Positions 1 to 64,000 of a stretch of 64,000 nucleotides of DNA are shown here, piece after piece. This stretch comes from Micromonospora acroterricola (GTDB lineage Bacteria; Actinomycetota; Actinomycetes; Mycobacteriales; Micromonosporaceae), in contig NZ_QGKR01000186.1 in the NCBI RefSeq assembly GCF_003172955.1, positions 1 to 64,000 on the forward strand. The letters run 5' to 3'. Both the position numbers and the translations under genes were made by a program. Numbering within the stretch: the first letter of the stretch is position 1; every line of letters begins with the position of its first letter. The notes below the pieces were generated by a model. It ran no database searches, was not told where the DNA came from, and saw only the letters and a list, made by a program, of their open reading frames with translations.

Positions 1-164
1 GCCGGCCTCGCCGGCCAACCGGTAGCGGTCGGCCCACCGCTTCGCGGTCTGCCATGACACGTCGTAGCGTTCGGCCGCCCGCGCGACGGGCCAGCCCTGG
101 TCCACGACGAGTTTGGCCAGACGCAGCGAGCACGTGGAGTCAGCGCTGCGTTAGCGTGAGACAC
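1..164 (-). pseudogene. IS481-type transposase, N-terminal fragment, frameshifted and cut by the window edge
   Basis: Read on the minus strand from a GTG at 164, the product begins VSHANAALTPRAR. After a one-base shift it continues with LAKLVVDQGWPVARAAE and SWQTAKRWADRYRL. This is the N-terminal helix-turn-helix of actinobacterial IS481-family transposases, which bind the element ends before the DDE domain acts. A base is missing near 133, where the family has LRLAK and the read frame gives CVWPN. The DDE domain would lie beyond position 1. The family call is from remembered motifs and the frameshift is seen directly. Confidence 0.7.
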
Positions 165-227
165 GAGGACCTCCTGGTCTGTGGTGTGGTCGCCTTCAGC
201 AGCTCCACTCCACGACAGGAGGTCCTC
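165..227. repeat. Inverted repeat just upstream of the IS481-type fragment
   Basis: GAGGACCTCCTG at 165-176 is repeated in perfect inversion as CAGGAGGTCCTC at 216-227, with 39 bases between. It lies directly before the transposase start. It may hold the terminal inverted repeat of that element or a regulatory hairpin; the sequence does not decide which. Confidence 0.5.
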
Positions 228-294
228 ACTAATCAAGATCCGTTAGGTCGTGTCGTCACACGACCTCAACCAACGTGCCTGGGCAGTACAGCTA

Positions 295-1205
295 GGGAGT
301 GTCTTCAAAGGATCTTGGTGTCGGATGATGTAGCGCGTGGGTCGTCGCTACGAGTTGTCTGACGTCGAGTGGGAAGCGCTGTCGAGGTACCTGCCGTCTG
401 CGGTAACCGGTGGGCGGCCGCGGGCCGATGACCGGCGGGTGCTCAATGGGATCGTGTGGAAGATCCGGGCCGGAGCGGCCTGGCGGGACGTGCCAGCCCG
501 CTACGGCTCCTGGCAGTCGATCTACACCCGCTTCCGCAGGTGGGCCCTCGACGACACGTTCACCCGAATGCTCTCGGGGATGCAGGCCGACGCGGACGCT
601 GCGGGCGATATCGACTGGCTGGTGTCGGTCGACTCCACGATCGTGCGGGCCCACCAGCACGCCGCCGGCGCTAAAGGGGGCGCCGAGAAACGGACGAACC
701 AGAAAATCACGCCCTCGGTCGATCTCGAGGTGGACTGAGCACCAAAATCCACCTCGCCTGCGACGGCACCGGCCGGGTCCTGGCGTTCCTCTTGTCCGGT
801 GGCAACGTCAACGACTGCAGCCGCTTCGCCCAGGTCATGGCCGCGATCCGGGTCGAGCGGTCAGGGCCCGGCCGGCCCCGGGTCCGACCCGAGCACGTCA
901 TCGCCGACAAGGGCTACAGCTCCAAGGCGATCAGGGCCGACCTGCGCCGACGCGGCATCGGGCACACCATCCCCGAACGCGCCGACCAGCAGGCCAACCG
1001 CCACCGACGCGGCAGCCGAGGCGGCCGCCCGCCGGCGTTCGACAAGCAGCTCTACAAGCACCGCAACGTCGTCGAACGGTGCTTCAACCGGCTCAAGCAA
1101 TGCCGCAGCGTCGCCACCCGCTACGACAAGACCGCCACCCCGTACCAGGCCACCGTCACCATCGCCGCCCTACTGCAATGGTTGTGAGCCTTTGAAGACA
1201 CTCCC
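295..1205 (+). mobile_element. Complete IS5-family (IS427-like) insertion sequence, 911 bp
   Basis: The ends are 17-bp perfect inverted repeats, GGGAGTGTCTTCAAAGG at 295-311 and its complement at 1189-1205. TA flanks both sides (293-294 and 1206-1207), and both junctions read CTAG. A TA or YTAR target is usual for this group. The element carries one transposase gene in two frames. Intact ends and an intact reading frame on both sides of the shift suggest a recent, possibly active copy. Confidence 0.9.
337..1187 (+). CDS. IS5-family transposase made by a likely programmed -1 frameshift
   Basis: The first frame (337-738) encodes the N-terminal helical DUF4096-like domain (RRYELSDVEWEAL) and the first catalytic Asp in SVDSTIVRAH. 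The second frame (ending 1187) carries HALGRSRGGLSTKIHL, the second Asp in VIADKGYSSKA and the catalytic Glu in VVERCFNRLKQ. The frames overlap at 673-681, where AAAGGGGGC is a typical slippery run for -1 shifting in this IS group. The shifted product is about 283 residues, the usual length for the family. The shift is inferred from the run and from conservation in both frames; a plain deletion is the alternative. Confidence 0.88.
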
Positions 1206-1388
1206 TAGGCCAGCTCACCATGCGCCCCCACGAATTCGCCGAACCCACGCCGGTCCATGCCGCTGACCTCGGCCGTCGGCACCTCGACGAGGGCACCCTC
1301 CAGTACCTGATCTGCCCATCTGGCGGCACCAGCCCACGCCACTCGAATGCGCAGCTAGCCTCCGAGGCTTGTCGCGCATCGACAGGGA

Positions 1389-2402
1389 CTACGAGATGTC
1401 ATGCAGAACGCGACCGAGTGCGGCGTCTACCTGCCGCCGACCGTAGGTATTAACCAAGGTCAGGTAGTACAAGGCGGGCCAGGCCGGCGTCCAATTGTTC
1501 CGTCGGTCAGGTCGCAGGAGGTAGCGAAGTGCCGAGTCGGGCTCCAACGGCACATAGTCGATCGCCCGGTGTTCCCAGCCGTCCTCGACACCTCTCGACA
1601 GGTGTGCCTCGAAGTCGGTTCGAGGCATCGCGCCTAGGCGGGCGAGGAACATGACGCCCCACTGCGAAAGGGACGTTGCGAGGTGGAAGGCCAGCAGGCG
1701 AAGGTCGTACTGGTCATCTTCGATGTGAAGCTCTTCCCGTATGCCGCGGCGAGCAGCGCTGAACAGGTCCGGAGGTGCTCCGTCCACGGAGTGCGCTACT
1801 GCCACGATCCAGGCGGGGCTATCGGGTAAGCGCATCGCACCCGACTCGGCGTAGAGCTTGTCGAGCACCTCGGTGGATCGCCGGCGCTCGTCGAAGCGCG
1901 CTCGGTACATAGCCTCGATCTGACGCTCTTTCATCCAGACGGTGTCTGCATCGTTGCGGATTGGTGCGCCGAAGTAATCCTTCTTGTAGATCAGGTGCGG
2001 GCCGTCGACACTCGGCGGGATCGCGACGACTACGCACTGGTTGCCCGGTTCGCCGAGCTGCAGTACCTCGAGCCCGAAGACCGGCGGGCTGATCGCTGTC
2101 ACGGCAGCGCTGCGCAAGCCGCGCTCGTAACCCTCGGTCAGCTCGCCGGTGTCCTTGCCTCCGGTGGCTGCCCTCTGTGCTTCGGTGATGCCGAAAACCA
2201 ACGTGCCGCCACCGCTGTTGGCCATGGCAGCAACGTCCTTCGGGAAGTCGGAGTTCGGGATCGCGCCGAGCGGTGGCAGCTCGGATTTCCAGTCCAGGTC
2301 GTCCGCGTCGCGGAGCCCGTGAGCGATGGCGCGGTCGATCATGTCGTCTGTGAGCGGACCGGACGGATCGCCGAGGTAGCGATGGAGCGATGTGAAGGTC
2401 AT
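1389..2402 (-). CDS. AlbA_2/Schlafen-type protein with a Nudix-box-like C-terminal region
   Basis: The 337-residue product has the AlbA_2 (Schlafen core) signature ANSGGGTLVFGI at residues 61-72, preceded by WKSELPPLG. It is followed by the conserved strand with QCVVVAIPPS and the YFGAPIRNDADTVWM region. This domain is found in ATP-binding or nucleic-acid-binding regulators and in defence islands. The C-terminal part has RRGIREELHI near residues 218-227, which resembles the second half of a Nudix box, but the upstream GGxxE half is not visible. Its start lies 10 bp after the stop of the 2413-3075 gene, so the two are probably one operon. AlbA_2 is well supported; the Nudix link is an inference. 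Confidence 0.75.
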   Translation of the reverse strand: MTFTSLHRYLGDPSGPLTDDMIDRAIAHGLRDADDLDWKSELPPLGAIPNSDFPKDVAAMANSGGGTLVFGITEAQRAATGGKDTGELTEGYERGLRSAAVTAISPPVFGLEVLQLGEPGNQCVVVAIPPSVDGPHLIYKKDYFGAPIRNDADTVWMKERQIEAMYRARFDERRRSTEVLDKLYAESGAMRLPDSPAWIVAVAHSVDGAPPDLFSAARRGIREELHIEDDQYDLRLLAFHLATSLSQWGVMFLARLGAMPRTDFEAHLSRGVEDGWEHRAIDYVPLEPDSALRYLLRPDRRNNWTPAWPALYYLTLVNTYGRRQVDAALGRVLHDIS

Positions 2403-2412
2403 CGAGGAGCAC

Positions 2413-3075
2413 CTACCAACTGGGGCTGGTCGGGAAGTCCGAGTCCGGTGTAGTCAGCAGCGACCTCTGCGACGTCTCGAACCTGTCGAGGATCTTCTTG
2501 AGCCTTTCGATGCTGTGCTCGGACTTGGACTGTCGGGCGTACGCGAGCACCAGCTCGCGGTCGTAGGCACCAGCTGCTGCGAGATCCTTGAGGAAGCTGA
2601 GGGTCATGAGCTCATCGGTGCTCTTGGTCCAGCCGTTGTATCCCTCGTACACGATGCCCTTCAACGCCTCAGAGACCTCGGCCGTCAGACCCGCGTCCAT
2701 GACCTCGCCATTGGCGACACTGTACGCGCCATGGAGCCTCGCCCAAGCGTCGAATTCGCCATGGATCCACTCGACGAGCACCACAACGCTCCGCTCCAGG
2801 CGCTGGCTCTTCTCCATAACTTTGTAGGTCGGGCACCAGGCAAGGACCACTCCGCCGTCCTGCAGATGGCCGCTCCGCTCGGCCACTATGTCGAGCTGGC
2901 GAGTTCGGGGTGGTGGGTCGCCGAGCCCTTGCGGGGTGCCACGACCGTCAGGTGGCCGCGACGCTCGCGCTACAGCAAGGCCAAGCCGCTTGCCAGGCTG
3001 GATCGTGTCCTTCTTGGTGCCATGCGGCACGTAGATGTAGCGGTGCTTGAGCACCTCTTCCAGCTGGCCCGACAA
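2413..3075 (-). CDS. Hypothetical protein upstream of the AlbA_2 gene, possibly 5' truncated
   Basis: I do not recognise this 220-residue product. The C-terminal two thirds look like a normal soluble helical protein (LVEWIHGEFDAWARL, SIERLKKILDRFE). The start is weak: the first usable codon is a TTG at 3075, and there is an in-frame stop about 45 bp upstream. Residues just beyond it in another frame also look coding, so the gene may have lost its beginning or carry an indel near 3075. The 10-bp gap to the AlbA_2 gene argues for co-transcription and a joint role. Confidence 0.5.
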   Translation of the reverse strand: MSGQLEEVLKHRYIYVPHGTKKDTIQPGKRLGLAVARASRPPDGRGTPQGLGDPPPRTRQLDIVAERSGHLQDGGVVLAWCPTYKVMEKSQRLERSVVVLVEWIHGEFDAWARLHGAYSVANGEVMDAGLTAEVSEALKGIVYEGYNGWTKSTDELMTLSFLKDLAAAGAYDRELVLAYARQSKSEHSIERLKKILDRFETSQRSLLTTPDSDFPTSPSW

Positions 3076-3227
3076 AGCAGCTCCCTCCAGGTCGCCCTGC
3101 TCAGGAGGCTAGACGGCACCTCCGACAGTCGGTCTGGTGCATCGATCGGGAATGCCTCGTCCCACTGGAGCGTTAGGGCAACTGGTGCACAGTTAGGTGT
3201 GCGTTCTGTCGTCCGCCCCGCTCCGAT

Positions 3228-3530
3228 ATGGACGCAAGCAAGGCCGCACCGCCACAACTGAACAGAGCTCGTTGGTTGAGGTTGGCCAGCGGCCCGGCGT
3301 TCGATTCGCTGGGCCTGGCAGGGATGCTTGCGACTCTCATCTCCCTCACCTTCGCCCGAAAGTTGAGCGAAGTCCGCGTTGAATCGCAGGAGGAGAAGGA
3401 CTTGACCGGTAGCAGAGTATTCAAGAAGAATCGTAAAGCAAACCGAAACCCTAGGAGTTTCTGGCAGTACCTGTTGGAGACCATTTGGGCGGTAGGTGTG
3501 GGGGCTCTGGGTAGCCCGCTGGCATCCTGA
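3228..3530 (+). CDS. Small hypothetical protein with two hydrophobic stretches
   Basis: The 100-residue product has one hydrophobic stretch near residues 26-44 (FDSLGLAGMLATLISL), a basic middle (FKKNRKANRNPR) and a second hydrophobic end (LLETIWAVGVGALG). It could be a small membrane protein. I recognise no family. A strong hairpin terminator begins 14 bp after its stop, which supports the plus strand over the antisense reading frame across the same bases. Its GC content is lower than that of its neighbours, suggesting transfer. Confidence 0.45.
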   Translation: MDASKAAPPQLNRARWLRLASGPAFDSLGLAGMLATLISLTFARKLSEVRVESQEEKDLTGSRVFKKNRKANRNPRSFWQYLLETIWAVGVGALGSPLAS

Positions 3531-3543
3531 GCTAACGAATGCA

Positions 3544-3574
3544 AGTAGGCCCTCGGCGTTGCCGAGGGCCTACT
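3544..3574. terminator. Strong hairpin, probable transcription terminator
   Basis: AGTAGGCCCTCGGC pairs perfectly with GCCGAGGGCCTACT around a GTT loop, a 14-bp stem. It follows the small plus-strand gene by 14 bp. There is no long T run, as is usual in actinobacteria. Confidence 0.75.
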
Positions 3575-4224
3575 GCTGCTTCAGGCGCGATTGCTCTGGG
3601 CGCTGTCGGGCCGGCAGAGCGAACGGTCGTCATGTCGGACTGCCAAGGCGGTGCTCGATGGCCTCCCTGTCATGCCGACACCAACCCGTCAACGCAACGC
3701 GGTCTCCGGGGGCATGGCCCTCGGCGTGTTCATGTACGATCGCTCTGGCTGCCGTTGGACAAGGTCATGATCGATCTGTCCTACGAGGAAGCCTGGCGAT
3801 CTTGGCAGTACCGACATCGCTTCTCGCAGGTCAACACCGACATCCGTCAAGGGCTCGACGGCGTCCGGGCTAGTAAGCCAGCCGGACCAAGGTGCGGCAC
3901 CAAGTTCCGACTGGCTCTAAACTGCTCTAAGGGATCAAGACGGCCCGGCTAGAGCCGGGCCGGGCACCCGCTACGGCCTACGGGCCCCGCGCACGCCCGC
4001 CACTGTCGAGCAACGACTCCGGTACGCCACCCGGCCTCGCCGGGTGACAGACGACTGCCCGGCAATCAATCTGAGCCGCTCAGTACGGGATCGAACTGCA
4101 TCTCCTCCACCGCACCATCGACCTCCCACCGTCAGGTTGAGGGCGCCAGGCAGCCATCAGTCCGACCTGCATGTCTTCAGCCTGTGACGGCAACCGAGGC
4201 AGACAACGACATCCAGGGGGCAAC
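3575..4224. other. 650 bp with no convincing gene; two hairpins
   Basis: No reading frame here has a recognisable product. Two hairpins stand out: CGGCCCGGCT/AGCCGGGCCG at 3941-3962 and CACCCGGC/GCCGGGTG at 4028-4046. They may be terminators of lost genes. Short open frames are arginine-rich and look like out-of-frame translation. Confidence 0.5.
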
Positions 4225-4255
4225 CGCCCACTACGGCGGATCACCGTAGTGGGCG
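4225..4255. terminator. Terminator of the Rhs toxin/immunity operon
   Basis: CGCCCACTACGG pairs perfectly with CCGTAGTGGGCG around a 7-base loop, a 12-bp stem. It lies about 60 bp past the end of the minus-strand immunity gene, where an operon terminator is expected. Confidence 0.75.
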
Positions 4256-4315
4256 ACTGGCAAGGTCCGCCGAATTCCATTCAGAGAATAGAACAGGCAC
4301 TTTTGCTGAACATTT

Positions 4316-4675
4316 TTATACCATCAGCAATCTGTCCCGCACGACAATCTCGTCTCTCACGAGCACTTCTAGTTCGCCTGCCAAGCCCATCGATTCAAGC
4401 GCCACGCACACGCGGAGGCCGCCATTTTCGGCCCTGACAGTGAATTTCGCTACTGACTCCCGCAGCAAATCAAGGCGCAACGCATCGCCTGAAGAGATCT
4501 GAATCCGAAAGGAACGACCTTGCACGTCATATGAAATGAGGACATCATCCCCGGACACTGCGGTCAGCCGCAAGGAGCGCACCGTCGGTTCACCTTCAAC
4601 TACTTCAGGGGAAACGCCCAGCGTGTCAAGCAGCTCTGCATCCGACGGAACTACGAATTGCCTGTACTCCATCAC
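4316..4675 (-). CDS. Probable immunity protein for the Rhs toxin
   Basis: This gene follows the Rhs toxin gene with overlapping stop and start (TGATG). The usable starts are GTG at 4675 or ATG at 4672, so translation is likely coupled. The 119-residue product is acidic and soluble with no signal peptide. It appears to be alternating strands (VRSLRLTAVSGDDVLISYDV, LRVCVALESMGLAGELEVLV). I do not recognise the fold. The role is inferred from position: in polymorphic toxin loci the first small gene after the toxin tip is normally the cognate immunity gene. The Rhs protein is exported, so this one would protect the producer cytoplasm. Confidence 0.7.
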   Translation of the reverse strand: MMEYRQFVVPSDAELLDTLGVSPEVVEGEPTVRSLRLTAVSGDDVLISYDVQGRSFRIQISSGDALRLDLLRESVAKFTVRAENGGLRVCVALESMGLAGELEVLVRDEIVVRDRLLMV

Positions 4676-7600
4676 CGACCCCCACGAGGAATAACCGTCG
4701 TCATCCGAAGGCCGCCGCCGGTCACTTGCCAGGTAGTCTCAAGGTGCAGAAAACCACCCGGGCCAGCGAACAACGAGTCTCGGACCTGGAATTCACCATG
4801 ATCGTTCTTATACGTACGCATGACGTTCGAGTCAGATCCCACCACCTCATCGAAGTGCGATCGAAGAAGCCCGCGACCTTCAGCATTGTTGTATACGCCG
4901 ACCTTAGCAAATTGCGCCTGGTTCTGCGCCGACCGTGCAGCGTTGTGCGAGTTGGAGGAAACGTTGCCGAACATGTAGTCGAACTTGCCGGGATCAACAA
5001 TGGCACCACCGCAGGTGTTGTGAACGAGCACCGGCGTGTTGCCGGCGATCACATAGTACGTGTGGATGCCGTCGATTTCGAGGTTGTAGGCCAAGGTCGC
5101 TCGGCTTGTGCTGAGCCGAAGCCCGCCAACCGTAAGGGTGGCGCCGTCGGATGTCAGGACCTGCTCGCCGGCTGCGAGCTCGTCAGCCCGCTCGAACTTG
5201 TGGTCGGTGACAGACCAGAATGGGTGGTCCTCAGTCGTACTCAATACTGCGCCGTTGTCCAAGGCTAGGTCAGTGACGGTGTCCTGGTGCACGTAGAGTT
5301 GCGTAACCTCACGCGGCTTTTGCTCCCCGGTCTCCGGATCCGACGCTATAACGTCGTCGCCAACTTCGACCTCGCTGATCGGTTTGCGGGAGCCATCGGC
5401 CATTAAGACGAGCGTGTCACCTTCGAAGGAGCAGGCGCGCGCTGCAGTTTTGGCGGCGGCGGCGGTGACGAGGCCGCGGCCAGCGATGGAGAATCCTCCG
5501 GCCATGGCGACCTCTGCCAGGATCTCGCCGGCATACATCATCGCTTCGGGACACGCCGCGACGCCGCAGTCCCACTGGAATCCGTACTGGTTGAGGCAGT
5601 TGGTGTAGTCCAAGCGCCCACCGGCGCAGAGGATCTGGATCTCTGCCTTGATCGGGTCGTAATTCTGTTTGACCACTGCCGTGCGGTACGTGAGGCAGTC
5701 ACCGGGGTGGGCCTTGCAGTTGATGCTGTCTTCGGTGTAGGTGGCGAGGAACGCGTCCTTGGCTGCCTGGCGTGCGGCGTTCACATTGTTGTCGCCGACG
5801 GTGCTGCTGCCACCGGAGGAAGGCGTGTTGCCGCCGCCCGCGGGAGACGGTTTCGCCGCCTCTCTTTCCTCGTCGATTCGCTGGCCTCCACCTGGGTCGA
5901 GGCCGCTAGGGTCGGAGAGGTTGATGGGGCTGTTGTTGGCGTAGGAGTAGGCGTTCCAATGCTGCGGGTCGGACAGGTCCATAAGTGGGTCGACCGAGAT
6001 GAACCGGCCCAGCGTCTGGTCGTACTGTCGGGCGCCGATGTTGACCAAATTGGTGGGGTCGTTGTCGCCACCGACGAAGCCCTTGCTGCTGGGCCAGGTG
6101 GGGTTCGTTCCGCGGGGTGTGCCGTAGGGGTTTTGCCGACGGATGGTGACGGACTGGGTGCTGGCGTTGATGGCGACTTGTTGGGTGCCTTGGTGGTCGT
6201 TGTAGAGCCAGGTCAGGTTGCCGATTCCGGAGCTTGCGGTGCGGCTGGCAACAGTCGTGCCGGCGAAGTCGTAGTAGCGGGTGCCGGTGTTGACGGTGCC
6301 TTGACGGCGGATTTCCTGGCCGGGTAGGTACAGGGTGGTGCCGGTGGTGTCACGGCGGATGAGCCGGGTGCCGTTGGCGTCGTAGATGTTGGTTTCGATG
6401 TTCTTCCCGCCGGCGTTGACGGTGGCGAGTTTGCCCTCGGCGTTCCAGCCGAGGGTTTGGCTGTTGGTTCCGGTGGCGCAGTCGTTGGCGGTGTTGCCGG
6501 CGGGGCGGCAGGTGGTATTGCCTGTGTCGTCGTAGGCGTACCTGTTGATGACGTCGCCTTGCCCCGGTGCCTGTGTTGTCATCGCGGTCACGGCGTGCGG
6601 GCGTGCGACGTTCTGACCGCCGGTGGGCGTGGCGTACCTGCGGGTGGTGTCTCCCGCGGCGGTGTGGCTGGTCTCGGTCGCCCTGGAGCCGGTGTTGGTG
6701 AACGTCCAGTCCTGCCAGTACGGTGCCGGCCCGGCGAGGTTCGCCACGCTCGGGTCGGTCTTGCAGCTCACCCCCGACTTCGGCGTCCAGGCGGTCTTGA
6801 GTCGCCCGATTTCGTCTTGGCGGAAGCACTGGATGTCCGTCACGCCGACCTGTGGGGTGTCCACGATCGAGATGATGTTGCCGGCGTCATCGTGGTCGTA
6901 GTTGCGGTCGGAGACGGTGCCCGCGACGTTCTCCCGTTCGATGGTTGTGCGCTTGATCCTGCGGGTCGCCTCGTCCCGGTAGATCGTGTCTTGGGTGTAA
7001 ACACCGCCGGGCATTTTGTAAATCGACCCGCTGCGCTCACCGTAGGTGGTGTAGGTGGCGGTGGCCATGGTGCCCACCGAGCCGGTCAGGCTGGTGTTGA
7101 TGCTCGTCGGCATGCCGGTGGCGGCGTTGTAGTCGGTGGTGATCTGCTCGGTGACGAGACCGCCACCGGCGGGGTAGGAGATCGATACTGGCGCGCCGGT
7201 GGCGTCGGCGTATTCGTAGCCGTAGACGTAGGTGGAGTCTAGGCCCGCCTCAACCGCGGGGATCACGTAGTGGAAGCCCTTGGGCTGATAGCGGGCGTCG
7301 AAGCTGCGGACCTGCCACTTGTAGGCGTTCGCCGACCCCGCCGGCTCGTACCGGATCGCCTGGGTCAACTGGCCCTTGTACCCGGGCTGGCCGGTATACA
7401 GGGCGTCGTACTTCCACTCCGCGCGCAGCGCGCCCGTCGCGGAGTCGTCGCGCAGTTCCTTCTTCCGACCAAGGGTGTCGTAGACGTACCACAGCGCCTC
7501 ACCGCTGTCATCGACGGTCTTGGTCAGCTCGTTCGCGTCGTTGTAGGTGCTGGTCGTGACACCCTTGTCCGGGTCGGTCGTCCGCCATTGGCGGCCCTTG

Positions 7601-10600
7601 GCGTCGAACTCGTACACCCATTGGTTGCCGTCGGGGTCGATGTTCTTGACAGCCTGGCCCTTGCGGTTGAACTCGTAACGGTTTTCCAGGTAGCCGCCCG
7701 TCGCCCCGGCGGGGGTGTTGTGCTGCCGCAGGGCGATGGTGCGGCCCTCGATGTCGGTGACGGTGGTGGTGGGGGTGCCACCGGCCGGCGGGGTGACCGT
7801 GCTCAGGTCACCCTCGTCGGAGGTAACGGTTCGCCACTTCTCTACCAGGTTGATCTCGCCGTCGCCGGCGAGGAAAACGCTCGCCGTGGGCCGGGACGCG
7901 CGGTCGAACTCGGTCTTGGTCACGGCCGGCACGGACCATTCCGGCTCCCACCAGAGTGCTCCGGACGGGGCGCCAGGTTCGGCGTGTGCCGCGTAGCCGA
8001 TGGCGGCCCGGCCGAACTCGTCGTAGACGGTGTCGGTGACGACCCGGGAACCGCTACCGCTCATCGACAGGCTTTGCGTCTGCCGGGGCCGGAGAAGTCC
8101 GTCGAGGATCTGGTAGGACGTCACATAGTTGGCGTCGGCGTTCAGGACCTGGCTGGTCACGTAGGGGTAGGTGTCCCGGTTGGGCGCGAAGTTGTAGGTG
8201 TACTGGGCGAACGGCTTGGTCGGGTTACTCTCGTTCGACCAGCCCAGCTTCCACACCTTGGAGGTACGGCCCAGGGCGTCGTACTGCACCTCAGCGGTCA
8301 CTTTGCCGTTGGGATCTGTGGTCTTGGTGGTGGACCCCCAGTACGGGTTGGTCTCCACGGCCGAGGTCCAGTTAAACAGCGCCGGGCCTGTCGTGGTCAC
8401 CTTGGTGACCGGGCCTCCGACCGCGGGGGTGTATGTGGTGGCGGTGACGTTGCCCTTGATGTCGGCGGCGGTCAGCACCCGACCCCCGGGGTCGTAGGTG
8501 GTCTGCGACACCGTCTGCCACGCCGTCCCCGTGGCCGGCGCCCAGTCCTTGAGCTGTTCGGTCTTGGTGACGGCACCGAACTTCGGTGTGGTGTCGGCGC
8601 TGCTCGCGCCGTCGTAGGAGAGCCTGACGTCGGAGATCACGTCATCGACGCTGGCCGGGCTCTTGCCGCAGGCCAGCGCTGTGGTGGTGGTCTGCTTGAC
8701 CGCCTCCGTCAGATTCTTGCTCAGATTGCGGTTGTAGCTGTAGGTGACACATTTCTCGTCGCCGGTCTTCGAGATGTCACCATCATCCTGCGACCAGTTC
8801 TGAGTGCCGTACGTGTCGTCGAAGCTCGTCGTCCGCCCCGAGGTACGCCAACCCCTCGAACCATCTACGCCGAGCGCGGTGGACGAGTAGGTGGCCTGCG
8901 TGTCCACGAACCGCGCCTCAACCGTGTCGCCGTTGATTGTCCGGCTGGCGGTCGGCGTGGACCGCCAGGGCACGTTCACTGTCTTCGACACCGGCTTGGT
9001 TGCGACCCCGTTGTAGACGACCTGTTCGCGGATCTGGCCGGCGAACTGGTCTTCGTCGTAGACAGTTTCCGAGCCTACGGAGGCGGGGACGGTCACGGTG
9101 CGAGTCCCACCGGACGGGCTGGCCTTGTCGCCGTGCATACCCCGCATGAACTTCGTGACGGTCAAGCTCTGGGTCGCCGGGTCGGATCCCACTCGGGTGT
9201 TGACCTGGGCGTAGCCTCGCCATTGAGACCAGGTTTTGCGATCGGGCTTGGACAGCCCGTCGTCGTCGGCGTAGTGCCACGCGGGGGCGTCTGGGTACTC
9301 GTACCAGGTGTGGGTGGCGTCTGCTTGCCGACTGTCCTTGAGCTGAACATCGTTCTCGGCGATGTGCTCGACCCGGTACTTGTGCCACCACTGCGTGACC
9401 AGCCGCTCACCGCTGAAGTCGTCCGGATCCGGCACCAACACGGGATAGCAGCGCTTTGTATTGGTGTGGGCCGCCAGCGACTCGGTGTTCGCTGCGGTGC
9501 ACTCGGGTTCGCTGTAGTCGACGTGGATGATCGCGCCGGTCTCGGTCTTGATGTCGGAGATCCGAAGCCAGTTATCTGACGTACCGTGCTCGGTCAAGAC
9601 CCGGTTCGCCAGCGTCGTCGCGGTGAACGTGACCGGCGGCAAAGTGACCGTCCCGCCGACGTGCCCCGCGTGGTCGATCTTGTCGAGCCACAAGCCGGTG
9701 TGCGTGGAGTCCGCGGTGGCGGTAAATGTGTGGCTCAGGGTCCAGGACTCCACGTCCTGCCACGCCGGGGTTGTCTTAGTGGTGTCGTACACCTTCGTGG
9801 TGATCTTCTTCAGGCGCTTGGTGGTCCAGAAGGTCGGCGAGTATTGCTGCGGACACGAGGTCGCGGACGCTTTGCATTCCTGGTCCCAGGGGGTGTCTTT
9901 CCAGGAGTCCTTGACCGGGCTCGACTCGGTGCCGCAGTTGGAGAAGCAGCGCATGTCGGTGTCGAACACCACCTGCGCGTAGGGGATGGTGTTGCGCTCG
10001 GTGACCCCGTGCGTCGCCGCCGTCCGGTCGTAGGTGCCGTAGTCGATGCGGGTGAGGTAGCCGGCTCGGTCGTACGACACGTCGTCGGAGTCAGTGACGT
10101 TGCGGGCGTACTTGTTGCTTTCCTTGCCGTACCACAACGACATGGTGTTGCCCCGCACGTCCACGACGTAGTCGAGGTTCCACCGCCACGCCTGGACACA
10201 GTCGGAGCTGGTGAAGGCGCTCTGGTGGCAGGGCTCGCCCGAGTGGTTACCGAACACCGGCATCGTCAGCGTTGAGTCCGTCTTAGCCGTCTGACCAGGC
10301 AAGGAGTGCATGCCGAAGAAGTACTGCGTACCGTCGGTGGTCGTCACCTTCCAGTACTCGCCGTCCTTGGCACCGTTGCCCGACCCACCGGTCAGCTTCT
10401 CGATCTTTAAGCCGTCCTCCGAGCGGGAGTGCCAGCCCTTACCCGCCTGAAACACGAGTTCACCGCCGCTGCCGTTCAAGCTCAGGGTGGCGTTGTCGGA
10501 TCGCCAGCACTGATCTCCGGTGCGCTGGGTGTTGTTCGCGCCGTTCTTCATGTCTTCCGCACATGGCACATAGCGGCGCTCGATGAAGCCGGGCGAGTAG

Positions 10601-11601
10601 TCGAACCCCTCACCGATCCACGAGGGCTGGTTGTTCGTCACCTCCGAGCGGCCATCCACTGCCGACGAGGAGTACGCCAGCGTCACCGAAGGCGCGGGGC
10701 CGGTAGCCGGCGCGGTGCGGATCGGATACGACCATGAGAAGTCACCCGAGGACCCGCCGCTGGACCACGTTGATGACGCAGTCAGGCTGGTGGCGGTGAA
10801 GTCACCGTCCTTACCCGAGGCGCCTGCGGCCAACACCACGAACGAGGCGGCCTGCTGCTCGACCGCAGCATCGCCGGACAGCCGGCCGTTGGTCGCCGGT
10901 GCCGACGGCAACTGCGTGGGAGTCACCGCGACCTCCGCCGCGGCAACACCGGCGGCGAGGTCATTGGAAGTGCGCAGCGGCAGCGACCGGCACCTCGGGT
11001 CGTCCGGGGTGGACAGCGCGCACTCGGGCACCTGCCACAACCGCAGCCGCGACGCCCACTCACCGCCAGCAGCGTATCGGAACCTGCTGTAGTCCACCGA
11101 GATCTTCGCCGTGCCCACCGCTTCGTCGCGCGGGGTGTTCACCTTCATGACGAGACCGTCACGCAACGACTGCGGCACTGCCGCTCGGTCCATCACCTGC
11201 ACATTGATGTCGGTCAGCTTCTCGCCGGCCTTACCCGCAGCGCGGTCCACCCATACCGGCAAATCACCCGCCTTCGTCCCACGACCACCAGCAGCACGGG
11301 CATTAGGCGCCCCAAGATCCACATGGCCGGTACCGGCGCTCGGCCACGCCGGTGCGGGGGCGGGCGTGTACTGCACCCGCTGCTGCGGCCAGCCCTTACC
11401 CGCCACCGGCCCGCCGTCGTTGTCCAGCTTCTCGGCCGGCGCCGGATGCGGCCGCCGTTCGGGCTTGGCCTGGGCGGCGGGCACACTCACCAGGAGCGAC
11501 GCCACCAACATGGCGGCCAGAGAACCCGCCACCGACAGGCGACGCGTTGGCGTGCCGAGAACCCGCCGGTGCAGCCGGCGAAGAGAAGACCCCGTCAACA
11601 T
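4672..11601 (-). CDS. Giant secreted Rhs/YD-repeat polymorphic toxin with HINT domain and C-terminal toxin
   Basis: The 2309-residue product starts with a twin-basic N-region and a signal peptide (SLAAMLVASLLVSVPAAQA, about residues 27-45). Long stretches of YD/RHS repeats follow (YDALGRTSKV, YEFDAKGRQWR). The Rhs-associated core (ARQYDQTLGRFISVDPL, then NDPSGL-type end) finishes near residue 1901. Residues 2057-2196 form a HINT (intein-like) domain from CSFEGDTLVL through TTEDHPFW to VLVHN, expected to release the tip. The last 113 residues (about 2197-2309) are the variable toxin, with FDYMFGNVSSNSHNAARSAQ and SLFAGPGGFLHLE. The toxin fold is not identified; I suspect a small RNase-type domain but cannot show it. 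An immunity candidate overlaps the stop, and the LamG gene upstream is probably in the same operon. Confidence 0.92.
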   Translation of the reverse strand: MLTGSSLRRLHRRVLGTPTRRLSVAGSLAAMLVASLLVSVPAAQAKPERRPHPAPAEKLDNDGGPVAGKGWPQQRVQYTPAPAPAWPSAGTGHVDLGAPNARAAGGRGTKAGDLPVWVDRAAGKAGEKLTDINVQVMDRAAVPQSLRDGLVMKVNTPRDEAVGTAKISVDYSRFRYAAGGEWASRLRLWQVPECALSTPDDPRCRSLPLRTSNDLAAGVAAAEVAVTPTQLPSAPATNGRLSGDAAVEQQAASFVVLAAGASGKDGDFTATSLTASSTWSSGGSSGDFSWSYPIRTAPATGPAPSVTLAYSSSAVDGRSEVTNNQPSWIGEGFDYSPGFIERRYVPCAEDMKNGANNTQRTGDQCWRSDNATLSLNGSGGELVFQAGKGWHSRSEDGLKIEKLTGGSGNGAKDGEYWKVTTTDGTQYFFGMHSLPGQTAKTDSTLTMPVFGNHSGEPCHQSAFTSSDCVQAWRWNLDYVVDVRGNTMSLWYGKESNKYARNVTDSDDVSYDRAGYLTRIDYGTYDRTAATHGVTERNTIPYAQVVFDTDMRCFSNCGTESSPVKDSWKDTPWDQECKASATSCPQQYSPTFWTTKRLKKITTKVYDTTKTTPAWQDVESWTLSHTFTATADSTHTGLWLDKIDHAGHVGGTVTLPPVTFTATTLANRVLTEHGTSDNWLRISDIKTETGAIIHVDYSEPECTAANTESLAAHTNTKRCYPVLVPDPDDFSGERLVTQWWHKYRVEHIAENDVQLKDSRQADATHTWYEYPDAPAWHYADDDGLSKPDRKTWSQWRGYAQVNTRVGSDPATQSLTVTKFMRGMHGDKASPSGGTRTVTVPASVGSETVYDEDQFAGQIREQVVYNGVATKPVSKTVNVPWRSTPTASRTINGDTVEARFVDTQATYSSTALGVDGSRGWRTSGRTTSFDDTYGTQNWSQDDGDISKTGDEKCVTYSYNRNLSKNLTEAVKQTTTTALACGKSPASVDDVISDVRLSYDGASSADTTPKFGAVTKTEQLKDWAPATGTAWQTVSQTTYDPGGRVLTAADIKGNVTATTYTPAVGGPVTKVTTTGPALFNWTSAVETNPYWGSTTKTTDPNGKVTAEVQYDALGRTSKVWKLGWSNESNPTKPFAQYTYNFAPNRDTYPYVTSQVLNADANYVTSYQILDGLLRPRQTQSLSMSGSGSRVVTDTVYDEFGRAAIGYAAHAEPGAPSGALWWEPEWSVPAVTKTEFDRASRPTASVFLAGDGEINLVEKWRTVTSDEGDLSTVTPPAGGTPTTTVTDIEGRTIALRQHNTPAGATGGYLENRYEFNRKGQAVKNIDPDGNQWVYEFDAKGRQWRTTDPDKGVTTSTYNDANELTKTVDDSGEALWYVYDTLGRKKELRDDSATGALRAEWKYDALYTGQPGYKGQLTQAIRYEPAGSANAYKWQVRSFDARYQPKGFHYVIPAVEAGLDSTYVYGYEYADATGAPVSISYPAGGGLVTEQITTDYNAATGMPTSINTSLTGSVGTMATATYTTYGERSGSIYKMPGGVYTQDTIYRDEATRRIKRTTIERENVAGTVSDRNYDHDDAGNIISIVDTPQVGVTDIQCFRQDEIGRLKTAWTPKSGVSCKTDPSVANLAGPAPYWQDWTFTNTGSRATETSHTAAGDTTRRYATPTGGQNVARPHAVTAMTTQAPGQGDVINRYAYDDTGNTTCRPAGNTANDCATGTNSQTLGWNAEGKLATVNAGGKNIETNIYDANGTRLIRRDTTGTTLYLPGQEIRRQGTVNTGTRYYDFAGTTVASRTASSGIGNLTWLYNDHQGTQQVAINASTQSVTIRRQNPYGTPRGTNPTWPSSKGFVGGDNDPTNLVNIGARQYDQTLGRFISVDPLMDLSDPQHWNAYSYANNSPINLSDPSGLDPGGGQRIDEEREAAKPSPAGGGNTPSSGGSSTVGDNNVNAARQAAKDAFLATYTEDSINCKAHPGDCLTYRTAVVKQNYDPIKAEIQILCAGGRLDYTNCLNQYGFQWDCGVAACPEAMMYAGEILAEVAMAGGFSIAGRGLVTAAAAKTAARACSFEGDTLVLMADGSRKPISEVEVGDDVIASDPETGEQKPREVTQLYVHQDTVTDLALDNGAVLSTTEDHPFWSVTDHKFERADELAAGEQVLTSDGATLTVGGLRLSTSRATLAYNLEIDGIHTYYVIAGNTPVLVHNTCGGAIVDPGKFDYMFGNVSSNSHNAARSAQNQAQFAKVGVYNNAEGRGLLRSHFDEVVGSDSNVMRTYKNDHGEFQVRDSLFAGPGGFLHLETTWQVTGGGLRMTTVIPRGGR

Positions 11602-11736
11602 GTGTTCCCTTCCCAGGAACCAAGAGCCACTCGAACAGAAGACTGTGCAACAGGACGGCGCGGACTATGGCCGTCAAAGATCTACGTTCGTGGGTGCAGT
11701 GGTGGGGACTTGTCACCACTGCACCTACAGAAGGGG

Positions 11737-14700
11737 CTAGCTAGCTGCCTGGGTGTCGTGCAGGGCCAGCACCTGGGCGTCCGTCATCGCGCCCTGGTAG
11801 AGGCCGAGATCGTCGATCGTCCCGTACAGCGGGTGCCAGTTGCCGTTTCTACCCACCATCAACGGGCCGTTCGCCTGCCATGGCTGCCATGCTGTCCGGA
11901 GTGCGGTCGTGGCTTTCAGGTCGCCGTTGACGTACAGCTTGAGCTGCCGACGTCCGACATCCAGGACACCGACCAGGTGCTGCCAACTGTCGCCGACGTC
12001 CGGTGCTGGGGCCGTCGCGATCGTGGCCCCGGTGCCGTCGTCAGGCGTGGCCGCCGTGTCGAGCATTTTGAGCTTCCACACGCCAGCACCGCTGTCATTG
12101 CCGTAGTACAGGTAGAAGCCACCGTTGCCTGTCCCGTTCTGGACCATCACCGTCTGGTAGTCGTCGGTTTGGTCGAGCCTCACCCACGCCGAGACAGTGA
12201 ACGACTGGTCGGTGCGCAGCACCGCCGTGGTCTGCCACTGCGCCACTTCGTTTACCGGATTAAGCTTGTAGGCCGAGCGTCCGAACTCGGTCGTGAGTGC
12301 GGGCGGGGTGTTCGGGTCAGCGTCGTCATCTAGCCCACTATCGAAGAAGAGGCCAGCGCTGCCGTCCCCACCTCGGCCGGTGTCGATCTCGACGCCCTTC
12401 GACAGGGCAAGCCACCGATCCCACGAGGTCGTGGTGTCCTCGGCCTCGCATGAGTTCACGATCGTCGGGTCCCAGCAGGCGCCTTCCGGGTCGCTTTCGA
12501 ATGCCCAGCCACCGACCTGGATCGGGGTCAGCATGCCGGGCTCGTCGAACCCGCCAGAGTCGGGGTCTTCCTTGAGCATTCCGGTGAAGTCGTGCGCGAC
12601 GATGGCTCGGTCGAACACCTGAACGTCGGCGATATTGCCGGCCCACCAATTGTTCGCCGTTCCCCAGAACGTGCGCCCGACCGTGAAGCGGCCCGTGGCA
12701 GCCCACGGCGTGGCCGTGCGAGCCGTCTCGCCAGCCTTCACACCATTGACGTAGAGACGCATCGTCTTTCCAACAGCGTCATAGACGCCGGCGATGTGCA
12801 CCCATCTACCGATATCCGCGCTACCCAACGTAGGCGCGGCCAAGACTGTCGGGGTGCCGCTGTCCTTGTCCAGCGAGTTACTCATGCGGAACGACCAATG
12901 GAGCCCCTGGGTGTCGCGGCGCGCTCCCAGGTAGAACCCGCCAGCCATGGCCGTACCCGGGGTCATCGCGGGCTCCTGCCCCAACACGTTTCGGTCACCG
13001 ACCGCATCGATCAGCGACGGCCGGACCCACGCCGCCACGGTGAACGACTTTGTGGTGTCCACCACCGGCCCAGACGACACCGCCTGGCTGCTAGAACCAT
13101 TGAACGTCGCGGTCTTCCCGTCGACCATCCGCACGTCATCAGTCCACCCGACGCCGGTGGCAGTCAACGGCGTGATCCCGCCCAGGTTCGACTTGTCCGC
13201 CAACGCCGCCGCCTGGTCGATACCTGGATAGGTCTCCAACCCCCACTGGGCGATGGCCGGCGACGGGCGGCCCACCGTGAACGAGAACCCGAACTCGTTG
13301 CTCTCGTTCAAGGTCCCGTCGATAGCCTTGGCCTTGAACACATTCCGGCCGTAGCTCGGCGCGGTCGCGTCCACTTCGACATACTTCGGACTGGTGCCCT
13401 GCGCTGGTTTGGAGAACTCCCCCGCGCTGCCCCACCCGTAGGTGAACGTGGCGACCGTCGTATCCGACGACTCGATTCGGAACCTGCCCGCCCGGCCAGG
13501 GCCGGGCGGCGCCGTCACGATGCTGACTGTCACCGGAGGTCTCGTGTTATCTACGGCGAACCGGCACCATGGCGACCACGCCGACTGGCTATACGTATCG
13601 GTGTTCTTCACCCGGAACGCATAGGTCTTGTCCTTAACCAACCCTGACAAGGCGACGCTGGTCGCCACCGTGTTCGGGGTGATGCCCGCCTTGTCGCCGG
13701 GTCCCGCTTTACGTGCCGGAGAGGTGTCAGTCACCGTGCCCATCCCACCGGCTGGCACCTCGATCCACTCAAAGTGAGCCGTGAGGGAATCCCACGAATC
13801 GGCGTCCGGGAACGTTGCCCGCAACGTCGGCGTGAACGTGCCAACCATCAACACCCCGGTGTTGCAGGCCACCCCCGCCACCTGCAAACCTGCTGGGGCG
13901 CCGGGCTTGCTGTCATAATCCACGAACAGTTTCGCGTTACCCGGGAAGTACTTCTTCCAGCGGTCCTGCGTCGACTCACCGGCACCGTTCTTATCCCCGG
14001 CGGCGCTGAACCCGAGCGTGAGCGTTGACCAACTGCGGCCTGCCGCCGCTTGGACTTGGCTGGTCACCGCCGAACCCTCAAACTGCACCGTCTTGTCCTG
14101 CTGGTCACCACCACACCCGCCCGCCTCGTTGGCGTGACTGGACGCAGAATCCAACACTGTCGACAATGCCATTTTCGACCAGGTTGCCCGCATCGTCTTG
14201 TCGATCACCGGCGACAGATACATCCAGTTCGCGGTGTCGTCACACGACCAGGTGTGGTCCACCTTCATCTCGACCCGCGCGGCGGAAATGAACTTCCCCT
14301 TCAGTGACACACCGTTGTCAGCCGCCGTCGGGAACTCGAAATACGACCGGTAGATGGCGCCGGTGTCCGGGTTCAACCCCACGCGCGCCACGCTGTAGTC
14401 GCTGTTCGACGACCCGTTGTTGGTCGAGTACGCCCACTTGTTACGCAGATCTGACCAACGCCACTGCGGATCGATGAAGACCGGGAAATGGGCGTCCGGG
14501 GAATCCAGCAACGACGCGTCCGGGGTCAGCAGCAGATCACCGCCGCCCGTGATCTGCGCAGCCACCGGAGCCACTTGCGCGGCGTCCCCGGCGGATATGG
14601 CGGACGACGGCTCGCCGGCGGTCGCCTGGTTCCGCTCCATAGCTCTGGCCGCCAGCGTCGAGGGCCGCGAGTCCCACATCGCCGCAGGCTCCGCCGAGGC

Positions 14701-15468
14701 GACCACCACCGCGCCGGCGGTCGCCTTCAAGGCTCCACTCGGGCTGTGCCGCACCTGCGCGTCGCCACCCAGATCAAACCGAATCTGACGCACTGCGGGA
14801 TTGGACGCCGCCGCGGCGGACTTGACGACAACGACGTGAGTGAAGCCGACACGCGTGGCCCTCAGCACCAAATCGACATCTGGCAGCACGTTTGCGAACG
14901 TAGCTGAGTCGCCGTCTAGCGCCGGCTCCGGCAGGCTCCCGCCCGACCATGACATCGTCATCGTCTTAGCCGCATTCTTCACAATCACCAGCGGGCCGGA
15001 CCCACCGCTACCGAAAGTTACATCGGCAGCGGAGGCCCTCGGCCGCAGCAGACCATCAGCGTCGCGGAACAGTTCGAGGTTGATGTCGGTCCACTCGCCG
15101 GCCTTACGGGTCCACTGCGGCACCACCGACGACTCGAACGTCATACGTCCGTCCGGCTGCGCAACCACCCGCGCATACTCAGACCGCGACGCATCAACCA
15201 CCACCGCCTGGTCGCAAGCGGCAGCCATAGCCGCAGCTGCCGTCTCCGTCCGCGCCTCGGCCGAACACGCCGCAGGTGCGGCGACCGCCGGCACCACAAC
15301 CCCGGCAGTGGCAACCACCAAGGCCGCCGGCAACCCCAGACCCGTCATCAGCCGTCTGAGCCCAAACCCGGCGAACCCTCGGGGGCGTCGCTCTGCCCGC
15401 CAGCCGCACCCAGATCCGACGCGAAGATGTACAGCAACCACCGCAAGGCCCCCGTTGATCACGCCCAT
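11737..15468 (-). CDS. Secreted LamG-domain protein, partner of the Rhs toxin
   Basis: The 1243-residue product has a hydrophobic export segment near residues 41-65 (MTGLGLPAALVVATAGVVV). The true start may be the internal ATG at that point rather than 15468. The middle has a DNRLRE-like region (about 300-500, IDPQWRWSD) and fibronectin-like strands (about 530-760). Two concanavalin-like LamG domains follow, near 760-965 (SFTVAAWVRPSL, KTMRLYVNGVKAG) and 1085-1240 (SFTVSAWVRLDQT, RQLKLYVNGDLKA). Such proteins are often encoded just upstream of actinobacterial Rhs toxins and probably sit on or help display the toxin. The Rhs gene starts 135 bp downstream on the same strand. Confidence 0.88.
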   Translation of the reverse strand: MGVINGGLAVVAVHLRVGSGCGWRAERRPRGFAGFGLRRLMTGLGLPAALVVATAGVVVPAVAAPAACSAEARTETAAAAMAAACDQAVVVDASRSEYARVVAQPDGRMTFESSVVPQWTRKAGEWTDINLELFRDADGLLRPRASAADVTFGSGGSGPLVIVKNAAKTMTMSWSGGSLPEPALDGDSATFANVLPDVDLVLRATRVGFTHVVVVKSAAAASNPAVRQIRFDLGGDAQVRHSPSGALKATAGAVVVASAEPAAMWDSRPSTLAARAMERNQATAGEPSSAISAGDAAQVAPVAAQITGGGDLLLTPDASLLDSPDAHFPVFIDPQWRWSDLRNKWAYSTNNGSSNSDYSVARVGLNPDTGAIYRSYFEFPTAADNGVSLKGKFISAARVEMKVDHTWSCDDTANWMYLSPVIDKTMRATWSKMALSTVLDSASSHANEAGGCGGDQQDKTVQFEGSAVTSQVQAAAGRSWSTLTLGFSAAGDKNGAGESTQDRWKKYFPGNAKLFVDYDSKPGAPAGLQVAGVACNTGVLMVGTFTPTLRATFPDADSWDSLTAHFEWIEVPAGGMGTVTDTSPARKAGPGDKAGITPNTVATSVALSGLVKDKTYAFRVKNTDTYSQSAWSPWCRFAVDNTRPPVTVSIVTAPPGPGRAGRFRIESSDTTVATFTYGWGSAGEFSKPAQGTSPKYVEVDATAPSYGRNVFKAKAIDGTLNESNEFGFSFTVGRPSPAIAQWGLETYPGIDQAAALADKSNLGGITPLTATGVGWTDDVRMVDGKTATFNGSSSQAVSSGPVVDTTKSFTVAAWVRPSLIDAVGDRNVLGQEPAMTPGTAMAGGFYLGARRDTQGLHWSFRMSNSLDKDSGTPTVLAAPTLGSADIGRWVHIAGVYDAVGKTMRLYVNGVKAGETARTATPWAATGRFTVGRTFWGTANNWWAGNIADVQVFDRAIVAHDFTGMLKEDPDSGGFDEPGMLTPIQVGGWAFESDPEGACWDPTIVNSCEAEDTTTSWDRWLALSKGVEIDTGRGGDGSAGLFFDSGLDDDADPNTPPALTTEFGRSAYKLNPVNEVAQWQTTAVLRTDQSFTVSAWVRLDQTDDYQTVMVQNGTGNGGFYLYYGNDSGAGVWKLKMLDTAATPDDGTGATIATAPAPDVGDSWQHLVGVLDVGRRQLKLYVNGDLKATTALRTAWQPWQANGPLMVGRNGNWHPLYGTIDDLGLYQGAMTDAQVLALHDTQAAS

Positions 15469-16020
15469 TGAACGGCCGAACTGTAGAAAGCCCGATGATC
15501 ACCTGTAAAGAGCGATCACAAACTGCCAGGACGAAAGGGACAGCAGAGCTCCAGTCCGACACTGGGATGACCGAACGTAACCGGACCGCCGCTGGCGGCG
15601 TATCAGCCACCGCCCGGTCCAATCAATTGGGGTTCCACTCAACACCTGCATCTCTGGCGCGTCATCGAACTCGGCGACGGCCAGGTCAGCGACCGACCCC
15701 CACCAACAGCTCTCACGACTTCGTCACTGCTCTACGTGAGAGGCGTTTGATGAACAGCGACAGCACTTCCAGTAAGCCTGGTGATCCTTCGACGACGACC
15801 CGGCCCGGTGACGGCAGCCCTCTTGACACTGGTTCTCAGCGTCAGGTTGGTATTTCAGGGGACCTCAAAGCCACGTGCCGCGGCTGCGCGAGGTACTCAA
15901 CGAGGATGAACTCCCTCAAGATCACGATTGGGAGTCGAGGCCGCCCTTGCCGTTGACGGTTGGGTGCATCTCCCGTCTGCTGTGCGCGGACAGGATGCCC
16001 GGATCGAGGAGGGCCCGACA
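15469..16020. other. Intergenic region between the LamG gene and a divergent membrane gene
   Basis: No confident gene is seen. A short frame from a GTG near 15873 (VPRLREVLNEDELPQ) looks coding. With a one-base shift near 15925 it would run into the next gene as AALAVDGWVHLPSAV, so the downstream protein may once have had a longer N-terminus. The rest should hold the promoters of the divergent LamG and 16021 genes. Confidence 0.4.
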
Positions 16021-17187
16021 ATGGAATCCACGGCACCGGGATCGGCACCCAATACGCAGGCGGGACCACGCCGACGTCGGGGATGGTTGGCGGTCGCGCT
16101 GGCCGGGCTGCTGATCGGCGGGGCCGCCGGGGTGACGGCCTGGCGGACGAGCGCCACCCGGTCACCGGCTTCCGCCGACGTCGCCACCCCCGTCACGGCC
16201 CGGGAACTCCTCGCCGGGCTGCCCGACCGGCTGCTGCCACCGGCCACCCCGACCGCCCTGCCCACCGACCGGGCCGTAGGCCGGGGATCCCTGCTCTACC
16301 AGATCAACGACCCCGATAGCTTCACCGCGGCAAGCGGCGACTTGCCTCGACTGCCGATCTACCTGGTGACCACCTCGGGGGACCAATTCAGCGTCGGGCT
16401 GGCCGCCACCACGGGCGAGTTCAGTCAGGCGCTCTCCCCTGACGGGCGGTGGTTCGCCCAACGCCGAGACAGGCAGTGGTGGATTCGAGACCTCACCGGG
16501 ATCACCGAGCGGGCCGTCCCGCATGGGTACGAGCTGCGGCAGTGGTCCACCGACGGACGGGCGCTGCTGCTCGGGCAAACCACCGGCGCCGCCCAGGCGT
16601 ACACAGCGTTCACCCTGCCCGGCGGAGAGCTGCGCCCGCTGGCGTTACACGCGACGTCGGACCGCCGAATGCTGGCATTCCTGGACGGACGTGAACTGAC
16701 CACAGTGGAGTTCACCCTCGGACCGAACCTCCAGCCACGCCGCCAGCTCACCATCGCCATTCAAAACGTCGACGGCCGCAACGCCCGCTCAGTGTCGATC
16801 CCCACCACCCAACAGGTAGGCCCCGGCGACATTCGCAACGCGCTCGTCCCGCTCATACGCGGCGGAGGCGATCCGCCGACGGTGTGGGCTCTGGTCACCC
16901 GGCAAGAGGAGGCCCCAACCGGCCAGCCGAAGGAAACGCAGGCAGCACCCCCACTGACATTGATTGGGGTTGATTTGCGGTCCGGCCAACCAGCCGGCCG
17001 GATCGACCTCGTGGCGCCCAAGGGTGACGAGGGTGAGGAATTCCTCGGTCTCGCAGGCACCGAAGTCCTCCTGCAACGCCGGACCGCCGACGGCGCTGAA
17101 CTGGTCGCCGCCGACCCAGCCACCGGCCAGCGCCGAGCGCTAACCTCGCTGCCCGACTACGCGCGCGTGATCGTCCCCGGCGACTAG
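16021..17187 (+). CDS. Membrane-anchored propeller-like protein, function unknown
   Basis: I chose the ATG at 16021 because GAGGAGGG sits about 8 bases upstream. An in-frame extension reaches back to 15928. The 388-residue product has a basic N-terminus (GPRRRRGW) and one transmembrane helix (LAVALAGLLIGGAAGVTAW). A long extracellular region follows, built of repeated strands with WD40/TolB-like phrases (SPDGRWFAQRRDRQWWIRD, WSTDGRALLLG). Proteins of this shape are common in Micromonosporaceae, often near ECF sigma factors. No sigma gene is seen here, so I do not assign a function. Confidence 0.7.
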   Translation: MESTAPGSAPNTQAGPRRRRGWLAVALAGLLIGGAAGVTAWRTSATRSPASADVATPVTARELLAGLPDRLLPPATPTALPTDRAVGRGSLLYQINDPDSFTAASGDLPRLPIYLVTTSGDQFSVGLAATTGEFSQALSPDGRWFAQRRDRQWWIRDLTGITERAVPHGYELRQWSTDGRALLLGQTTGAAQAYTAFTLPGGELRPLALHATSDRRMLAFLDGRELTTVEFTLGPNLQPRRQLTIAIQNVDGRNARSVSIPTTQQVGPGDIRNALVPLIRGGGDPPTVWALVTRQEEAPTGQPKETQAAPPLTLIGVDLRSGQPAGRIDLVAPKGDEGEEFLGLAGTEVLLQRRTADGAELVAADPATGQRRALTSLPDYARVIVPGD

Positions 17188-17226
17188 AAATGTTCGAGTC
17201 GGCGCCAGTAGGGCCCGGTGCTCGTG

Positions 17227-17412
17227 GAGAACGAGGGATTCGAACCCACGACAGTCGCTTGTCGACGATTCCCTTTCGGGCTTGTCATTAATTGTCAACG
17301 CCCCTTGTTACCGAACGTAGCCATCCCGCCCTTGTCATTGGCTGTCAGAACTAGGCGTCTAGCTGCACAAACACGCCTAGGCGATGATCGTTTTTTGTCA
17401 CTGCCTGTCAAC
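17227..17412. repeat. att-like region: tRNA T-arm sequence plus three TTGTCA(N)TGTCA repeats
   Basis: At 17235-17247, GGGATTCGAACCC is the complement of a tRNA T-arm. No full tRNA can be folded around it. Next to it are three related motifs, TTGTCATTAATTGTCAA (near 17282), TTGTCATTGGCTGTCAG (near 17333) and TTGTCACTGCCTGTCAA (near 17396), spaced about 50-60 bp apart. A tRNA 3' end next to repeated arm-type sites is the usual form of a tyrosine-integrase attachment site. No integrase gene is adjacent, so this may be a leftover end of an excised or decayed element. Confidence 0.5.
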
Positions 17413-17528
17413 CACAGGCGGGGGTTTTCGGGGGGTAAACCGGGGGCAGGCCGACAGACCGGGCACACTGGCCCGGACGGGTAACCATCAATCCCGGCCG
17501 GTGGGCACCCTGCCCCACGGACTTCCGT

Positions 17529-18598
17529 TCAGCTATCGCTGGACTCGTAGAGCGGCTGGGAGCGGGGTCCGTCCGGATGTCCCGTGCCGAGGTACACCTT
17601 GCCGTCCCTAATCTCGAAGTACGGCCGGAAGCCGGGACCGTCGGGATGGGCGTCGACGCGATGCAGGCGCAGCGGCGCGGCGAAGGGTCCGAACGAGTCG
17701 CGCCACCACGGCTCGTCGACCGGTTCGCGACGCCAGTAGTCGGCGGTGGCGGCCCGGGCCCAGAACCAGATGGCCACCAGCGCGATCCAGCCGGTCTCCA
17801 GGAGCGCTCGTGGTCGCTGGGCCGGATCCGTCAACCACAGGCCCAGCCCGAAGGCGGTGGGCCGGAGCAGGACGGCACTCGGGCGATCCAGATCGACCGG
17901 GCGACCGCCCCGATGACCAGCGGGATCATGAGGATGGCGACGAGTTCGCCGAACAGCACCGGTTGCGGGTTAATCGTGGCACCCGTCGTCTTCTGCTACG
18001 GGGGCGGGGGTCGAAGGTCGAGTTTAGGACCAGCACCGCGATGAGCACCTTGACCTGGAGAAGCCGCCGTCGCCGGCGCGCGTTCGGCGGCACTGGACCG
18101 GTCTCAGGAGGCAGCCGGAGCACGTCCAGCGCCCAACCCAACCGGCCCGTACGGATGGACGACGGTGACACCGGACCGACCAGACCGAGGCGTCGTTGCC
18201 CGGAGCACGTCGACCGACTGCAGTGTCAACAGGATGAGCTGGGCATAGACGAACGCCATGACGGAGGTGACCGTGCTGACGACGAGCGACTGCGATGGAC
18301 TGGTGGGCGCGCCTCCTGCGGCTCCTACCAACGGGGCGACGCCGACTGGCCAGACCGGCCAGGGAACACGGTCGACACCCCAGACCACCACCGTGCCGAG
18401 CAGGAGCAGAGGCGGGATGCCAAAGAACGCGAGAAGCCCGAGGAGTTCGTCGGTACCGCCGGACACCTTGAGTGCCAGGATCAGGTAGGTGACGATGACA
18501 AGCAACCAGGCGACCGCTCCGGCAACGGTGAAATGGAGGGGCCAACGGTGCCGGAGCCGATCCATGGCATGTTCCACGACGTCCATCACCGTGTTCAC
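17529..18598 (-). pseudogene. Integral membrane protein gene broken by at least three frameshifts
   Basis: Four consecutive minus-strand segments in different frames join into one plausible membrane protein. From 18598 comes MNTVMDVVEHAMDRLRHRW with helices LLVIVTYLILALKV, LLAFFGIPPLLLLGTVVVWG and VMAFVYAQLILL. Then LLQVKVLIAVLVLNS appears in a second frame (about 18040), VLFGELVAILMIPLVIGAV in a third (about 17940), and LLRPTAFGLGLWLTDPAQR leading to GWIALVAIWFWARA in a fourth (to 17529). Each frame is hydrophobic only in its own section. No family is recognised. The breaks could be decay or sequence errors. Confidence 0.6.
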
Positions 18599-18757
18599 CG
18601 CACCAGCAAAGCAGAAGCGGGCGGTGCCGCAGACCCACTTTTCCGTCCACAGGAGACGCGACGGTGGTGCGCGTCAACCGGTGCCCGGCACCCCTGCGCA
18701 CGGCCGCTGCGGAGCCCAAGTGTCGCCCGGATAGGTTGCAGTTGCGTTGAATGAGGG

Positions 18758-19295
18758 TCACAGGCCCAGAACCGCAGCCTCAATCTTCTTGGCTTGCGTC
18801 GGCTTCACCTTCCCCGACACGCGCACCAACACCCGCCCTTGATCCGCCCTGTAGTGGTATTCGGTGCCCAGGATCGGCATGCTTCTCAGCGAATCTTGGA
18901 TGTACTTCGCCCGCCGTTCCACGTCTTCGTCGGCGGTGAACACTTCAACAACAAGCCCACGGTCAACGCCGTACTTATCGGCTTGCTTGTCGGCGCCGGG
19001 CAGGTCAGCGGACGCCCGCGAGGTGTACCCGTTGGGCCTGCCTAGCAGGTCGTTGGGGTCGGTGTCCTCGTCCTGAACGGCACCCGACGTGAGGCCGAGT
19101 TCCGCGGCGGTCAGCTTTGTCGAGCACCTGCTTCGCGGTGAGCGGTTCCGCCGGCGCCGGGGGTGGTGCGGGGGCTGACTGTGTCGTGCTGGACGCCTGT
19201 GTGCTGCCGGTCGGCTCTTCGGGGGTGTCGGTGCCGCAGCCGACGGTGAGCAGGACGGCTGCGGTCATGGCGGCGGTGCTGTGGCGAAGACGCAT
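18758..19295 (-). pseudogene. Lipoprotein gene with a one-base frameshift
   Basis: The product starts MRLRHSTAAMTAAVLLTVGCG, a lipobox signal (LTVGC) with a Thr/Ser/Pro-rich linker (TGSTQASSTTQSAPAPPPA). Around 19120 the frame changes: ACAAAGCTGACC carries one A more than the frame needs. Dropping it gives LTAAELGLTSGAVQDEDTDP, then NDLLGRPNGYTSRASADLPG, and ends VSGKVKPTQAKKIEAAVLGL at 18758. The corrected product is about 178 residues, a surface lipoprotein of unknown function. The two halves fit so well that a sequence error is as likely as real loss. Confidence 0.65.
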
Positions 19296-19879
19296 CGCAC
19301 GATCGTGGGGCAGCCGGCGCGTGGACGTAACCCTGGTGCCCGCTGCCGGCCTGTCTGGCTGGCGACACGACCGCCACACAGCGAACGGGGACGACTACGT
19401 ACCTACGGCACCCGATTCGTGTAGCACGTGAGCATGGGGCGTCCTCAGGCCGAACGCCTGCAGCGGCACTCCTTAAACAGTGTCTGCCACGGGTACGCGT
19501 TTGCCTGTCCGCGAGTCAGGATCGATCCGTGCTCGTCGCCCCGACGCCTGGCGTTGCCCGCGATCGTTTGCCCCTGTGACACCAGCGAGGGAGTTGCTCC
19601 GATGCGAGGGCGAGGGCGACCGCGACCGCTGCCCGGTCGACCGTCGAAGGCCTCGTCGCGCTACCGAGTCGTGAGGCCCTGCTCGCACTCACCGATTCTG
19701 TCCCGCCACGACTGCCCGCCGTCGCTGCGACACATTGCTTGACAGCGCCACTCCGGCGCCGCGTTTAACTGCCCATACGTAGAAGGCGTGCTCGAAGATC
19801 TCGGCGGTGCGGCCGGACAGCCGACCTGGCCAGTGACGGGGTCATCGGCTCCACCAGTCTTCAGCCAAAGGCGACGCTC
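19296..19879. other. 584 bp without a convincing gene
   Basis: I see no recognisable product on either strand, no tRNA and no clear hairpin terminator. Open frames here are arginine- and serine-rich and lack ribosome-binding sites. Confidence 0.5.
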
Positions 19880-20767
19880 TCAAGCCTCAGCCGGCGACGC
19901 ACCCGTCGGATCGGGTGAATCAGTAAGGCCGGCGACGAGCAGCAGGTACGCGGTCAGTTCGAACACCGCCGTCAGCGCCAACATCGGTTGCGGCATGGAC
20001 AAGGTGGGCGTGATGCCACCCCAGGCGAACAAGGCGTTGGCACTGCCTACAGACAGGGGCATCGGGATCGTGTCAATGCTTGTGTCGATCAATGGCAGCG
20101 CCATGAGGGCCAGCAACGTCGCGCCGATCGAGGCGAGCCGTCGACCGTGGCCGGCGAGCACCGAGGCGAGCGCCAGCGCGGTAATCCCGAGGACCAGGGG
20201 CGGCAGCACCGCCATGCCCACGGCCATCGTCAGATCGGCCCCCTCGGCGCCGGCCACTTTCGGAGGTGCAGCAGCAACCGCACGCCAAGTACTGACTATA
20301 CGGACGCCCGCGTACCCGCTGATCAACGCTGCCGCCACGACGGCCGGCGCCACCGATTGTCGATACCAGCCACTTCGGCGCCACGCAACGAGCAACACCA
20401 ACGCCGCGACCAACGAAGGCCAACAGAGGGCAAGCCCCGACTCGAATGCGGACGGTGTCTCACGGCCCGAGCCGGGCACGAGCACCTTCCAGCCGTAACC
20501 ATCGCTGTCCCCAGCTGCCGGCATCGTCCGGACCGCGTCGATGAACAGGACCGCGAGGGCTGCTCCCAGCGCCCAGGGGGAACTCGGCGATCGGTTGACC
20601 ACGGCGCAGGCAAGGAGCAGACCGATGCTTAGCACCTCGGCGTAACGCCAGACCGGACGGGCGGTCAGGACGCCTGCAACATGGAAGGCGGCGCACGGCA
20701 CCGCAGCAGACAGGAGGAACAGCCGGGGACGCACGGGCGCATCCTGCCACGCGTGGTCGCCAACCAC
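19880..20767 (-). CDS. Multi-pass membrane protein, unknown function
   Basis: The 295-residue product is hydrophobic throughout with about seven predicted helices (LFLLSAAVPCAAFHVAGVL, LSIGLLLACAVVN, LVAALVLLVAWR, PLVLGITALALASVLAG, MLALTAVFELTAYLLLVAG). One extracellular loop is rich in small residues and glycine. It has no recognisable motif or partner. It stands alone in a stretch of decayed genes but is itself intact. Confidence 0.65.
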   Translation of the reverse strand: MVGDHAWQDAPVRPRLFLLSAAVPCAAFHVAGVLTARPVWRYAEVLSIGLLLACAVVNRSPSSPWALGAALAVLFIDAVRTMPAAGDSDGYGWKVLVPGSGRETPSAFESGLALCWPSLVAALVLLVAWRRSGWYRQSVAPAVVAAALISGYAGVRIVSTWRAVAAAPPKVAGAEGADLTMAVGMAVLPPLVLGITALALASVLAGHGRRLASIGATLLALMALPLIDTSIDTIPMPLSVGSANALFAWGGITPTLSMPQPMLALTAVFELTAYLLLVAGLTDSPDPTGASPAEA

Positions 20768-21020
20768 AGACCCCCTCGACGCAGGCAGCCGGTGTGACGT
20801 TCAGATCCTGATCGAGCTCGGCCAGCAGCCGCAACCACGTCGCTCCTCGCGCTGCACGCTAGTGGCGGCGGTGGTGGTGGCGCTCCGTGGCGGGGGGCAC
20901 CTCAGCGCGTACCTCACCATCGGCGTCTCGCGCATCGATGATCGCCTGCTCATCGGGCGCCCCCGGCATGCCGCAGGCAAGCTCGATGGCGCACACCGTC
21001 ATTGCTGCGGACATGACCCG

Positions 21021-21487
21021 GTCGATAAGGCCCCAAAATAGCTCGGCCAGCCCGGCACAGAGAAGGTTGACGTACGTCTCGGCGCGATCTACGCCTTGGA
21101 GCGCATCATGAACGACTCGGCCGTGGACCAACCCGCCGTCGTCGACATCCTCGCCGCGTTCGTCCGCGTCCACGCCCCCGCAGCCGGACCCGAGCGGTTC
21201 ACGCCAACTCCGACGGCCACAGCCCCGTCGCCGACCTCCATGACTCCGTCTCCTCGCCCGCCGGTGGATATTCAGGCCGCGCTGACTGTGCTGGGCCGAC
21301 GCACTACCACCGACACGGACAGCAACCCGGCCATGCTCACGCCGCGCCCCGTCCGCTCGACCTCACCAACACCAACCTGGCTGGCGCGGACCTGAGCAGC
21401 GCGAACCTGGCCCGCGCGAACCTGAACGGCACGGACCTGAGCAGCGCGGACCTGGCCTACGCGGACCTGGCACCGCGACCGTGTTAG
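21021..21487 (+). pseudogene. Pentapeptide-repeat membrane-protein remnant
   Basis: In one frame the bases encode LGQPGTEKVDVRLGAIYALE, then RIMNDSAVDQPAVVDILAAF. This is the conserved domain that precedes pentapeptide repeats in actinobacterial proteins with the pattern DRYTKA-EQLG-KVDVRLGGIYALER. A TAG at 21039-21041 sits where the family has Gln. The repeats themselves (LDLTNTNLAGADLSSANLAR) are in another frame after a shift near 21345, and they stop at a TAG after about eight repeats. The N-terminal membrane helices are missing. Confidence 0.7.
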
Positions 21488-21791
21488 CTGGATCCCCGCC
21501 GAGGCGCACACCACGGTCACCGCCGAACGGGGCGGGACCATCGAGCTGGCCGAGACCGCAAGCGACCCCCGCCGCGACGAAATGGCCGAACGTGCCTGCG
21601 AACGGCGATACGGTCCGGGCGTAGCGCAGGCTGAAGCGCCCGAGGTGGAAAGCCTGCCCTTGTGCTGCGGTAAGAAGCCGCCCGGACGAGCCGGTCAGCC
21701 GCTGGTTCTTGCCTGCCAGCTCTGCAGCAACTCTCCTACCTACTGGCGCCGAGACGAGATCGACGGGACACGGTCCAGCGTCCACCTGTGA
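21471..21791 (+). pseudogene. C-terminal fragment of an unknown protein with paired cysteines
   Basis: An open frame without a good start encodes HRDRVSWIPAEAHTTVTAER and continues through DPRRDEMAERACERRYGPG to a Cys-rich end (LPLCCGKKP, LACQLCSN). It looks coding because of its balanced composition, but I do not recognise it. It abuts the pentapeptide remnant, so it is probably the 3' piece of a different gene joined by recombination. An ATG at 21582 could still give a 69-residue product. Confidence 0.4.
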
Positions 21792-21862
21792 TTGGGGCAG
21801 CCCGAACCCGGAAGGGCCGGGAAGAGTGGCCTGAGCTGCGAGCCCGCACCCATGCAGACCAT

Positions 21863-23779
21863 TCAATCGCTGGCTTGATTAGCGCCATGTCCTTGAGTGA
21901 GAAGTAAGTCAAACCCGTACACGGCGTGCGCGCCAGCGCAGTAGACGGCACGGCTGTCCGTCGTTAGGGGGAAAACTGAGGGCGTTCGGCCTATTCGCGT
22001 TGTCGCGAGGTGTCCGCCATCTCGTGTGTCGCAGATCCGGATCGTTCCGTCGCGTCCGGCGCTGACGAGCCAGGATCCGTCTGGTGCCTTCATCAGGGCC
22101 GTCACGGGGGACCTGTGGCCTTTGAGGGTCTGCCGGAGGGCACCGGTGATCGGATCCCAGATCCGCACGGTCGTGTCGTATGAGCTGCTGGCCAGCCAGG
22201 ACCCGTCCGGTGCCGTCACCAAGGCCGAGACGCCGTCGGTGTGCTCGGTGAGGACGTGGCGAACAGCGCCGGTGGTCGGGTCCCAGATTCGCAACGTGCC
22301 GTCGTCAGCGCCGCTGGCCAGCCAGGACCCGTCTGGCGCTGTCATCAACGCCCCTACCTGGCTGGGGCCGTCCGTGAGAGTTCGTCGAAGGGTCCCTGTG
22401 ACGGGATCCCAGATCCGCACCGTGTCGTCACATCCGTCGCTGGCCAGCCAAGATCCGTCCGGTGCTGTCACCAGCGCCAACACGGCGTTAGTGTGACCGG
22501 CGAGGGTGTGGCGGAGGGCACCTGTCATGGAGTCCCAGATCCGCATCGTGCCATCGTGTGCGCCGCTGGCCAGCCACGACCCGTCCGGCGCTGTCACCAA
22601 CGCCCCTACCTGGCTGGGACCGTCCGTGAGAGTTCGTCGAAGAATCCCGCTAACAGGATCCCAGATCCGCACCGTGCCATCGTGTGCGCCGCTGGCCAGC
22701 CACGACCCGTCCGGCGCTGTCACCAACGCCCCCACCCAGCCGGTGTGGTCGGTGAAGGTGTGCCGCACAGCGCCGACGATAGGGTCCCAGATCCGCACCG
22801 TCCGGTCGTACGAGCTGCTCGCCAGCCAGGAGCAGTCCGGCGCCAACACCAAGGCAATCACCGACCTGGTATGGCCGTCCGGGAGTCGTCCGAGGGCACC
22901 AGTAATCCTTGGGTTCCATACGCGCACCATCGCATCGAAACCGTTGCTGGCCAGCCAGGATCCGTCTGGTGCCGCGGTCAGCGCTGATACGCGTCCGGTG
23001 TGACCGGTGAGGTTATGCCTGAGGCCACCGGTGGCCAGGTCCCAGATCCGCACCGAGTGACCGCGCCCCGCGCTTGCCAACCAAGAGCCATCCGGTGCCA
23101 CAGCCAATACCAGCACTGCGCTGCTGTGCCCGGCGAGGGCGTGGCGGAGAGTGCCGGTAGGCAGATCCCAGGCCCGTGCCGAGCCATCGTGGCCGCCACT
23201 CGCGAGCCATGAGCCGTCTGGCGCAACTGCCAACGCCAACACCGGACTGTCTTGGCCGGCGAAAGTATGGAGGAGAGTGCCGCTGGTGGGGTCCCAGACC
23301 CGTACCGAGCCATCGAGTCCGCCGCTGGCCAGCCAGGACCCGTCCGGCGCCACCGCCAACGCCAGCAGCCAGCCGGTGTGGCCGGTGAGAGATTGCCGAC
23401 GGGTGCCGGTCGTCGGGTCCCAGATCTGCACTGTGCCATCGGGCCCGCCGCTGGCTAGCCAGGACCCGCCCGGCGCCGTTGTTAGCGCCAGCACCGAGCC
23501 GCTATGGCCGACGAGGTTGTACCGGAGGGCGCCGGTGGTCAGGTCCCAGACCTTTACCGAGCCATCGTGGCCGCCGCTGGCCACCCAAGAGGCATCTGGC
23601 GCTGCCACCAAAGCCTCTACCCGACCAGTGTGGTCGGTGAAGATACTGCGCAGGGCGCCGGTGGTGGGCTCCCAGACCCGGACAGTGCCGTCGTGGCCGC
23701 CGCTGGCGACGCAGAGCCCGCCCGACGAGCAGCGGGCCACCGACGACGCCGGCGCGGCCGAGGTGCGTGACGAGGTCAC
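21863..23779 (-). CDS. WD40-repeat propeller protein, likely lost its N-terminal domain
   Basis: The 638-residue product consists almost entirely of about 15 WD40 blades with the recurring phrases APDGSWLASGGHDGTVRIWD and TGALRHTLAGHT. That is enough for two seven-bladed propellers. Such highly alike blades are typical of the sensor end of actinobacterial STAND NTPases and kinases, but no NTPase or kinase domain is present upstream. The first 25 residues (MTSSRTSAAPASSVARC) are unlike WD40, and the upstream DNA encodes an unrelated HNH-like piece. The gene is therefore probably a detached sensor. Some blades are nearly identical at DNA level (22310-22460 and 22565-22740). Confidence 0.85.
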   Translation of the reverse strand: MTSSRTSAAPASSVARCSSGGLCVASGGHDGTVRVWEPTTGALRSIFTDHTGRVEALVAAPDASWVASGGHDGSVKVWDLTTGALRYNLVGHSGSVLALTTAPGGSWLASGGPDGTVQIWDPTTGTRRQSLTGHTGWLLALAVAPDGSWLASGGLDGSVRVWDPTSGTLLHTFAGQDSPVLALAVAPDGSWLASGGHDGSARAWDLPTGTLRHALAGHSSAVLVLAVAPDGSWLASAGRGHSVRIWDLATGGLRHNLTGHTGRVSALTAAPDGSWLASNGFDAMVRVWNPRITGALGRLPDGHTRSVIALVLAPDCSWLASSSYDRTVRIWDPIVGAVRHTFTDHTGWVGALVTAPDGSWLASGAHDGTVRIWDPVSGILRRTLTDGPSQVGALVTAPDGSWLASGAHDGTMRIWDSMTGALRHTLAGHTNAVLALVTAPDGSWLASDGCDDTVRIWDPVTGTLRRTLTDGPSQVGALMTAPDGSWLASGADDGTLRIWDPTTGAVRHVLTEHTDGVSALVTAPDGSWLASSSYDTTVRIWDPITGALRQTLKGHRSPVTALMKAPDGSWLVSAGRDGTIRICDTRDGGHLATTRIGRTPSVFPLTTDSRAVYCAGAHAVYGFDLLLTQGHGANQASD

Positions 23780-24002
23780 AGCCTCGGCAGTGGATCTCGA
23801 CGCCGATGAGAGTCTGGGTGCGGGTGGCGTTGTCGTAGGTCCACGGCTCGTGGCAGATCAGGTTCCGACCGCCGGGCACATGCAGCCCGCAGGGCTCGCC
23901 GACTTGGCAAAGCGCCCGGCGGTGCAGTCGCTGCCACTCCGACCGTGGCAGCACGTCTCGCAGGTTGCGGCCCCACAGCGGCCGTGGAACAAGCTCCACC
24001 CG
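23736..24002 (-). pseudogene. HNH-endonuclease-like fragment
   Basis: The minus strand encodes RVELVPRPLWGRNLRDVLPR, SEWQRL, then CHEPWTYDNATRTQ and IHCRGCDLVTHLGRA. This matches the pattern of an HNH-type family in which LVPR-W--N-R, HE-W-YD--T-TQ and C--C---KH-G are conserved. The usual first CxxC is altered (LCQVGEPCGL) and Lys-His is replaced by Thr-His, so catalysis is doubtful. It has no good start and runs straight into the WD40 gene, marking a recombination joint near 23740-23780. Confidence 0.55.
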
Positions 24003-24333
24003 CAACAGGGGGGCCGGCTCACCACCGCGGTGTGACTCACCCGCCCACGATGCCTGATCATCGCCCAACCCGACTCGGGCCAGCCGTCGGAGGAGACGGT
24101 GCGCGACCGGTTGGACAACGACACCCGTGGTCGACCGGGTACGCCGCCGTGACGCCGTTGGCGGGGATCGACGAGCATGTTGCTGGGCCGTGGAGGAGTG
24201 CCGCGTTTCCCGAGGTTAGGGTCGCGAGCCGGTTGGTGCTGCTCCCAATCTGCTCCCAATTTAAGGGACAACAACGCGAAAGCCCGTTACCGGTGGTTCC
24301 GGCGACGGGCTCGCTACCTGCAAATATTTACGA

Positions 24334-24386
24334 TGGGCGATACTGGGATCGAACCAGTGACCTCTTCGGTGTGAACGAAGTGCTCT
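24334..24386 (-). tRNA. 3' part of tRNA-Val(CAC), 5' half missing
   Basis: Read on the minus strand, the bases give an anticodon arm CTTCG-TTCACAC-CGAAG (anticodon CAC), a variable loop, a T-arm CACTGG-TTCGATC-CCAGT and the 3' acceptor strand TCGCCCA. The 5' acceptor strand and a normal D-arm are absent; upstream is GTGCTCCGAGAGCAC instead. A 3' tRNA fragment of this kind is what an integrating element carries as its copy of the attachment site. It is not a functional tRNA. Confidence 0.7.
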
Positions 24387-24484
24387 CGGAGCACTGCTCG
24401 TTGGTGCCGAAGCGCGGTGACGCACGCCAGCACTGCAGCGCCCGGCACATCCCGCAAGTCCACCTACTCGATAGCCATGCACGC

Positions 24485-24699
24485 CTAGTACTCCAGTGAC
24501 ACTTCGTGATCTATGTCGCTGAGAGGGTGAGTCGTCGCTGGTAGTGGGCTTGTCGGGCGACGGCTTGGTGGATGCGGCGCCAGGCTGACCAGTGCAGAGC
24601 GTGCTCGATGTTCGGGGCTGGCGTGAACATGAGCGTGTTGAGTAGTCGGCGGATCTCGGGCAGAGTCAGCCGGATCGGGGTGCCAGATCGGGCTGATAT
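24485..24699 (-). mobile_element. Fragment of an IS701-family element (right end), inverted
   Basis: CTAG at 24485-24488 is followed by the end repeat TACTCCAGTGACACTTCG, the same end as the complete IS701-family copy at 27541-28984. Inside, the minus strand encodes LTLPEIRRLLNTLMFTPAP and ends AHYQRRLTLSAT. That matches the last 60 or so residues of that transposase with two differences in the parts compared. Homology stops near 24699. The rest of this copy is gone. Confidence 0.9.
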
Positions 24700-24869
24700 C
24701 GGCGCGTGTCGATCATCGACCGCCGCCTCCCCCGAATGGTTGCTCTTGCCGTGCCACCGAGTCGAGTCCTCCCACGTCCCGGTCGAGATCGCCGCGAGCG
24801 TCAGCAATCCGACAGTTCCACGATGGATCGGGTGCGTACGATCCCCGGCGCTGGACCTAGGAGGCAGAC

Positions 24870-25556
24870 GTGTCGTTCTTCAGAAAGCGAAAGGCTCAAC
24901 CGACCAACTGCCCGCTCACACCACCACTCGCACCCCGCCGGCCCGAGTCGGCCTCGGTACTTCTGAACGTTCTGACGGCCGGGCTGGAGAAAGCGCTGCC
25001 GGACGAGCACCGGTCGCAGATTCGGTCCGTGCTCGAAAGCCCGGTCGACGCCTCGGCGGACGCCGAGGCACAGCGCGCCTTCGTGGCGCTCGACTGGCTG
25101 GTCCGCGTCTGGACCCCGGCCTGGACGGCGATGGTCCCCGGTGTCGGCCAGGATCTGGCGGCCAAGCTCCAGGAGCTGCCACCGATCACTGAACTCGCCT
25201 CGGCCGAGGCCGCAGGACCCTTCGTCGGCGTGCTGGAGAGCACGTCGGCCCAGGCCGAGAAGACGATCGCCCAGTACAAGGGCAATCTGTACGACGAGGC
25301 CGCGGCGGCCGCCCCCGGAGTGCGTCCGGCCGGGTTCGCGTCGAGTCGGCGGGCGCCGCCGTGGCCGACGCCGCCGCGTCGACAATCGTCGAAGCTTGCC
25401 TGGCCGCCCGGACGGACGTCGCCCTGACCGGCGCGACCGCCATCTCGCTGCGGGTCAGCCTGGACGGCGTGTCGCCTTACATCCAACTGGGCGTCCGGTC
25501 CGGGCGAGGTCGACGCGAAGGTCATTCCCACGAAATCCAGCGGTTCCGCTCCCTGA
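24870..25556 (+). pseudogene. First gene of the metallopeptidase cassette, two single-base frameshifts
   Basis: The GTG at 24870 has a strong ribosome-binding site (AGGAGG at 24859-24864). The product begins VSFFRKRKAQPTNCPL, then a helical domain (SVLLNVLTAGLEKALP, WLVRVWTPAWTAMVPG). Near 25314 the frame shifts to RVESAGAAVADAAASTIVEA and continues ATAISLRVSLDGVSPYIQLG. A second shift near 25500 gives EVDAKVIPTKSSGSAP and a stop at 25556. The corrected product is about 229 residues. I do not recognise the family. The gene lies 60 bp upstream of the 25617 gene in the same direction. Confidence 0.55.
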
Positions 25557-25616
25557 CGCCGCCCATCGGCGGTGCGACAGCATCGTAGTGACGATCACCC
25601 CCACGAAAGGCGACCG

Positions 25617-25973
25617 ATGACGGTAGAGCAGTACTGGACCAAGACCGACGACGAGCTGTACGCCCTGCTGGGCGCCGAGCTCCTAGGTGAGGGCGTCGGC
25701 CTGTCACCGGAGGACGACGAGAGCCATCGGCGCTTCGGCAAGGAGTGGTTCAGTAACAAGCACCGGGAGCTGCAGCGCAAGGTCTGCCACGACGAGCGGA
25801 TCCAGCCGTTGCTCGGCACGACCGGCTCCGACCGGCTCGTCGACGCGATCACCGTGGCCGAGACACTGCGGCTGCTCGATGACGCGTCGCTGCCGGCGAT
25901 CGGCCTGGTCGCCGTACTGATCGCCCGGGTCGGCCTCGGCGAGTTCTGCCGCAACGCGCCTCAGCCCAGATGA
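25617..25973 (+). CDS. Small helical protein, second gene of the metallopeptidase cassette
   Basis: The 118-residue product is acidic and helical (YWTKTDDELYALLGAELL, DDESHRRFGKEWFSNKHREL, LPAIGLVAVLIARVGLGEF) with no membrane segment or known motif. Its stop overlaps the next start as ATGA (25970-25973), so translation with the metallopeptidase gene is likely coupled. A tight pairing of a small helical protein with a peptidase suggests an adaptor, inhibitor or regulator of that enzyme. This is an inference from position only. Confidence 0.7.
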   Translation: MTVEQYWTKTDDELYALLGAELLGEGVGLSPEDDESHRRFGKEWFSNKHRELQRKVCHDERIQPLLGTTGSDRLVDAITVAETLRLLDDASLPAIGLVAVLIARVGLGEFCRNAPQPR

Positions 25974-27445
25974 GTACCGGACCGGACGCCCGGTCCATGG
26001 CCGAGATCCTGGCCACCAGGATCAGGAGCGACCGTGAGGATCAGCTGGAGGAAATGATCCAGCGGCTGACCGAGCTGGACGCGGCCGACGACCTCGCCCA
26101 GCTCGACGAGAACACCCGCGGCTGGCGGCAGAGCGAGTGGAGCGCCCGGCACGCCAACCCGGTCGACGGGCTGATGGCGGAGCTGATCGCCGAGGTGATG
26201 GCCGCCATGGCCGACCTGACCGACCGACCCGAGCGGCTCGCCCGGGTCTTCGTGGTCACCCTCAAACAGGAGAGTGTGGCGGCTCGCCTGCGGCAGCTGG
26301 CCGACAGCTCCGCGCTCGTCTACTTCTCCGACGCGACGTTCACCCTCTGCGGGCTCTACGCCGGCTGCGCGGCCGAGGGCCTGACCGGCCTCTATTCGGG
26401 AGGCCGCCTGCGCGACCTGTGGCGGGTGGCGCGGTCGGTCCGCGATCACCAGCGGTTGGGAGCCGACCCGGCCCTGCTCGGCGGTCTGCTGCGGTACTAC
26501 CTGGTCAACCAGCGGATTCACGCACTCGCGGCCAAGCTGAGTCACCGCCTGACGTCATCGGCCGAGCCGCTCGGCGTCTGGCTCACCGCCCAGGCCGTGA
26601 CGTTCGTGCTGGGTCACGAGATCGCCCACCACGTGCTCGACCACCGTCCCGCCACCAGCGACTCCCCGCCCGCCGACGACCTGTCCGCGTGCCCGCTGAG
26701 CGAGCAGCAGGAGTTTGAAGCGGATCTGCTCGGCTACCGGGCGGCCGTCCACGTCGGCCGGCGCGACGCCGCCCGGATACCGGCCGGCACCGGCATCGAC
26801 CTTCCCGAGACCGGTGCCGCGCTGGGCGCGCTGATCGGGATGCTGGCGATCCACGTGACCGAACAGGGATTGTTCATCCGGCGCGGGCGCAGCCACCCGC
26901 CCGCTCCGGCCCGGGCCGCCCGGCTCCTGAACGAGTTCAGCGACCCGGTCCGCCGATTCGCCGAGCCGTTCCAGGCCGACCTGCTGCGAGCCACCCGTGA
27001 CGCCGCCGACTTCTCGGCCTCAGGCCGTCCGTTCGACCTGGCCTGGTTTCACGCACAGCCGCAGGTCAGCACGCCGCTGCCGCTGCAGAACCTACAGACC
27101 GTCTCGATCCTGGACCGGTTCCAGTGCCGTACCCGGGAGGATCATGCCGCGGTGCTCGTCGGCATCGACGAGATCTCCCCGTTCTCGCTGGCCGCCGGCG
27201 CCTGCGCGGGCCTGGCCGGTGATGCCCGGGCCGCCCTGCTCGGCTGGGGTGTGCCGGATGCCACGGCCGAGGAGATCTGTGCCCCGCACCGGGCGCTGGA
27301 GTTCTCCACGCTGGTCGCCAAGTTGCGGGCGGCGTTCGCGGCTCGGGGCGTACCCGAGAAGGCCCTGCTCGCGGGCAGTCTGGCCGGTGCCCAACTGCTA
27401 GCCCCGCTGTTGAGCCGAGGTGAGCACCCACCCGCCGAGATCTGA
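25970..27445 (+). CDS. Zinc metallopeptidase with M48-like HExxH and EFEAD motifs
   Basis: The 491-residue product carries HEIAHH at residues 216-221 (HExxH zinc site) and QEFEADLLGYRA near 247-258. The Glu of EFEAD is placed as the third zinc ligand of M48-type peptidases. Unlike classical HtpX/Ste24 enzymes it has no clear transmembrane helices, so it probably acts in the cytoplasm. The N-terminal 150 residues are helical with no known domain, and the C-terminal 150 (LQNLQTVSILDRFQCR) are also unassigned. It is the last and best-preserved gene of a three-gene set, and an IS701-family element is inserted about 95 bp after its stop. Confidence 0.8.
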   Translation: MSTGPDARSMAEILATRIRSDREDQLEEMIQRLTELDAADDLAQLDENTRGWRQSEWSARHANPVDGLMAELIAEVMAAMADLTDRPERLARVFVVTLKQESVAARLRQLADSSALVYFSDATFTLCGLYAGCAAEGLTGLYSGGRLRDLWRVARSVRDHQRLGADPALLGGLLRYYLVNQRIHALAAKLSHRLTSSAEPLGVWLTAQAVTFVLGHEIAHHVLDHRPATSDSPPADDLSACPLSEQQEFEADLLGYRAAVHVGRRDAARIPAGTGIDLPETGAALGALIGMLAIHVTEQGLFIRRGRSHPPAPARAARLLNEFSDPVRRFAEPFQADLLRATRDAADFSASGRPFDLAWFHAQPQVSTPLPLQNLQTVSILDRFQCRTREDHAAVLVGIDEISPFSLAAGACAGLAGDARAALLGWGVPDATAEEICAPHRALEFSTLVAKLRAAFAARGVPEKALLAGSLAGAQLLAPLLSRGEHPPAEI

Positions 27446-27540
27446 CGTGCCGGTCAGCCCTTCCGGCGTTCTTGCTCATCTGCTTCCACACCTTGCGCTG
27501 CTCGGCCATTGCGGCCGGATCGTCGCGGCGCTCTTGCTAG

Positions 27541-28984
27541 TAATCCAGTGACACTTCGCGATCTTGTCGTGGCGGTGGCTGCAGACGAAGGCGGCCATTG
27601 CGTGATCATCGATGGTTTGTGAGGACAATCGAAGATCGTGCAGTGGCCGCAGGCCACAGCGTAGACCCCGCCGGGTGGCGGCTGGTGTTCGAGGATGGGC
27701 TGCAGCGCATCGCCGGCCAGTTCACCCGACGTGAACCACGGCTGGCCGCGCGAGCGTTCGTGGCGGGCTTGTTGTCACAGGCCGAACGTAAGACCTGCTG
27801 GCAGTTGGCGGAGCAGGCTGGGTACCGTCAGCCGGCGCCGTTGCAACGGCTACTGCGCACTGCCGCCTGGGACGCCGAGCAGGTCCTCGCCGATGTGCAG
27901 ACGCTGCTGGTTGAGCGGCTCGGTGATCCGCACGGCGTGTTGATCCCGGACGAGACCGGCTTCGTCAAGCAGGGCGCCGCCTCCGTCGGGGTGCAACGGC
28001 AGTACACCGGCACCGTCGGACGTATCGAGAACAGCCAGGTCGCGGTGTTCCTCGCCTACGCCGGTGCCGGCGGCCGGGCGCTGCTGGACCGGCGGCTCTA
28101 CCTGCCCGAACACACATGGTGCGCCGACACGTCTCGGCGCACCGCCGCAGGCGTGCCCGACGACATCGGGTTCGCGACCAAACCCCGTCTGGCCCTGGAC
28201 ATGATTGACGCCGCGGTTCGAGCCGGGATCCCGGCCGGCTGGGTCACCGGTGACGAGGTCTATGGCGCCGACCCGGACCTGCGCGCTGGCGTCCGCGCGC
28301 ATGGCCTGGGCCATGTCCTGGCGATCGGCTGCAACCGGCGCGTTGCCGTCAACGACGGCCGCACACGGCTGCGCGCCGATGAGGTCGCCGCCCGACTCAC
28401 CGGCGGCTGCTGGCAGCGCATGTCGGCTGGCGTCGGCGCGAAAGGTCCCCGCGACTACGACTGGGCGCAGGTCGTGATCGGCACCGGCGGCAAAGAGTAT
28501 CTGCTCGTCCGCCGGCACCCGCACACCGGCGAGCTCGCGTTCTACCTGTGCTGGTCACCACGCCGGGTGCCCCTCGCAACACTGATCCGGGTCGCCGGCA
28601 GCCGATGGGCGGTCGAGGAATGTTTCCAGAGCGCCAAGAACGAAACCGGCCTAGACCACTATCAGGTCCGCGGCTGGACCGGCTGGCACCGCTTCACCGC
28701 CCTCGCGATGCTCGCCCTGGCCATCCTCGCCATCTGCGCCGGCACCCAGCCGGCGGAACCCGCCGACCCGACCCGGTCAGCCCGATCTGGCACCCCGATC
28801 CGGCTGACTCTGCCCGAGATCCGCCGACTACTCAACACGCTCATGTTCACGCCAGCCCCGGACATCGAGCACGCTCTGCACTGGTCAGCCTGGCGCCGCA
28901 TCCACCAAGCCGTCGCCCGACAAGCCCACTACCAGCGACGACTCAGCCTCTCAGCGACATAGATCACGAAGTGTCACTGGAGTA
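27541..28984 (+). mobile_element. Complete IS701-family insertion sequence, 1444 bp
   Basis: The left end TAATCCAGTGACACTTCGCG and the complement of the right end TACTCCAGTGACACTTCGTG form near-perfect inverted repeats. Both sides carry a CTAG target duplication (27537-27540 and 28985-28988), the YTAR site usual for IS701. The transposase gene is intact. A fragment of the same element lies inverted at 24485-24699. Confidence 0.92.
27598..28962 (+). CDS. IS701-family transposase
   Basis: The product is up to 454 residues; the open frame begins at a TTG (27598) and the true start may be a GTG about 20 bp later (VRTIEDRAVAAG). The DDE triad is visible as IPDETGFVKQG (first Asp), VTGDEVYGADP (second Asp) and WAVEECFQSAKNETGLDHYQ (Glu), typical of the IS701 group. 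The C-terminus, LTLPEIRRLLNTLMF to RRLSLSAT, is shared with the fragment at 24.5 kb. Length and motifs indicate a functional enzyme. Confidence 0.92.
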   Translation: MRDHRWFVRTIEDRAVAAGHSVDPAGWRLVFEDGLQRIAGQFTRREPRLAARAFVAGLLSQAERKTCWQLAEQAGYRQPAPLQRLLRTAAWDAEQVLADVQTLLVERLGDPHGVLIPDETGFVKQGAASVGVQRQYTGTVGRIENSQVAVFLAYAGAGGRALLDRRLYLPEHTWCADTSRRTAAGVPDDIGFATKPRLALDMIDAAVRAGIPAGWVTGDEVYGADPDLRAGVRAHGLGHVLAIGCNRRVAVNDGRTRLRADEVAARLTGGCWQRMSAGVGAKGPRDYDWAQVVIGTGGKEYLLVRRHPHTGELAFYLCWSPRRVPLATLIRVAGSRWAVEECFQSAKNETGLDHYQVRGWTGWHRFTALAMLALAILAICAGTQPAEPADPTRSARSGTPIRLTLPEIRRLLNTLMFTPAPDIEHALHWSAWRRIHQAVARQAHYQRRLSLSAT

Positions 28985-29005
28985 CTAGCGCACGCCTGCT
29001 TAACC

Positions 29006-29035
29006 AGCGGCCGATGCCTCACGGCATCGGCCGCT
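29006..29035. terminator. Strong hairpin terminator upstream of the recombinase operon
   Basis: AGCGGCCGATGCC pairs perfectly with GGCATCGGCCGCT around a TCAC loop (13-bp stem), followed by TCTCT. It isolates the recombinase operon from reads coming out of the IS701-family copy. It lies about 45 bp before the first gene of that operon. Confidence 0.75.
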
Positions 29036-29078
29036 TCTCTATGCCCTGACGCCAACCAGCTCCCGGAGGAACTCACCC

Positions 29079-29273
29079 ATGACAACCCACCCAACCGCTA
29101 CGGCGCCAACCAGCCACGCATCAAGGCACCGCGCCTCGGAATCGCCTCGCAACCGCACCGGCGCTGCCAACGCCCACCCAACGGCCGAGCCTCGGATGCG
29201 AGTAACCAAAGTCGAGACGCGGGCAACGCAAGAAGGCCGGCTTGCAGGTCGACCGCCGGACGGAGGCGCATGA
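29079..29273 (+). CDS. Small protein, first gene of the serine-recombinase operon
   Basis: The ATG at 29079 has a strong site (GGAGG at 29066-29070). The 64-residue product is Thr/Arg/Ala-rich and looks disordered (TATAPTSHASRHRASESPRN). I recognise no family. Its stop overlaps the next start as ATGA at 29270-29273. Despite its odd composition, the ribosome-binding site and the coupled overlap support real translation. Confidence 0.5.
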   Translation: MTTHPTATAPTSHASRHRASESPRNRTGAANAHPTAEPRMRVTKVETRATQEGRLAGRPPDGGA

Positions 29274-29536
29274 CGCAGCCATCCAGCGACCCACACGAGC
29301 GGCCATCACGCCCAAGGCCACCATCCGCGCCCGGCAGGCAACTTGACCGACCTAACGAAGACAGCCGTTCATGGACGGTCGACAACGTCGACGGCGGCAC
29401 CACCACGGGGGTTAGCAGTGTGGTGACTCCAGACCAACCACCCGAGCTAAACCCCCAGGCGGCTGCCGCCTTACTAAAGCTGCTCACACACCTCAACGAC
29501 CGCCACACCGAGCACTCAAAGCAGGAGAACGGATGA
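29270..29536 (+). CDS. Small protein, second gene of the serine-recombinase operon
   Basis: The 88-residue product has a disordered Pro/Arg-rich start and a short helical end (LNPQAAAALLKLLTHLNDRH). It overlaps the genes on both sides by ATGA. Small genes just upstream of a large serine recombinase can act as excision or accessory factors, but nothing in this sequence shows that. I do not recognise the family. Confidence 0.6.
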   Translation: MTQPSSDPHERPSRPRPPSAPGRQLDRPNEDSRSWTVDNVDGGTTTGVSSVVTPDQPPELNPQAAAALLKLLTHLNDRHTEHSKQENG

Positions 29537-31263
29537 CGTCCCCCCAACCAAAGCCCTTCGCCTTTTATGGCCGTATCTCCACCGAGGACAACCAAGATCC
29601 GGAATCGTCGCGAGGGTGGCAGCTCACCCGGGCCACAGCACTCATCCAACCCCACGGCGGCCGCATCGTCACGGAGTACTTCGACGTGGGCCAGAGCCGC
29701 TCGCTGCCCTGGCAACGCAGAACCCAGGCCAACACTCTTCTCTCTGCGCTACGTAACCCACGTCGGGGCTTTTCCGCCGTCGTTGTGGGGGAACCCCACC
29801 GGGCCTTCTACGGCAACCAGTTCGGTCTCACGGTGCCACTCTTCGCGCACTACGGCGTCGAACTATGGGTACCCGAGATCGGCGGCCCCATCGACCCCGA
29901 CAACGAGGCACACGAACTTGTCATGTCCGTCTTCGGCGGCATGAGCAAAGGCGAACGCAACCGCATCAAGCTGCGTGTGCGCACCGCCATGGCCGCCCAG
30001 ACACTCCTGGAAGGCCGATACCTCGGCGGACGCCCGCCATACGGCTACACCCTGCGTGATCTCGGCCCTCACCCCAACCCCGCGAAGGCCGCCGACGGCA
30101 AACACCTCCGCCGGCTCACCCCGGATGCCCAGACCTCCCCCATCGTCCGCCGGATCTTCGACGAATTCCTCGCCGGCTACGGACTATTCGCCATCGCCGA
30201 AGGACTCACCGCCAACCACGTGCCCTGCCCCTCGGCACACGACCGGGCCCGCAACAGACACCGCAGCGGCATCGCCTGGTCCAAAAGCGCCATCCGCGTC
30301 ATCCTCACCAACCCCCGCTACACGGGCCGGCAGGTGTGGAACAAGCAGCGCACCGACGAAGTCCTCCTCGACGTCGACGACGTCGCACTGGGTCACACCG
30401 GCGTCATGCGCTGGAACGCCCGTGACAAGTGGGTGGTCTCGAAGGAGATCACCCACCCACCCCTGATCGACGACGAGACCTTCGAGCAAGCGCAAGCCCT
30501 ACTCACCCGTCGCGCGCGAGCCGTCGACCGTCAGGAGCGCCAACGCCGCGCCCGCAACCCCTACGTCTTCCGGGGGATGATCTACTGCGCCGTCTGTCAG
30601 CGACGCATGCAAGGCCAGTACAACCACGGCGCCGCCTACTACCGCTGCCGATTCCCTCAGGTATACGCCCTGGCCAACGAGGTCGAACACCCCCGCAACG
30701 TCTACCTGCGCGAGGACGCCCTCACCGACCCGCTCGACGAGTGGCTGGCATCCGCGTTCACCCCGGACCACCTCGACCAAACGATCACCGCCATGTGCGA
30801 CGCCCAGCCAACGGACCAACTGAGGCCGCATACGGCCGCATCACAGGCCACGATCGCGGCCTGTGACGCAAAGCTCGCCCAGTACCGGGCCGCCCTCGAC
30901 GCCGGCGCAGATCCCGCACTAGTCACCGGTTGGATCACCCAAACCCAGGCCGAACGGACACGAGCCGAAGCTGATCTTCAAACGACCCAGCAGACAGAGC
31001 CACGCCGGATGAGCCGCTCACAGATCGCCGACCTAGTCCGAGCGCTCGGCGACATTGCCACCGTTCTGCGCGACGCCGACCCCACCGACAAAGCCGAGGT
31101 CTACCGGCAACTCGGACTCCGACTCACCTACCAGACCGAAACGCAAACGGTGCGCGCTGCAGTGGATCTCAGCGCGCACCGTGGGGTTATGGTTCGTGTC
31201 CGAGGGGGGATTCGAGCCCCCACACGTAACTCCTGTGCACCAATCGGGTGCACATGTCCATAG
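29533..31263 (+). CDS. Large serine recombinase (site-specific integrase type)
   Basis: The 576-residue product begins with the resolvase domain: FAFYGRISTEDNQ contains the catalytic Ser in the Y-x-R-x-S pattern, and KGERNRIKLRVRTAM is the end of that domain. The recombinase domain follows (YLGGRPPYGYTL, SAIRVILTNPRYTGRQVWNK), then a zinc ribbon (IYCAVCQRRMQGQ, YYRCR) and a coiled-coil C-terminal region. This is the normal order for large serine integrases. The 3' end runs into a tRNA-like T-arm (31205-31221). It is translated as the third gene of an ATGA-coupled operon and probably moves the element it lies in. Confidence 0.93.
   Translation: MTSPQPKPFAFYGRISTEDNQDPESSRGWQLTRATALIQPHGGRIVTEYFDVGQSRSLPWQRRTQANTLLSALRNPRRGFSAVVVGEPHRAFYGNQFGLTVPLFAHYGVELWVPEIGGPIDPDNEAHELVMSVFGGMSKGERNRIKLRVRTAMAAQTLLEGRYLGGRPPYGYTLRDLGPHPNPAKAADGKHLRRLTPDAQTSPIVRRIFDEFLAGYGLFAIAEGLTANHVPCPSAHDRARNRHRSGIAWSKSAIRVILTNPRYTGRQVWNKQRTDEVLLDVDDVALGHTGVMRWNARDKWVVSKEITHPPLIDDETFEQAQALLTRRARAVDRQERQRRARNPYVFRGMIYCAVCQRRMQGQYNHGAAYYRCRFPQVYALANEVEHPRNVYLREDALTDPLDEWLASAFTPDHLDQTITAMCDAQPTDQLRPHTAASQATIAACDAKLAQYRAALDAGADPALVTGWITQTQAERTRAEADLQTTQQTEPRRMSRSQIADLVRALGDIATVLRDADPTDKAEVYRQLGLRLTYQTETQTVRAAVDLSAHRGVMVRVRGGIRAPTRNSCAPIGCTCP
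31203..31223. repeat. T-arm-like hairpin at the 3' end of the recombinase gene
   Basis: GGGGG-ATTCGAG-CCCCC (31205-31221) is an exact 5-bp stem with a 7-base loop, the complement of a tRNA T-arm. No complete tRNA can be built around it. It overlaps the last codons of the recombinase, a place where integrases often carry their attachment core. It could equally act as a terminator hairpin. Confidence 0.5.
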
Positions 31264-31422
31264 ATTACAGTACGGCCCGGGGTTTGGCCCAAGCCCGCAC
31301 CTCATTACCGTGCGTGAGCATGAATAGCAGTTTGGACGCATAGGGTCGAAGCTTTCCGGCCTGCTCGCTCCGTTAACGGCCGACCGAAATGAACGTGCAG
31401 CCATCAAGTTGGATCCCGCCGC

Positions 31423-31995
31423 TCATGTCCTGGTGAGCTTTCGCTCAGTGGGCATTGGCGGCAGGCCGTATCGCTCCCGTTCTTCGGCGCTGAGCGCACG
31501 AGGTTCGCCACCTTCGGTCGAAGTTTGCGCGGGCTCACCGCAAACGTCCCAACTCATGACGGTCCCGTCGTCGTAAGTGATGATGAGGGCGTCTTGCCAT
31601 GACAGGCTGCGCACTATCCCGTGAGGTAGGTCGAAAACGCCGAGTGGATCGGCAAGTGACCGGCCCAGGCGCTGCCGACGACCCGACGGCAGCCGAGCAT
31701 CCCCCGAGCACGGCCGCGCCGCCGCGGGTGCCCGTCGAACAGCCGACAGGACAGGCGTTGACGGTGTGGCGGCCGGTGCGGGCCACCGAGACGGGCCTGA
31801 GCGGACGTGCCGCGCGCCTCTTGACCAGTGAGCCGGCCGACGATGCGGGATGGCCGGCCGACCTGCCCGGCCGGCGTGACGGACGTGGTCATCGTCGACG
31901 ACACTCCCGGCCCGACAGCCACTCTGAAAGTGCGGACCAGCGGGAACGCCGCGCCGAAGACCGCGTGGCTCAGGTTTGAACAGCTCGCTGTGCAC
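31423..31995 (-). CDS. Hypothetical protein; only the C-terminal part looks reliable
   Basis: The last 80 or so residues look like real protein (DPLGVFDLPHGIVRSLSWQD, ALIITYDDGTVMSWDVCG, RALSAEERERYGLPPMPTER). The first 100 residues are Arg/Pro-rich and look like out-of-frame translation, so the gene is probably truncated or frameshifted near 31690. No family is recognised. A plus-strand frame at 31828-32028 (VVIVDDTPGPTATLKV) competes for the upstream part and might be a separate fragment. Confidence 0.35.
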   Translation of the reverse strand: MHSELFKPEPRGLRRGVPAGPHFQSGCRAGSVVDDDHVRHAGRAGRPAIPHRRPAHWSRGARHVRSGPSRWPAPAATPSTPVLSAVRRAPAAARPCSGDARLPSGRRQRLGRSLADPLGVFDLPHGIVRSLSWQDALIITYDDGTVMSWDVCGEPAQTSTEGGEPRALSAEERERYGLPPMPTERKLTRT

Positions 31996-32053
31996 GACAC
32001 GTTCGGAGGGGGTGACAACGGGCGGTAGGGTTAGTTACCGATCAATATGAGCG

Positions 32054-32638
32054 GTGGTGCCGGTGAGTCTGATCCAGGCGGGTGTCACCGCGGCGACAAC
32101 GATGCTGGCGGTCCTGATCGGCGGGTGGCTCACCGTCCGGGCCCAGGACCGGCTGTGGCGGCGCGACCAGGATCGACAGTGGCGTGACATCCGGCTGAAC
32201 GCGTACACCGACTTCATCGGCGCGGTCCGGGAGTACGTGGCCTTCGTCCTCAACCCGGCCGCCCGCATCACCGCGGTGCCGCGCACGCGTGACCCTGGTG
32301 ATCTCATGCCGTTCTTCGACGATGAGGGCACCCGCTACCGGGAGCGGCTGGAGAGCACCAAGACCGCGCTTCGGCTGGTGGCCGGGCAGGTCGAGGTGGT
32401 GAGCGGCTCGTCGGAGCTGGTGCGCCAGGCCCGGCTGTTGGCGGCCGCGCGCGCGGGTAGCGGCATCGAGGCGTTGCCCGCTGATCGGTTCGACGCCTTG
32501 TGGCAGGCCGAGCGCCGATTCATCGATGTGGCCCGGGCCGAACTCGGTCTGCCCTCCGCGTTCGCGCCAGGGCCGGTAAGCACCCAGTTGCCGCCCGACA
32601 CCGAACATTTCATCGGCTTTCGTCGAAGGACCGGATGA
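32054..32638 (+). CDS. Membrane-anchored protein, unknown function
   Basis: The 194-residue product has one N-terminal transmembrane helix (AGVTAATTMLAVLIGGWLTV). A charged stalk follows (DRLWRRDQDRQWRDIRLNAY), then a helical cytoplasmic domain (TDFIGAVREYVAFVL, ALWQAERRFIDVARAELG). Its layout is close to that of the gene at 48624-49145: a helix, an Arg/Trp-rich stalk and a Tyr-x-x-hydrophobic helix. Its 3' end overlaps the convergent nucleotidyltransferase gene by 29 bp. Function is unknown; proteins of this shape are common in actinobacteria. Confidence 0.7.
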   Translation: MVPVSLIQAGVTAATTMLAVLIGGWLTVRAQDRLWRRDQDRQWRDIRLNAYTDFIGAVREYVAFVLNPAARITAVPRTRDPGDLMPFFDDEGTRYRERLESTKTALRLVAGQVEVVSGSSELVRQARLLAAARAGSGIEALPADRFDALWQAERRFIDVARAELGLPSAFAPGPVSTQLPPDTEHFIGFRRRTG

Positions 32639-33767
32639 TGTGCGGAGCGAAGACCTCCCGGCGGACGTGGGTGAAGCTGGGCCGGAGCAGGGCGTGCGGG
32701 GAGCGGGCACGCTCGACCAGATAGCGGTCCCGGAACTTGCGCTCGAAAGCGCGCAGCCGTGGGCGGCAACCTCGCTCGTCCCAGCGCAGGTCCAACAGGG
32801 GTAGCAGGATCGTCTGCAGAAAGCCCGGGCAGTAGCAGTCTGCGTCGTCGAACTGGCAGGCGGTGGTCGATCGCAGCCAGCCCGAGGATGCCTTCGTCAG
32901 GTCCGCGAGGACCGGAAGCTCGCGTCCGGCGAAGGTGCGCGGCAGGTCGCGACGGGCGGTCCTGGTGTCACGGTAGTCGCGGACCGTTCGCACCCCGCCT
33001 GCCGTGCTCCGCTCCAGTGCGGGGCTCGACTCCACCAGGGCGTAGCCGAGGACCCGGTCGGTGATCAGGTGCAGGCTGAGTGGATAGTCACCGGGAAGCC
33101 CTGCTCCGACGAGCATCGTGTCGTCCTGGTCGGTCCACAGCCGGATCTTGTGGCTCAGGATGGTGCGGCCGTCGTCGTACCGGTCGCGGAACAGCCCGGC
33201 CCGGGTCCGCAGCAGTTCGACCGAGGCAGGGGCGGCGCCTGGGAGGCGGCCCAGCCGGTCCGCGACCACGGCGGCGGCCGCCGCCGTCTCGATCACGATG
33301 ACGACGTCCAGGTCCGAGGTCGAGCGCACGTTGTAGAAAGGTCCGTAACTTGTGGATCCGCAGAGTATGCCCGAGGTCCCCGTACCGGCGAGCGCGTCCT
33401 CGAGCCGCCACACGTCGCGCAGGCGGCGGGCGGTCTCGACCACGGCTTCGAACAGCGCGGGCAGCGGCTGTCCCGGCGTGGCCCGGCCGGGGCCGTAATG
33501 CCGGCGGAACAAGCCGACGTCGAACACCTCGTCCCGGGAGATTTCGGCGATCACCGCGAGCACGTACGCGACGAAGCGGTCCTCCCGTCCACGGAAGTCA
33601 CCCATCAGACCGGTCAGGCACTCGGCCAGGGCGTCGCGGAGTTCGGCGGGCAGGAACGGCAGGTGCCTCGCCTGTTCGATCAGGGCGCGTAGCCGGCTCA
33701 GGTCGGTAATCGCGTATGCGGGCGCCAAGATCTCGCCGACGCTGTCGAGCTGCTGTGGTTTACCCAC
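32610..33767 (-). CDS. Nucleotidyltransferase-fold protein, divergent partner of a STAND NTPase
   Basis: The 385-residue product has a helical N-terminal domain (about 1-115, then DVWRLEDALAGTG). Then comes the minimal nucleotidyltransferase motif, LCGSTSYGPFYN followed by STSDLDVVIVIE: Gly-Ser plus an Asp-x-Asp pair that binds metal. The rest (SHKIRLWTDQDD, DYRDTRTARRDL, SFTHVRREVFAPH) is unassigned. The fold is used by toxins such as MNT/MenT types, by antibiotic-modifying enzymes and by cyclic-nucleotide synthases; the sequence does not say which. It starts 168 bp from a divergent large STAND NTPase, which suggests a functional pair. Confidence 0.72.
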   Translation of the reverse strand: MGKPQQLDSVGEILAPAYAITDLSRLRALIEQARHLPFLPAELRDALAECLTGLMGDFRGREDRFVAYVLAVIAEISRDEVFDVGLFRRHYGPGRATPGQPLPALFEAVVETARRLRDVWRLEDALAGTGTSGILCGSTSYGPFYNVRSTSDLDVVIVIETAAAAAVVADRLGRLPGAAPASVELLRTRAGLFRDRYDDGRTILSHKIRLWTDQDDTMLVGAGLPGDYPLSLHLITDRVLGYALVESSPALERSTAGGVRTVRDYRDTRTARRDLPRTFAGRELPVLADLTKASSGWLRSTTACQFDDADCYCPGFLQTILLPLLDLRWDERGCRPRLRAFERKFRDRYLVERARSPHALLRPSFTHVRREVFAPHIIRSFDESR

Positions 33768-33900
33768 CTCGGCCTCCTCGTCCCGGGTTCGACGAGAGCA
33801 GGCTCGGACCGCCGCAGGCCGTCTCGCATACCGGCGAGACGCCCGAATCGGCGTCTTCGCCCGTCAGCGGCCGTGGCGATAGCATCCGAGGGCGAGACGT

Positions 33901-33927
33901 CACGAGACGCACGAGACGCACGAGACG
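33901..33927. repeat. Three perfect 9-bp tandem repeats before the STAND gene
   Basis: CACGAGACG is repeated three times without gaps, ending 7 bases before the ATG at 33935. The last repeat merges into the GAGG (33927-33930) that is the likely ribosome-binding site. Repeat number could change the leader or promoter spacing of the STAND gene. Confidence 0.85.
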
Positions 33928-33934
33928 AGGCGAC

Positions 33935-36900
33935 ATGACGGGCCTTGACCCGGTGCGCGAAGCCGTCCATCACTTCCTCCGCCACTGGGAGCCGCGCAGC
34001 GCGGCATCGCTGATGGCGAAGGCGGAGCTGCACCTCGACCGGCTCGGGATCCCCGGCGGACGTAGCGCGAAGGCGCTCAGCGCCTGGAAGGCAGGCCGCC
34101 AGCGACCCCTGCCGGAAACCCTGCTCGTGCTGCGAGATGTCGTCGGTTGCAAGTGCAGAGACGAGTACAGCGCGTTCCCGCTGTACGGCGAGGCGACGTT
34201 GACGGCCATGCTTACGACGAGCCGGAGCGTCGACGCCGACCTGACGGCGGCCGATCTCGCGGCAGTCGACCGGGTGGTGGCGCTCAGCTCGGCGGCCGCC
34301 GAGGATTGCGACGTCGTGGCCGACGGGTTCCGGCTGAGCGACGTCTACGTGCGGCGCGACGTGGAGCAGACGATCGTCGAGTTGATCCGGCCCCGGTCGT
34401 TGATCGCCCTGCGCGGTGAGGCTGGTTATGGCAAGACCGCGCTGATGTGGCACCTCCATCAACGGCTCGGCGAGGCCGGCCGGCTGGCCCTGCTGATTCC
34501 CGCCACGGCACTGCTGCGAGGTGCGCGCGGCGATCGGGACGCCGGTGCCGTCTCCGTGAGCGAACTGTGGACCGCGCTGCGGGCAATGGTCCGGCATCGG
34601 CGGGACCCGGTGCTGCTTGTCGACACCATTGATCTGCTGACCCACAGCGAGGAAACTCGGGTCGAGGTGAGGCGGCTGATGCGCACCGCGGTCGAGTGCC
34701 GGGTGCCCATGGTGGTGGCATGCCGGCCCGCCGAGGCGGCCCTGCTGCACCTGGATCAGGACGGCGACGAGTCGTACGGCGTACCGATCCGTCCGATGTA
34801 CCTCAGCGCGTTCAACGAGCGGGAACGTCGGGAGGCGATCGAGTCGTACGCCTGGGCCGCCTACCCCGACGACGGCGACGCGGTGATCGCCGTCGTGCAG
34901 GACGCCCAGGTCCGCGGCCGTCCCCTGCGGGAGGTGGTGGCGAACCCGCTGACCCTGCGCATGCTCTTCGAACTGCACGCCGGCGACGGTGAGCGCCCGG
35001 ACAGTGACGTCGACAGCATCGGCCTCTACAACCTGACATGGCAGCGCAGGGTGGTGACCGACCGGCGTGACCGGGCGACCCCGGGCGGCGGCCCCGACCT
35101 GAGCCGGGACGTCGAGCAGACCGCCCTCGCCATGCTGAGTGCCGGCCGGATCGCTCTGCGGCGCAGTGAACTCACCGCCTGGTTGGACGGCATCCGCCCG
35201 GTCGACGAGGCGCTCGCCCTGCTGGTCGGCCGCGCACTTGTCACCCAGCGCAGGGAGTCGCCCTGGCTGTGGTTCTGGCATCAGACCTGGTTCGAGTACA
35301 CCGCGGCCCGAGCCATCGCCCGGCGGGGCGAGAGGACGGCGGCGATGCTGGGCCGGTTTGTCGCCGAGGAGCCGTACGACCTGTTCTACGGCGAGGTCGC
35401 CAGCCAGTTGGTGCTGCTCGCCGGACGCACGCCGCTTGTGGAACGGGACACGGCGGAGCGGCTGCTCGCTGCCTGGCTCGTCGACGATAGCCCCGGGCTA
35501 CCGGCGCTCGCCCTGCGCACGTACGCCCGCTTCCGGGAGCCGTCGGCGGAACTGCGAGCGCACGCCGCAGGGGCATTGCGTGCGGCCGACGACCGGGTGA
35601 CCAAGGACTTCCTGCGCCTACTACCATCGGTCAGCCATCCCGACGCCGAGCGATGGTCCTCCGACCTCGCGGTCGCCTGGGAACGGGTCAAGGCACGCCT
35701 CGTCGTGCTCGACGCGTTGACCCGGATGGCGGCCGCGGATCCCTGGGCGGCCCGGCGTTTCGTCATCGAGCACGGGTGCGTCGACTGGTTGCTCAGCCGG
35801 CCGGTGAAGCAGTGGCGCGATCATGACGGCCCGCACCTCCGCCTGCTTTCCGCGGTCGCCGGGGTGGACCCTCGGTGGGCCGCCGAGCAGGCGATGCGGT
35901 TCTGGCAGCCGCTCGCCGCCGAGGGGATCGTGGGCGGGCTGGCGGACATCGTAGCCTTCGTGGCCCGCCACGACCCGGCCGGTGGCACGCCGGGCGAGGA
36001 GCATCGCCGCACGATCGCGGCGGCGCTGCTCACGACGCCGAGCGACGAGTCCACGGCGGAGTTGCAGGTCGCGTACGCCGACCTGGTGACGGCGGCCGAT
36101 GATCTGCCGGCCGATCCGGAGGCGGCGCTGCACGACACGTTGCGCGACGATACCGGCGGGGAGACGTGGCGCCGAGCCTGTCTGCGTGTGGTCGGCCGCG
36201 CGGCGCTCACCCTGCCCGAGCCGGACGCCTTCCTGGCGACGCTGCTCGACACCGGGAATCCGGCCGAGGCGAGCCACCGCGCGACGGTGCTCGCCGAACT
36301 GTTGCGCGGGCGCCGTGGGACCGTCGCCGAGCCGCCGATCACCCGGCTAGTACGGGTGGCGAGCCGATTGACGCTCGGGTCGGGAGAGGCGGATGCCGCC
36401 CGGGTCGACCTCTTCGTCACCGCGATCCGCTACGCCAGGCTGGACGGGGCTGAACTTGCCCGGATCGTGCCGGACGTCGACGCGGACCCCCGGGCCTGGT
36501 TCGGCCAGTTGCACCCGTTGCTGGTGGAGGTGGCCGCGACCGGCGGGGGCGGCGCGGAGGCTGCCCTGCGATGGGCGATCACCGATGAGGCAGCGGAGTA
36601 CGTCTCCGCCAGGCAGTTGCGCGATCTCGGCTCCCGCCTGCGTGACCGAGTCGAGAATGCGCCGCGGCTGCTGACGTACCTGGTCGGCATCGCGCAGGGG
36701 CGACAGGCAACCCGGCGTCGCTCGCGTTCGCCCTTGACCGGATACCCGCGGACGTGTCGGCCGACCAGGCCGGCGTGCTCGACGACGTCCGGGCGCTGCG
36801 GGACGAGCTGGTGGCGCAGCGTGAGCCGCGTCGGACCGCCCAGGGGTACGTGCTGTGGCGGGCCCTGGTTCGCAACGGCTTGGACGTCCCGCCCGAGCCT

Positions 36901-37620
36901 GACCGGCTCGCCAGTCTCCTGTCCGCCCGGGCTGCCCCGCTCCACCGGGCGCTGTTGGGCCTGGCGATGGAGGCCGTGGAGCGGGACGCCTGGCCGGAGC
37001 AGGACGTGTCCAGCCTGCTCGCGGCGCTGTCCCGATACCTCGACGGCAATGACCGGCAAGCCCGTCAGATCCTCGTGGGACTGCTGTCGCGGACGGCTTC
37101 GTTGTCGCCCGATCCGGCTGAGCGGGCGGATCACGCGTCTCGGGCCGTCGAGTACGTCTTCTCGGCCGGCTACGACGTACGAACCAAGGAGGGCCTGCAC
37201 GATTTCACCCCGTGCGTGACGTTGCTCGGCAGGCTTGTCGACCGCCTGCTCCTGGTCGACCAGCGGCACGCCGCGCAGGTGCTGATCACCATCGTTGACC
37301 GGCTGCACGCCCTGCATCCCGAGCCGGCGCACTGGCGGCAGACGCTGGCGGTCAAGTGGCGTTACGCCGTGACCGCTCTGGTCGAGGCGCTGCCTGATGA
37401 TGATCGGCGTACGCTGGTCGAGCACCTGCTCCGTCGAGATCCGTACCTGGTCGCCGACGCTCTCCTGGCCTGTGTGACCCGGGAGCAGGTGGTGGCGCCG
37501 TGGATCCTCGGCCTCACCGAGGAGCTTCCCGACACCGCTCGTGGCCGGCTGCGGTCCAAGCTCTTCGAAGCGGCCAGGGAGAGGAGCACGCGCAGGTTTC
37601 CAGTGCCCGTCGCCGGCTGA
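33935..37620 (+). pseudogene. Large STAND (NACHT-like) NTPase with a one-base frameshift near 36700
   Basis: From the ATG at 33935 the product has a helical HTH-like start (about 1-95, SAKALSAWKAGRQRPLPE). A P-loop follows (GEAGYGKT, residues 161-168), then Walker B (VLLVDTID, 226-233) and a NACHT-type winged-helix region (LWFWHQTWFEYTAARAIARR). The rest is a long helical sensor. At 36697-36700 a run of four G breaks the frame; with one more G the protein reads IAQGATGNPASLAFALDRIP and continues to 37620, about 1229 residues. The downstream part alone (from GTG 36754) has no domain of its own. STAND proteins of this build detect invaders and trigger an effector, here perhaps the divergent nucleotidyltransferase. 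The break may be a sequencing error. Confidence 0.78.
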
Positions 37621-37819
37621 CGAGCGGCGGGCGATCTCGCCGGCCTACGCCCCACCGGACCACCCCAAGATCTCGACGCACCGGGTGGCAGCGGCACCAC
37701 ACTGACCTACCGCCTCGACCCGTTTTACTTCACACCGTCCATCCTCGGCATCCCCGTGAGCGATCTCCACGCCGAAGGCTGCCGCGCCGCCTTCGGGGGC
37801 CGTCGCGGTGCACTCCGCG

Positions 37820-38216
37820 TCAGCGGACGATGACGAGGTTGGCCATGTCGACGACCGGCCGGTAGCCGAGGGCGGCGTAGATCTTGTTCGAGGTCGGGTT
37901 GGCCTGGTCGGCGAACAGGCAGACCCGTGCACCCTCGGCCTGGATTCGCCGGGAAACCTCGGCGACCGCGTTGCTGGCCCAACCACGCCCGCGCTGGGCC
38001 GGCGGCGTGTACACCGGGCCTAACCGGGCCACCCCGAACGACGGCGGGTTGGCCCCGGTGAGGTGCACCGGCTCCCGAGTCTCGTCGACCCAGAAACACA
38101 GCCGTCTACTCTGGATCCGGCGTAGCAACTTCGCCTGGTCGGGCATGTCGCGTGCACTGGTTACCGCGCGGGCGGCCCGCCTGTTCGTCGGCGTCGCCCA
38201 TGAACGCGGCGCACCA
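37820..38216 (-). pseudogene. GNAT acetyltransferase, C-terminal part, truncated by a degenerate IS
   Basis: The frame from 38146 encodes LCFWVDETREPVHLTGANPP, VYTPPAQRGRGWASNAVAEV and NPTSNKIYAALGYRPVVDMA. These are the acetyl-CoA-binding loop (QRGRGWA) and the last strands of a GNAT N-acetyltransferase. Upstream in another frame, AAFMGDADEQAGRP fits the same family. The sequence then meets the end of an IS5-family copy at 38221. The N-terminal half is not found on the other side of the element. The gene is dead. Confidence 0.8.
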
Positions 38217-38220
38217 CTTA

Positions 38221-39114
38221 ACTACTCCTAACTCTTTGAGCGGTGGAGTCGGCGCCAACAGATGATGGCGCAGGCGAGGGTGAGGAAGGCTTCGTGGATG
38301 TCGTCGCGGATCTCCCAACGGATGCGAAGGCGGCGGAACCAGTGCAGCAGAGCATTGGTCTGGTCGACGATCCATTACCGAGTGCCGAGTCCGGAGCCTT
38401 GTCCTGTGCCGCGTCGGGCGATGACCGGGGTGATGCCCTTGGCGCGAAGGTGGCGGCGGTAGCAGTCGTAGTCGTAGCCGCGGTCGGCGTAGAGCCTTCC
38501 GGTCGTTGCCGTGGTCGGCCGCGGGTGCCTCTGATCGGTGGGATCTTGTCAACCAGGGGCATGAGCTGGGTGACGTCGTGGCGGTTGCCGCGGTCAGGGC
38601 CGTGGCGAGGGGGATGCCGCCCGCGTCGGTGATGACGTGGTGTTTCGAGCCCGGCTTGCGGCGGTCGACCGGGCTCGGACCGGTTTTGAGCCGCCCTTGA
38701 GCGCCCGCACGGGGGAGCCGTCGATCACCGCCCGAGACAGGTCGAGCTGCCCGCTGGCGCGGAGCTTGCGGAGGAGGACCTCGTGCAGCCGTTGCCAGAC
38801 ACCGGTGTCGTTCCAGTCTCGTAACCTGCGCCAACACGTCATCCCCGAGCCGAAGCCGAGTTCCTGCAGCAGGTACTCCCACGGAATCGCGGTGTAGAGC
38901 ACGAACAGGATCCCGCACAACGCCTTGCGGTCATCCAGAGGCTTACGCTCCGGGTAGCGGTACCGGCGCGGCGGACGGGGCGGCAGCAGCGGTGCGACCT
39001 CGGCCCACAACTCGTCCGAGACGATCCACGGCGGCTGCTCACCCCTCCTCACGCTCAGACAGAACGATCCTCACGTCCAGCGGTAACGCCTAACCTCATT
39101 GAGTTAGGAGTAGT
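38221..39114 (-). mobile_element. Degenerate IS5-family element, 894 bp
   Basis: ACTACTCCTAACTC at 38221-38234 and its perfect complement GAGTTAGGAGTAGT at 39101-39114 mark the two ends. I see no target duplication (CTTA on one side, CAGA on the other). It carries one transposase gene with several frameshifts and a stop. It cut the GNAT gene at its left end. Confidence 0.85.
38226..39052 (-). pseudogene. IS5-family transposase, multiple frameshifts and one internal stop
   Basis: The first frame (39052 to about 38670) is intact: PPWIVSDELWAEVAPLLPPR, CWRRLRDWNDTGVWQRLHEV and AVIDGSPVRALKGG (first Asp). The next part, TGPSPVDRRKPGSKHHVITD, is in a second frame. HDVTQLMPLVDKIPPIRG is in a third. 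The C-terminus NALLHWFRRLRIRWEIRDD, EAFLTLACAIICWRRLHR follows a TAA where the family has a coding residue just before the catalytic region. It cannot make a working transposase without correction. Confidence 0.88.
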
Positions 39115-39250
39115 CAGATGCGTAGCGTGACGGTGCGAAACCTGGCACGACGGGATTGTTGCTATAGAAGCGGCTGCGATCTCGCGGTCCCCGAGAGCAA
39201 CGTGCTCCCGGGGCGGGCCGAGGCGCGACCGCTCGACCGCCGTAGCTACC

Positions 39251-40252
39251 TCATGTCGTGATGAGGTGCCACGGCTTGCCGAAGGCGACGCGACGGAAGG
39301 CGTCGATCTCGCGCAGGTGGGCGTCGTGCACGTATGGGACGAGAGCGGTCTCGGCGGCGTGCAGGCAGGCCCGGTAGCCGATCTCACGCAGCGGGTGTCC
39401 GTCCGGCGGTGCCGGGCTGTCGGGATCCCAGCCGACGATGGCGCAGATGCCCTGCGCGGTGCGTCGGGCGTGGGGACGGGCGATGGCCCAGGCCGGCTCG
39501 GGGTACATACCGCGCAGGCTCCATAGGTCGCTTCGGTCAGGGATGGTGGGAATCTGCTCGTGGTCGGTGGTGGTGCCGGCCAGCTTGTCGAGCCGGTTGC
39601 GCAGGCTCTCGCGGCGCCCGGCGATCGCGATGTTGTCCGTCATGGCCGACTCGGTGAGCCACGAGACCGCGTCATTGTGCTCGGACGGGCCGAGCCCGGC
39701 GGCGGCGACGGCCTGCGCCGCGGCGGCGTCGAAGTCCTGCCAGAACTCGTGCGAGCCGACGCCACACGGCCACCAGTCGAGATAGGTGTCCTGGTCGGTG
39801 ATCGGCTGCCGCCCACTGATGAGCGCGGCTACCTCGGGGAAGCCGGTCGAGGTGTACCAGTTGGCCAGCTCGACGCGCGCAAGCCAGTCAGTTAGTCGCC
39901 ACCATACGTCCCGCTTTGGGCGGGCGCATGACGCCGCGAGGGCTAGCTGCAGCACCACGGGCCGCAAGTCGTCGGCGACGGTGTCGTACAGGTCGACACC
40001 CCAAGCCTCGAGGACTGGCGAGTGGTGCAGGTCGCCGGAGTGCACGCCGACGGGCAGGCTCAGCGCCTCGGCGTAGGCGGCCACGAACGGATGGGCGTCA
40101 CCGGGTGTCTCGTCGTCGTCGAGCACGACCAGGCGGCCGGTGAGGGTGCGATGGATCGGCACGTTGAGCTTGCCGTTCTTGGCCCAGTTGTAGGCGGTAC
40201 GGCGCGGGACGCCGTTCTGGTCGGCCCATTGGGACAGCGGGATCGGAGTCAT
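39251..40252 (-). CDS. HTH (excisionase/MerR-like) regulator with unknown C-terminal domain
   Basis: I chose the ATG at 40252 (MTPIPLSQWADQNGVPRR). An in-frame ATG at 40285 would put the operator inside the gene. Residues 1-45 form a winged-HTH of the excisionase type (WADQNGVPRRTAYNWAKNGK, then LTGRLVVLDDDE). The remaining 280 residues are a soluble helical domain (LVVLQ-type helices, DVWWRLTDWLARVELANWY, HDAHLREIDAFRRVAFGKP) that I do not recognise. The gene is divergent from the nuclease-STAND gene and sits right behind an inverted-repeat operator, so it probably regulates itself and perhaps that gene. Part of it is duplicated at 49283-49460. Confidence 0.72.
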   Translation of the reverse strand: MTPIPLSQWADQNGVPRRTAYNWAKNGKLNVPIHRTLTGRLVVLDDDETPGDAHPFVAAYAEALSLPVGVHSGDLHHSPVLEAWGVDLYDTVADDLRPVVLQLALAASCARPKRDVWWRLTDWLARVELANWYTSTGFPEVAALISGRQPITDQDTYLDWWPCGVGSHEFWQDFDAAAAQAVAAAGLGPSEHNDAVSWLTESAMTDNIAIAGRRESLRNRLDKLAGTTTDHEQIPTIPDRSDLWSLRGMYPEPAWAIARPHARRTAQGICAIVGWDPDSPAPPDGHPLREIGYRACLHAAETALVPYVHDAHLREIDAFRRVAFGKPWHLITT

Positions 40253-40260
40253 GAACTGAC

Positions 40261-40313
40261 GATGGCACAGATGGCACAGTGCCATCTAGGAAAGCTGTGC
40301 CATTTGTGCCATC
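40261..40313. promoter_or_regulatory. Operator-like inverted repeat with four TGGCACA half-sites
   Basis: GATGGCACAGATGGCACAG (40261-40279) is repeated in inversion as CTGTGCCATTTGTGCCATC (40295-40313) with a single mismatch and 15 bases between. Each arm holds two TGGCACA copies 10 bp apart, one helical turn. It begins 8 bp upstream of the HTH gene start, an expected place for an autoregulatory operator. The remaining 303 bp to the nuclease-STAND start contain no gene. Confidence 0.75.
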
Positions 40314-40616
40314 CGCAGGAATGGGCATATCCGACGGCCGACCCCCTGCGCGGACGGGGTGGCCGACTGCGCCGGTCAGCTACTGCCGGCCGCCGGCACG
40401 GCCGACCTCATCCCTGGTGCACCTCGCCCCCGCTCCCGGCTTCCAAGCCGCGCAAAGAGCGACGTCGGCCTGGTCCGCTACCAGGTGCATCGCAACGAGG
40501 CTGGTACCGCCGCCAAGGCCGCGAAGTGCCTCAACACCACGGTGGTCCTGAGTGGGGGTGGCGCGCCTCGGGCAGTGGAGCGGGCCGGGCGGGGTCCGGG
40601 CCGGTAGCCTCAGGCG

Positions 40617-43600
40617 ATGTCGAGCAGAGAGGCGTCGGACGGGCGCTCGGTGGCGACGGCGTTCACCACGGGCGGTGGCGGCTTCAATTTCGAAGACCAT
40701 GTTGGTGCGTGGCTCGCCGCTGGGATGGCCGCTGGCGAGATGCCGCTGGGCGTCGGGGTCGCGGTCCCGATGGAGGTGCGGTTCCAGGCCAGTGCATCGG
40801 GGTTCTTCCTCGATGACATGGTCGTCACCGGTGACGCGGCCGGTGGGCCGCGGTGGTCGGCATCGGTGAAGTCGTTCGACATGCTGACCGGAGCCAGGCT
40901 GCACACGGAGTTCGTGGAGGCCGCCTGGCGCGACATCCTCGCCGACAGCTTCCGAGCCGCAGCGGACCGGGTCGGCCTGGTGTCAGGGTCAGCGGCGCAA
41001 GGCACCTGGGTCGAGCTCGCGGAGCTGATCGGAGAGGCCGCCGCTGACCAGGCTGGGATCGCCTCGCGGATGGGCGTGCCTGGCGCGTTCAACGAGGCGA
41101 AGCGCTCGCTGTGGGAATCGGCGAAGTGCCCGACTGAGCTCGCCGAGCAGCACGGGATCAACGTGGACTCCTCTCCCGCCCGGCTGCTGGCCTTGCTTCT
41201 GCCTCTGCGTCTGGACTTCCTCATCCCTACTTCCCAGGCGATCGCGGACGCAATTCGGTGGTGCCGCGCCGCGCTCGTGCCGCAGCAGGCCGGGAGGGTT
41301 GCGGACCTGTGGACGGCGCTGCTCGAGGTGGTCGCCGACCTGCGGCCCAAAGGCGGGGCAGTCACCTGGCAGCTCTTGGCTGACCGGTTGGGCGGGCATT
41401 TTGCGTTCCAGCTGCGCCCGGATGTCGCCCCTGACTGGAGGCTTCTCACCGCGCACACAACCAACATGACGGCCCGGGTTCGGGACCGGCTAGGCGACGA
41501 CGTGATCCTGGTTCGTGAGGACGTGACCGCCGTGCTCGCCGACGCCGGGGCGGTCAACATGCTGTCCGGGCCGTCGGGCTGCGGCAAGACCGTGGCCGCC
41601 AAGAGGTGGCTGACCGCCCCGGGCGCGCACCGGGCGGTTTGGCTGTCGGCCGTGGACCTCGAGGCCGGCGTCGGCGCGCGACTCGGGCTGACCCGGGGCT
41701 TGGAGGAAGTCCTGACGCTTGCCCCCGGAGAGGTCCGCGTCGTCGTCGACGGCCTCGACCGGGTCTACTCCGACGAGCCGTTCGCCGCGACGGCCGCCCT
41801 GGCACGCCTCGCGGCCGCCCCGGGCGACCGGATCCGGTTGTTGATCACTTCTCAGCAGTCGGAGTTTCCCCGAGTGTCGGAGCGCTTGGTGCAGGCTAAC
41901 GGCCCGCAGGCCGCCCCGCTCGTGATGGGGGACCTGTCTGACGCCGACGTCAATCTGGTGTTGCGCGGGCACCCGGACCTGGCCGCGGTGGTCGTCGCTG
42001 GTGGGCTCCGTGGTGTCGTGCGGCGCCCGAAGGTCCTCGACCTGGTGCTGCGGATGCCCGGGGCTACGGTTGCCGCTATCCGTGACGAGCCGTCGATCGC
42101 TGGTTTGTGGTGGCAGCGGTTGGCCGGGGCGGGCCCGAACGGCGCCGCCCGCCAGACGTTGCTGCGGCGGATCGCCGTCGAGCAGGCCGACCGTCTGCGG
42201 GCTCAGACTGCGCTGGACGATCTCCCGGTCGACGCCGTTGGGCTCGTCGACCAGCTGCGCGTCGACGGGATCCTCTCCGAGGTTGACGGACGGGTCTCTT
42301 TCGCTCATGACCTGTTCGACGACTGGACGCTGTTGCAGTACCTGCGCTCCCGTGACGACGTCATCGGCGTGGTCGCGGAGAAGGCCGCGCTGCCGTCGTG
42401 GCACCGAGCGATTAGCCTGTACGCCGCCGGCGTGCTCCGCGAGCAGGGTGTCGACCGGTGGGAGGCCGATCGGTTTGCGCTGGACGCCGCCGACCAGCCG
42501 CTCGTGGCGGACTTGTACCTCGACGCGGTGTTCTACGCCCACGACGCCGACCGGCTTCTGGGCGAGCTGTGGTCGCGCCTCGCCGCCGACAGCGCTCTGC
42601 TGGCACGGCTGCTGCGCAGGTTCAGGTTCTCCGCGACCGTGCCGGACTCCGGTTGGATCACTGTGCTCGCCGACGAGCCAGACCTAGCGGTGTACGCCGC
42701 CGCCCAGTCGCGGCTGCCGGTATGGCCGCTGTGGCTGCCGGTCCTACGCGTCCTGGCGGCGGAGCATGAGACCGCAGTCGCCTCGGCCGCCCCGGAGGTC
42801 GCCGCGATCGCCGACCTGTGGCTGCGGCACGCCCCCGACACGTGGCCGGCCCGCAATCAGGCTGCCGTGATCGGCCTGGCGGTCGGACGGCACATCGTTG
42901 CGCACATCGACGGTGGAGGCTTTTTCGACGACACGGTCGAGGCGGTGCTGTGGCGGTGCGTCATCGCCGCCGGGGCGGTCGAACCCGACGCCGTCGCCAG
43001 CTTCCTCGATACGCTGCTGCCCCCTGTTGACAGCCGGCTTGAGCACAGCGGCCAGGTCATTGGCCGCCAGCGTCGCGGCCAGACGAGACTCCGTGCAGCC
43101 TTGCTGGACGTCGACACCGTGATGCCGTTGCTGCCGGCGTCCGCGCAGATGGCCCGGGACCTGGTGCTGCGGGCAGCCTTCGGCTCCGACCGCCATCACT
43201 CCCACCACCGGCTGCGTGACGCCCTCGGCATCACCAGCGCCCCGCGCTCCTTCGATCCGATCCCCGAATGCGGTCCGTTCCGGGCGATGCTCGTCAACGC
43301 CGAACCGCAGGGCGTCGACGTGGTGCTCGCCCTCGTCGAGCACGCGACTACCCATTGGAGTCGCACCCGTAACGCCCCGGTTTCAGACGGCCAGGGACCC
43401 ACGCAGGAGCGGCCGGCGTTCGAGCTGCTGATCGACGGCGCGCCTGTCGCGCTGGTCGGTGACGCCGCCGTCCTGGCCTGGAGCCACGGTGGCCACCATG
43501 TGCCGGACATCCTGGCGGCGGCGATGATGGCCCTGGAGGCCCACCTCTACCAGGCCCTCGACGCCGGCCGCGACATCACAACGCTCCTCGTCCAGCTCAC

Positions 43601-45722
43601 CGGCAGCCGATCGGTCGCGACGTGGGGGCTGCTCGCCGACATCGCCCGCCACACTCCTGCACTGCTAGAAGGCCCGCTCGCGCCTCTGGTCACCAGCGCC
43701 GACCTGCTCGACCACGACCGGATGAGTGTGCAGATGCGCTCCTTCAATGTGCTCCCGCTCGTCATGGATCCCACCCGAGCTGAGCGAGCCCGCAAGTGGC
43801 ACACCATGGACCACCGCAAAATCCCGCTCCTGGACCTGGTGCACCTGGGCGCATTCGTCACCGGCCGGCTCACCGAGCAGCTCACTACCGCCCGAGCGCA
43901 CTGGGCCGCGACAGACGCACACCGGTGGCGGGTGATGCTCGCTGCGACCGACATTGCGAACTACCACGCCGTCCGCGCCACGGACGGAAGGACCTACCTC
44001 GTGTACAACCCGCCGGCGGCCCTTGAGGAAGAAGCCCGCGAGGTGCGGGACCACCTCGACCGCGATCGCGCCTGGCTAATGTTCGCCTACACCATGCGCC
44101 GCAACATCACCGACCATGTCCGTCCCAGCGACACCGAGCTCGAGGAGCAATGGGCCACCGTCCAGCCCCAACTCGACGCTCTCGTCCCGGGTGCTGACTC
44201 GCCGAGCTCCATCAGCGGTGTGGAGGACCTGCGGTGCGCGTATGCGGCGTGGCTGGTGCTGTGCGCCCGCGACTGGCTGCGGAACCACCCCAACCGCGAT
44301 GAATGGTGCCGGGCCGTGCTACTGCGCCCCCTCATTCACCCGACCGCCACGCTGTCGCACGCAGACCCCGACAGCTCCTCCGATCACGACTGGGACGTCT
44401 TTTGCCCGGAAGCGCTCACCGCCCTGTGGGCCGAGACCCCCGACGACGTCACCGTTCGCGCGGCCATCGCACGGCTGCTGCTCGGTGCCCGCCGCCTCAC
44501 CGTCACCACCGTGATGCGCCTCGCCGCCGCACACCCCCACCTCACCGACGACCTGCGCCGGCTCGAGCACCTGACGCTGCACTGCGCGCGGCTGTCGATG
44601 TCGCACTACGGCATCGACCCATACTTTGAAGAAGCCGACCTCGACTTCGACCTCGACACCGACCCGGAGGAAGCCGCTGGACTCGACGTGGACCAAGAGG
44701 ACGACGAGCCCGGCCACGGCCCGATCGACGGCCTCCCGGAGCTAAAGGCGGCCGCCGAGGCCGCACTCGACGCCTTCGCCGACGGCAGCCTGCCCGCCGA
44801 GGTGCCTCGGCTGGCGGACTGGATGGCCACCACCCTCGCAACCAGATTCCCCGACGGCCGCGACGCCCGCTCCCGCATACTGCGCAGCCTCGACCTCGGC
44901 TACCTCGTCGCCTCCCGCCCGCACTTCACAGCCCTTACTGCTGCGGCGGATACACGCACACGAGCACCGGCGGTCGAGTTCGCCGCCGACCTCGCGACGC
45001 TCCTCGCCTCCGGGCTGACCTCTACCGAGGCCGCCAATCGATCCGCCCACTACCCGTACGACGAGGAACGTCGCGCTATTGGGCTTCTCGCCGCCGTCAC
45101 GATCAGCGCCGACGCCGCAGAGGCCCGTACGGTCTGGGAGCCGATCCTGACCCTCGGGGCCACCGCCTCCTCCTGGGTGGCCAATTACCTCAGCCAAGTC
45201 TGGAAAACCGCCTGCGCGAAGGCCTCTTGGCCAGCAGCGTTCCCCGCCCTGGTCGCAGACATGCTCGGCTTCGCCACCACCGCCAGCACCTGGCAGGGCT
45301 ACTCCGGCAGGGGCGTCCTGGCGCTCGCCGTCGCCGGTCTCAGCGAGTGGGGGCACTCGCCGGTCAGCGAGCAGCAGACAGCCGCCATCCGCGCGGCCGT
45401 GCCGGCGTGGTCGACGTGGTTCGGCGATCATATGGGCCACGACGACTTCGCCTACGCGGCCGTTCGCTTCTTCCGGGAGCCGGCTGCGGCAGGGTTTGTC
45501 CACGACGCCGTCGGCTGGCTCGCCGATCGCGAACGTTCCTCTCACCCCACCAGCGAGCGGTTGGACATCGCGGTCACCGAGTTCCTGGTTACCATCTCCA
45601 CTCGCAGCCCGAACCCGCTGCGCGGCTCCGGCCCCACCGCAGACAACGGACGGCAGGTCCTCGCCCGCCTCCACGGTCGAGGCAACGCCGTGGCCGGCCA
45701 ACTCCTCAACAGCCTGACTTGA
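40617..45722 (+). CDS. PD-(D/E)xK-like nuclease fused to a STAND NTPase and long helical sensor (Avs-like)
   Basis: The 1701-residue product opens with GGGGFNFEDHVGAWLAA (Glu26), then SGFFLDDMVV (Asp66/67) and WSASVKSFD (Lys85). This is the pattern of a Cap4/Mrr-type PD-(D/E)xK nuclease. A P-loop (GPSGCGKT, 318-325) and Walker B (VRVVVDGLD, 373-381) follow. SEVDGRVSFAHDLFDDWTLL is the winged-helix end of a STAND module. About 1100 residues of helical repeats make up the sensor. Nuclease-STAND fusions of this size resemble Avs phage sensors, which bind conserved phage proteins, assemble and cut DNA. The closest named type cannot be fixed from sequence alone. The gene is intact, has its own terminator, and lies divergent from an HTH regulator. 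Confidence 0.82.
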   Translation: MSSREASDGRSVATAFTTGGGGFNFEDHVGAWLAAGMAAGEMPLGVGVAVPMEVRFQASASGFFLDDMVVTGDAAGGPRWSASVKSFDMLTGARLHTEFVEAAWRDILADSFRAAADRVGLVSGSAAQGTWVELAELIGEAAADQAGIASRMGVPGAFNEAKRSLWESAKCPTELAEQHGINVDSSPARLLALLLPLRLDFLIPTSQAIADAIRWCRAALVPQQAGRVADLWTALLEVVADLRPKGGAVTWQLLADRLGGHFAFQLRPDVAPDWRLLTAHTTNMTARVRDRLGDDVILVREDVTAVLADAGAVNMLSGPSGCGKTVAAKRWLTAPGAHRAVWLSAVDLEAGVGARLGLTRGLEEVLTLAPGEVRVVVDGLDRVYSDEPFAATAALARLAAAPGDRIRLLITSQQSEFPRVSERLVQANGPQAAPLVMGDLSDADVNLVLRGHPDLAAVVVAGGLRGVVRRPKVLDLVLRMPGATVAAIRDEPSIAGLWWQRLAGAGPNGAARQTLLRRIAVEQADRLRAQTALDDLPVDAVGLVDQLRVDGILSEVDGRVSFAHDLFDDWTLLQYLRSRDDVIGVVAEKAALPSWHRAISLYAAGVLREQGVDRWEADRFALDAADQPLVADLYLDAVFYAHDADRLLGELWSRLAADSALLARLLRRFRFSATVPDSGWITVLADEPDLAVYAAAQSRLPVWPLWLPVLRVLAAEHETAVASAAPEVAAIADLWLRHAPDTWPARNQAAVIGLAVGRHIVAHIDGGGFFDDTVEAVLWRCVIAAGAVEPDAVASFLDTLLPPVDSRLEHSGQVIGRQRRGQTRLRAALLDVDTVMPLLPASAQMARDLVLRAAFGSDRHHSHHRLRDALGITSAPRSFDPIPECGPFRAMLVNAEPQGVDVVLALVEHATTHWSRTRNAPVSDGQGPTQERPAFELLIDGAPVALVGDAAVLAWSHGGHHVPDILAAAMMALEAHLYQALDAGRDITTLLVQLTGSRSVATWGLLADIARHTPALLEGPLAPLVTSADLLDHDRMSVQMRSFNVLPLVMDPTRAERARKWHTMDHRKIPLLDLVHLGAFVTGRLTEQLTTARAHWAATDAHRWRVMLAATDIANYHAVRATDGRTYLVYNPPAALEEEAREVRDHLDRDRAWLMFAYTMRRNITDHVRPSDTELEEQWATVQPQLDALVPGADSPSSISGVEDLRCAYAAWLVLCARDWLRNHPNRDEWCRAVLLRPLIHPTATLSHADPDSSSDHDWDVFCPEALTALWAETPDDVTVRAAIARLLLGARRLTVTTVMRLAAAHPHLTDDLRRLEHLTLHCARLSMSHYGIDPYFEEADLDFDLDTDPEEAAGLDVDQEDDEPGHGPIDGLPELKAAAEAALDAFADGSLPAEVPRLADWMATTLATRFPDGRDARSRILRSLDLGYLVASRPHFTALTAAADTRTRAPAVEFAADLATLLASGLTSTEAANRSAHYPYDEERRAIGLLAAVTISADAAEARTVWEPILTLGATASSWVANYLSQVWKTACAKASWPAAFPALVADMLGFATTASTWQGYSGRGVLALAVAGLSEWGHSPVSEQQTAAIRAAVPAWSTWFGDHMGHDDFAYAAVRFFREPAAAGFVHDAVGWLADRERSSHPTSERLDIAVTEFLVTISTRSPNPLRGSGPTADNGRQVLARLHGRGNAVAGQLLNSLT

Positions 45723-45771
45723 CCGCATCTCACCACCGGTCACCTACATTGGCGATCGCCTAGGATGTCGT

Positions 45772-45800
45772 CCCTGCGAACCCGCCGCAGGTTCGCAGGG
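45772..45800. terminator. Terminator of the nuclease-STAND gene
   Basis: CCCTGCGAACC pairs perfectly with GGTTCGCAGGG around a 7-base loop (11-bp stem), about 50 bp past the stop. Confidence 0.7.
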
Positions 45801-46007
45801 CACCGCCAAGGCGAGGAGCTAAGCCGTACTTGGGGTCGCCGCGAGCGAGGTCAGACGAGGGAAGTCGTTCGACGCAGCGGTGGCGAAGACGAACTCGTCA
45901 GCCACGCCTATCGCGCTGCGGAGTGCCCGTCTGATCCGCCACGATGGTCGTCGAGTGGAATCATGGCAGGAACCTGCGCACGTCTATGTTCTGGCACAGT
46001 GATTGGG

Positions 46008-46280
46008 GTGAGTGCGGCAGAGTTGATCAGTCGGCTTGTTCAGGCTAAGGCGCATCTTGACCGGGCTCGGGAACTGATACGAGCTGCTGGCTCTGAGCTT
46101 CACCAGGCGCGGGCGTTGATCCAGGCGGCGTTGGAGGGCACCGCCGATCAGAGCACTGCCGCGATGGTGGACCGCAGTTCACAGCAGCTCGGTGGAGCGG
46201 GTGTCGCGGTCGGTCAGTCAGCGGGCAAGGTGGACGAGATCCTCACGCGGGTGCGTGGGCTGGGCGGTCTGGGAAACTGA
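46008..46280 (+). CDS. Small helical protein of the DUF6244 type, upstream of a deaminase toxin
   Basis: I start at the GTG at 46008 (VSAAELISRLVQAKAHL), since an upstream extension has no coding character. The 90-residue product is one long helical hairpin with heptad-like spacing (DRARELIRAAGSELHQARAL, VGQSAGKVDEILTRVRGLG). It resembles small proteins that precede SCP1.201-like deaminases in Micromonospora; that match is from memory. The deaminase frame follows within 60 bp. It may be an adaptor or delivery helper, or an N-terminal domain split from the toxin. Confidence 0.6.
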   Translation: MSAAELISRLVQAKAHLDRARELIRAAGSELHQARALIQAALEGTADQSTAAMVDRSSQQLGGAGVAVGQSAGKVDEILTRVRGLGGLGN

Positions 46281-46336
46281 CTGCGGGTGGCGGCGGGATT
46301 CGTCGACCACCCGCATCGCCCAATACGCCGCAGGCG

Positions 46337-46777
46337 GTGCATCAGGCCGCCATGAGTCTGGCACGTCGCAGGGAACCACAGGACAAGACCGAGGCGCTCC
46401 TCCTCGCCAACGGGACGATCTTGCGCGATCCCGACTTCTCGGCAGAGCCAGACGGTCGGCTTCGCAGCCGGCAAATCAGGGTGGGCAGGCTTCCTGCCGC
46501 GGGGGTGGGACTCAAGCCGCCGCTGGCTCAGGCCATCGTGATGGACCACGCCGAGGCGCAGGCCGCCGCCGTACTGCGCCGTCCCGGCAGCCCATCGGAG
46601 GCCACGCTCGTGCTCAATCACACCCCCTGCAACGATCCGGTAAGACCCCTGGTCTGCGAAAAGATCCTCTCCGCGATCCTGCCGCAAGGAACACGCCTGA
46701 CGGTGTTCCTCACCGACGGCGACCGCACGTGGCTCCATAAGCTGTACGTCGGAACAGGAGAAGGGATCCGGCGATGA
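46337..46777 (+). CDS. SCP1.201-like (DddA-family) cytidine deaminase toxin domain
   Basis: The 146-residue product has the deaminase motif DHAEAQAAAVLR (His-Ala-Glu: zinc ligand and catalytic Glu). Then comes VLNHTPCNDPVRPLVC, where two Cys complete the zinc site with a longer spacer than the usual PCxxC. It ends with LPQGTRLTVFLTDG. This is the DddA-like fold that deaminates cytosine in DNA. The start is unclear: GTG 46337 or ATG 46352, neither with a good ribosome-binding site, so the frame may once have been joined to the upstream gene. No signal or export domain is attached. The Imm1 gene overlaps its stop by ATGA. Confidence 0.8.
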   Translation: MHQAAMSLARRREPQDKTEALLLANGTILRDPDFSAEPDGRLRSRQIRVGRLPAAGVGLKPPLAQAIVMDHAEAQAAAVLRRPGSPSEATLVLNHTPCNDPVRPLVCEKILSAILPQGTRLTVFLTDGDRTWLHKLYVGTGEGIRR

Positions 46778-47187
46778 GCATCGATATCACCTGGGGGCGC
46801 GGCGACGGTGCCGCGTCGGTCAGCACCGTCGCCGAACTCGACGGCGCGCTGGACACAATCAGTCACGCCCACAGCGCACAGCTGCCCTACTGCGTCACCC
46901 TCGTCGCTCCCGGCGGAGGCGAGTTTCCCGTCATGCTCGACATCTGCATCGGGCACCCCGAACGGTCGTTCGTCTATCACGTCGCCGCCGACGGCAGCAG
47001 CGCTTGGGGATACCAGCCAGACCTTGAACCCGGGCCCACGTTCACCTTCGACTACGCCGGCACGCCCACCGACGCGTGGCCCGAACGCACCCGCGTCACC
47101 AACGCGACCGCCCGGCAAGCCGCACGCCAGTTCCTCACCCGCGGCGGGCAGCGGCCCGATGCGGTGGCCTGGGAAACTGTTGAATAG
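46774..47187 (+). CDS. Imm1-family immunity protein
   Basis: The 137-residue product overlaps the deaminase gene by ATGA and has Imm1 features: the start MSIDITWGRG, the strand FPVMLDICIGHPERSFVYHV, and the end FDYAGTPTDAWPERTRVTNA, RQFLTRGGQRPDAVAWE. Imm1 proteins bind and block SCP1.201-like deaminases, so toxin and antidote are paired here. A degenerate second copy lies at 59939-60427. Confidence 0.85.
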   Translation: MSIDITWGRGDGAASVSTVAELDGALDTISHAHSAQLPYCVTLVAPGGGEFPVMLDICIGHPERSFVYHVAADGSSAWGYQPDLEPGPTFTFDYAGTPTDAWPERTRVTNATARQAARQFLTRGGQRPDAVAWETVE

Positions 47188-47431
47188 CCTCGAGCACGGA
47201 CAGCTCCCGAGGCCGCAGCCAAGGTAGAGCGTGGCTCGCAGGAGACGTCGCAGTGAACGGTGACCGCAGAGCCGCCTCACCCGGAACACCGCACGGGGTT
47301 CTCCGTCCCTTACTCGGCATAGGTGAGCTGATCGGGCAGTGACGGCGGCAAGCGCCGTTGAGACGTTCGTTTCCAGCATTCACCGGTGCCCAGCCAGGGA
47401 CCGCGCCGCCTTAGGATCGGAACGGGACGAT

Positions 47432-47596
47432 CTACTCCAGATCGGGCTCCGCGATGGCTGGCCGAGAGCGGGGCCTCTTGCTGGACTCCGTCTCGCCGCC
47501 CAACCGACCACTTACAATGCCCGATCTGACAAGTTCCTCCGCAACGTCCCACGCCTGGCGAAACGCAGAGATGTCTACCCAATCTTTCCCGCGCAT
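47432..47596 (-). CDS. Small helical protein downstream of a membrane protein gene
   Basis: The frame starts at an ATG (47596), 9 bp after the stop of the 47606 gene. It encodes 54 residues beginning MRGKDWVDISAFRQAWDVAE and ending with a basic tail (SSKRPRSRPAIAEPDLE). The composition looks like protein and the position suggests an operon. No family is recognised. Confidence 0.4.
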   Translation of the reverse strand: MRGKDWVDISAFRQAWDVAEELVRSGIVSGRLGGETESSKRPRSRPAIAEPDLE

Positions 47597-47605
47597 GTGA
47601 CTGTC

Positions 47606-48462
47606 CTAGTCCGGTTCGCCCAGCCGGTTATAGGTGATGTCATAACCGCGACCACGGGCTATCAGCCGGTCGTCGGTGACGAGCCATGCAGGCCGGCCGC
47701 GCCCAGCTGGGTAGTCTTCGTGATCAAATGCCTCGAATGCTTGGAAGACCCGCATCTCCGTCGACCGCCCTGCCGCTGAGCGTCGAACGCGGCCTCGAGG
47801 AGGTCGGCAAGATGTGCAAAGGTCTGACCGGGCTCGTACATTTGGTCTCCGTCCCAACTCCGCCTCTGTTGTAGGACCTCCGCGACATGGACGAAGAGAT
47901 CGGCGGGGCTATAGCTCGGATCCCAGCGATGAGCGACGAACACACGCAGGCTTCCCGTCTCAATGCGAACGTCTAAAAACGCGGCCTCCGGCTCAAGCGG
48001 TGTCGGGAAGTGCACGTACCAGCCCGTATTGTCAAGCGGCACACGTACGCCAAATTCAGGGATCAGATCCAGCTCGCGAGCGCGGTGTAGCGCCGCCACA
48101 ACGTCAGCGAAGCTGCAGGCACCACGCAGCGCTGCGAAGGGCGCTGCCTGCGTGGCCCTCTGCTCAGCGAGCCGCTGGCCGACGAGCTCCGATATTCCCT
48201 GACTGCTGCGGACGAGGTCTTCACGAACGTTTTCGATCGTTGCTTGAAGACCCTCTACCTTGGCGTCCGTCTCCGCCAGCAGTTCGGCCGTACGCCGCTC
48301 GGAGGCGTCGACTTTAGCCTCCAGCAATCCGGTGACGTAGAGCACGGGCGCAACCAGCAGGATTGACGCTCCCACCTCAAGCGCTGCGCTGCTCAGCCAA
48401 GGGTGAGTATCTGATAGGAAGGCCGACCCACCCAGGAGCGCCAAGGCAACAACGGACAGCAC
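47606..48462 (-). pseudogene. Membrane protein with coiled coil, one frameshift near its end
   Basis: The product starts with two hydrophobic segments (SVVALALLGGSAFL, GASILLVAPVLYVTGLL). A coiled coil (DASERRTAELLAETDAKVEG) and a mixed cytoplasmic domain follow (WYVHFPTPLEPEAAFLDVRI, MYEPGQTFAHLADLLEAAFD). Near 47770 the frame must change for the ending to read RSTEMRVFQAFEAFDHEDYP and RLIARGRGYDITYNRLGEPD at 47606. Without the shift it ends in an Arg/Ser-rich tail at 47662. The start is uncertain: a GTG near 48462, or further upstream in the other frame (MALIQGVNRLLERLG, 48562). Function is unknown. Confidence 0.55.
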
Positions 48463-48623
48463 AGCAGTTGCGGAGCTGCGTGACCGCTGGCCGCGGCGGC
48501 CGTGTGGATTGGGGCCTTCCGAGCCGCTCGAGCAATCGATTGACGCCTTGTATTAGTGCCAACCGTTCACGTGGATGTAAGGTTCGACGCTGCCGGCCAT
48601 TTCTTGGTGCCGTCTGCGGCCGG

Positions 48624-49145
48624 TTACGCCAGGTCCAACTTGGTGCCGGCGCCGAGTTCGCTGCTGATCGTGTCGGAGAGCACGTCGAAGAGTTGGTCCG
48701 CCTGAACCTTCGCCATGTGGGTTTCGCCGTCGGATCGCGGTGGAATCAGCGAGACCCTGCCGAGTGCCGCACTGAAAGTGTTGAACGCTTTCGCGACGTC
48801 TGGGCTGGCGAACACGGAGCCCCGGGCGCCGAGCTTGGCGCGCTCCACTGGGCCGAGGCGCAGGTCTGGGCTTGGTGGGAAGTCTGCGCGGCTGGGACCA
48901 CGAAGTTCGTCGCCCTCTCTGGCTTCGATGAGGGCGATTTCGTGCCGGGTCATCAGGTCCAGAAACCACTGCTTTTCGGCGTATGCTTCGGTCAGCATGT
49001 CGATGTAGAGCTGGGCGCGCTGGTCGCGCACCCATTTGATGCGCTCAAGTTCGAGGGTCCGTCTAAACGTCCAGACGGGTACGGCTACGGCCACGGTACC
49101 GGCTAGCAAAGCGGCAACCAACGCGACGATGTTCTCAGCGTCCAC
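48624..49145 (-). CDS. Membrane-anchored protein, unknown function
   Basis: I start at the GTG at 49145 (VDAENIVALVAALLAG), because upstream residues in frame belong to a duplicated piece of the HTH gene. The 173-residue product has one transmembrane helix (IVALVAALLAGTVAVAVPVW) and a stalk (RRTLELERIKWVRDQRAQLY). A helical domain follows with KAFNTFSAALGRVSLIPPRS and AKVQADQLFDVLSDTISSEL. It shares its layout with the 32054-32638 gene. Function is unknown; the position next to a toxin and a defence operon may be chance. Confidence 0.68.
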   Translation of the reverse strand: MDAENIVALVAALLAGTVAVAVPVWTFRRTLELERIKWVRDQRAQLYIDMLTEAYAEKQWFLDLMTRHEIALIEAREGDELRGPSRADFPPSPDLRLGPVERAKLGARGSVFASPDVAKAFNTFSAALGRVSLIPPRSDGETHMAKVQADQLFDVLSDTISSELGAGTKLDLA

Positions 49146-49282
49146 GCGGGCAGGGTACGTGTCGACGGTGCGTCTGCTGCGTTGGCCCGCCAAGGTTGAC
49201 CGGGACGAAACTACGGTGGCAGGTCGAGGGCGTGACGCAGCTCGGATGGTATGTACCTGGGAAAAGCGAACGCGTTCGCCGC

Positions 49283-49460
49283 GCAGGCTCCACAGGTCGC
49301 TCCGATCAGGGATGGTGGGAATCTGCTCACGATCGGTGGTGGTGCCGGCCAGATTATCGAGCCGGTAGCGCAAGTTCTCGCGGCGCCCGGCGACCGCGAT
49401 GTTGTCCGTCAGGGCCGACTCAGTAAGCCATGCTCGACCGCGTCATTGTGCTCGAACGGA
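49283..49460 (-). pseudogene. Duplicated fragment of the HTH regulator gene
   Basis: The bases encode RYRLDNLAGTTTDREQIPT and PDRSDLWSLRG, the same as residues SLRNRLDKLAGTTTDHEQIP of the HTH gene at 39251-40252. At DNA level the copy is about 85-90 percent identical over some 175 bp (compare 39508-39690). It is in the same orientation, so the two form a 9.8-kb direct repeat. It has no start or domain of its own. Confidence 0.85.
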
Positions 49461-49556
49461 CCGATGGCGCTGCTCATCTATTAGGAGGCGAATTGCCGGC
49501 CCGCGCCTTGCCTTGCCGTCCACCTCAGACATCTTTACGACATCCGGCCACGGAGC

Positions 49557-50825
49557 TCATGCGCCACTATGCTCGAACGCTCGTAGAGTGGCATCAAGGG
49601 TGGGTAAAACCTGTTCGTACAGCGTCTCTTGTTCGCAGCAGTCGCCGGTCTCAGCGATTGCAACGGCCAGCTCACGCAATAGAGCCGGGCCTCTTGTCGA
49701 AAAGTTTGCCGCAACATCTCGCGCCCACGCGAGTTGCTGATCGGTCTGTATTAGCTTCGTCCCAGTTCGCCACAGGGCAAGCGACATACCAACTGGGGTC
49801 ACTGAGCGACCAATACCTTTCTCCAGGTTGGCCATCATCCGTATCCCGTAGGCGTCCAGGTCGCACCATGCGGCGACCATGAGATTGAGGTCGGCCAGGA
49901 ACCTCATAAGTCGCTTGCGCGGGTTTCCCTGGTTCCACACACATAGCCACCGCTCGGTGACCCCATCCAATAGGCATACCTTTTCGAAGGCCTCCACGTT
50001 CTCGACGACAAGGATTCCTTTGGCGTCGCATTCGATGTATCCAAGCGTACGGATTCCTTGCGCGGGGAGACCGATCCATGGTCGTGCGGTAGCCGCGTGA
50101 GCGATCGTGTCTTGGAACTTCCAGACGAGAGGTCCACTCATTTTTATCGGGACGTCAGCCTCGTCCACTGCCTGGTCGAATGGCCGCTGCACGAGGTTGG
50201 CGAATGCGACGCGGCGCTGGTCGGTCCACTTCTTTGTGTCTCGGAATGCCAGGCCGGCCAGTTGTCTGGCTGCCATGCGTCGTCCGTCGTTGTGGGCTCT
50301 CCACCAGATGCAGGCCGCACGTATTGCCGGCTCGTACACTTGCCATGACCTCGTGATTGCCGCCGTGTCGTCAGGTGGATGTTGCACAGGACCGACCGGA
50401 CTTTTTGCGAGCAGCGCCCGTTCGTCGGCCATTTGCGGAACGCCGTCCATGATGTCGAGCAGTTCCTGCCAGACCTGCTGGTTGCCAGCGGTGCGAGTGG
50501 TAAGTTGGACCTGCTTTTGCAGGAGCTGTTCTCCGGTGAGCGCAACGATGACGTCAGGTAGGCCGAGCTGGGCGGGTCCGGCTCGCAGGATCTGGTCAAG
50601 CTTTCCCAGGTCGACCTGGGTGTTCTTGCCGATGTGGCCGGTGAGTCGTCGGCCGAGGATCGCCCCTAGCTCGGAGGCGGTGCGGTGATCGGGTATCGGA
50701 ATCCTCACGGTCCCGCGGGGCTGCGCGTCGGTGCGCTCGAGCTGCTTGCGTATCCTCTGCCACAAGAGTGCGAGTTCGGGCCGATCGAGTGCATGCCGAA
50801 CGGCTTCCGGCAGCGGGGGCGTCAC
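49557..50825 (-). CDS. jetD: Wadjet JetD, toprim-type nuclease subunit (TIGR02679)
   Basis: The 422-residue product is the last gene of the Wadjet operon. The C-terminal toprim-like domain shows ILVVENVEAFEKV (Glu275) and AWCDLDAYGIRMMANLE (Asp322, Asp324), the acidic residues expected to bind metal. The N-terminal part (RIPIPDHRTASELGAILGRR, then LTGEQLLQ) is the arm domain. In Wadjet, JetD cuts DNA after the JetABC complex has reeled in a circular plasmid. Its ATG overlaps the jetC stop by 4 bp. The reading frame is complete. Confidence 0.85.
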   Translation of the reverse strand: MTPPLPEAVRHALDRPELALLWQRIRKQLERTDAQPRGTVRIPIPDHRTASELGAILGRRLTGHIGKNTQVDLGKLDQILRAGPAQLGLPDVIVALTGEQLLQKQVQLTTRTAGNQQVWQELLDIMDGVPQMADERALLAKSPVGPVQHPPDDTAAITRSWQVYEPAIRAACIWWRAHNDGRRMAARQLAGLAFRDTKKWTDQRRVAFANLVQRPFDQAVDEADVPIKMSGPLVWKFQDTIAHAATARPWIGLPAQGIRTLGYIECDAKGILVVENVEAFEKVCLLDGVTERWLCVWNQGNPRKRLMRFLADLNLMVAAWCDLDAYGIRMMANLEKGIGRSVTPVGMSLALWRTGTKLIQTDQQLAWARDVAANFSTRGPALLRELAVAIAETGDCCEQETLYEQVLPTLDATLRAFEHSGA

Positions 50826-53800
50826 GGCTGCTGACGCGCGGCGGTCGCGCCATCCCAGGTGGTGTGGACGAAGGCGATGCCAGGCGCGCCCTTGGGCCTG
50901 AAGACGTCGTAGATGTGCATGCGACTGATTTTCGGTGAGAAGGCGGAGCCGCCGGGCCAGGTGATAATCCAGTCCATATCGAGTTCTTCGGCGAGGAGTT
51001 CGAGCAGCCGGGTGATCGTGGGGTCGTCTAGTCTCTCGAATGCCTCGTCGAGGAGAACCAGGCGTAATGGTCGTGTGCCTGGTGTGCTCAGGGCGTCATA
51101 GAAGGCCGCCGCTGCTGCAAATAGGGTCATATAGGACACCAGCCGGGTTTCGCCTGAGGAGAGTTGCCGCAGCCTGCGGTTGCGCGACCGGCCGTCCGGG
51201 CCGAAGTCTTGCACGCGTACCGTGAAGGTGTACCAGCTTCGGTAGTCCAGGGCATGTGCAAGCACCTGGGCGTAGTGCACATCACGCTTGTCCCGTTCGG
51301 CTTCGATGCGGTCCTGAAGCGCCTTGCGGAGCGTGTTGTCCTGGTCCTCGTTTCGGACCGCAAGTGACTTGCCGACCAGTTCCAATGCTTGACGTGTGGC
51401 GTCATCCAGGGCGGGCGAGGGAGCCCAGCTGAGCTGGACGTGAACGCCCTGGCTCGACTGGGCGCCGGCCAGGATGGTGTTCATCCGGCGACAGAGGTCG
51501 TCGGCGGCGTCGATGTGACGGCGTAGGTGCTCGGCGAGGTCACGCAACAGGAATCGTTCAAAGATCTTCTGATAGCGGTCGTCGAGCTTCTGCTGGTCCT
51601 CGTGCAACCGCTCGTGTGTGTGGCGGGCGGCATCGGCAACCGGGCGATGCTGCTCACCGTCGCTCACGTGCACGATCAGCGGAGCGACCTCGGCGTCGAC
51701 ATGGGCTTCGTGGCCGTTCGGCAGGGCGGCCTGCAGGCGCTGCAACGAGTTGACGAGGTGGCCTTCGTTGACGGCTGTTGTGGCGTATGTGTGCACGACG
51801 CGCAGCGCGTCTTCCCGCGACGCAGGCGGCGGATCAGATTCCCCCGTTGCGGCCAGCCAGACGCCGGGCGCTCTGGCTACCTGGTCGAAGTCTTTCTCAG
51901 CTGCCGTGACTGCCTCCTGCTTCTCCTGCTCGGCTGTCTGGTCCAACCCGATGAGTGTCTCGAGTGTCACAATCTGGCGATCCGCACGTTGTCGGTCGTT
52001 CCGCTGAAGGGGCAGATCAGCCTGGGCCTTCTGAAGCTTGGTGGCAAGTCCGGTCAGAGTCCGTTCGAGCTGATCGCCCGCGACGCCCAGGTTCTCCGCG
52101 AGTATCTGAAGCGCCTTGGCGGCCTCGGCGTACGTGCCATGTGCCGCGCCTGCCTGTTGCTCTGCTTCCGCCCGACTCGCTGCCGCCTCGTCGAATTTGG
52201 CAGTGGCTCCAGCGATGTCAACGATGGCGAGCTGCAACTGACCGAGAGCGCCGCGCAGTCGTTTACACGCCTCGATGGCGCGGCCGATCGCGATGCACCT
52301 GGCCCCGAGTGCGCCTGTATCGCTGGGCAGGTTGGACTCCGCCGCGTTTCGGCTCAGCACGGCCCGATCGGCCTGCCAGCGGGCGAATGCCTCCGCATGG
52401 ACTTTAATCTTCGCCTTGGTCTGCTCCTCTGCTGTATCGCGTATGTCCTCGGCCATTCGACTTTCGGCGTGTGCCGTGACGAGCGTGACCGGCTCGGGAA
52501 AGTGTTCGGCTTGGCGTTCCCATGTCGCAACCGCTGCGGCGAGGTCGTCGCTCCGAACCTGTTCGGCTGCGAGCTCGCGAGTGACCTCAGCGTGTTGCGC
52601 GGAGATTCCGGCGATCATCCGCTGGCGGGTGGCTTCGCGGGTACTGGGGCCGACGTACTCAGCGCACGGCTTGTGCCAGGCGCCTGTCAGGTTCCCGGCT
52701 CGCCAGCGACCGCTCGTGGATACCGCCACACCCATTTGGTCCGTTGTGGCCTGACCGTCGTCGAGCAGGACTGCGGCCAGCAACCTGTCGACAACGTCGA
52801 TGGGGACCTGGCACTGGGCTGGCGGAGTCGCGACAAGCGCCGATGCGAGCCTGTTCGGCAGATGGCCGGCCGGGTGGGGGCCGGTCAGCGCCACCGCGAC
52901 CAGATCATTAAGGTCGGGGTCGCTGAGGCCGCCGTCGGGGTTTACCCAAGCGTCGAGCAATCCACTCGCTTGGAGCGCACCTTCTAGGCCGCCGCGCTCG
53001 TCTTCTGATAGCGCTGCGCGGAAGTCGACGAGTTGGTAGAACGGCGCCCCCGGCCGGCGTGCCCGGCTGGCACGAGGGTGCTCCGGGTGCGGCGGCAGAA
53101 CGTCACCGCCGGCCCGCAGCGCTTGTAGTTCGGTGTCGAGGCGACCCTGTTCGGCCTCCAGGCTCGCGTATTGCGCCCGGGCATCGCTCGCGTCGTGCCG
53201 AGCTTGAACGACGGCCGGCGCGATCCAGGCGAGGTGCAGCATGCGTGCGCCGCGGGTTACCGTAACCGGCTCGTCGATGAGCTCGGCCGTAGTGGGAGCA
53301 GCCGGCCGGCCGGCCAATGCCGCCGCGGTTAAAGGGCAACTGTCCGCCCAGGCAGCAAGCCCCGTCAGCCAGGCGACGGCTTCAGCTGTGAGCGTGCGAA
53401 GGCGCTGTTCGTGACGCTCGGATGCCTCTCTGGCTGCGTCCGCAGCCCCCTCTGCCGTCGCCTTAAGTTTGTCGATCTCGCCTAGCTCTCCGTCGAGCCG
53501 CTCCGCTGTCTGCAGTAGCGAGGCGGCGACGACACTCCGACGTTCGGCGACGACGCGGGCACGCTCGGCCTGGGCGAGTGCTTCCACGACGGCGTTGCGC
53601 AGTGCATCGAGATCGAACGCTGGAGGTGCCGAGCGCTGCACAGGCTGGGGTACGCCATCGGGCTCCGCGGTGATTTGGACGTACTCCCTGCTGGTTACTG
53701 TGCTGGGCCGGGGTACCGAGGGCACGGTTGGAATGACAGATCGATCAGATCCTACGTCAGCAAACAGATCGGCCGCGGCGTGGGCTTCTTCGGCAGCCTG

Positions 53801-54979
53801 GGCGCCTGCACGTTGAGCCGCATTAAGGACGTCGAGGACGGTCGAACAGGCGCGCTCCTCTGAGCTGCGATGAACCGCGGCATTGGACAAACTGATGCTG
53901 GCGTTACGTTTTAAGGCGGCGACCATTGCGCGTTTGTCCGCTAGGTCACGGTGGTCCTTGTATTCGTCGCTGCCCTTGAGCTCATCGATCTGTGCCTTCA
54001 GCTCCCGTTCGGCACGTTCCAACTCATCGATGTTGCGTTGCGCCTCGCCGGCCTTGCCTCGCTGAATGCCGAGTTCGTCTTGACGTTGTGACGCCGCTGT
54101 CCGATGGGCATCAAGGGCTTCCTGTGCCTGGGTGACGTTTGTGGCTCGCTCGCGCAGCGCTGACTGCAGATAGTCACGGTAGTCGACCAGGAAGCGCGAT
54201 AGGGATTCGTCCGCTTGTCCAAGACGTTCGATGTTCTCCCGGATGGCCTCAAGGTCCTGGAACTGGTTAGCGAGTCTGTTGAGGATTTCCGGCTCCAGCG
54301 GCGGCAGCGCTTCACCAAGGTACTCCTCGAGTTGCCCGGCTACCGCCTTGACCCCGACGTCGGGGTTGCGCAGCGTACGTTGCAGGTGGAGGAGGTCGTC
54401 GTAGCGCTGCAGGTCGTCGATGCCGTAGACGGCGGCAGCCACCCGGGACCGGAACAAATCTGGATCGGTGACCACCGCTTGGGCGCCGATAACGTCCTTC
54501 AGTTCCCCGATGTCCAGCGGCCTGTTCTCGGCGGTGGCAAGCCGAAAGTCGATGCCGACCCGAGCTTCGGTAATAAACCGCCACGAGTTGGCAATGTCGT
54601 CGGTCGCCTTCGATGCCTTGATCCCGATTCCGCAACTGAGGAACTCTTCGGCACCGTCATCGCGAACTCGGCGCAGTTCCATCCAGCTGTAGCCGATACG
54701 GTTGGGGCCCCCGTTGTAATGATCGAGCATCAGCCGCCGCACGCTCACGGAGTCGTAGCCTTTTGCGCCCAGATTTCGCAGGTCGCCGTCCAGGCAGAAC
54801 GGCAGCGCAAGTTCCAGGGTTCGCGACTTGCCGGATCCATTGCTGCCCTGCAGGACCGCCCGTCCGCCCGACAGGTCAAATTCGCGGGCGCCGTACTCCC
54901 AGATATTGAGAATGCCGCCACGATGCAACCGCCACCGAGAGGGCGGCTGAACGCCGTCTAGGCCCATTGGGAGGTTCAC
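50822..54979 (-). CDS. jetC: Wadjet JetC, SMC-like ATPase (TIGR02680)
   Basis: The 1385-residue product has Walker A at residues 45-52 (GSNGSGKS). About 900 residues of coiled coil follow (IQRGKAGEAQRNIDELERAE, ELKAQIDELKGSDE). The C-terminal head has signature LSSGE (about 1273) and Walker B LRLVLLDEAFERLDD (about 1305-1320). This is the MukB/SbcC-like motor that extrudes DNA loops in Wadjet. It overlaps jetB by ATGA and jetD by ATGA, so all are translated together. No break is seen. Confidence 0.92.
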   Translation of the reverse strand: MNLPMGLDGVQPPSRWRLHRGGILNIWEYGAREFDLSGGRAVLQGSNGSGKSRTLELALPFCLDGDLRNLGAKGYDSVSVRRLMLDHYNGGPNRIGYSWMELRRVRDDGAEEFLSCGIGIKASKATDDIANSWRFITEARVGIDFRLATAENRPLDIGELKDVIGAQAVVTDPDLFRSRVAAAVYGIDDLQRYDDLLHLQRTLRNPDVGVKAVAGQLEEYLGEALPPLEPEILNRLANQFQDLEAIRENIERLGQADESLSRFLVDYRDYLQSALRERATNVTQAQEALDAHRTAASQRQDELGIQRGKAGEAQRNIDELERAERELKAQIDELKGSDEYKDHRDLADKRAMVAALKRNASISLSNAAVHRSSEERACSTVLDVLNAAQRAGAQAAEEAHAAADLFADVGSDRSVIPTVPSVPRPSTVTSREYVQITAEPDGVPQPVQRSAPPAFDLDALRNAVVEALAQAERARVVAERRSVVAASLLQTAERLDGELGEIDKLKATAEGAADAAREASERHEQRLRTLTAEAVAWLTGLAAWADSCPLTAAALAGRPAAPTTAELIDEPVTVTRGARMLHLAWIAPAVVQARHDASDARAQYASLEAEQGRLDTELQALRAGGDVLPPHPEHPRASRARRPGAPFYQLVDFRAALSEDERGGLEGALQASGLLDAWVNPDGGLSDPDLNDLVAVALTGPHPAGHLPNRLASALVATPPAQCQVPIDVVDRLLAAVLLDDGQATTDQMGVAVSTSGRWRAGNLTGAWHKPCAEYVGPSTREATRQRMIAGISAQHAEVTRELAAEQVRSDDLAAAVATWERQAEHFPEPVTLVTAHAESRMAEDIRDTAEEQTKAKIKVHAEAFARWQADRAVLSRNAAESNLPSDTGALGARCIAIGRAIEACKRLRGALGQLQLAIVDIAGATAKFDEAAASRAEAEQQAGAAHGTYAEAAKALQILAENLGVAGDQLERTLTGLATKLQKAQADLPLQRNDRQRADRQIVTLETLIGLDQTAEQEKQEAVTAAEKDFDQVARAPGVWLAATGESDPPPASREDALRVVHTYATTAVNEGHLVNSLQRLQAALPNGHEAHVDAEVAPLIVHVSDGEQHRPVADAARHTHERLHEDQQKLDDRYQKIFERFLLRDLAEHLRRHIDAADDLCRRMNTILAGAQSSQGVHVQLSWAPSPALDDATRQALELVGKSLAVRNEDQDNTLRKALQDRIEAERDKRDVHYAQVLAHALDYRSWYTFTVRVQDFGPDGRSRNRRLRQLSSGETRLVSYMTLFAAAAAFYDALSTPGTRPLRLVLLDEAFERLDDPTITRLLELLAEELDMDWIITWPGGSAFSPKISRMHIYDVFRPKGAPGIAFVHTTWDGATAARQQP

Positions 54980-56178
54980 AATTCGGTCTCCTCGCCATCG
55001 AACAACGTGGCCTGCGGTTCGTGTTGATCCGGTGACGTCTCGGCGGTCGCCGCCCTCTCCTCAACATGTGGTTGCCATCGGTGAGCCGCTGGAACCAGCA
55101 GCAGGTCGTCGCCGACAAGCCGCGCCGCGCCGACGTCCAGCAGATGATCGGTGACTCTGCCTGCCAAGGTATCGACATTGCTCACGTCGCGTTTGGCCCA
55201 GGCGGACGGGTAGCGCGTAGCCAGTTCCTGACATAGTCGCGTGACATGATCTGGCGTGACCTGGTGACAGCCGTCGGCGCGTGGAGGCGAAGCGGCCATA
55301 AGCGGTTCCAGGATCAGCAGCGCGATGCGCGACACGGTCGAGCTCGCCGGAAACGCAAGATCGGTGAGGAACTCGTCAGGGTCGATGGCGACCATGCCTT
55401 CCGCCCGAGTTTCGACCTGCAGGCCGACGTAGCGTTCCAGCCAGTACGCCTCTTGCCGCTGATGGTCGCGTAGGTATCGCGCCTCGGCATCGGGGAGATC
55501 GACGTAGAGGACGACCGGGTCTTCGACCAATCGTCGGCGCGCAACAATACCCGCAGGTTGTCTTGGAGTCGTGCCGGATTCCCCGAATTCAAACGCTCTG
55601 CCGGCTCGCATCCGCGGCACGATAAGGCCAAGCAAATCGGTGTCAATGGTGATCAGCGCTTCCGCCGCGCCGCGCTGCTGCACTGCCGAAACACTGCCCT
55701 CGGTCTCCTCAAGGACTCCGAGGGACACCAGGTGGCGCAATGCCGAGGTCAGCGCCCGCAACTCCACCAAGTCGTCTCGCAAGGCGATCCCGGCCTCGGC
55801 CGCGGCACCGCGTATGTCGGCAATCAGCTGTGACAGCAGTATCTGCCGGCCCGTATCGACGAGTGCGGCCAGTGTCAACGCCAAGTACGCATAGGCGCGT
55901 GGGGTGAAGTTCGGCAGGCCGCGACCGGCACCGGCGTCCGCGCTCTTATACAGGCGGGCGAGTCGCCCTTCCACGGTCAGTCGATAGCCCAGATAGTTGG
56001 CAAACAGTCGCCGGAGTCGGTCCCGATGCCGGAAAACCAGCGGGAGCAACTCGGCTCCACGGCCGTTGATGTGCAAGATCGGGCGGCGTAGCAGCGTGCG
56101 CACGCAAACCCGCACCTGTGCAGCCTCGGGGTGAGGCAAGTCGTCGAGGAGATCTCCGTAGTATCCGCGCTCAACCAT
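54976..56178 (-). CDS. jetB: Wadjet JetB, DUF2398 subunit (TIGR02678)
   Basis: I start at the ATG at 56178 (MVERGYYGDLLDDLPHPEAA). The open frame reaches 56229 inside jetA, but that extension looks non-coding. The 400-residue product has the DUF2398 phrases AQVRVCVRTLLRRPILHING, RLARLYKSADAG, FTPRAYAYLALTLAALVDTG and ERYVGLQVETRAEGMVAIDP. It is the kite-like subunit that links the SMC heads in Wadjet. It overlaps the jetA end by 8 bp and the jetC start by 4 bp. Confidence 0.88.
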   Translation of the reverse strand: MVERGYYGDLLDDLPHPEAAQVRVCVRTLLRRPILHINGRGAELLPLVFRHRDRLRRLFANYLGYRLTVEGRLARLYKSADAGAGRGLPNFTPRAYAYLALTLAALVDTGRQILLSQLIADIRGAAAEAGIALRDDLVELRALTSALRHLVSLGVLEETEGSVSAVQQRGAAEALITIDTDLLGLIVPRMRAGRAFEFGESGTTPRQPAGIVARRRLVEDPVVLYVDLPDAEARYLRDHQRQEAYWLERYVGLQVETRAEGMVAIDPDEFLTDLAFPASSTVSRIALLILEPLMAASPPRADGCHQVTPDHVTRLCQELATRYPSAWAKRDVSNVDTLAGRVTDHLLDVGAARLVGDDLLLVPAAHRWQPHVEERAATAETSPDQHEPQATLFDGEETEL

Positions 56179-57742
56179 CGACGCCTCGCGCCGTAGATGT
56201 CTGCCCACACAGGCTGACGGCGACGGCAACGCCGTGCAGCGTCAACACGCCGTGTGCCGCGCGGATCTGCACGCGGGCATCGGCTTGCGGTTCGACCTGA
56301 ATTCTCAGGGCTGACGGCGAGTGGACGAACTCCCCGATCCCATCGACCTCCTCGCGGTGACCCATCGCCCGGCGAATCAGGTCATACAACACGTCCAGCG
56401 CCCCGGCTGACAGCGTCACCTCGGCGAGCCGATCAGCAACCGCGCGTAGCTCGGCGTACACCGCGTCACGCCGGCGAGCCTCCGCTTCAGCCTCCGCAAG
56501 CGCCGCGTACTCGCCAAGAGGATTCTCAACAATGCGCGCTGCGCGGCCACGTGCCGCAGGCTCCGCCCGGCTCGATACCGACACCGACACCGACACCTTC
56601 GATCCGCGCCACCACGGCTCGGAAGGTGGAGTCTCATCGACGTCGGGTAAAACCACCCAGTGCCGCGCCGAGGACAGGCTGAAGGCGTGGGCAAACAGAG
56701 TATGGGCCTCCCACAGCGTCGCCGCATCAAAGCGGCCGGCAAGACGAATCAATTCCGCACGGCGACCTGGCGCGATTCCACCGCCACCGGTCGACCGCTT
56801 GACGTTGGACAGCAGCGAGCTGATCGCCTTGGTCGTGGCTTCCCGCAGGGCCCAAACCTGGCTGGACTGACCCGGCCTGTCCACAAACCAGTCCGCGAGG
56901 CCCCGCCAGTCCGACTCCGAGCGCCCACGTGCGCGCTCGACGGCCTCGCCGAGATCAGCGGTCGGAGCCAGCAGCCGCAACAGCTCGCTTTGCACCCCGC
57001 CGAGCTGGTCAAGGCATTCGGCAATCGGTGGGGTGTACCGCAGCACATCCTCGACGACCAGCTGGATGTACTCCACCAGCAACCCTCGGAATCCGGCGAT
57101 CTCGTCGGGATTGAGATCATGACGGGCGACGACCTGCCCGAGGTGGGCGTAGAAGTCGCGCACGGTGTCGGACAGCTCAGCGTGTTGCAGGAACAATGTC
57201 GTGACCTGCTCGGCCAGCTGCTCGCGCTGCCGCACGACGACCCGAGCGTCGGCGCCCTGCCTCTGCTCAGCCAGAACCGACTCGCCAATCGTCGAAATGA
57301 TCTCGTCCATGCCGCGGCGAATCGCGGGCAGCAACTCCCGTGAGACCTCACGGGCACCCTCGGGGATCGCCAGCAGCTCTTCGGCTTCGCGGTGCACGCG
57401 GACGGCCAATTTGTCCACCTGATAGCGCCGACTGCCGTGAGCGAACTCGGTGATGGACCGGGCGTTGGTTTCTCGCCGCCCAGGCACCAGATTGCCCCAT
57501 TTACGCAGTTGTTTGAGTCGAACAACGACCTGCTCGATCGCCGACTCGCCAACGCCAATGCGGCCGTCGTGCTCAAGTTGCGCAAGCGAGGCCGCGACCT
57601 CACCAGCTGACAGATCCGCCAGCAGGGTCGAGGTGAACACTCGCATGATCGCAAAGTGGGTCCGAGCCTCCGGGACAGAAAGGTAGGTATACAGGCGAAG
57701 GCGACGTCCCGCCTCCGCGTGATCCCTGTTTGCGTCGGCCAC
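56171..57742 (-). CDS. jetA: Wadjet JetA, DUF2397 subunit (TIGR02677)
   Basis: The 523-residue product starts at a GTG (57742) and has the DUF2397 features LYTYLSVPEARTHFAIMRVF, LEHDGRIGVGESAIEQVVVR, LFLQHAELSDTVRDFYAHLG and GFRGLLVEYIQLVVEDVLRY. It is the kleisin-like subunit that closes the SMC ring and is the first gene of the operon. The promoter should lie in the about 450 bp upstream, a region now filled with decayed genes on the other strand. The gene is complete. Confidence 0.88.
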   Translation of the reverse strand: MADANRDHAEAGRRLRLYTYLSVPEARTHFAIMRVFTSTLLADLSAGEVAASLAQLEHDGRIGVGESAIEQVVVRLKQLRKWGNLVPGRRETNARSITEFAHGSRRYQVDKLAVRVHREAEELLAIPEGAREVSRELLPAIRRGMDEIISTIGESVLAEQRQGADARVVVRQREQLAEQVTTLFLQHAELSDTVRDFYAHLGQVVARHDLNPDEIAGFRGLLVEYIQLVVEDVLRYTPPIAECLDQLGGVQSELLRLLAPTADLGEAVERARGRSESDWRGLADWFVDRPGQSSQVWALREATTKAISSLLSNVKRSTGGGGIAPGRRAELIRLAGRFDAATLWEAHTLFAHAFSLSSARHWVVLPDVDETPPSEPWWRGSKVSVSVSVSSRAEPAARGRAARIVENPLGEYAALAEAEAEARRRDAVYAELRAVADRLAEVTLSAGALDVLYDLIRRAMGHREEVDGIGEFVHSPSALRIQVEPQADARVQIRAAHGVLTLHGVAVAVSLCGQTSTARGVDG

Positions 57743-57779
57743 GCCACGTACAGTAGCCGAGCGCTTCGACTCCCGTCTG

Positions 57780-58200
57780 TCGCTGCGTGCCGGCTCGTCG
57801 GCGGCGCTTTGGTAGAGCTGGCCTTGGCCTGTCGCCCCCTGGCGCGGGTGGCGATCTCCGCCGCCCAGGCGTGGATTCCTCCGCTAAACACCGGCGGCAG
57901 CCTGTGGCAAGACTCGCAGGTCGCCGAGCTGACCGGCCTGATCGACCCCAGGGCACTGTCTGCCTTTCCGGGCAAGCACCCGGCTGACGTGCTGGCGGGA
58001 ATACCCGCACCGGGCGCTGGAACAACCCCGTGGACTGGGTCTGGTGGATCGCCGTCGCCCACACTTCACTGGAAGCAGGACGAAGTCGGGCTCAATGTCG
58101 ATGAGGTGCCGGGACCTACCAGTTCGGCATCGCCGACGTTCGATGGATGCTGGCATACGAGAACTCCCAGCGAGCGGCGTGAGCCGGGTCAACCCGCCAG
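57780..58200 (+). pseudogene. Decayed IS1380-type transposase piece and other coding scraps
   Basis: AWIPPLNTGGSLWQDSQVAE followed by LTGLIDPRAL in one frame, and TRLTCWREYPHRALEQPRG in the next, recall the IS1380-family stretch VAELT-LVDL-WP-GTRLIVRRE-PHPGAQ. Just after it a frame reads GTYQFGIADVRWMLAYENSQ and stops at 58182; this may be the end of a small gene upstream of the PIN remnant, possibly its antitoxin. Nothing here can make a full protein. The family calls are from memory. Confidence 0.4.
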
Positions 58201-58201
58201 G

Positions 58202-58616
58202 GTTCGCTACTACCTCGACGCTGACCTACTGGGTCTCGCACGGGTTATCGCAGGACTACGCCCCGAGATCGCGTCCCGCGGCGACCCAGGAGCAGTGATC
58301 CACAAACGGCACCGGCCGCCATGCCCCATCGCTAGCCCTTCGGTGAAGGACACCGTGCGGATCCCGGAAGTAGGCCGTCAAGGCTGGTGATCATCACGCG
58401 CGACCACCACATACAAGAACACCGGCTGAAGATCGCCGCAGTGTGTGACCATGCGGCGAAGGTGATCGCGCTCACCGGCGAGGACGCGTCAAGCGTGTTC
58501 GCGCAGCTCGAAATGGCCATGAGTCGTTGGCGCAATATCGAGCGCTGTGCGTCGCGGCCTACACCCTCATCTACGGCGTCACCCGCACCGGCATGCGCAA
58601 AGTCCCACTTCTCTAG
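58202..58616 (+). pseudogene. PIN-domain toxin gene with two frameshifts
   Basis: VRYYLDADLLGLARVIAGLR with GDPGAVIHKRHRPPCP carries the first acidic residues of a PIN domain. A single missing base near 58387 turns GWLIITRDHH into a stop. The next frame continues IITRDHHIQEHRLKIAAVCD and ALTGEDASSVFAQLEMAMSR. A second shift near 58550 leads to LIYGVTRTGMRKVPLL and a TAG at 58614-58616. PIN proteins are RNases, usually the toxin of VapBC-like pairs. The normal GTG start appears as GTT. The gene is inactive as read. Confidence 0.65.
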
Positions 58617-58784
58617 CACCGCCCGTCATCCGGCATCCACCACCTGCGACTGGGCGACGGATCTTCGCGCAGTCGGACTCACCGAAGCCGGGTCGAGCCC
58701 GGCATACCTGCTCCCTGCTGCACTTCAACGCCACGACGATTGTCAGAGGGTCGCTGCACCTGGCCTCGTCATCGCAGCTCAGCC

Positions 58785-59660
58785 CTACCAGCGCAGCTTG
58801 CGCAGGCGCGTTCGGTCAAGCGGGCGGATCCGAAGTGCCGTCAGTTCGCCACGTAGTGTCGGACGGACTACTTCAAGCCACTCCACACCGTCGTAGTCGG
58901 CTAGGCATCGCGGCGCCGACGACAGGTACCGCAGCCCGAAGCCAGCGAAGTACGGTGTCACCTCGCCTCGGACGTCCTGCCCATGCAGGTGAATAGATCT
59001 TGAGTCCACCCCCTGCTGCTCGTAATGGGCGAGCACGGCTTGCCCTGCTCTGAACGACACACCGCCGGGCTGCCATCTCTCCCGCAGGTACGACGCACTC
59101 TCAGGGCTATCCACGACGTGGTCCTCAAGAGCCACACGTTCCAGTTCGATCACACGCATGGCTACTGCTTCGAGAAGCTGCTCACGCACCGGTCGCGGCA
59201 ACCACCGGTCAAGCCCCTCAAACTCGGGGCTCATCGCATCCCGTGGGGCACGGACCGCCGTCGGAACTACCGCGATGCCACGCAGCCTCTCCAGAGCGAC
59301 GCTCAGGTCGTCACCTCGGCGCCACAACAGCGTCAGGTCGAAATCCGCCCGCGCCCGCATGTTGTAGACCAACTGACACCCTCGTGTCCGGCCGACCAGC
59401 GGCCGGCGCAAGTCTCCGTGTGGATCCCGGCCAGCACTGAGCGCCTGAGCCCTCTCACTCGCAAACTGCCAATCAGTCCCATCGAACTCGATATCCAGAT
59501 CAACGTCAGCAGGCTCCGGAGCCCCCCGTGCGAACGAACCAAACACGTACACCTCGGTCACCAACCGAAGCGGCCATTCCTCCTGCAGCTGGTCAAGACG
59601 CTCGAGGAATTGCTCGACAAGCAGCGCCGCCCGTTGTCTCTTCATGCATCTGATAGTCAC
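58785..59660 (-). CDS. Stand-alone nucleotidyltransferase-fold protein
   Basis: The 291-residue product (start at 59660 or at the ATG at 59645, MKRQRAALLVEQFLERLDQL) has VYVFGSFARGAPEPADVDLD, the Gly-Ser plus Asp-x-Asp motif of nucleotidyltransferases of the MNT/kanamycin type. The C-terminal half is helical (QLLEAVAMRVIELERVALED) with PYFAGFGLRYLSSAPRCLAD. Proteins like this act as toxins, antitoxins or antibiotic-modifying enzymes. No HEPN partner is seen next to it. It is intact and lies between two wrecked loci. Confidence 0.65.
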   Translation of the reverse strand: MTIRCMKRQRAALLVEQFLERLDQLQEEWPLRLVTEVYVFGSFARGAPEPADVDLDIEFDGTDWQFASERAQALSAGRDPHGDLRRPLVGRTRGCQLVYNMRARADFDLTLLWRRGDDLSVALERLRGIAVVPTAVRAPRDAMSPEFEGLDRWLPRPVREQLLEAVAMRVIELERVALEDHVVDSPESASYLRERWQPGGVSFRAGQAVLAHYEQQGVDSRSIHLHGQDVRGEVTPYFAGFGLRYLSSAPRCLADYDGVEWLEVVRPTLRGELTALRIRPLDRTRLRKLRW

Positions 59661-59828
59661 ATCGCTGATCCCGCTCGTCGAGCCGCTCCAGGAACGCAGA
59701 TCAACGAGCCCTACTCACCCGCTGCGCACCGCAGACCGCAGCATCAAAGTGATCGCCAAAATGATCAGCTGCCCGATCCCCTATGTGCCAGGTGGCTCCT
59801 ACTTCAGCCACTGTCGCCGCCCCGCCGG

Positions 59829-60427
59829 GTTCTCGCCACCATCCTGCCGCAGGATCACGCCTGACGGTGCTCCTCACCGACGGCGACCGCACATGGCTCC
59901 ACAAGCTGTACGTGGGCGCAGGCGAAGGGATCCGGCGATGAGCATCGACATCACTTGGGGACGCGGCGACGGCGCCGCGTTGGTCAGCACCGTCACCGAA
60001 CTCGACGCTACAGTCGGACGCGGTCAGCCACGCCCAGACTGAGCAACTGCCCTACTGCGTCACCCTCATCGCTGCCAGCGGAGCTGACACTCCCCGCCAT
60101 GCTCGACATCTGCAACGGGCACCCCGAACGGTCGTTCGTCTATCACGTCGCCGTCGATGATCCGCAAGTCCCCGGCGGAGGTCGCGGTGCTGGCCGAGGC
60201 GTCGCCGACCTCAACACAGCGGCCGGGCAGGTGACAGCAGCGCTTGGGCATACCAGCCAGACCTCGAACCCGGACCCATGTTCACGTTCGACTACGCCGG
60301 TACCCCCACCGACGCATGGCCCGAACGCACCCGTGTCACCAACGCGACCGCCCGGCAAGCGGCACGACAGTTCCTGACCAGCGGCGGGCAAAGACACCAC
60401 GCCCTGGCCTGGGAAACCGCCGAATAG
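59829..60427 (+). pseudogene. Degenerate second copy of the deaminase/Imm1 cassette
   Basis: From about 59829 the bases match 46674 onward: the deaminase tail DGDRTWLHKLYVGAGEGIRR, then an ATGA joint and the Imm1 start MSIDITWGRGDGAALVSTVT. Frameshifts follow near 60010 and 60080. The strand RSFVYHVA is interrupted by about 75 bp at roughly 60158-60236 (EVAVLAEASPTSTQR in frame), after which LGHTSQTSNPDP resumes. The end (FDYAGTPTDAWPERTRVTNA, then VAWE-like ALAWETAE) is again Imm1. The deaminase core is missing, so neither gene works. Confidence 0.85.
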
Positions 60428-60534
60428 CTCCGAGCGTGGACGGCTCACGAGGCCAGAGCCGCAGCCAAGGTAGGGCTTGACTCGCGGGGCCTCGCCGTGT
60501 CCGGCGACCCCGGAGCCGCTAAAGCGGCAGCCGC

Positions 60535-60657
60535 ATGAGGAGAGATCCCGCGAACGACTTGTCGGTCGTCGACCTGGACCTGCGCGCAGACGCATCCAAC
60601 GACGAGGAGCCCAAGTACACGTGGAATGCCACGGGATACGGAGGCAATGAGATGTAG
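60535..60657 (+). CDS. Possible 40-residue peptide gene
   Basis: ATG at 60535 opens a frame of 40 residues: MRRDPANDLSVVDLDLRADA, then SNDEEPKYTWNATGYGGNEM and TAG. It has an acidic leader-like first half and a Gly/Tyr/Asn-rich tail, a shape seen in some modified-peptide precursors. There is no modifying enzyme nearby and no clear ribosome-binding site, so this may be chance. I do not recognise it. Confidence 0.25.
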   Translation: MRRDPANDLSVVDLDLRADASNDEEPKYTWNATGYGGNEM

Positions 60658-61459
60658 GCCTGCTGGTGCTGCTGCCACGGCAATCGACGCCCCAGCCGGG
60701 TACACCCGTGCCGCTGCTGTGCCGAGGCGGTAAGAAGTACGGCAAGACCCGAACGCGCCTCGCACATCCGGGCGGGCAGGCCCCGCCCGGAGGCCAGAGC
60801 CCTGAGACGCTGTGGCATGCCAACGCCAAGCGAACCATCCTGCGCTGGGCGTAGAAGCAGCCCGGCGTGACCAAAGCGCGCACCGACTGCCAGACCGCAG
60901 ACGGGCGACGCCGCAGCGAAGCCATAGTTTCCTAGCCGACGGAAGCGCCTGGTCAACGAGGTTGAGCAGCAACCCCTCACTGACGAGGACTGGACCAGCC
61001 GACATCACGGCTTTGGCGCAGGGCCTGGTCGACGCATGGCTGTGGTGCGCCCTCGTAACGCAACCGTTCCTGCAAGTCGATCGTGGCGCGATAGACGCTT
61101 GCGACGCAGGCGTTAAGACTTGAGCAAATAACCCGGCGACGGGTTAATGTGCTGACGCAGGTCGACCGCCATGGTGGATTTGAGCGCGGCGACTTAGAAA
61201 TTTTCGAGGAAGAGCCAGAAGGCTCTCTCTTCTGACCCCCTGTGCGGGAGTGGCGAGGCGATCTCGGCGAGAACCGTGGGCTGGAGATGATCAACGCGGG
61301 CATATCTGGTTAGGTCGGACGGTGCTCAATGCAGGCACTCAACCATCCGACACGTCCCACCTACCGAATACCGAATCGACGATCCATGCTCAACCCAGCC
61401 CCGAGAGGGGTAGGAGATAACAGCTGAGGTGGGTAAGTGGACAGTCGCGGACAGGATTT
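60658..61459. other. About 800 bp with no convincing gene
   Basis: Open frames on both strands are Arg/Ala/Ser-rich and unlike known proteins. GC content drops near 61130-61240 (AATAACCCGG, TTAGAAATTTTCGAGG), which may be an old junction. The last part should hold the promoter of the STAND-TPR gene. Confidence 0.5.
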
Positions 61460-63759
61460 GTGAGTCACTGCGATCATGGCTGCATGGTTCGGTACTCCGG
61501 CGCTCGACTGCGCCGCGCAGCTCGTGCGGCCGCTGCAGCGACTGTTGCCACAGGCCTGGGGACGGTGACGGTGGTGTGGGGGCGGCATCTACTGACGAAC
61601 GCCCTGGTCGCGCCGAGCTGGAACGTGCTTGAGCGCGCCTCATGGATCGCTGCGGTGGTGGCAGTCGCCGTTCCTGCCGCGGTCGCAGGCCATACCGCAC
61701 TGCTGAGACGAAGAACGCGATGGCAGACGTCAGTCCGGATCGGTCGCATTCCCCGGAGCCAACCTGGTTTCAACATCGGCCCGATCTGCTCGGTCAACCC
61801 GGCGCCCGGTGGCGCAGCCGGGACCCCGTGCCTACGCAGGTACTTTCAGGGCTGGGCGGGGTCGGCAAGACCCAGATTGCCGCAGCTTTCGCCCGTCAGG
61901 CCGCCGGCCGCGGTGACCTGAAACTGCTGATCTGGATACCCGTGTGTGGCCAAGACTCGATCATCACCGCGTACGCAGAGGCTGCGAGGGCCCTGGCGCT
62001 CGCTGACGACCAGGTCCATCCGCAACAGGCGGCGGACCAACTGATGGTGTGGCTGGAGCACACTGATCAGAACTGGCTCATCGTCTGGGACAAACTCGAC
62101 AGCCCTGCCGATGCTGCCGATTGGTGGCCACCTGCGAGTAAGCATGGCCGGACCGTCGTCACCACCCGACGTCGCGATGCCGTGCTCGATGCAGGACGCC
62201 GTACCCTGATCACCGTCGACCTGTTCACCGCTGACGAGTCAGTGGCGTATCTCAGGCGCGCTGTCGGCAAGCCCGTTCAACGCCAGCATGCTGTAGCCCT
62301 GGCCAAGGACCTGGATCATCTTCCGCTCGCTCTAGCACAGGCTGCCGCCTTCATCCGAGACCGCGAGCTGGACTGCGTCGCCTATCGACGCAGGCTCGGT
62401 GACGTGAGGCTCCGCCTCGCCGACGTGGTCCCGCCTGAGGACGGGCTTCCGGACAACCACCGGACGACGCTCGCCGCGACCTGGGTACTGTCGATCGAAG
62501 CGGCAGACAAGGCCGGTCCGCCAGGCCTGGCACATTCCATCCTCGACCTTGCCTGCCTCCTGCAACCCGAGGCGATCCCGTTGGCCTTCTTCACGAGTAC
62601 GCCCGCCATCGACTACATAACCTTGCACAGCGAACTCAGGCAGGAAAGCGACATCCTCGACGTCCTGCACACGCTCGATCGGCTGAACCTAGTCACTTGC
62701 AATCAGCGCACTGCCCTGGTACAGACGCATGTGCTGATCCAGCGCGCCATTCGCGATGACCTGGATGTGGACAGCCTCGACGTGCTGGCCCGGACCGCCG
62801 CAGACGCGCTGCTGGAGATCTGGCCGGAGGTCGAGCCTGATCGGCTACGCGAACAGATGCTGCGCGCCAACGCGCTCGTCCTCTTCGAGACGGCGCGCAC
62901 CTCCCTGATCGAACCCCGCACTCACCCCCTGCACTTCCGCACCACCGACAGTCTTGTCGAAGCTGGGAACCACGATGCTGCGACCGCCATACTGCGACAG
63001 CTTCTCGCCGAACAGACCCGCATAGTCGGCGCCGATCATGCCGATTCGCTTACCACCCGCCGACACCTTGCCGACGCCCTGGAAGAGAACGATCCACGCG
63101 AAGCTGCGGCGGCCTACGGGAGGCTGCTCGACGACTGCGTGCGCATCATGGGCCCGGGACACCCTTATACCCTGGTCACGCGCTGTGAGGTCGTGAAACG
63201 GAACGCCGACCACGACTATCCCCAGCACGCCCTGGCCCGCTTCGAGGAACTGCTCGGCGATTGCCGTCGCATCCTCGGACCAGACGACCCAGTCACGCTC
63301 GGCGTGCACGCAGCCTTGGCCAACTGGCACGGAGACGCCGGTCACTTCGACATGGCGAACGAGGTGTACCGCGAGGTCCTCGCAGCGGAAACTCGCCTAT
63401 TCGGCCCCGACCACCCCACCACGCTGCGCACCCGCAACAACCTTCTGTGCATTCAGCAGGACTCCGGAATGCCCCTCGACGGATCCGTCAGCTTCCGTGA
63501 GCTTGTCGAGGAGTACACGCGAGTATTCGGCCCGGACCACCCACGAACCCTCGCCACCCGGGCCAATCTCGCCTTCGCCATCGGCGAGGCAGGTGACGTG
63601 GAAGGTGCTGCCGACGCGTGCCAAACGCTGCTCGATGACTATGCCCGGGTCTTCGGCGCCGACCACTTCGAAGTCGTGGTCATGCGCTTGGCGCTGTCGT
63701 ACTGGCACGCCCACGTCGACGCAGCTTGCCGCACCAAGGGTTCGTCACCGGAGCGCTGA
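61460..63759 (+). pseudogene. Membrane-anchored NB-ARC/TPR STAND NTPase with a frameshift near 61710
   Basis: The first frame (GTG 61460 or ATG 61484) encodes two hydrophobic stretches (AAAATVATGLGTVTVVWG, WIAAVVAVAVPAAVAGHTAL). Near 61710 the frame shifts to SPDRSHSPEPTWFQHRPDLL. A P-loop follows (LSGLGGVGKTQIAAAF, about 61846-61893), then Walker B (QNWLIVWDKLDSP) and the NB-ARC landmarks GRTVVTTRRRDAV and DLDHLPLALAQAAAF. The second half is TPR repeats of the FGPDHPTTLRTRNNL type. TPR STAND proteins of this kind act as sensors in signalling or defence. A frame from 61642 still yields 705 residues but lacks the membrane part. Confidence 0.75.
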
Positions 63760-63797
63760 GACCACCACCAGCCAGCGGCGCCGCCCGTAACCCATTA

Positions 63798-63971
63798 ATG
63801 GACCTGAAGAACTCAAGATTCCAGGTGAAATACCTGATCCGCGACCGGGACGGCAAATACCCGGCTCTGCTCGATGCGAGTCCGCCGAGGACGTCAACAG
63901 GTTCAATGCGCGCGTTAAGTGCCAGTACTTGTCGCGCATGCGGCGAGCGGGAATTTCCTGCTTCGCGCTGA
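63798..63971 (+). pseudogene. Transposase integrase-core fragment
   Basis: DLKNSRFQVKYLIRDRDGKY followed by PALLDA is the segment around the second catalytic Asp of IS481/IS3-like integrase cores. After about 30 residues homology ends and the frame becomes Ser/Arg-rich. Beyond 63880 another frame reads DVNRFNARVKCQYLSRMRRA and LTIIGVLVRLL to the window edge, possibly the start of another gene. Confidence 0.55.
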
Positions 63972-64000
63972 CGATCATCGGCGTGCTGGTTCGATTGCTG

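Follow-up and report, generated by a model that had tools for sequence, protein, structure and literature searches.

What does a nucleotidyltransferase do beside a STAND NTPase that is transcribed away from it? The question is raised by a three-gene unit in a 64-kb stretch of Micromonospora acroterricola DNA (hereafter the window), carried by contig G000:C111 of a 6.5-Mb draft genome in 368 contigs. The unit, hereafter the cassette, consists of a small membrane protein (SM, + strand), the nucleotidyltransferase (NTase, - strand) and the STAND protein (+ strand). In STAND proteins generally, the NTPase domain acts as a switch and oligomerises. The original prediction held that the STAND, having an HTH-like N-terminus in place of a built-in effector, recruits the NTase for this role.

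A nucleotidyltransferase and a STAND NTPase diverge from a shared promoter region

The predicted arrangement, a GS...DxD nucleotidyltransferase beside a divergent STAND NTPase, is indeed present: the two starts are separated by a 167-bp gap, and the STAND gene is frameshifted (Table 1). The NTase and SM genes meet tail-to-tail, sharing 29 bp at their 3′ ends. A complete type II Wadjet set recognised by PADLOC models (JetA2 to JetD2, 49557-57742 (-)) lies 12 kb downstream of the cassette, and a serine recombinase and transposases are found nearby. This setting is a variable island, which is consistent with defence and is no proof of it; judging by the company of its genes only, the cassette is probably a conflict or defence module.

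Table 1. Positions of the cassette features within the window
Feature	Position	Strand	Remarks
SM	32054..32638	+	194 aa; one predicted N-terminal TM helix; convergent with NTase
NTase	32610..33767	-	385 aa; Pol-beta-type nucleotidyltransferase of a family without Pfam model
Divergent promoter region	33768..33934	none	six CGAGACG/CGTCTCG sites; candidate operator
XRE-type HTH head of STAND	33935..34231	+	approximately residues 1-99; predicted
STAND NTPase domain and first part of C-terminal region	34232..36685	+	first reading frame
Remaining STAND C-terminal region	36703..37620	+	other frame, after the frameshift

The nucleotidyltransferase belongs to a family unmatched by the profiles searched

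Residues G137, S138, D152 and D154 of the NTase are invariant in 26 aligned rows, yielding the GS motif followed by DxD, and the likewise invariant D264, located on a predicted strand, is a candidate for the third catalytic carboxylate. The window protein matched no Pfam family and no PDB sequence; nor did it match any PADLOC family at E ≤ 1, so that the PADLOC models do not recognise it as a CD-NTase. Its Foldseek list includes MenT1 (E 0.52) and MenT3 (E 2.0). Housekeeping or antibiotic-modifying enzymes as closest relatives had been named as the outcome that would speak against a defence role, and no profile that we tested linked the NTase to either. The nearest relative, from Micromonospora sp. 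NPDC048898, is 94% identical; collections of plasmids, phages and viral contigs contained no NTase match.

The divergent pair recurs in three genera

We detected the NTase in six of 300 genomes of the family at E ≤ 0.001, or five once G025 is dropped, its match (E 6.4e-4) covering residues 8-136 only, without the GS/DxD core; the STAND was also detected in five. Both are present in three of the 300: the own genome, Planosporangium mesophilum (G022, L011/L025) and G174 (L010). Each of these genomes carries the two genes side by side in divergent orientation, separated by 167, 292 and 107 bp, respectively; the NTases of the three genera are 42-43% identical to each other. With the own genome excluded, the NTase is found in four, the STAND in four and both in two of 299 genomes (p = 8e-4). 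Furthermore, NTase P0004 and STAND P0021, which have the same source, probably share one 5967-base metagenome contig. The pair is thus conserved as predicted. The converse concern, that homologues of the two rarely occur together, holds in part: against the three genomes with the pair stand the STAND relatives in G188 and G239, neither of which is among the NTase matches, and P0020, P0022, P0024, P0025 and P0027, for which no accompanying NTase was detected in the database matches. The NTase in turn occurs without this STAND in G260 and G224. Both genes are rare: the NTase is found in the own genome only among 394 genomes of the class, and the STAND in two of 160 genomes of the genus and, queried with P0027, in two of 67 genomes of the genus of G174.

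The STAND partner of the nucleotidyltransferase is exchangeable

A scan of genome contigs with a single NTase sequence found nothing; the alignment-based scan found 12 loci, six actinobacterial and six distant matches in metagenome-assembled genomes (MAGs), the latter being excluded from the locus counts. Nine actinobacterial NTase loci were compared: the window, L010, L025 (= L011), L022, L023 (= L009), L024, L026, L027 and L012. A clear STAND lies within two genes of the NTase in six of these, in three architectures: NTase loci are rich in STAND partners. A NACHT-like STAND of one family is present in the window, L010 and L025; a STAND with NB-ARC and WD40 repeats in L024 (Nocardia ninae) and L026 (Nonomuraea guangzhouensis); and in L027 (Nocardia sp. 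SYP-A9097) an AAA_16 protein (below the Pfam cut-off) precedes a TPR protein, a set that has a second, similar counterpart in L025. Counted loosely, eight of the nine loci qualify, with the addition of L022 (Lentzea indica), where an NB-ARC protein adjoins a MoxR-like ATPase, and L023 (Paractinoplanes rishiriensis), which has a LuxR-type AAA_16 regulator. L012 (G224) has no STAND beside its NTase. The STAND partner of the NTase is, therefore, exchangeable.

As a control we used ten SM loci, picked from strong matches after exclusion of three NTase-linked ones; when extended, none had an NTase, and one (L071) had an NB-ARC protein. Compared with this small and non-random control, the enrichment of STANDs at NTase loci is significant by Fisher's test (p = 0.02 for six of nine, p = 0.001 for eight of nine); at the control loci the scan covered eight of the ten listed proteins of at least 480 aa, and shorter STANDs would escape it. 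The simple gene caller made shadow-gene errors in L022 and L024 and missed the low-GC3 NTase of L012, and gene starts and some small genes are accordingly uncertain.

The small membrane protein is shared with many genomes that have no nucleotidyltransferase

In six of the nine actinobacterial loci (window, L010, L025, L022, L026 and L027), the SM and NTase genes converge and overlap at their ends. The seven SMs of NTase loci have one N-terminal hydrophobic segment (maximum 19-residue means 1.78-2.17) and no further such segment downstream. SM matched no Pfam family above the cut-off and no PADLOC model, except that the window copy gave one GajB line at chance level. In L024 the SM is located beyond the STAND and adjoins a fragment resembling an NTase C-terminus (5207-5380 (+)), the full NTase of this Nocardia ninae locus being separate, at 10001.

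SM-like genes were detected in 65 of the 300 family genomes, four of which have the NTase. Three solitary Micromonospora copies are 90-94% identical to the window SM, and two others 63-64%; the NTase-linked SMs are 50-86% identical to it, and their NTases 39-53% to the window NTase. From this spread and pattern of identities, SM has a life of its own and either came beside NTases repeatedly or was exchanged there. SM as a dedicated third component of the cassette is weakened by the same counts and by the ten NTase-free loci. In several Micromonospora (L064-L070), SM and some 50 bases upstream are kept at 86-93% DNA identity in differing neighbourhoods without an NTase; there SM is an orphan gene.

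The STAND has a predicted XRE-type head and faces a repeat-bearing promoter

The STAND has a Walker A motif at residue 161 and an acidic Walker B-like strand, the LLVDTxD residues of which are invariant in 13 rows. Its Pfam AAA_22 and NACHT matches are below the cut-off, and it matches the antiphage NACHT protein EruA weakly (NCBIfam; E 7.2e-5, 21.1 bits against a cut-off of 1000), falling short of the Avs4 threshold as well (NCBIfam; 7.8 bits against 1500). As judged by tblastn of P0020 and P0021 and by codon-position GC, the frame is broken in the assembly at approximately 36686-36703: P0020 follows the first frame up to 36685, and both relatives span the region as single proteins. The window copy may therefore be inactive.

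The HTH-like N-terminus noted originally is predicted, by structural modelling and VIA-align, to adopt an XRE-type DNA-binding fold, that of an XRE repressor. Residues H13, H17, S44, W51, P58, C72 and C74 are invariant in all ten aligned rows, two AAA_16 STANDs among them. A search with the head matched three of 300 genomes; we dropped the G224 match (E 9.8e-4), which looks like a common XRE regulator with phage-like neighbours. The link between head and NTase thus rests on two of 300 genomes with three copies, and the candidate role of the head as a domain confined to NTase loci was set aside with its support so reduced. In G239 a STAND relative without the HTH head (L019:2924-5590 (-)) lies near a TPR-CHAT protein; another effector type may replace the NTase there.

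The motif CGAGACG occurs six times, on either strand, in the 167-bp region (33820, 33835, 33893, 33903, 33912 and 33921), four of the sites being spaced 9-10 bp apart; none of 500 dinucleotide shuffles contained six copies of any 7-mer. A further 18 sites are scattered over the remainder of the window. The 107-bp region of L010 has four copies of a different sequence, GCTTCC (0 of 500 shuffles for 6-mers, 4 of 500 for 7-mers). The L026 region shows a marginal excess (18 and 35 of 500 shuffles), and L011, L025 and L027 show none (500 shuffles). Repeats are thus present in two of the six regions tested.

Distant nucleotidyltransferases have other neighbours

The G224 NTase (L012) is approximately 34-36% identical to the other NTases compared. 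The protein encoded upstream of it matches the PADLOC 2TM effector models (E 3.7e-8), which we take to be of CBASS origin, and is SLATT-like (Pfam SLATT_5 at E 0.015, below the cut-off); the downstream gene weakly resembles nucleoside deoxyribosyltransferases (E 8.7e-4, below the cut-off). At this single locus, the two neighbours make us lean towards a nucleotide-related function at the membrane, and the three genes (L012:8380-10948 (-)) perhaps form a separate small system.

More distant relatives, 18-22% identical to the window NTase, occur in MAGs of candidate phyla (L028, L029, L030 and L031). In L028 and L030 the gene adjoins one whose product looks like a TIM barrel; in L029 it is convergent with an RNase_T/DEDDh exonuclease gene, and in L031 with a similar-looking one.

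Transcriptional control, recruitment or neither?

Our preferred reading, the chance of which we put a little short of even, is a STAND-controlled NTase cassette: the head acts on the divergent promoter and the NTase is the effector. It starts from what the analysis shows, namely the layout, its recurrence, the NTase signature, the predicted HTH fold and the promoter repeats. The C-terminal part of the STAND would sense a trigger, perhaps a phage product; the NTPase domain would then switch and oligomerise, as established for other STANDs. The XRE head would bind the repeated sites in the 167-bp promoter and thereby change NTase expression and probably STAND expression too. The NTase, in turn, would transfer nucleotides to a cellular target or produce a nucleotide signal, acting with the membrane-anchored SM at loci that have one. 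The simplest role for a STAND with a predicted DNA-binding head, located beside a repeat-bearing promoter that it shares with one other gene, is control of the latter. Against this speak the four of six promoters without clear repeats, the NTase-free STAND relatives and the presence of the head in two of 300 genomes. If the reading is correct, different bacteria couple one and the same effector enzyme to several NLR-type sensors, all of which have an HTH-like head; prokaryotic NLR immunity is linked to transcriptional control, perhaps to nucleotide signalling; and an NTase family that had no Pfam, PADLOC or PDB-sequence match in our searches acquires a role.

Direct recruitment, as originally proposed, is unlikely, though the least so of the alternatives: the head would serve as an adaptor for docking, and the STAND oligomer, once activated, would gather and switch on the NTase protein. 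The STAND relative P0029 carries PF08357, presumably SEFIR, and the head, with its invariant H and C residues, is common to two unrelated types of STAND found at NTase loci; by our reading, however, the heads of L010, L024 and L026 do not have these residues. The N-terminus is the position of the effector or output domain in bacterial NACHT proteins, according to the part of PMC12169576 available to us, and EADs are described in the accessible portion of PMC7159879 as adaptor domains connecting STANDs with effectors. Unlike in the EAD pattern, the NTase has, by our reading, no copy of the head, and the head itself resembles a DNA-binding XRE repressor. This resemblance and the six CGAGACG sites lead us to favour transcriptional control over recruitment: of the original claim, the partnership stands (the recurring pair, the STAND-rich loci), and control of transcription explains it at least as well as recruitment does.

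That the two form a regulator-enzyme pair outside defence, for example one that controls a modifying enzyme during stress or development, seems to us quite unlikely: HTH-STANDs also work as transcription regulators, and the stretches read around the distant NTase relatives of Patescibacteria contain no STAND, but the spread is rare and patchy, the recombinase and transposases lie nearby and the Wadjet set is 12 kb away. We are more doubtful still of a chance or decayed association, that is, of genes that recombination brought together in a variable island and that have no joint function in this strain. The frameshift, the wide occurrence of SM-like genes mostly apart from NTases, the closeness of the window SM to solitary copies and the NTase fragment beside the SM of L024 all fit such an origin; the same divergent layout in three genera whose NTases have diverged to 42-43% identity, and the tail-to-tail overlap of NTase and SM in six of nine loci, do not. 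Just as doubtful is a relay from an NLR to a nucleotide signal, in which the STAND activates a Pol-beta NTase of a new family and a membrane protein (SM, or the SLATT-like 2TM protein of G224) reads the messenger; if true, it would be a CBASS-like system in which NLRs of at least three architectures serve interchangeably as the sensor.

Relation to known systems

We found no description of the SM/NTase/STAND layout in those parts of the open-access literature that were available to us. Like bNACHT and Avs proteins, the cassette has a STAND NTPase whose output domain is N-terminal and whose C-terminal region is long; unlike them, its STAND has no nuclease head, and the NTase is encoded by a separate gene. 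With CBASS it shares a Pol-beta-type NTase accompanied by a membrane protein, and the G224 neighbour matches the 2TM models, but the cassette NTase and SM have no PADLOC match. MenT and other NTase toxins probably share the Pol-beta fold with the cassette NTase, MenT1 and MenT3 being in its Foldseek list; the cassette NTase, however, has no sequence match to them, and its partner is a STAND rather than a small antitoxin. MalT, the precedent for control of this kind, is, in the sections of PMC10427625 that we could consult, a STAND that oligomerises and binds repeated sites in its target promoter through a DNA-binding output domain; in the cassette such binding is proposed, and the XRE-type head is N-terminal whereas the DNA-binding domain of MalT is C-terminal. 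For TRADD-N systems, the available excerpt of PMC8195603 gives a Pol-beta NTase as the predicted effector and a STAND-TPR gene as possibly included; in those systems NTase and TRADD-N form a single fused protein, unlike the separate NTase of the cassette.

Other genes of the window

A 482-aa protein (25997-27445 (+)) matches Peptidase_M48 barely above the cut-off and, weakly, Lit among the PADLOC models. A 1701-aa protein (40617-45722 (+)) matches no Pfam family at E ≤ 0.01; its single PADLOC match, Cas3fv, is weak (E 5.2e-4). Beside the Wadjet set, a second, unrelated-looking protein with a nucleotidyltransferase domain is encoded at 58785-59645 (-) (NTP_transf_2, E 1.9e-5, above the cut-off).
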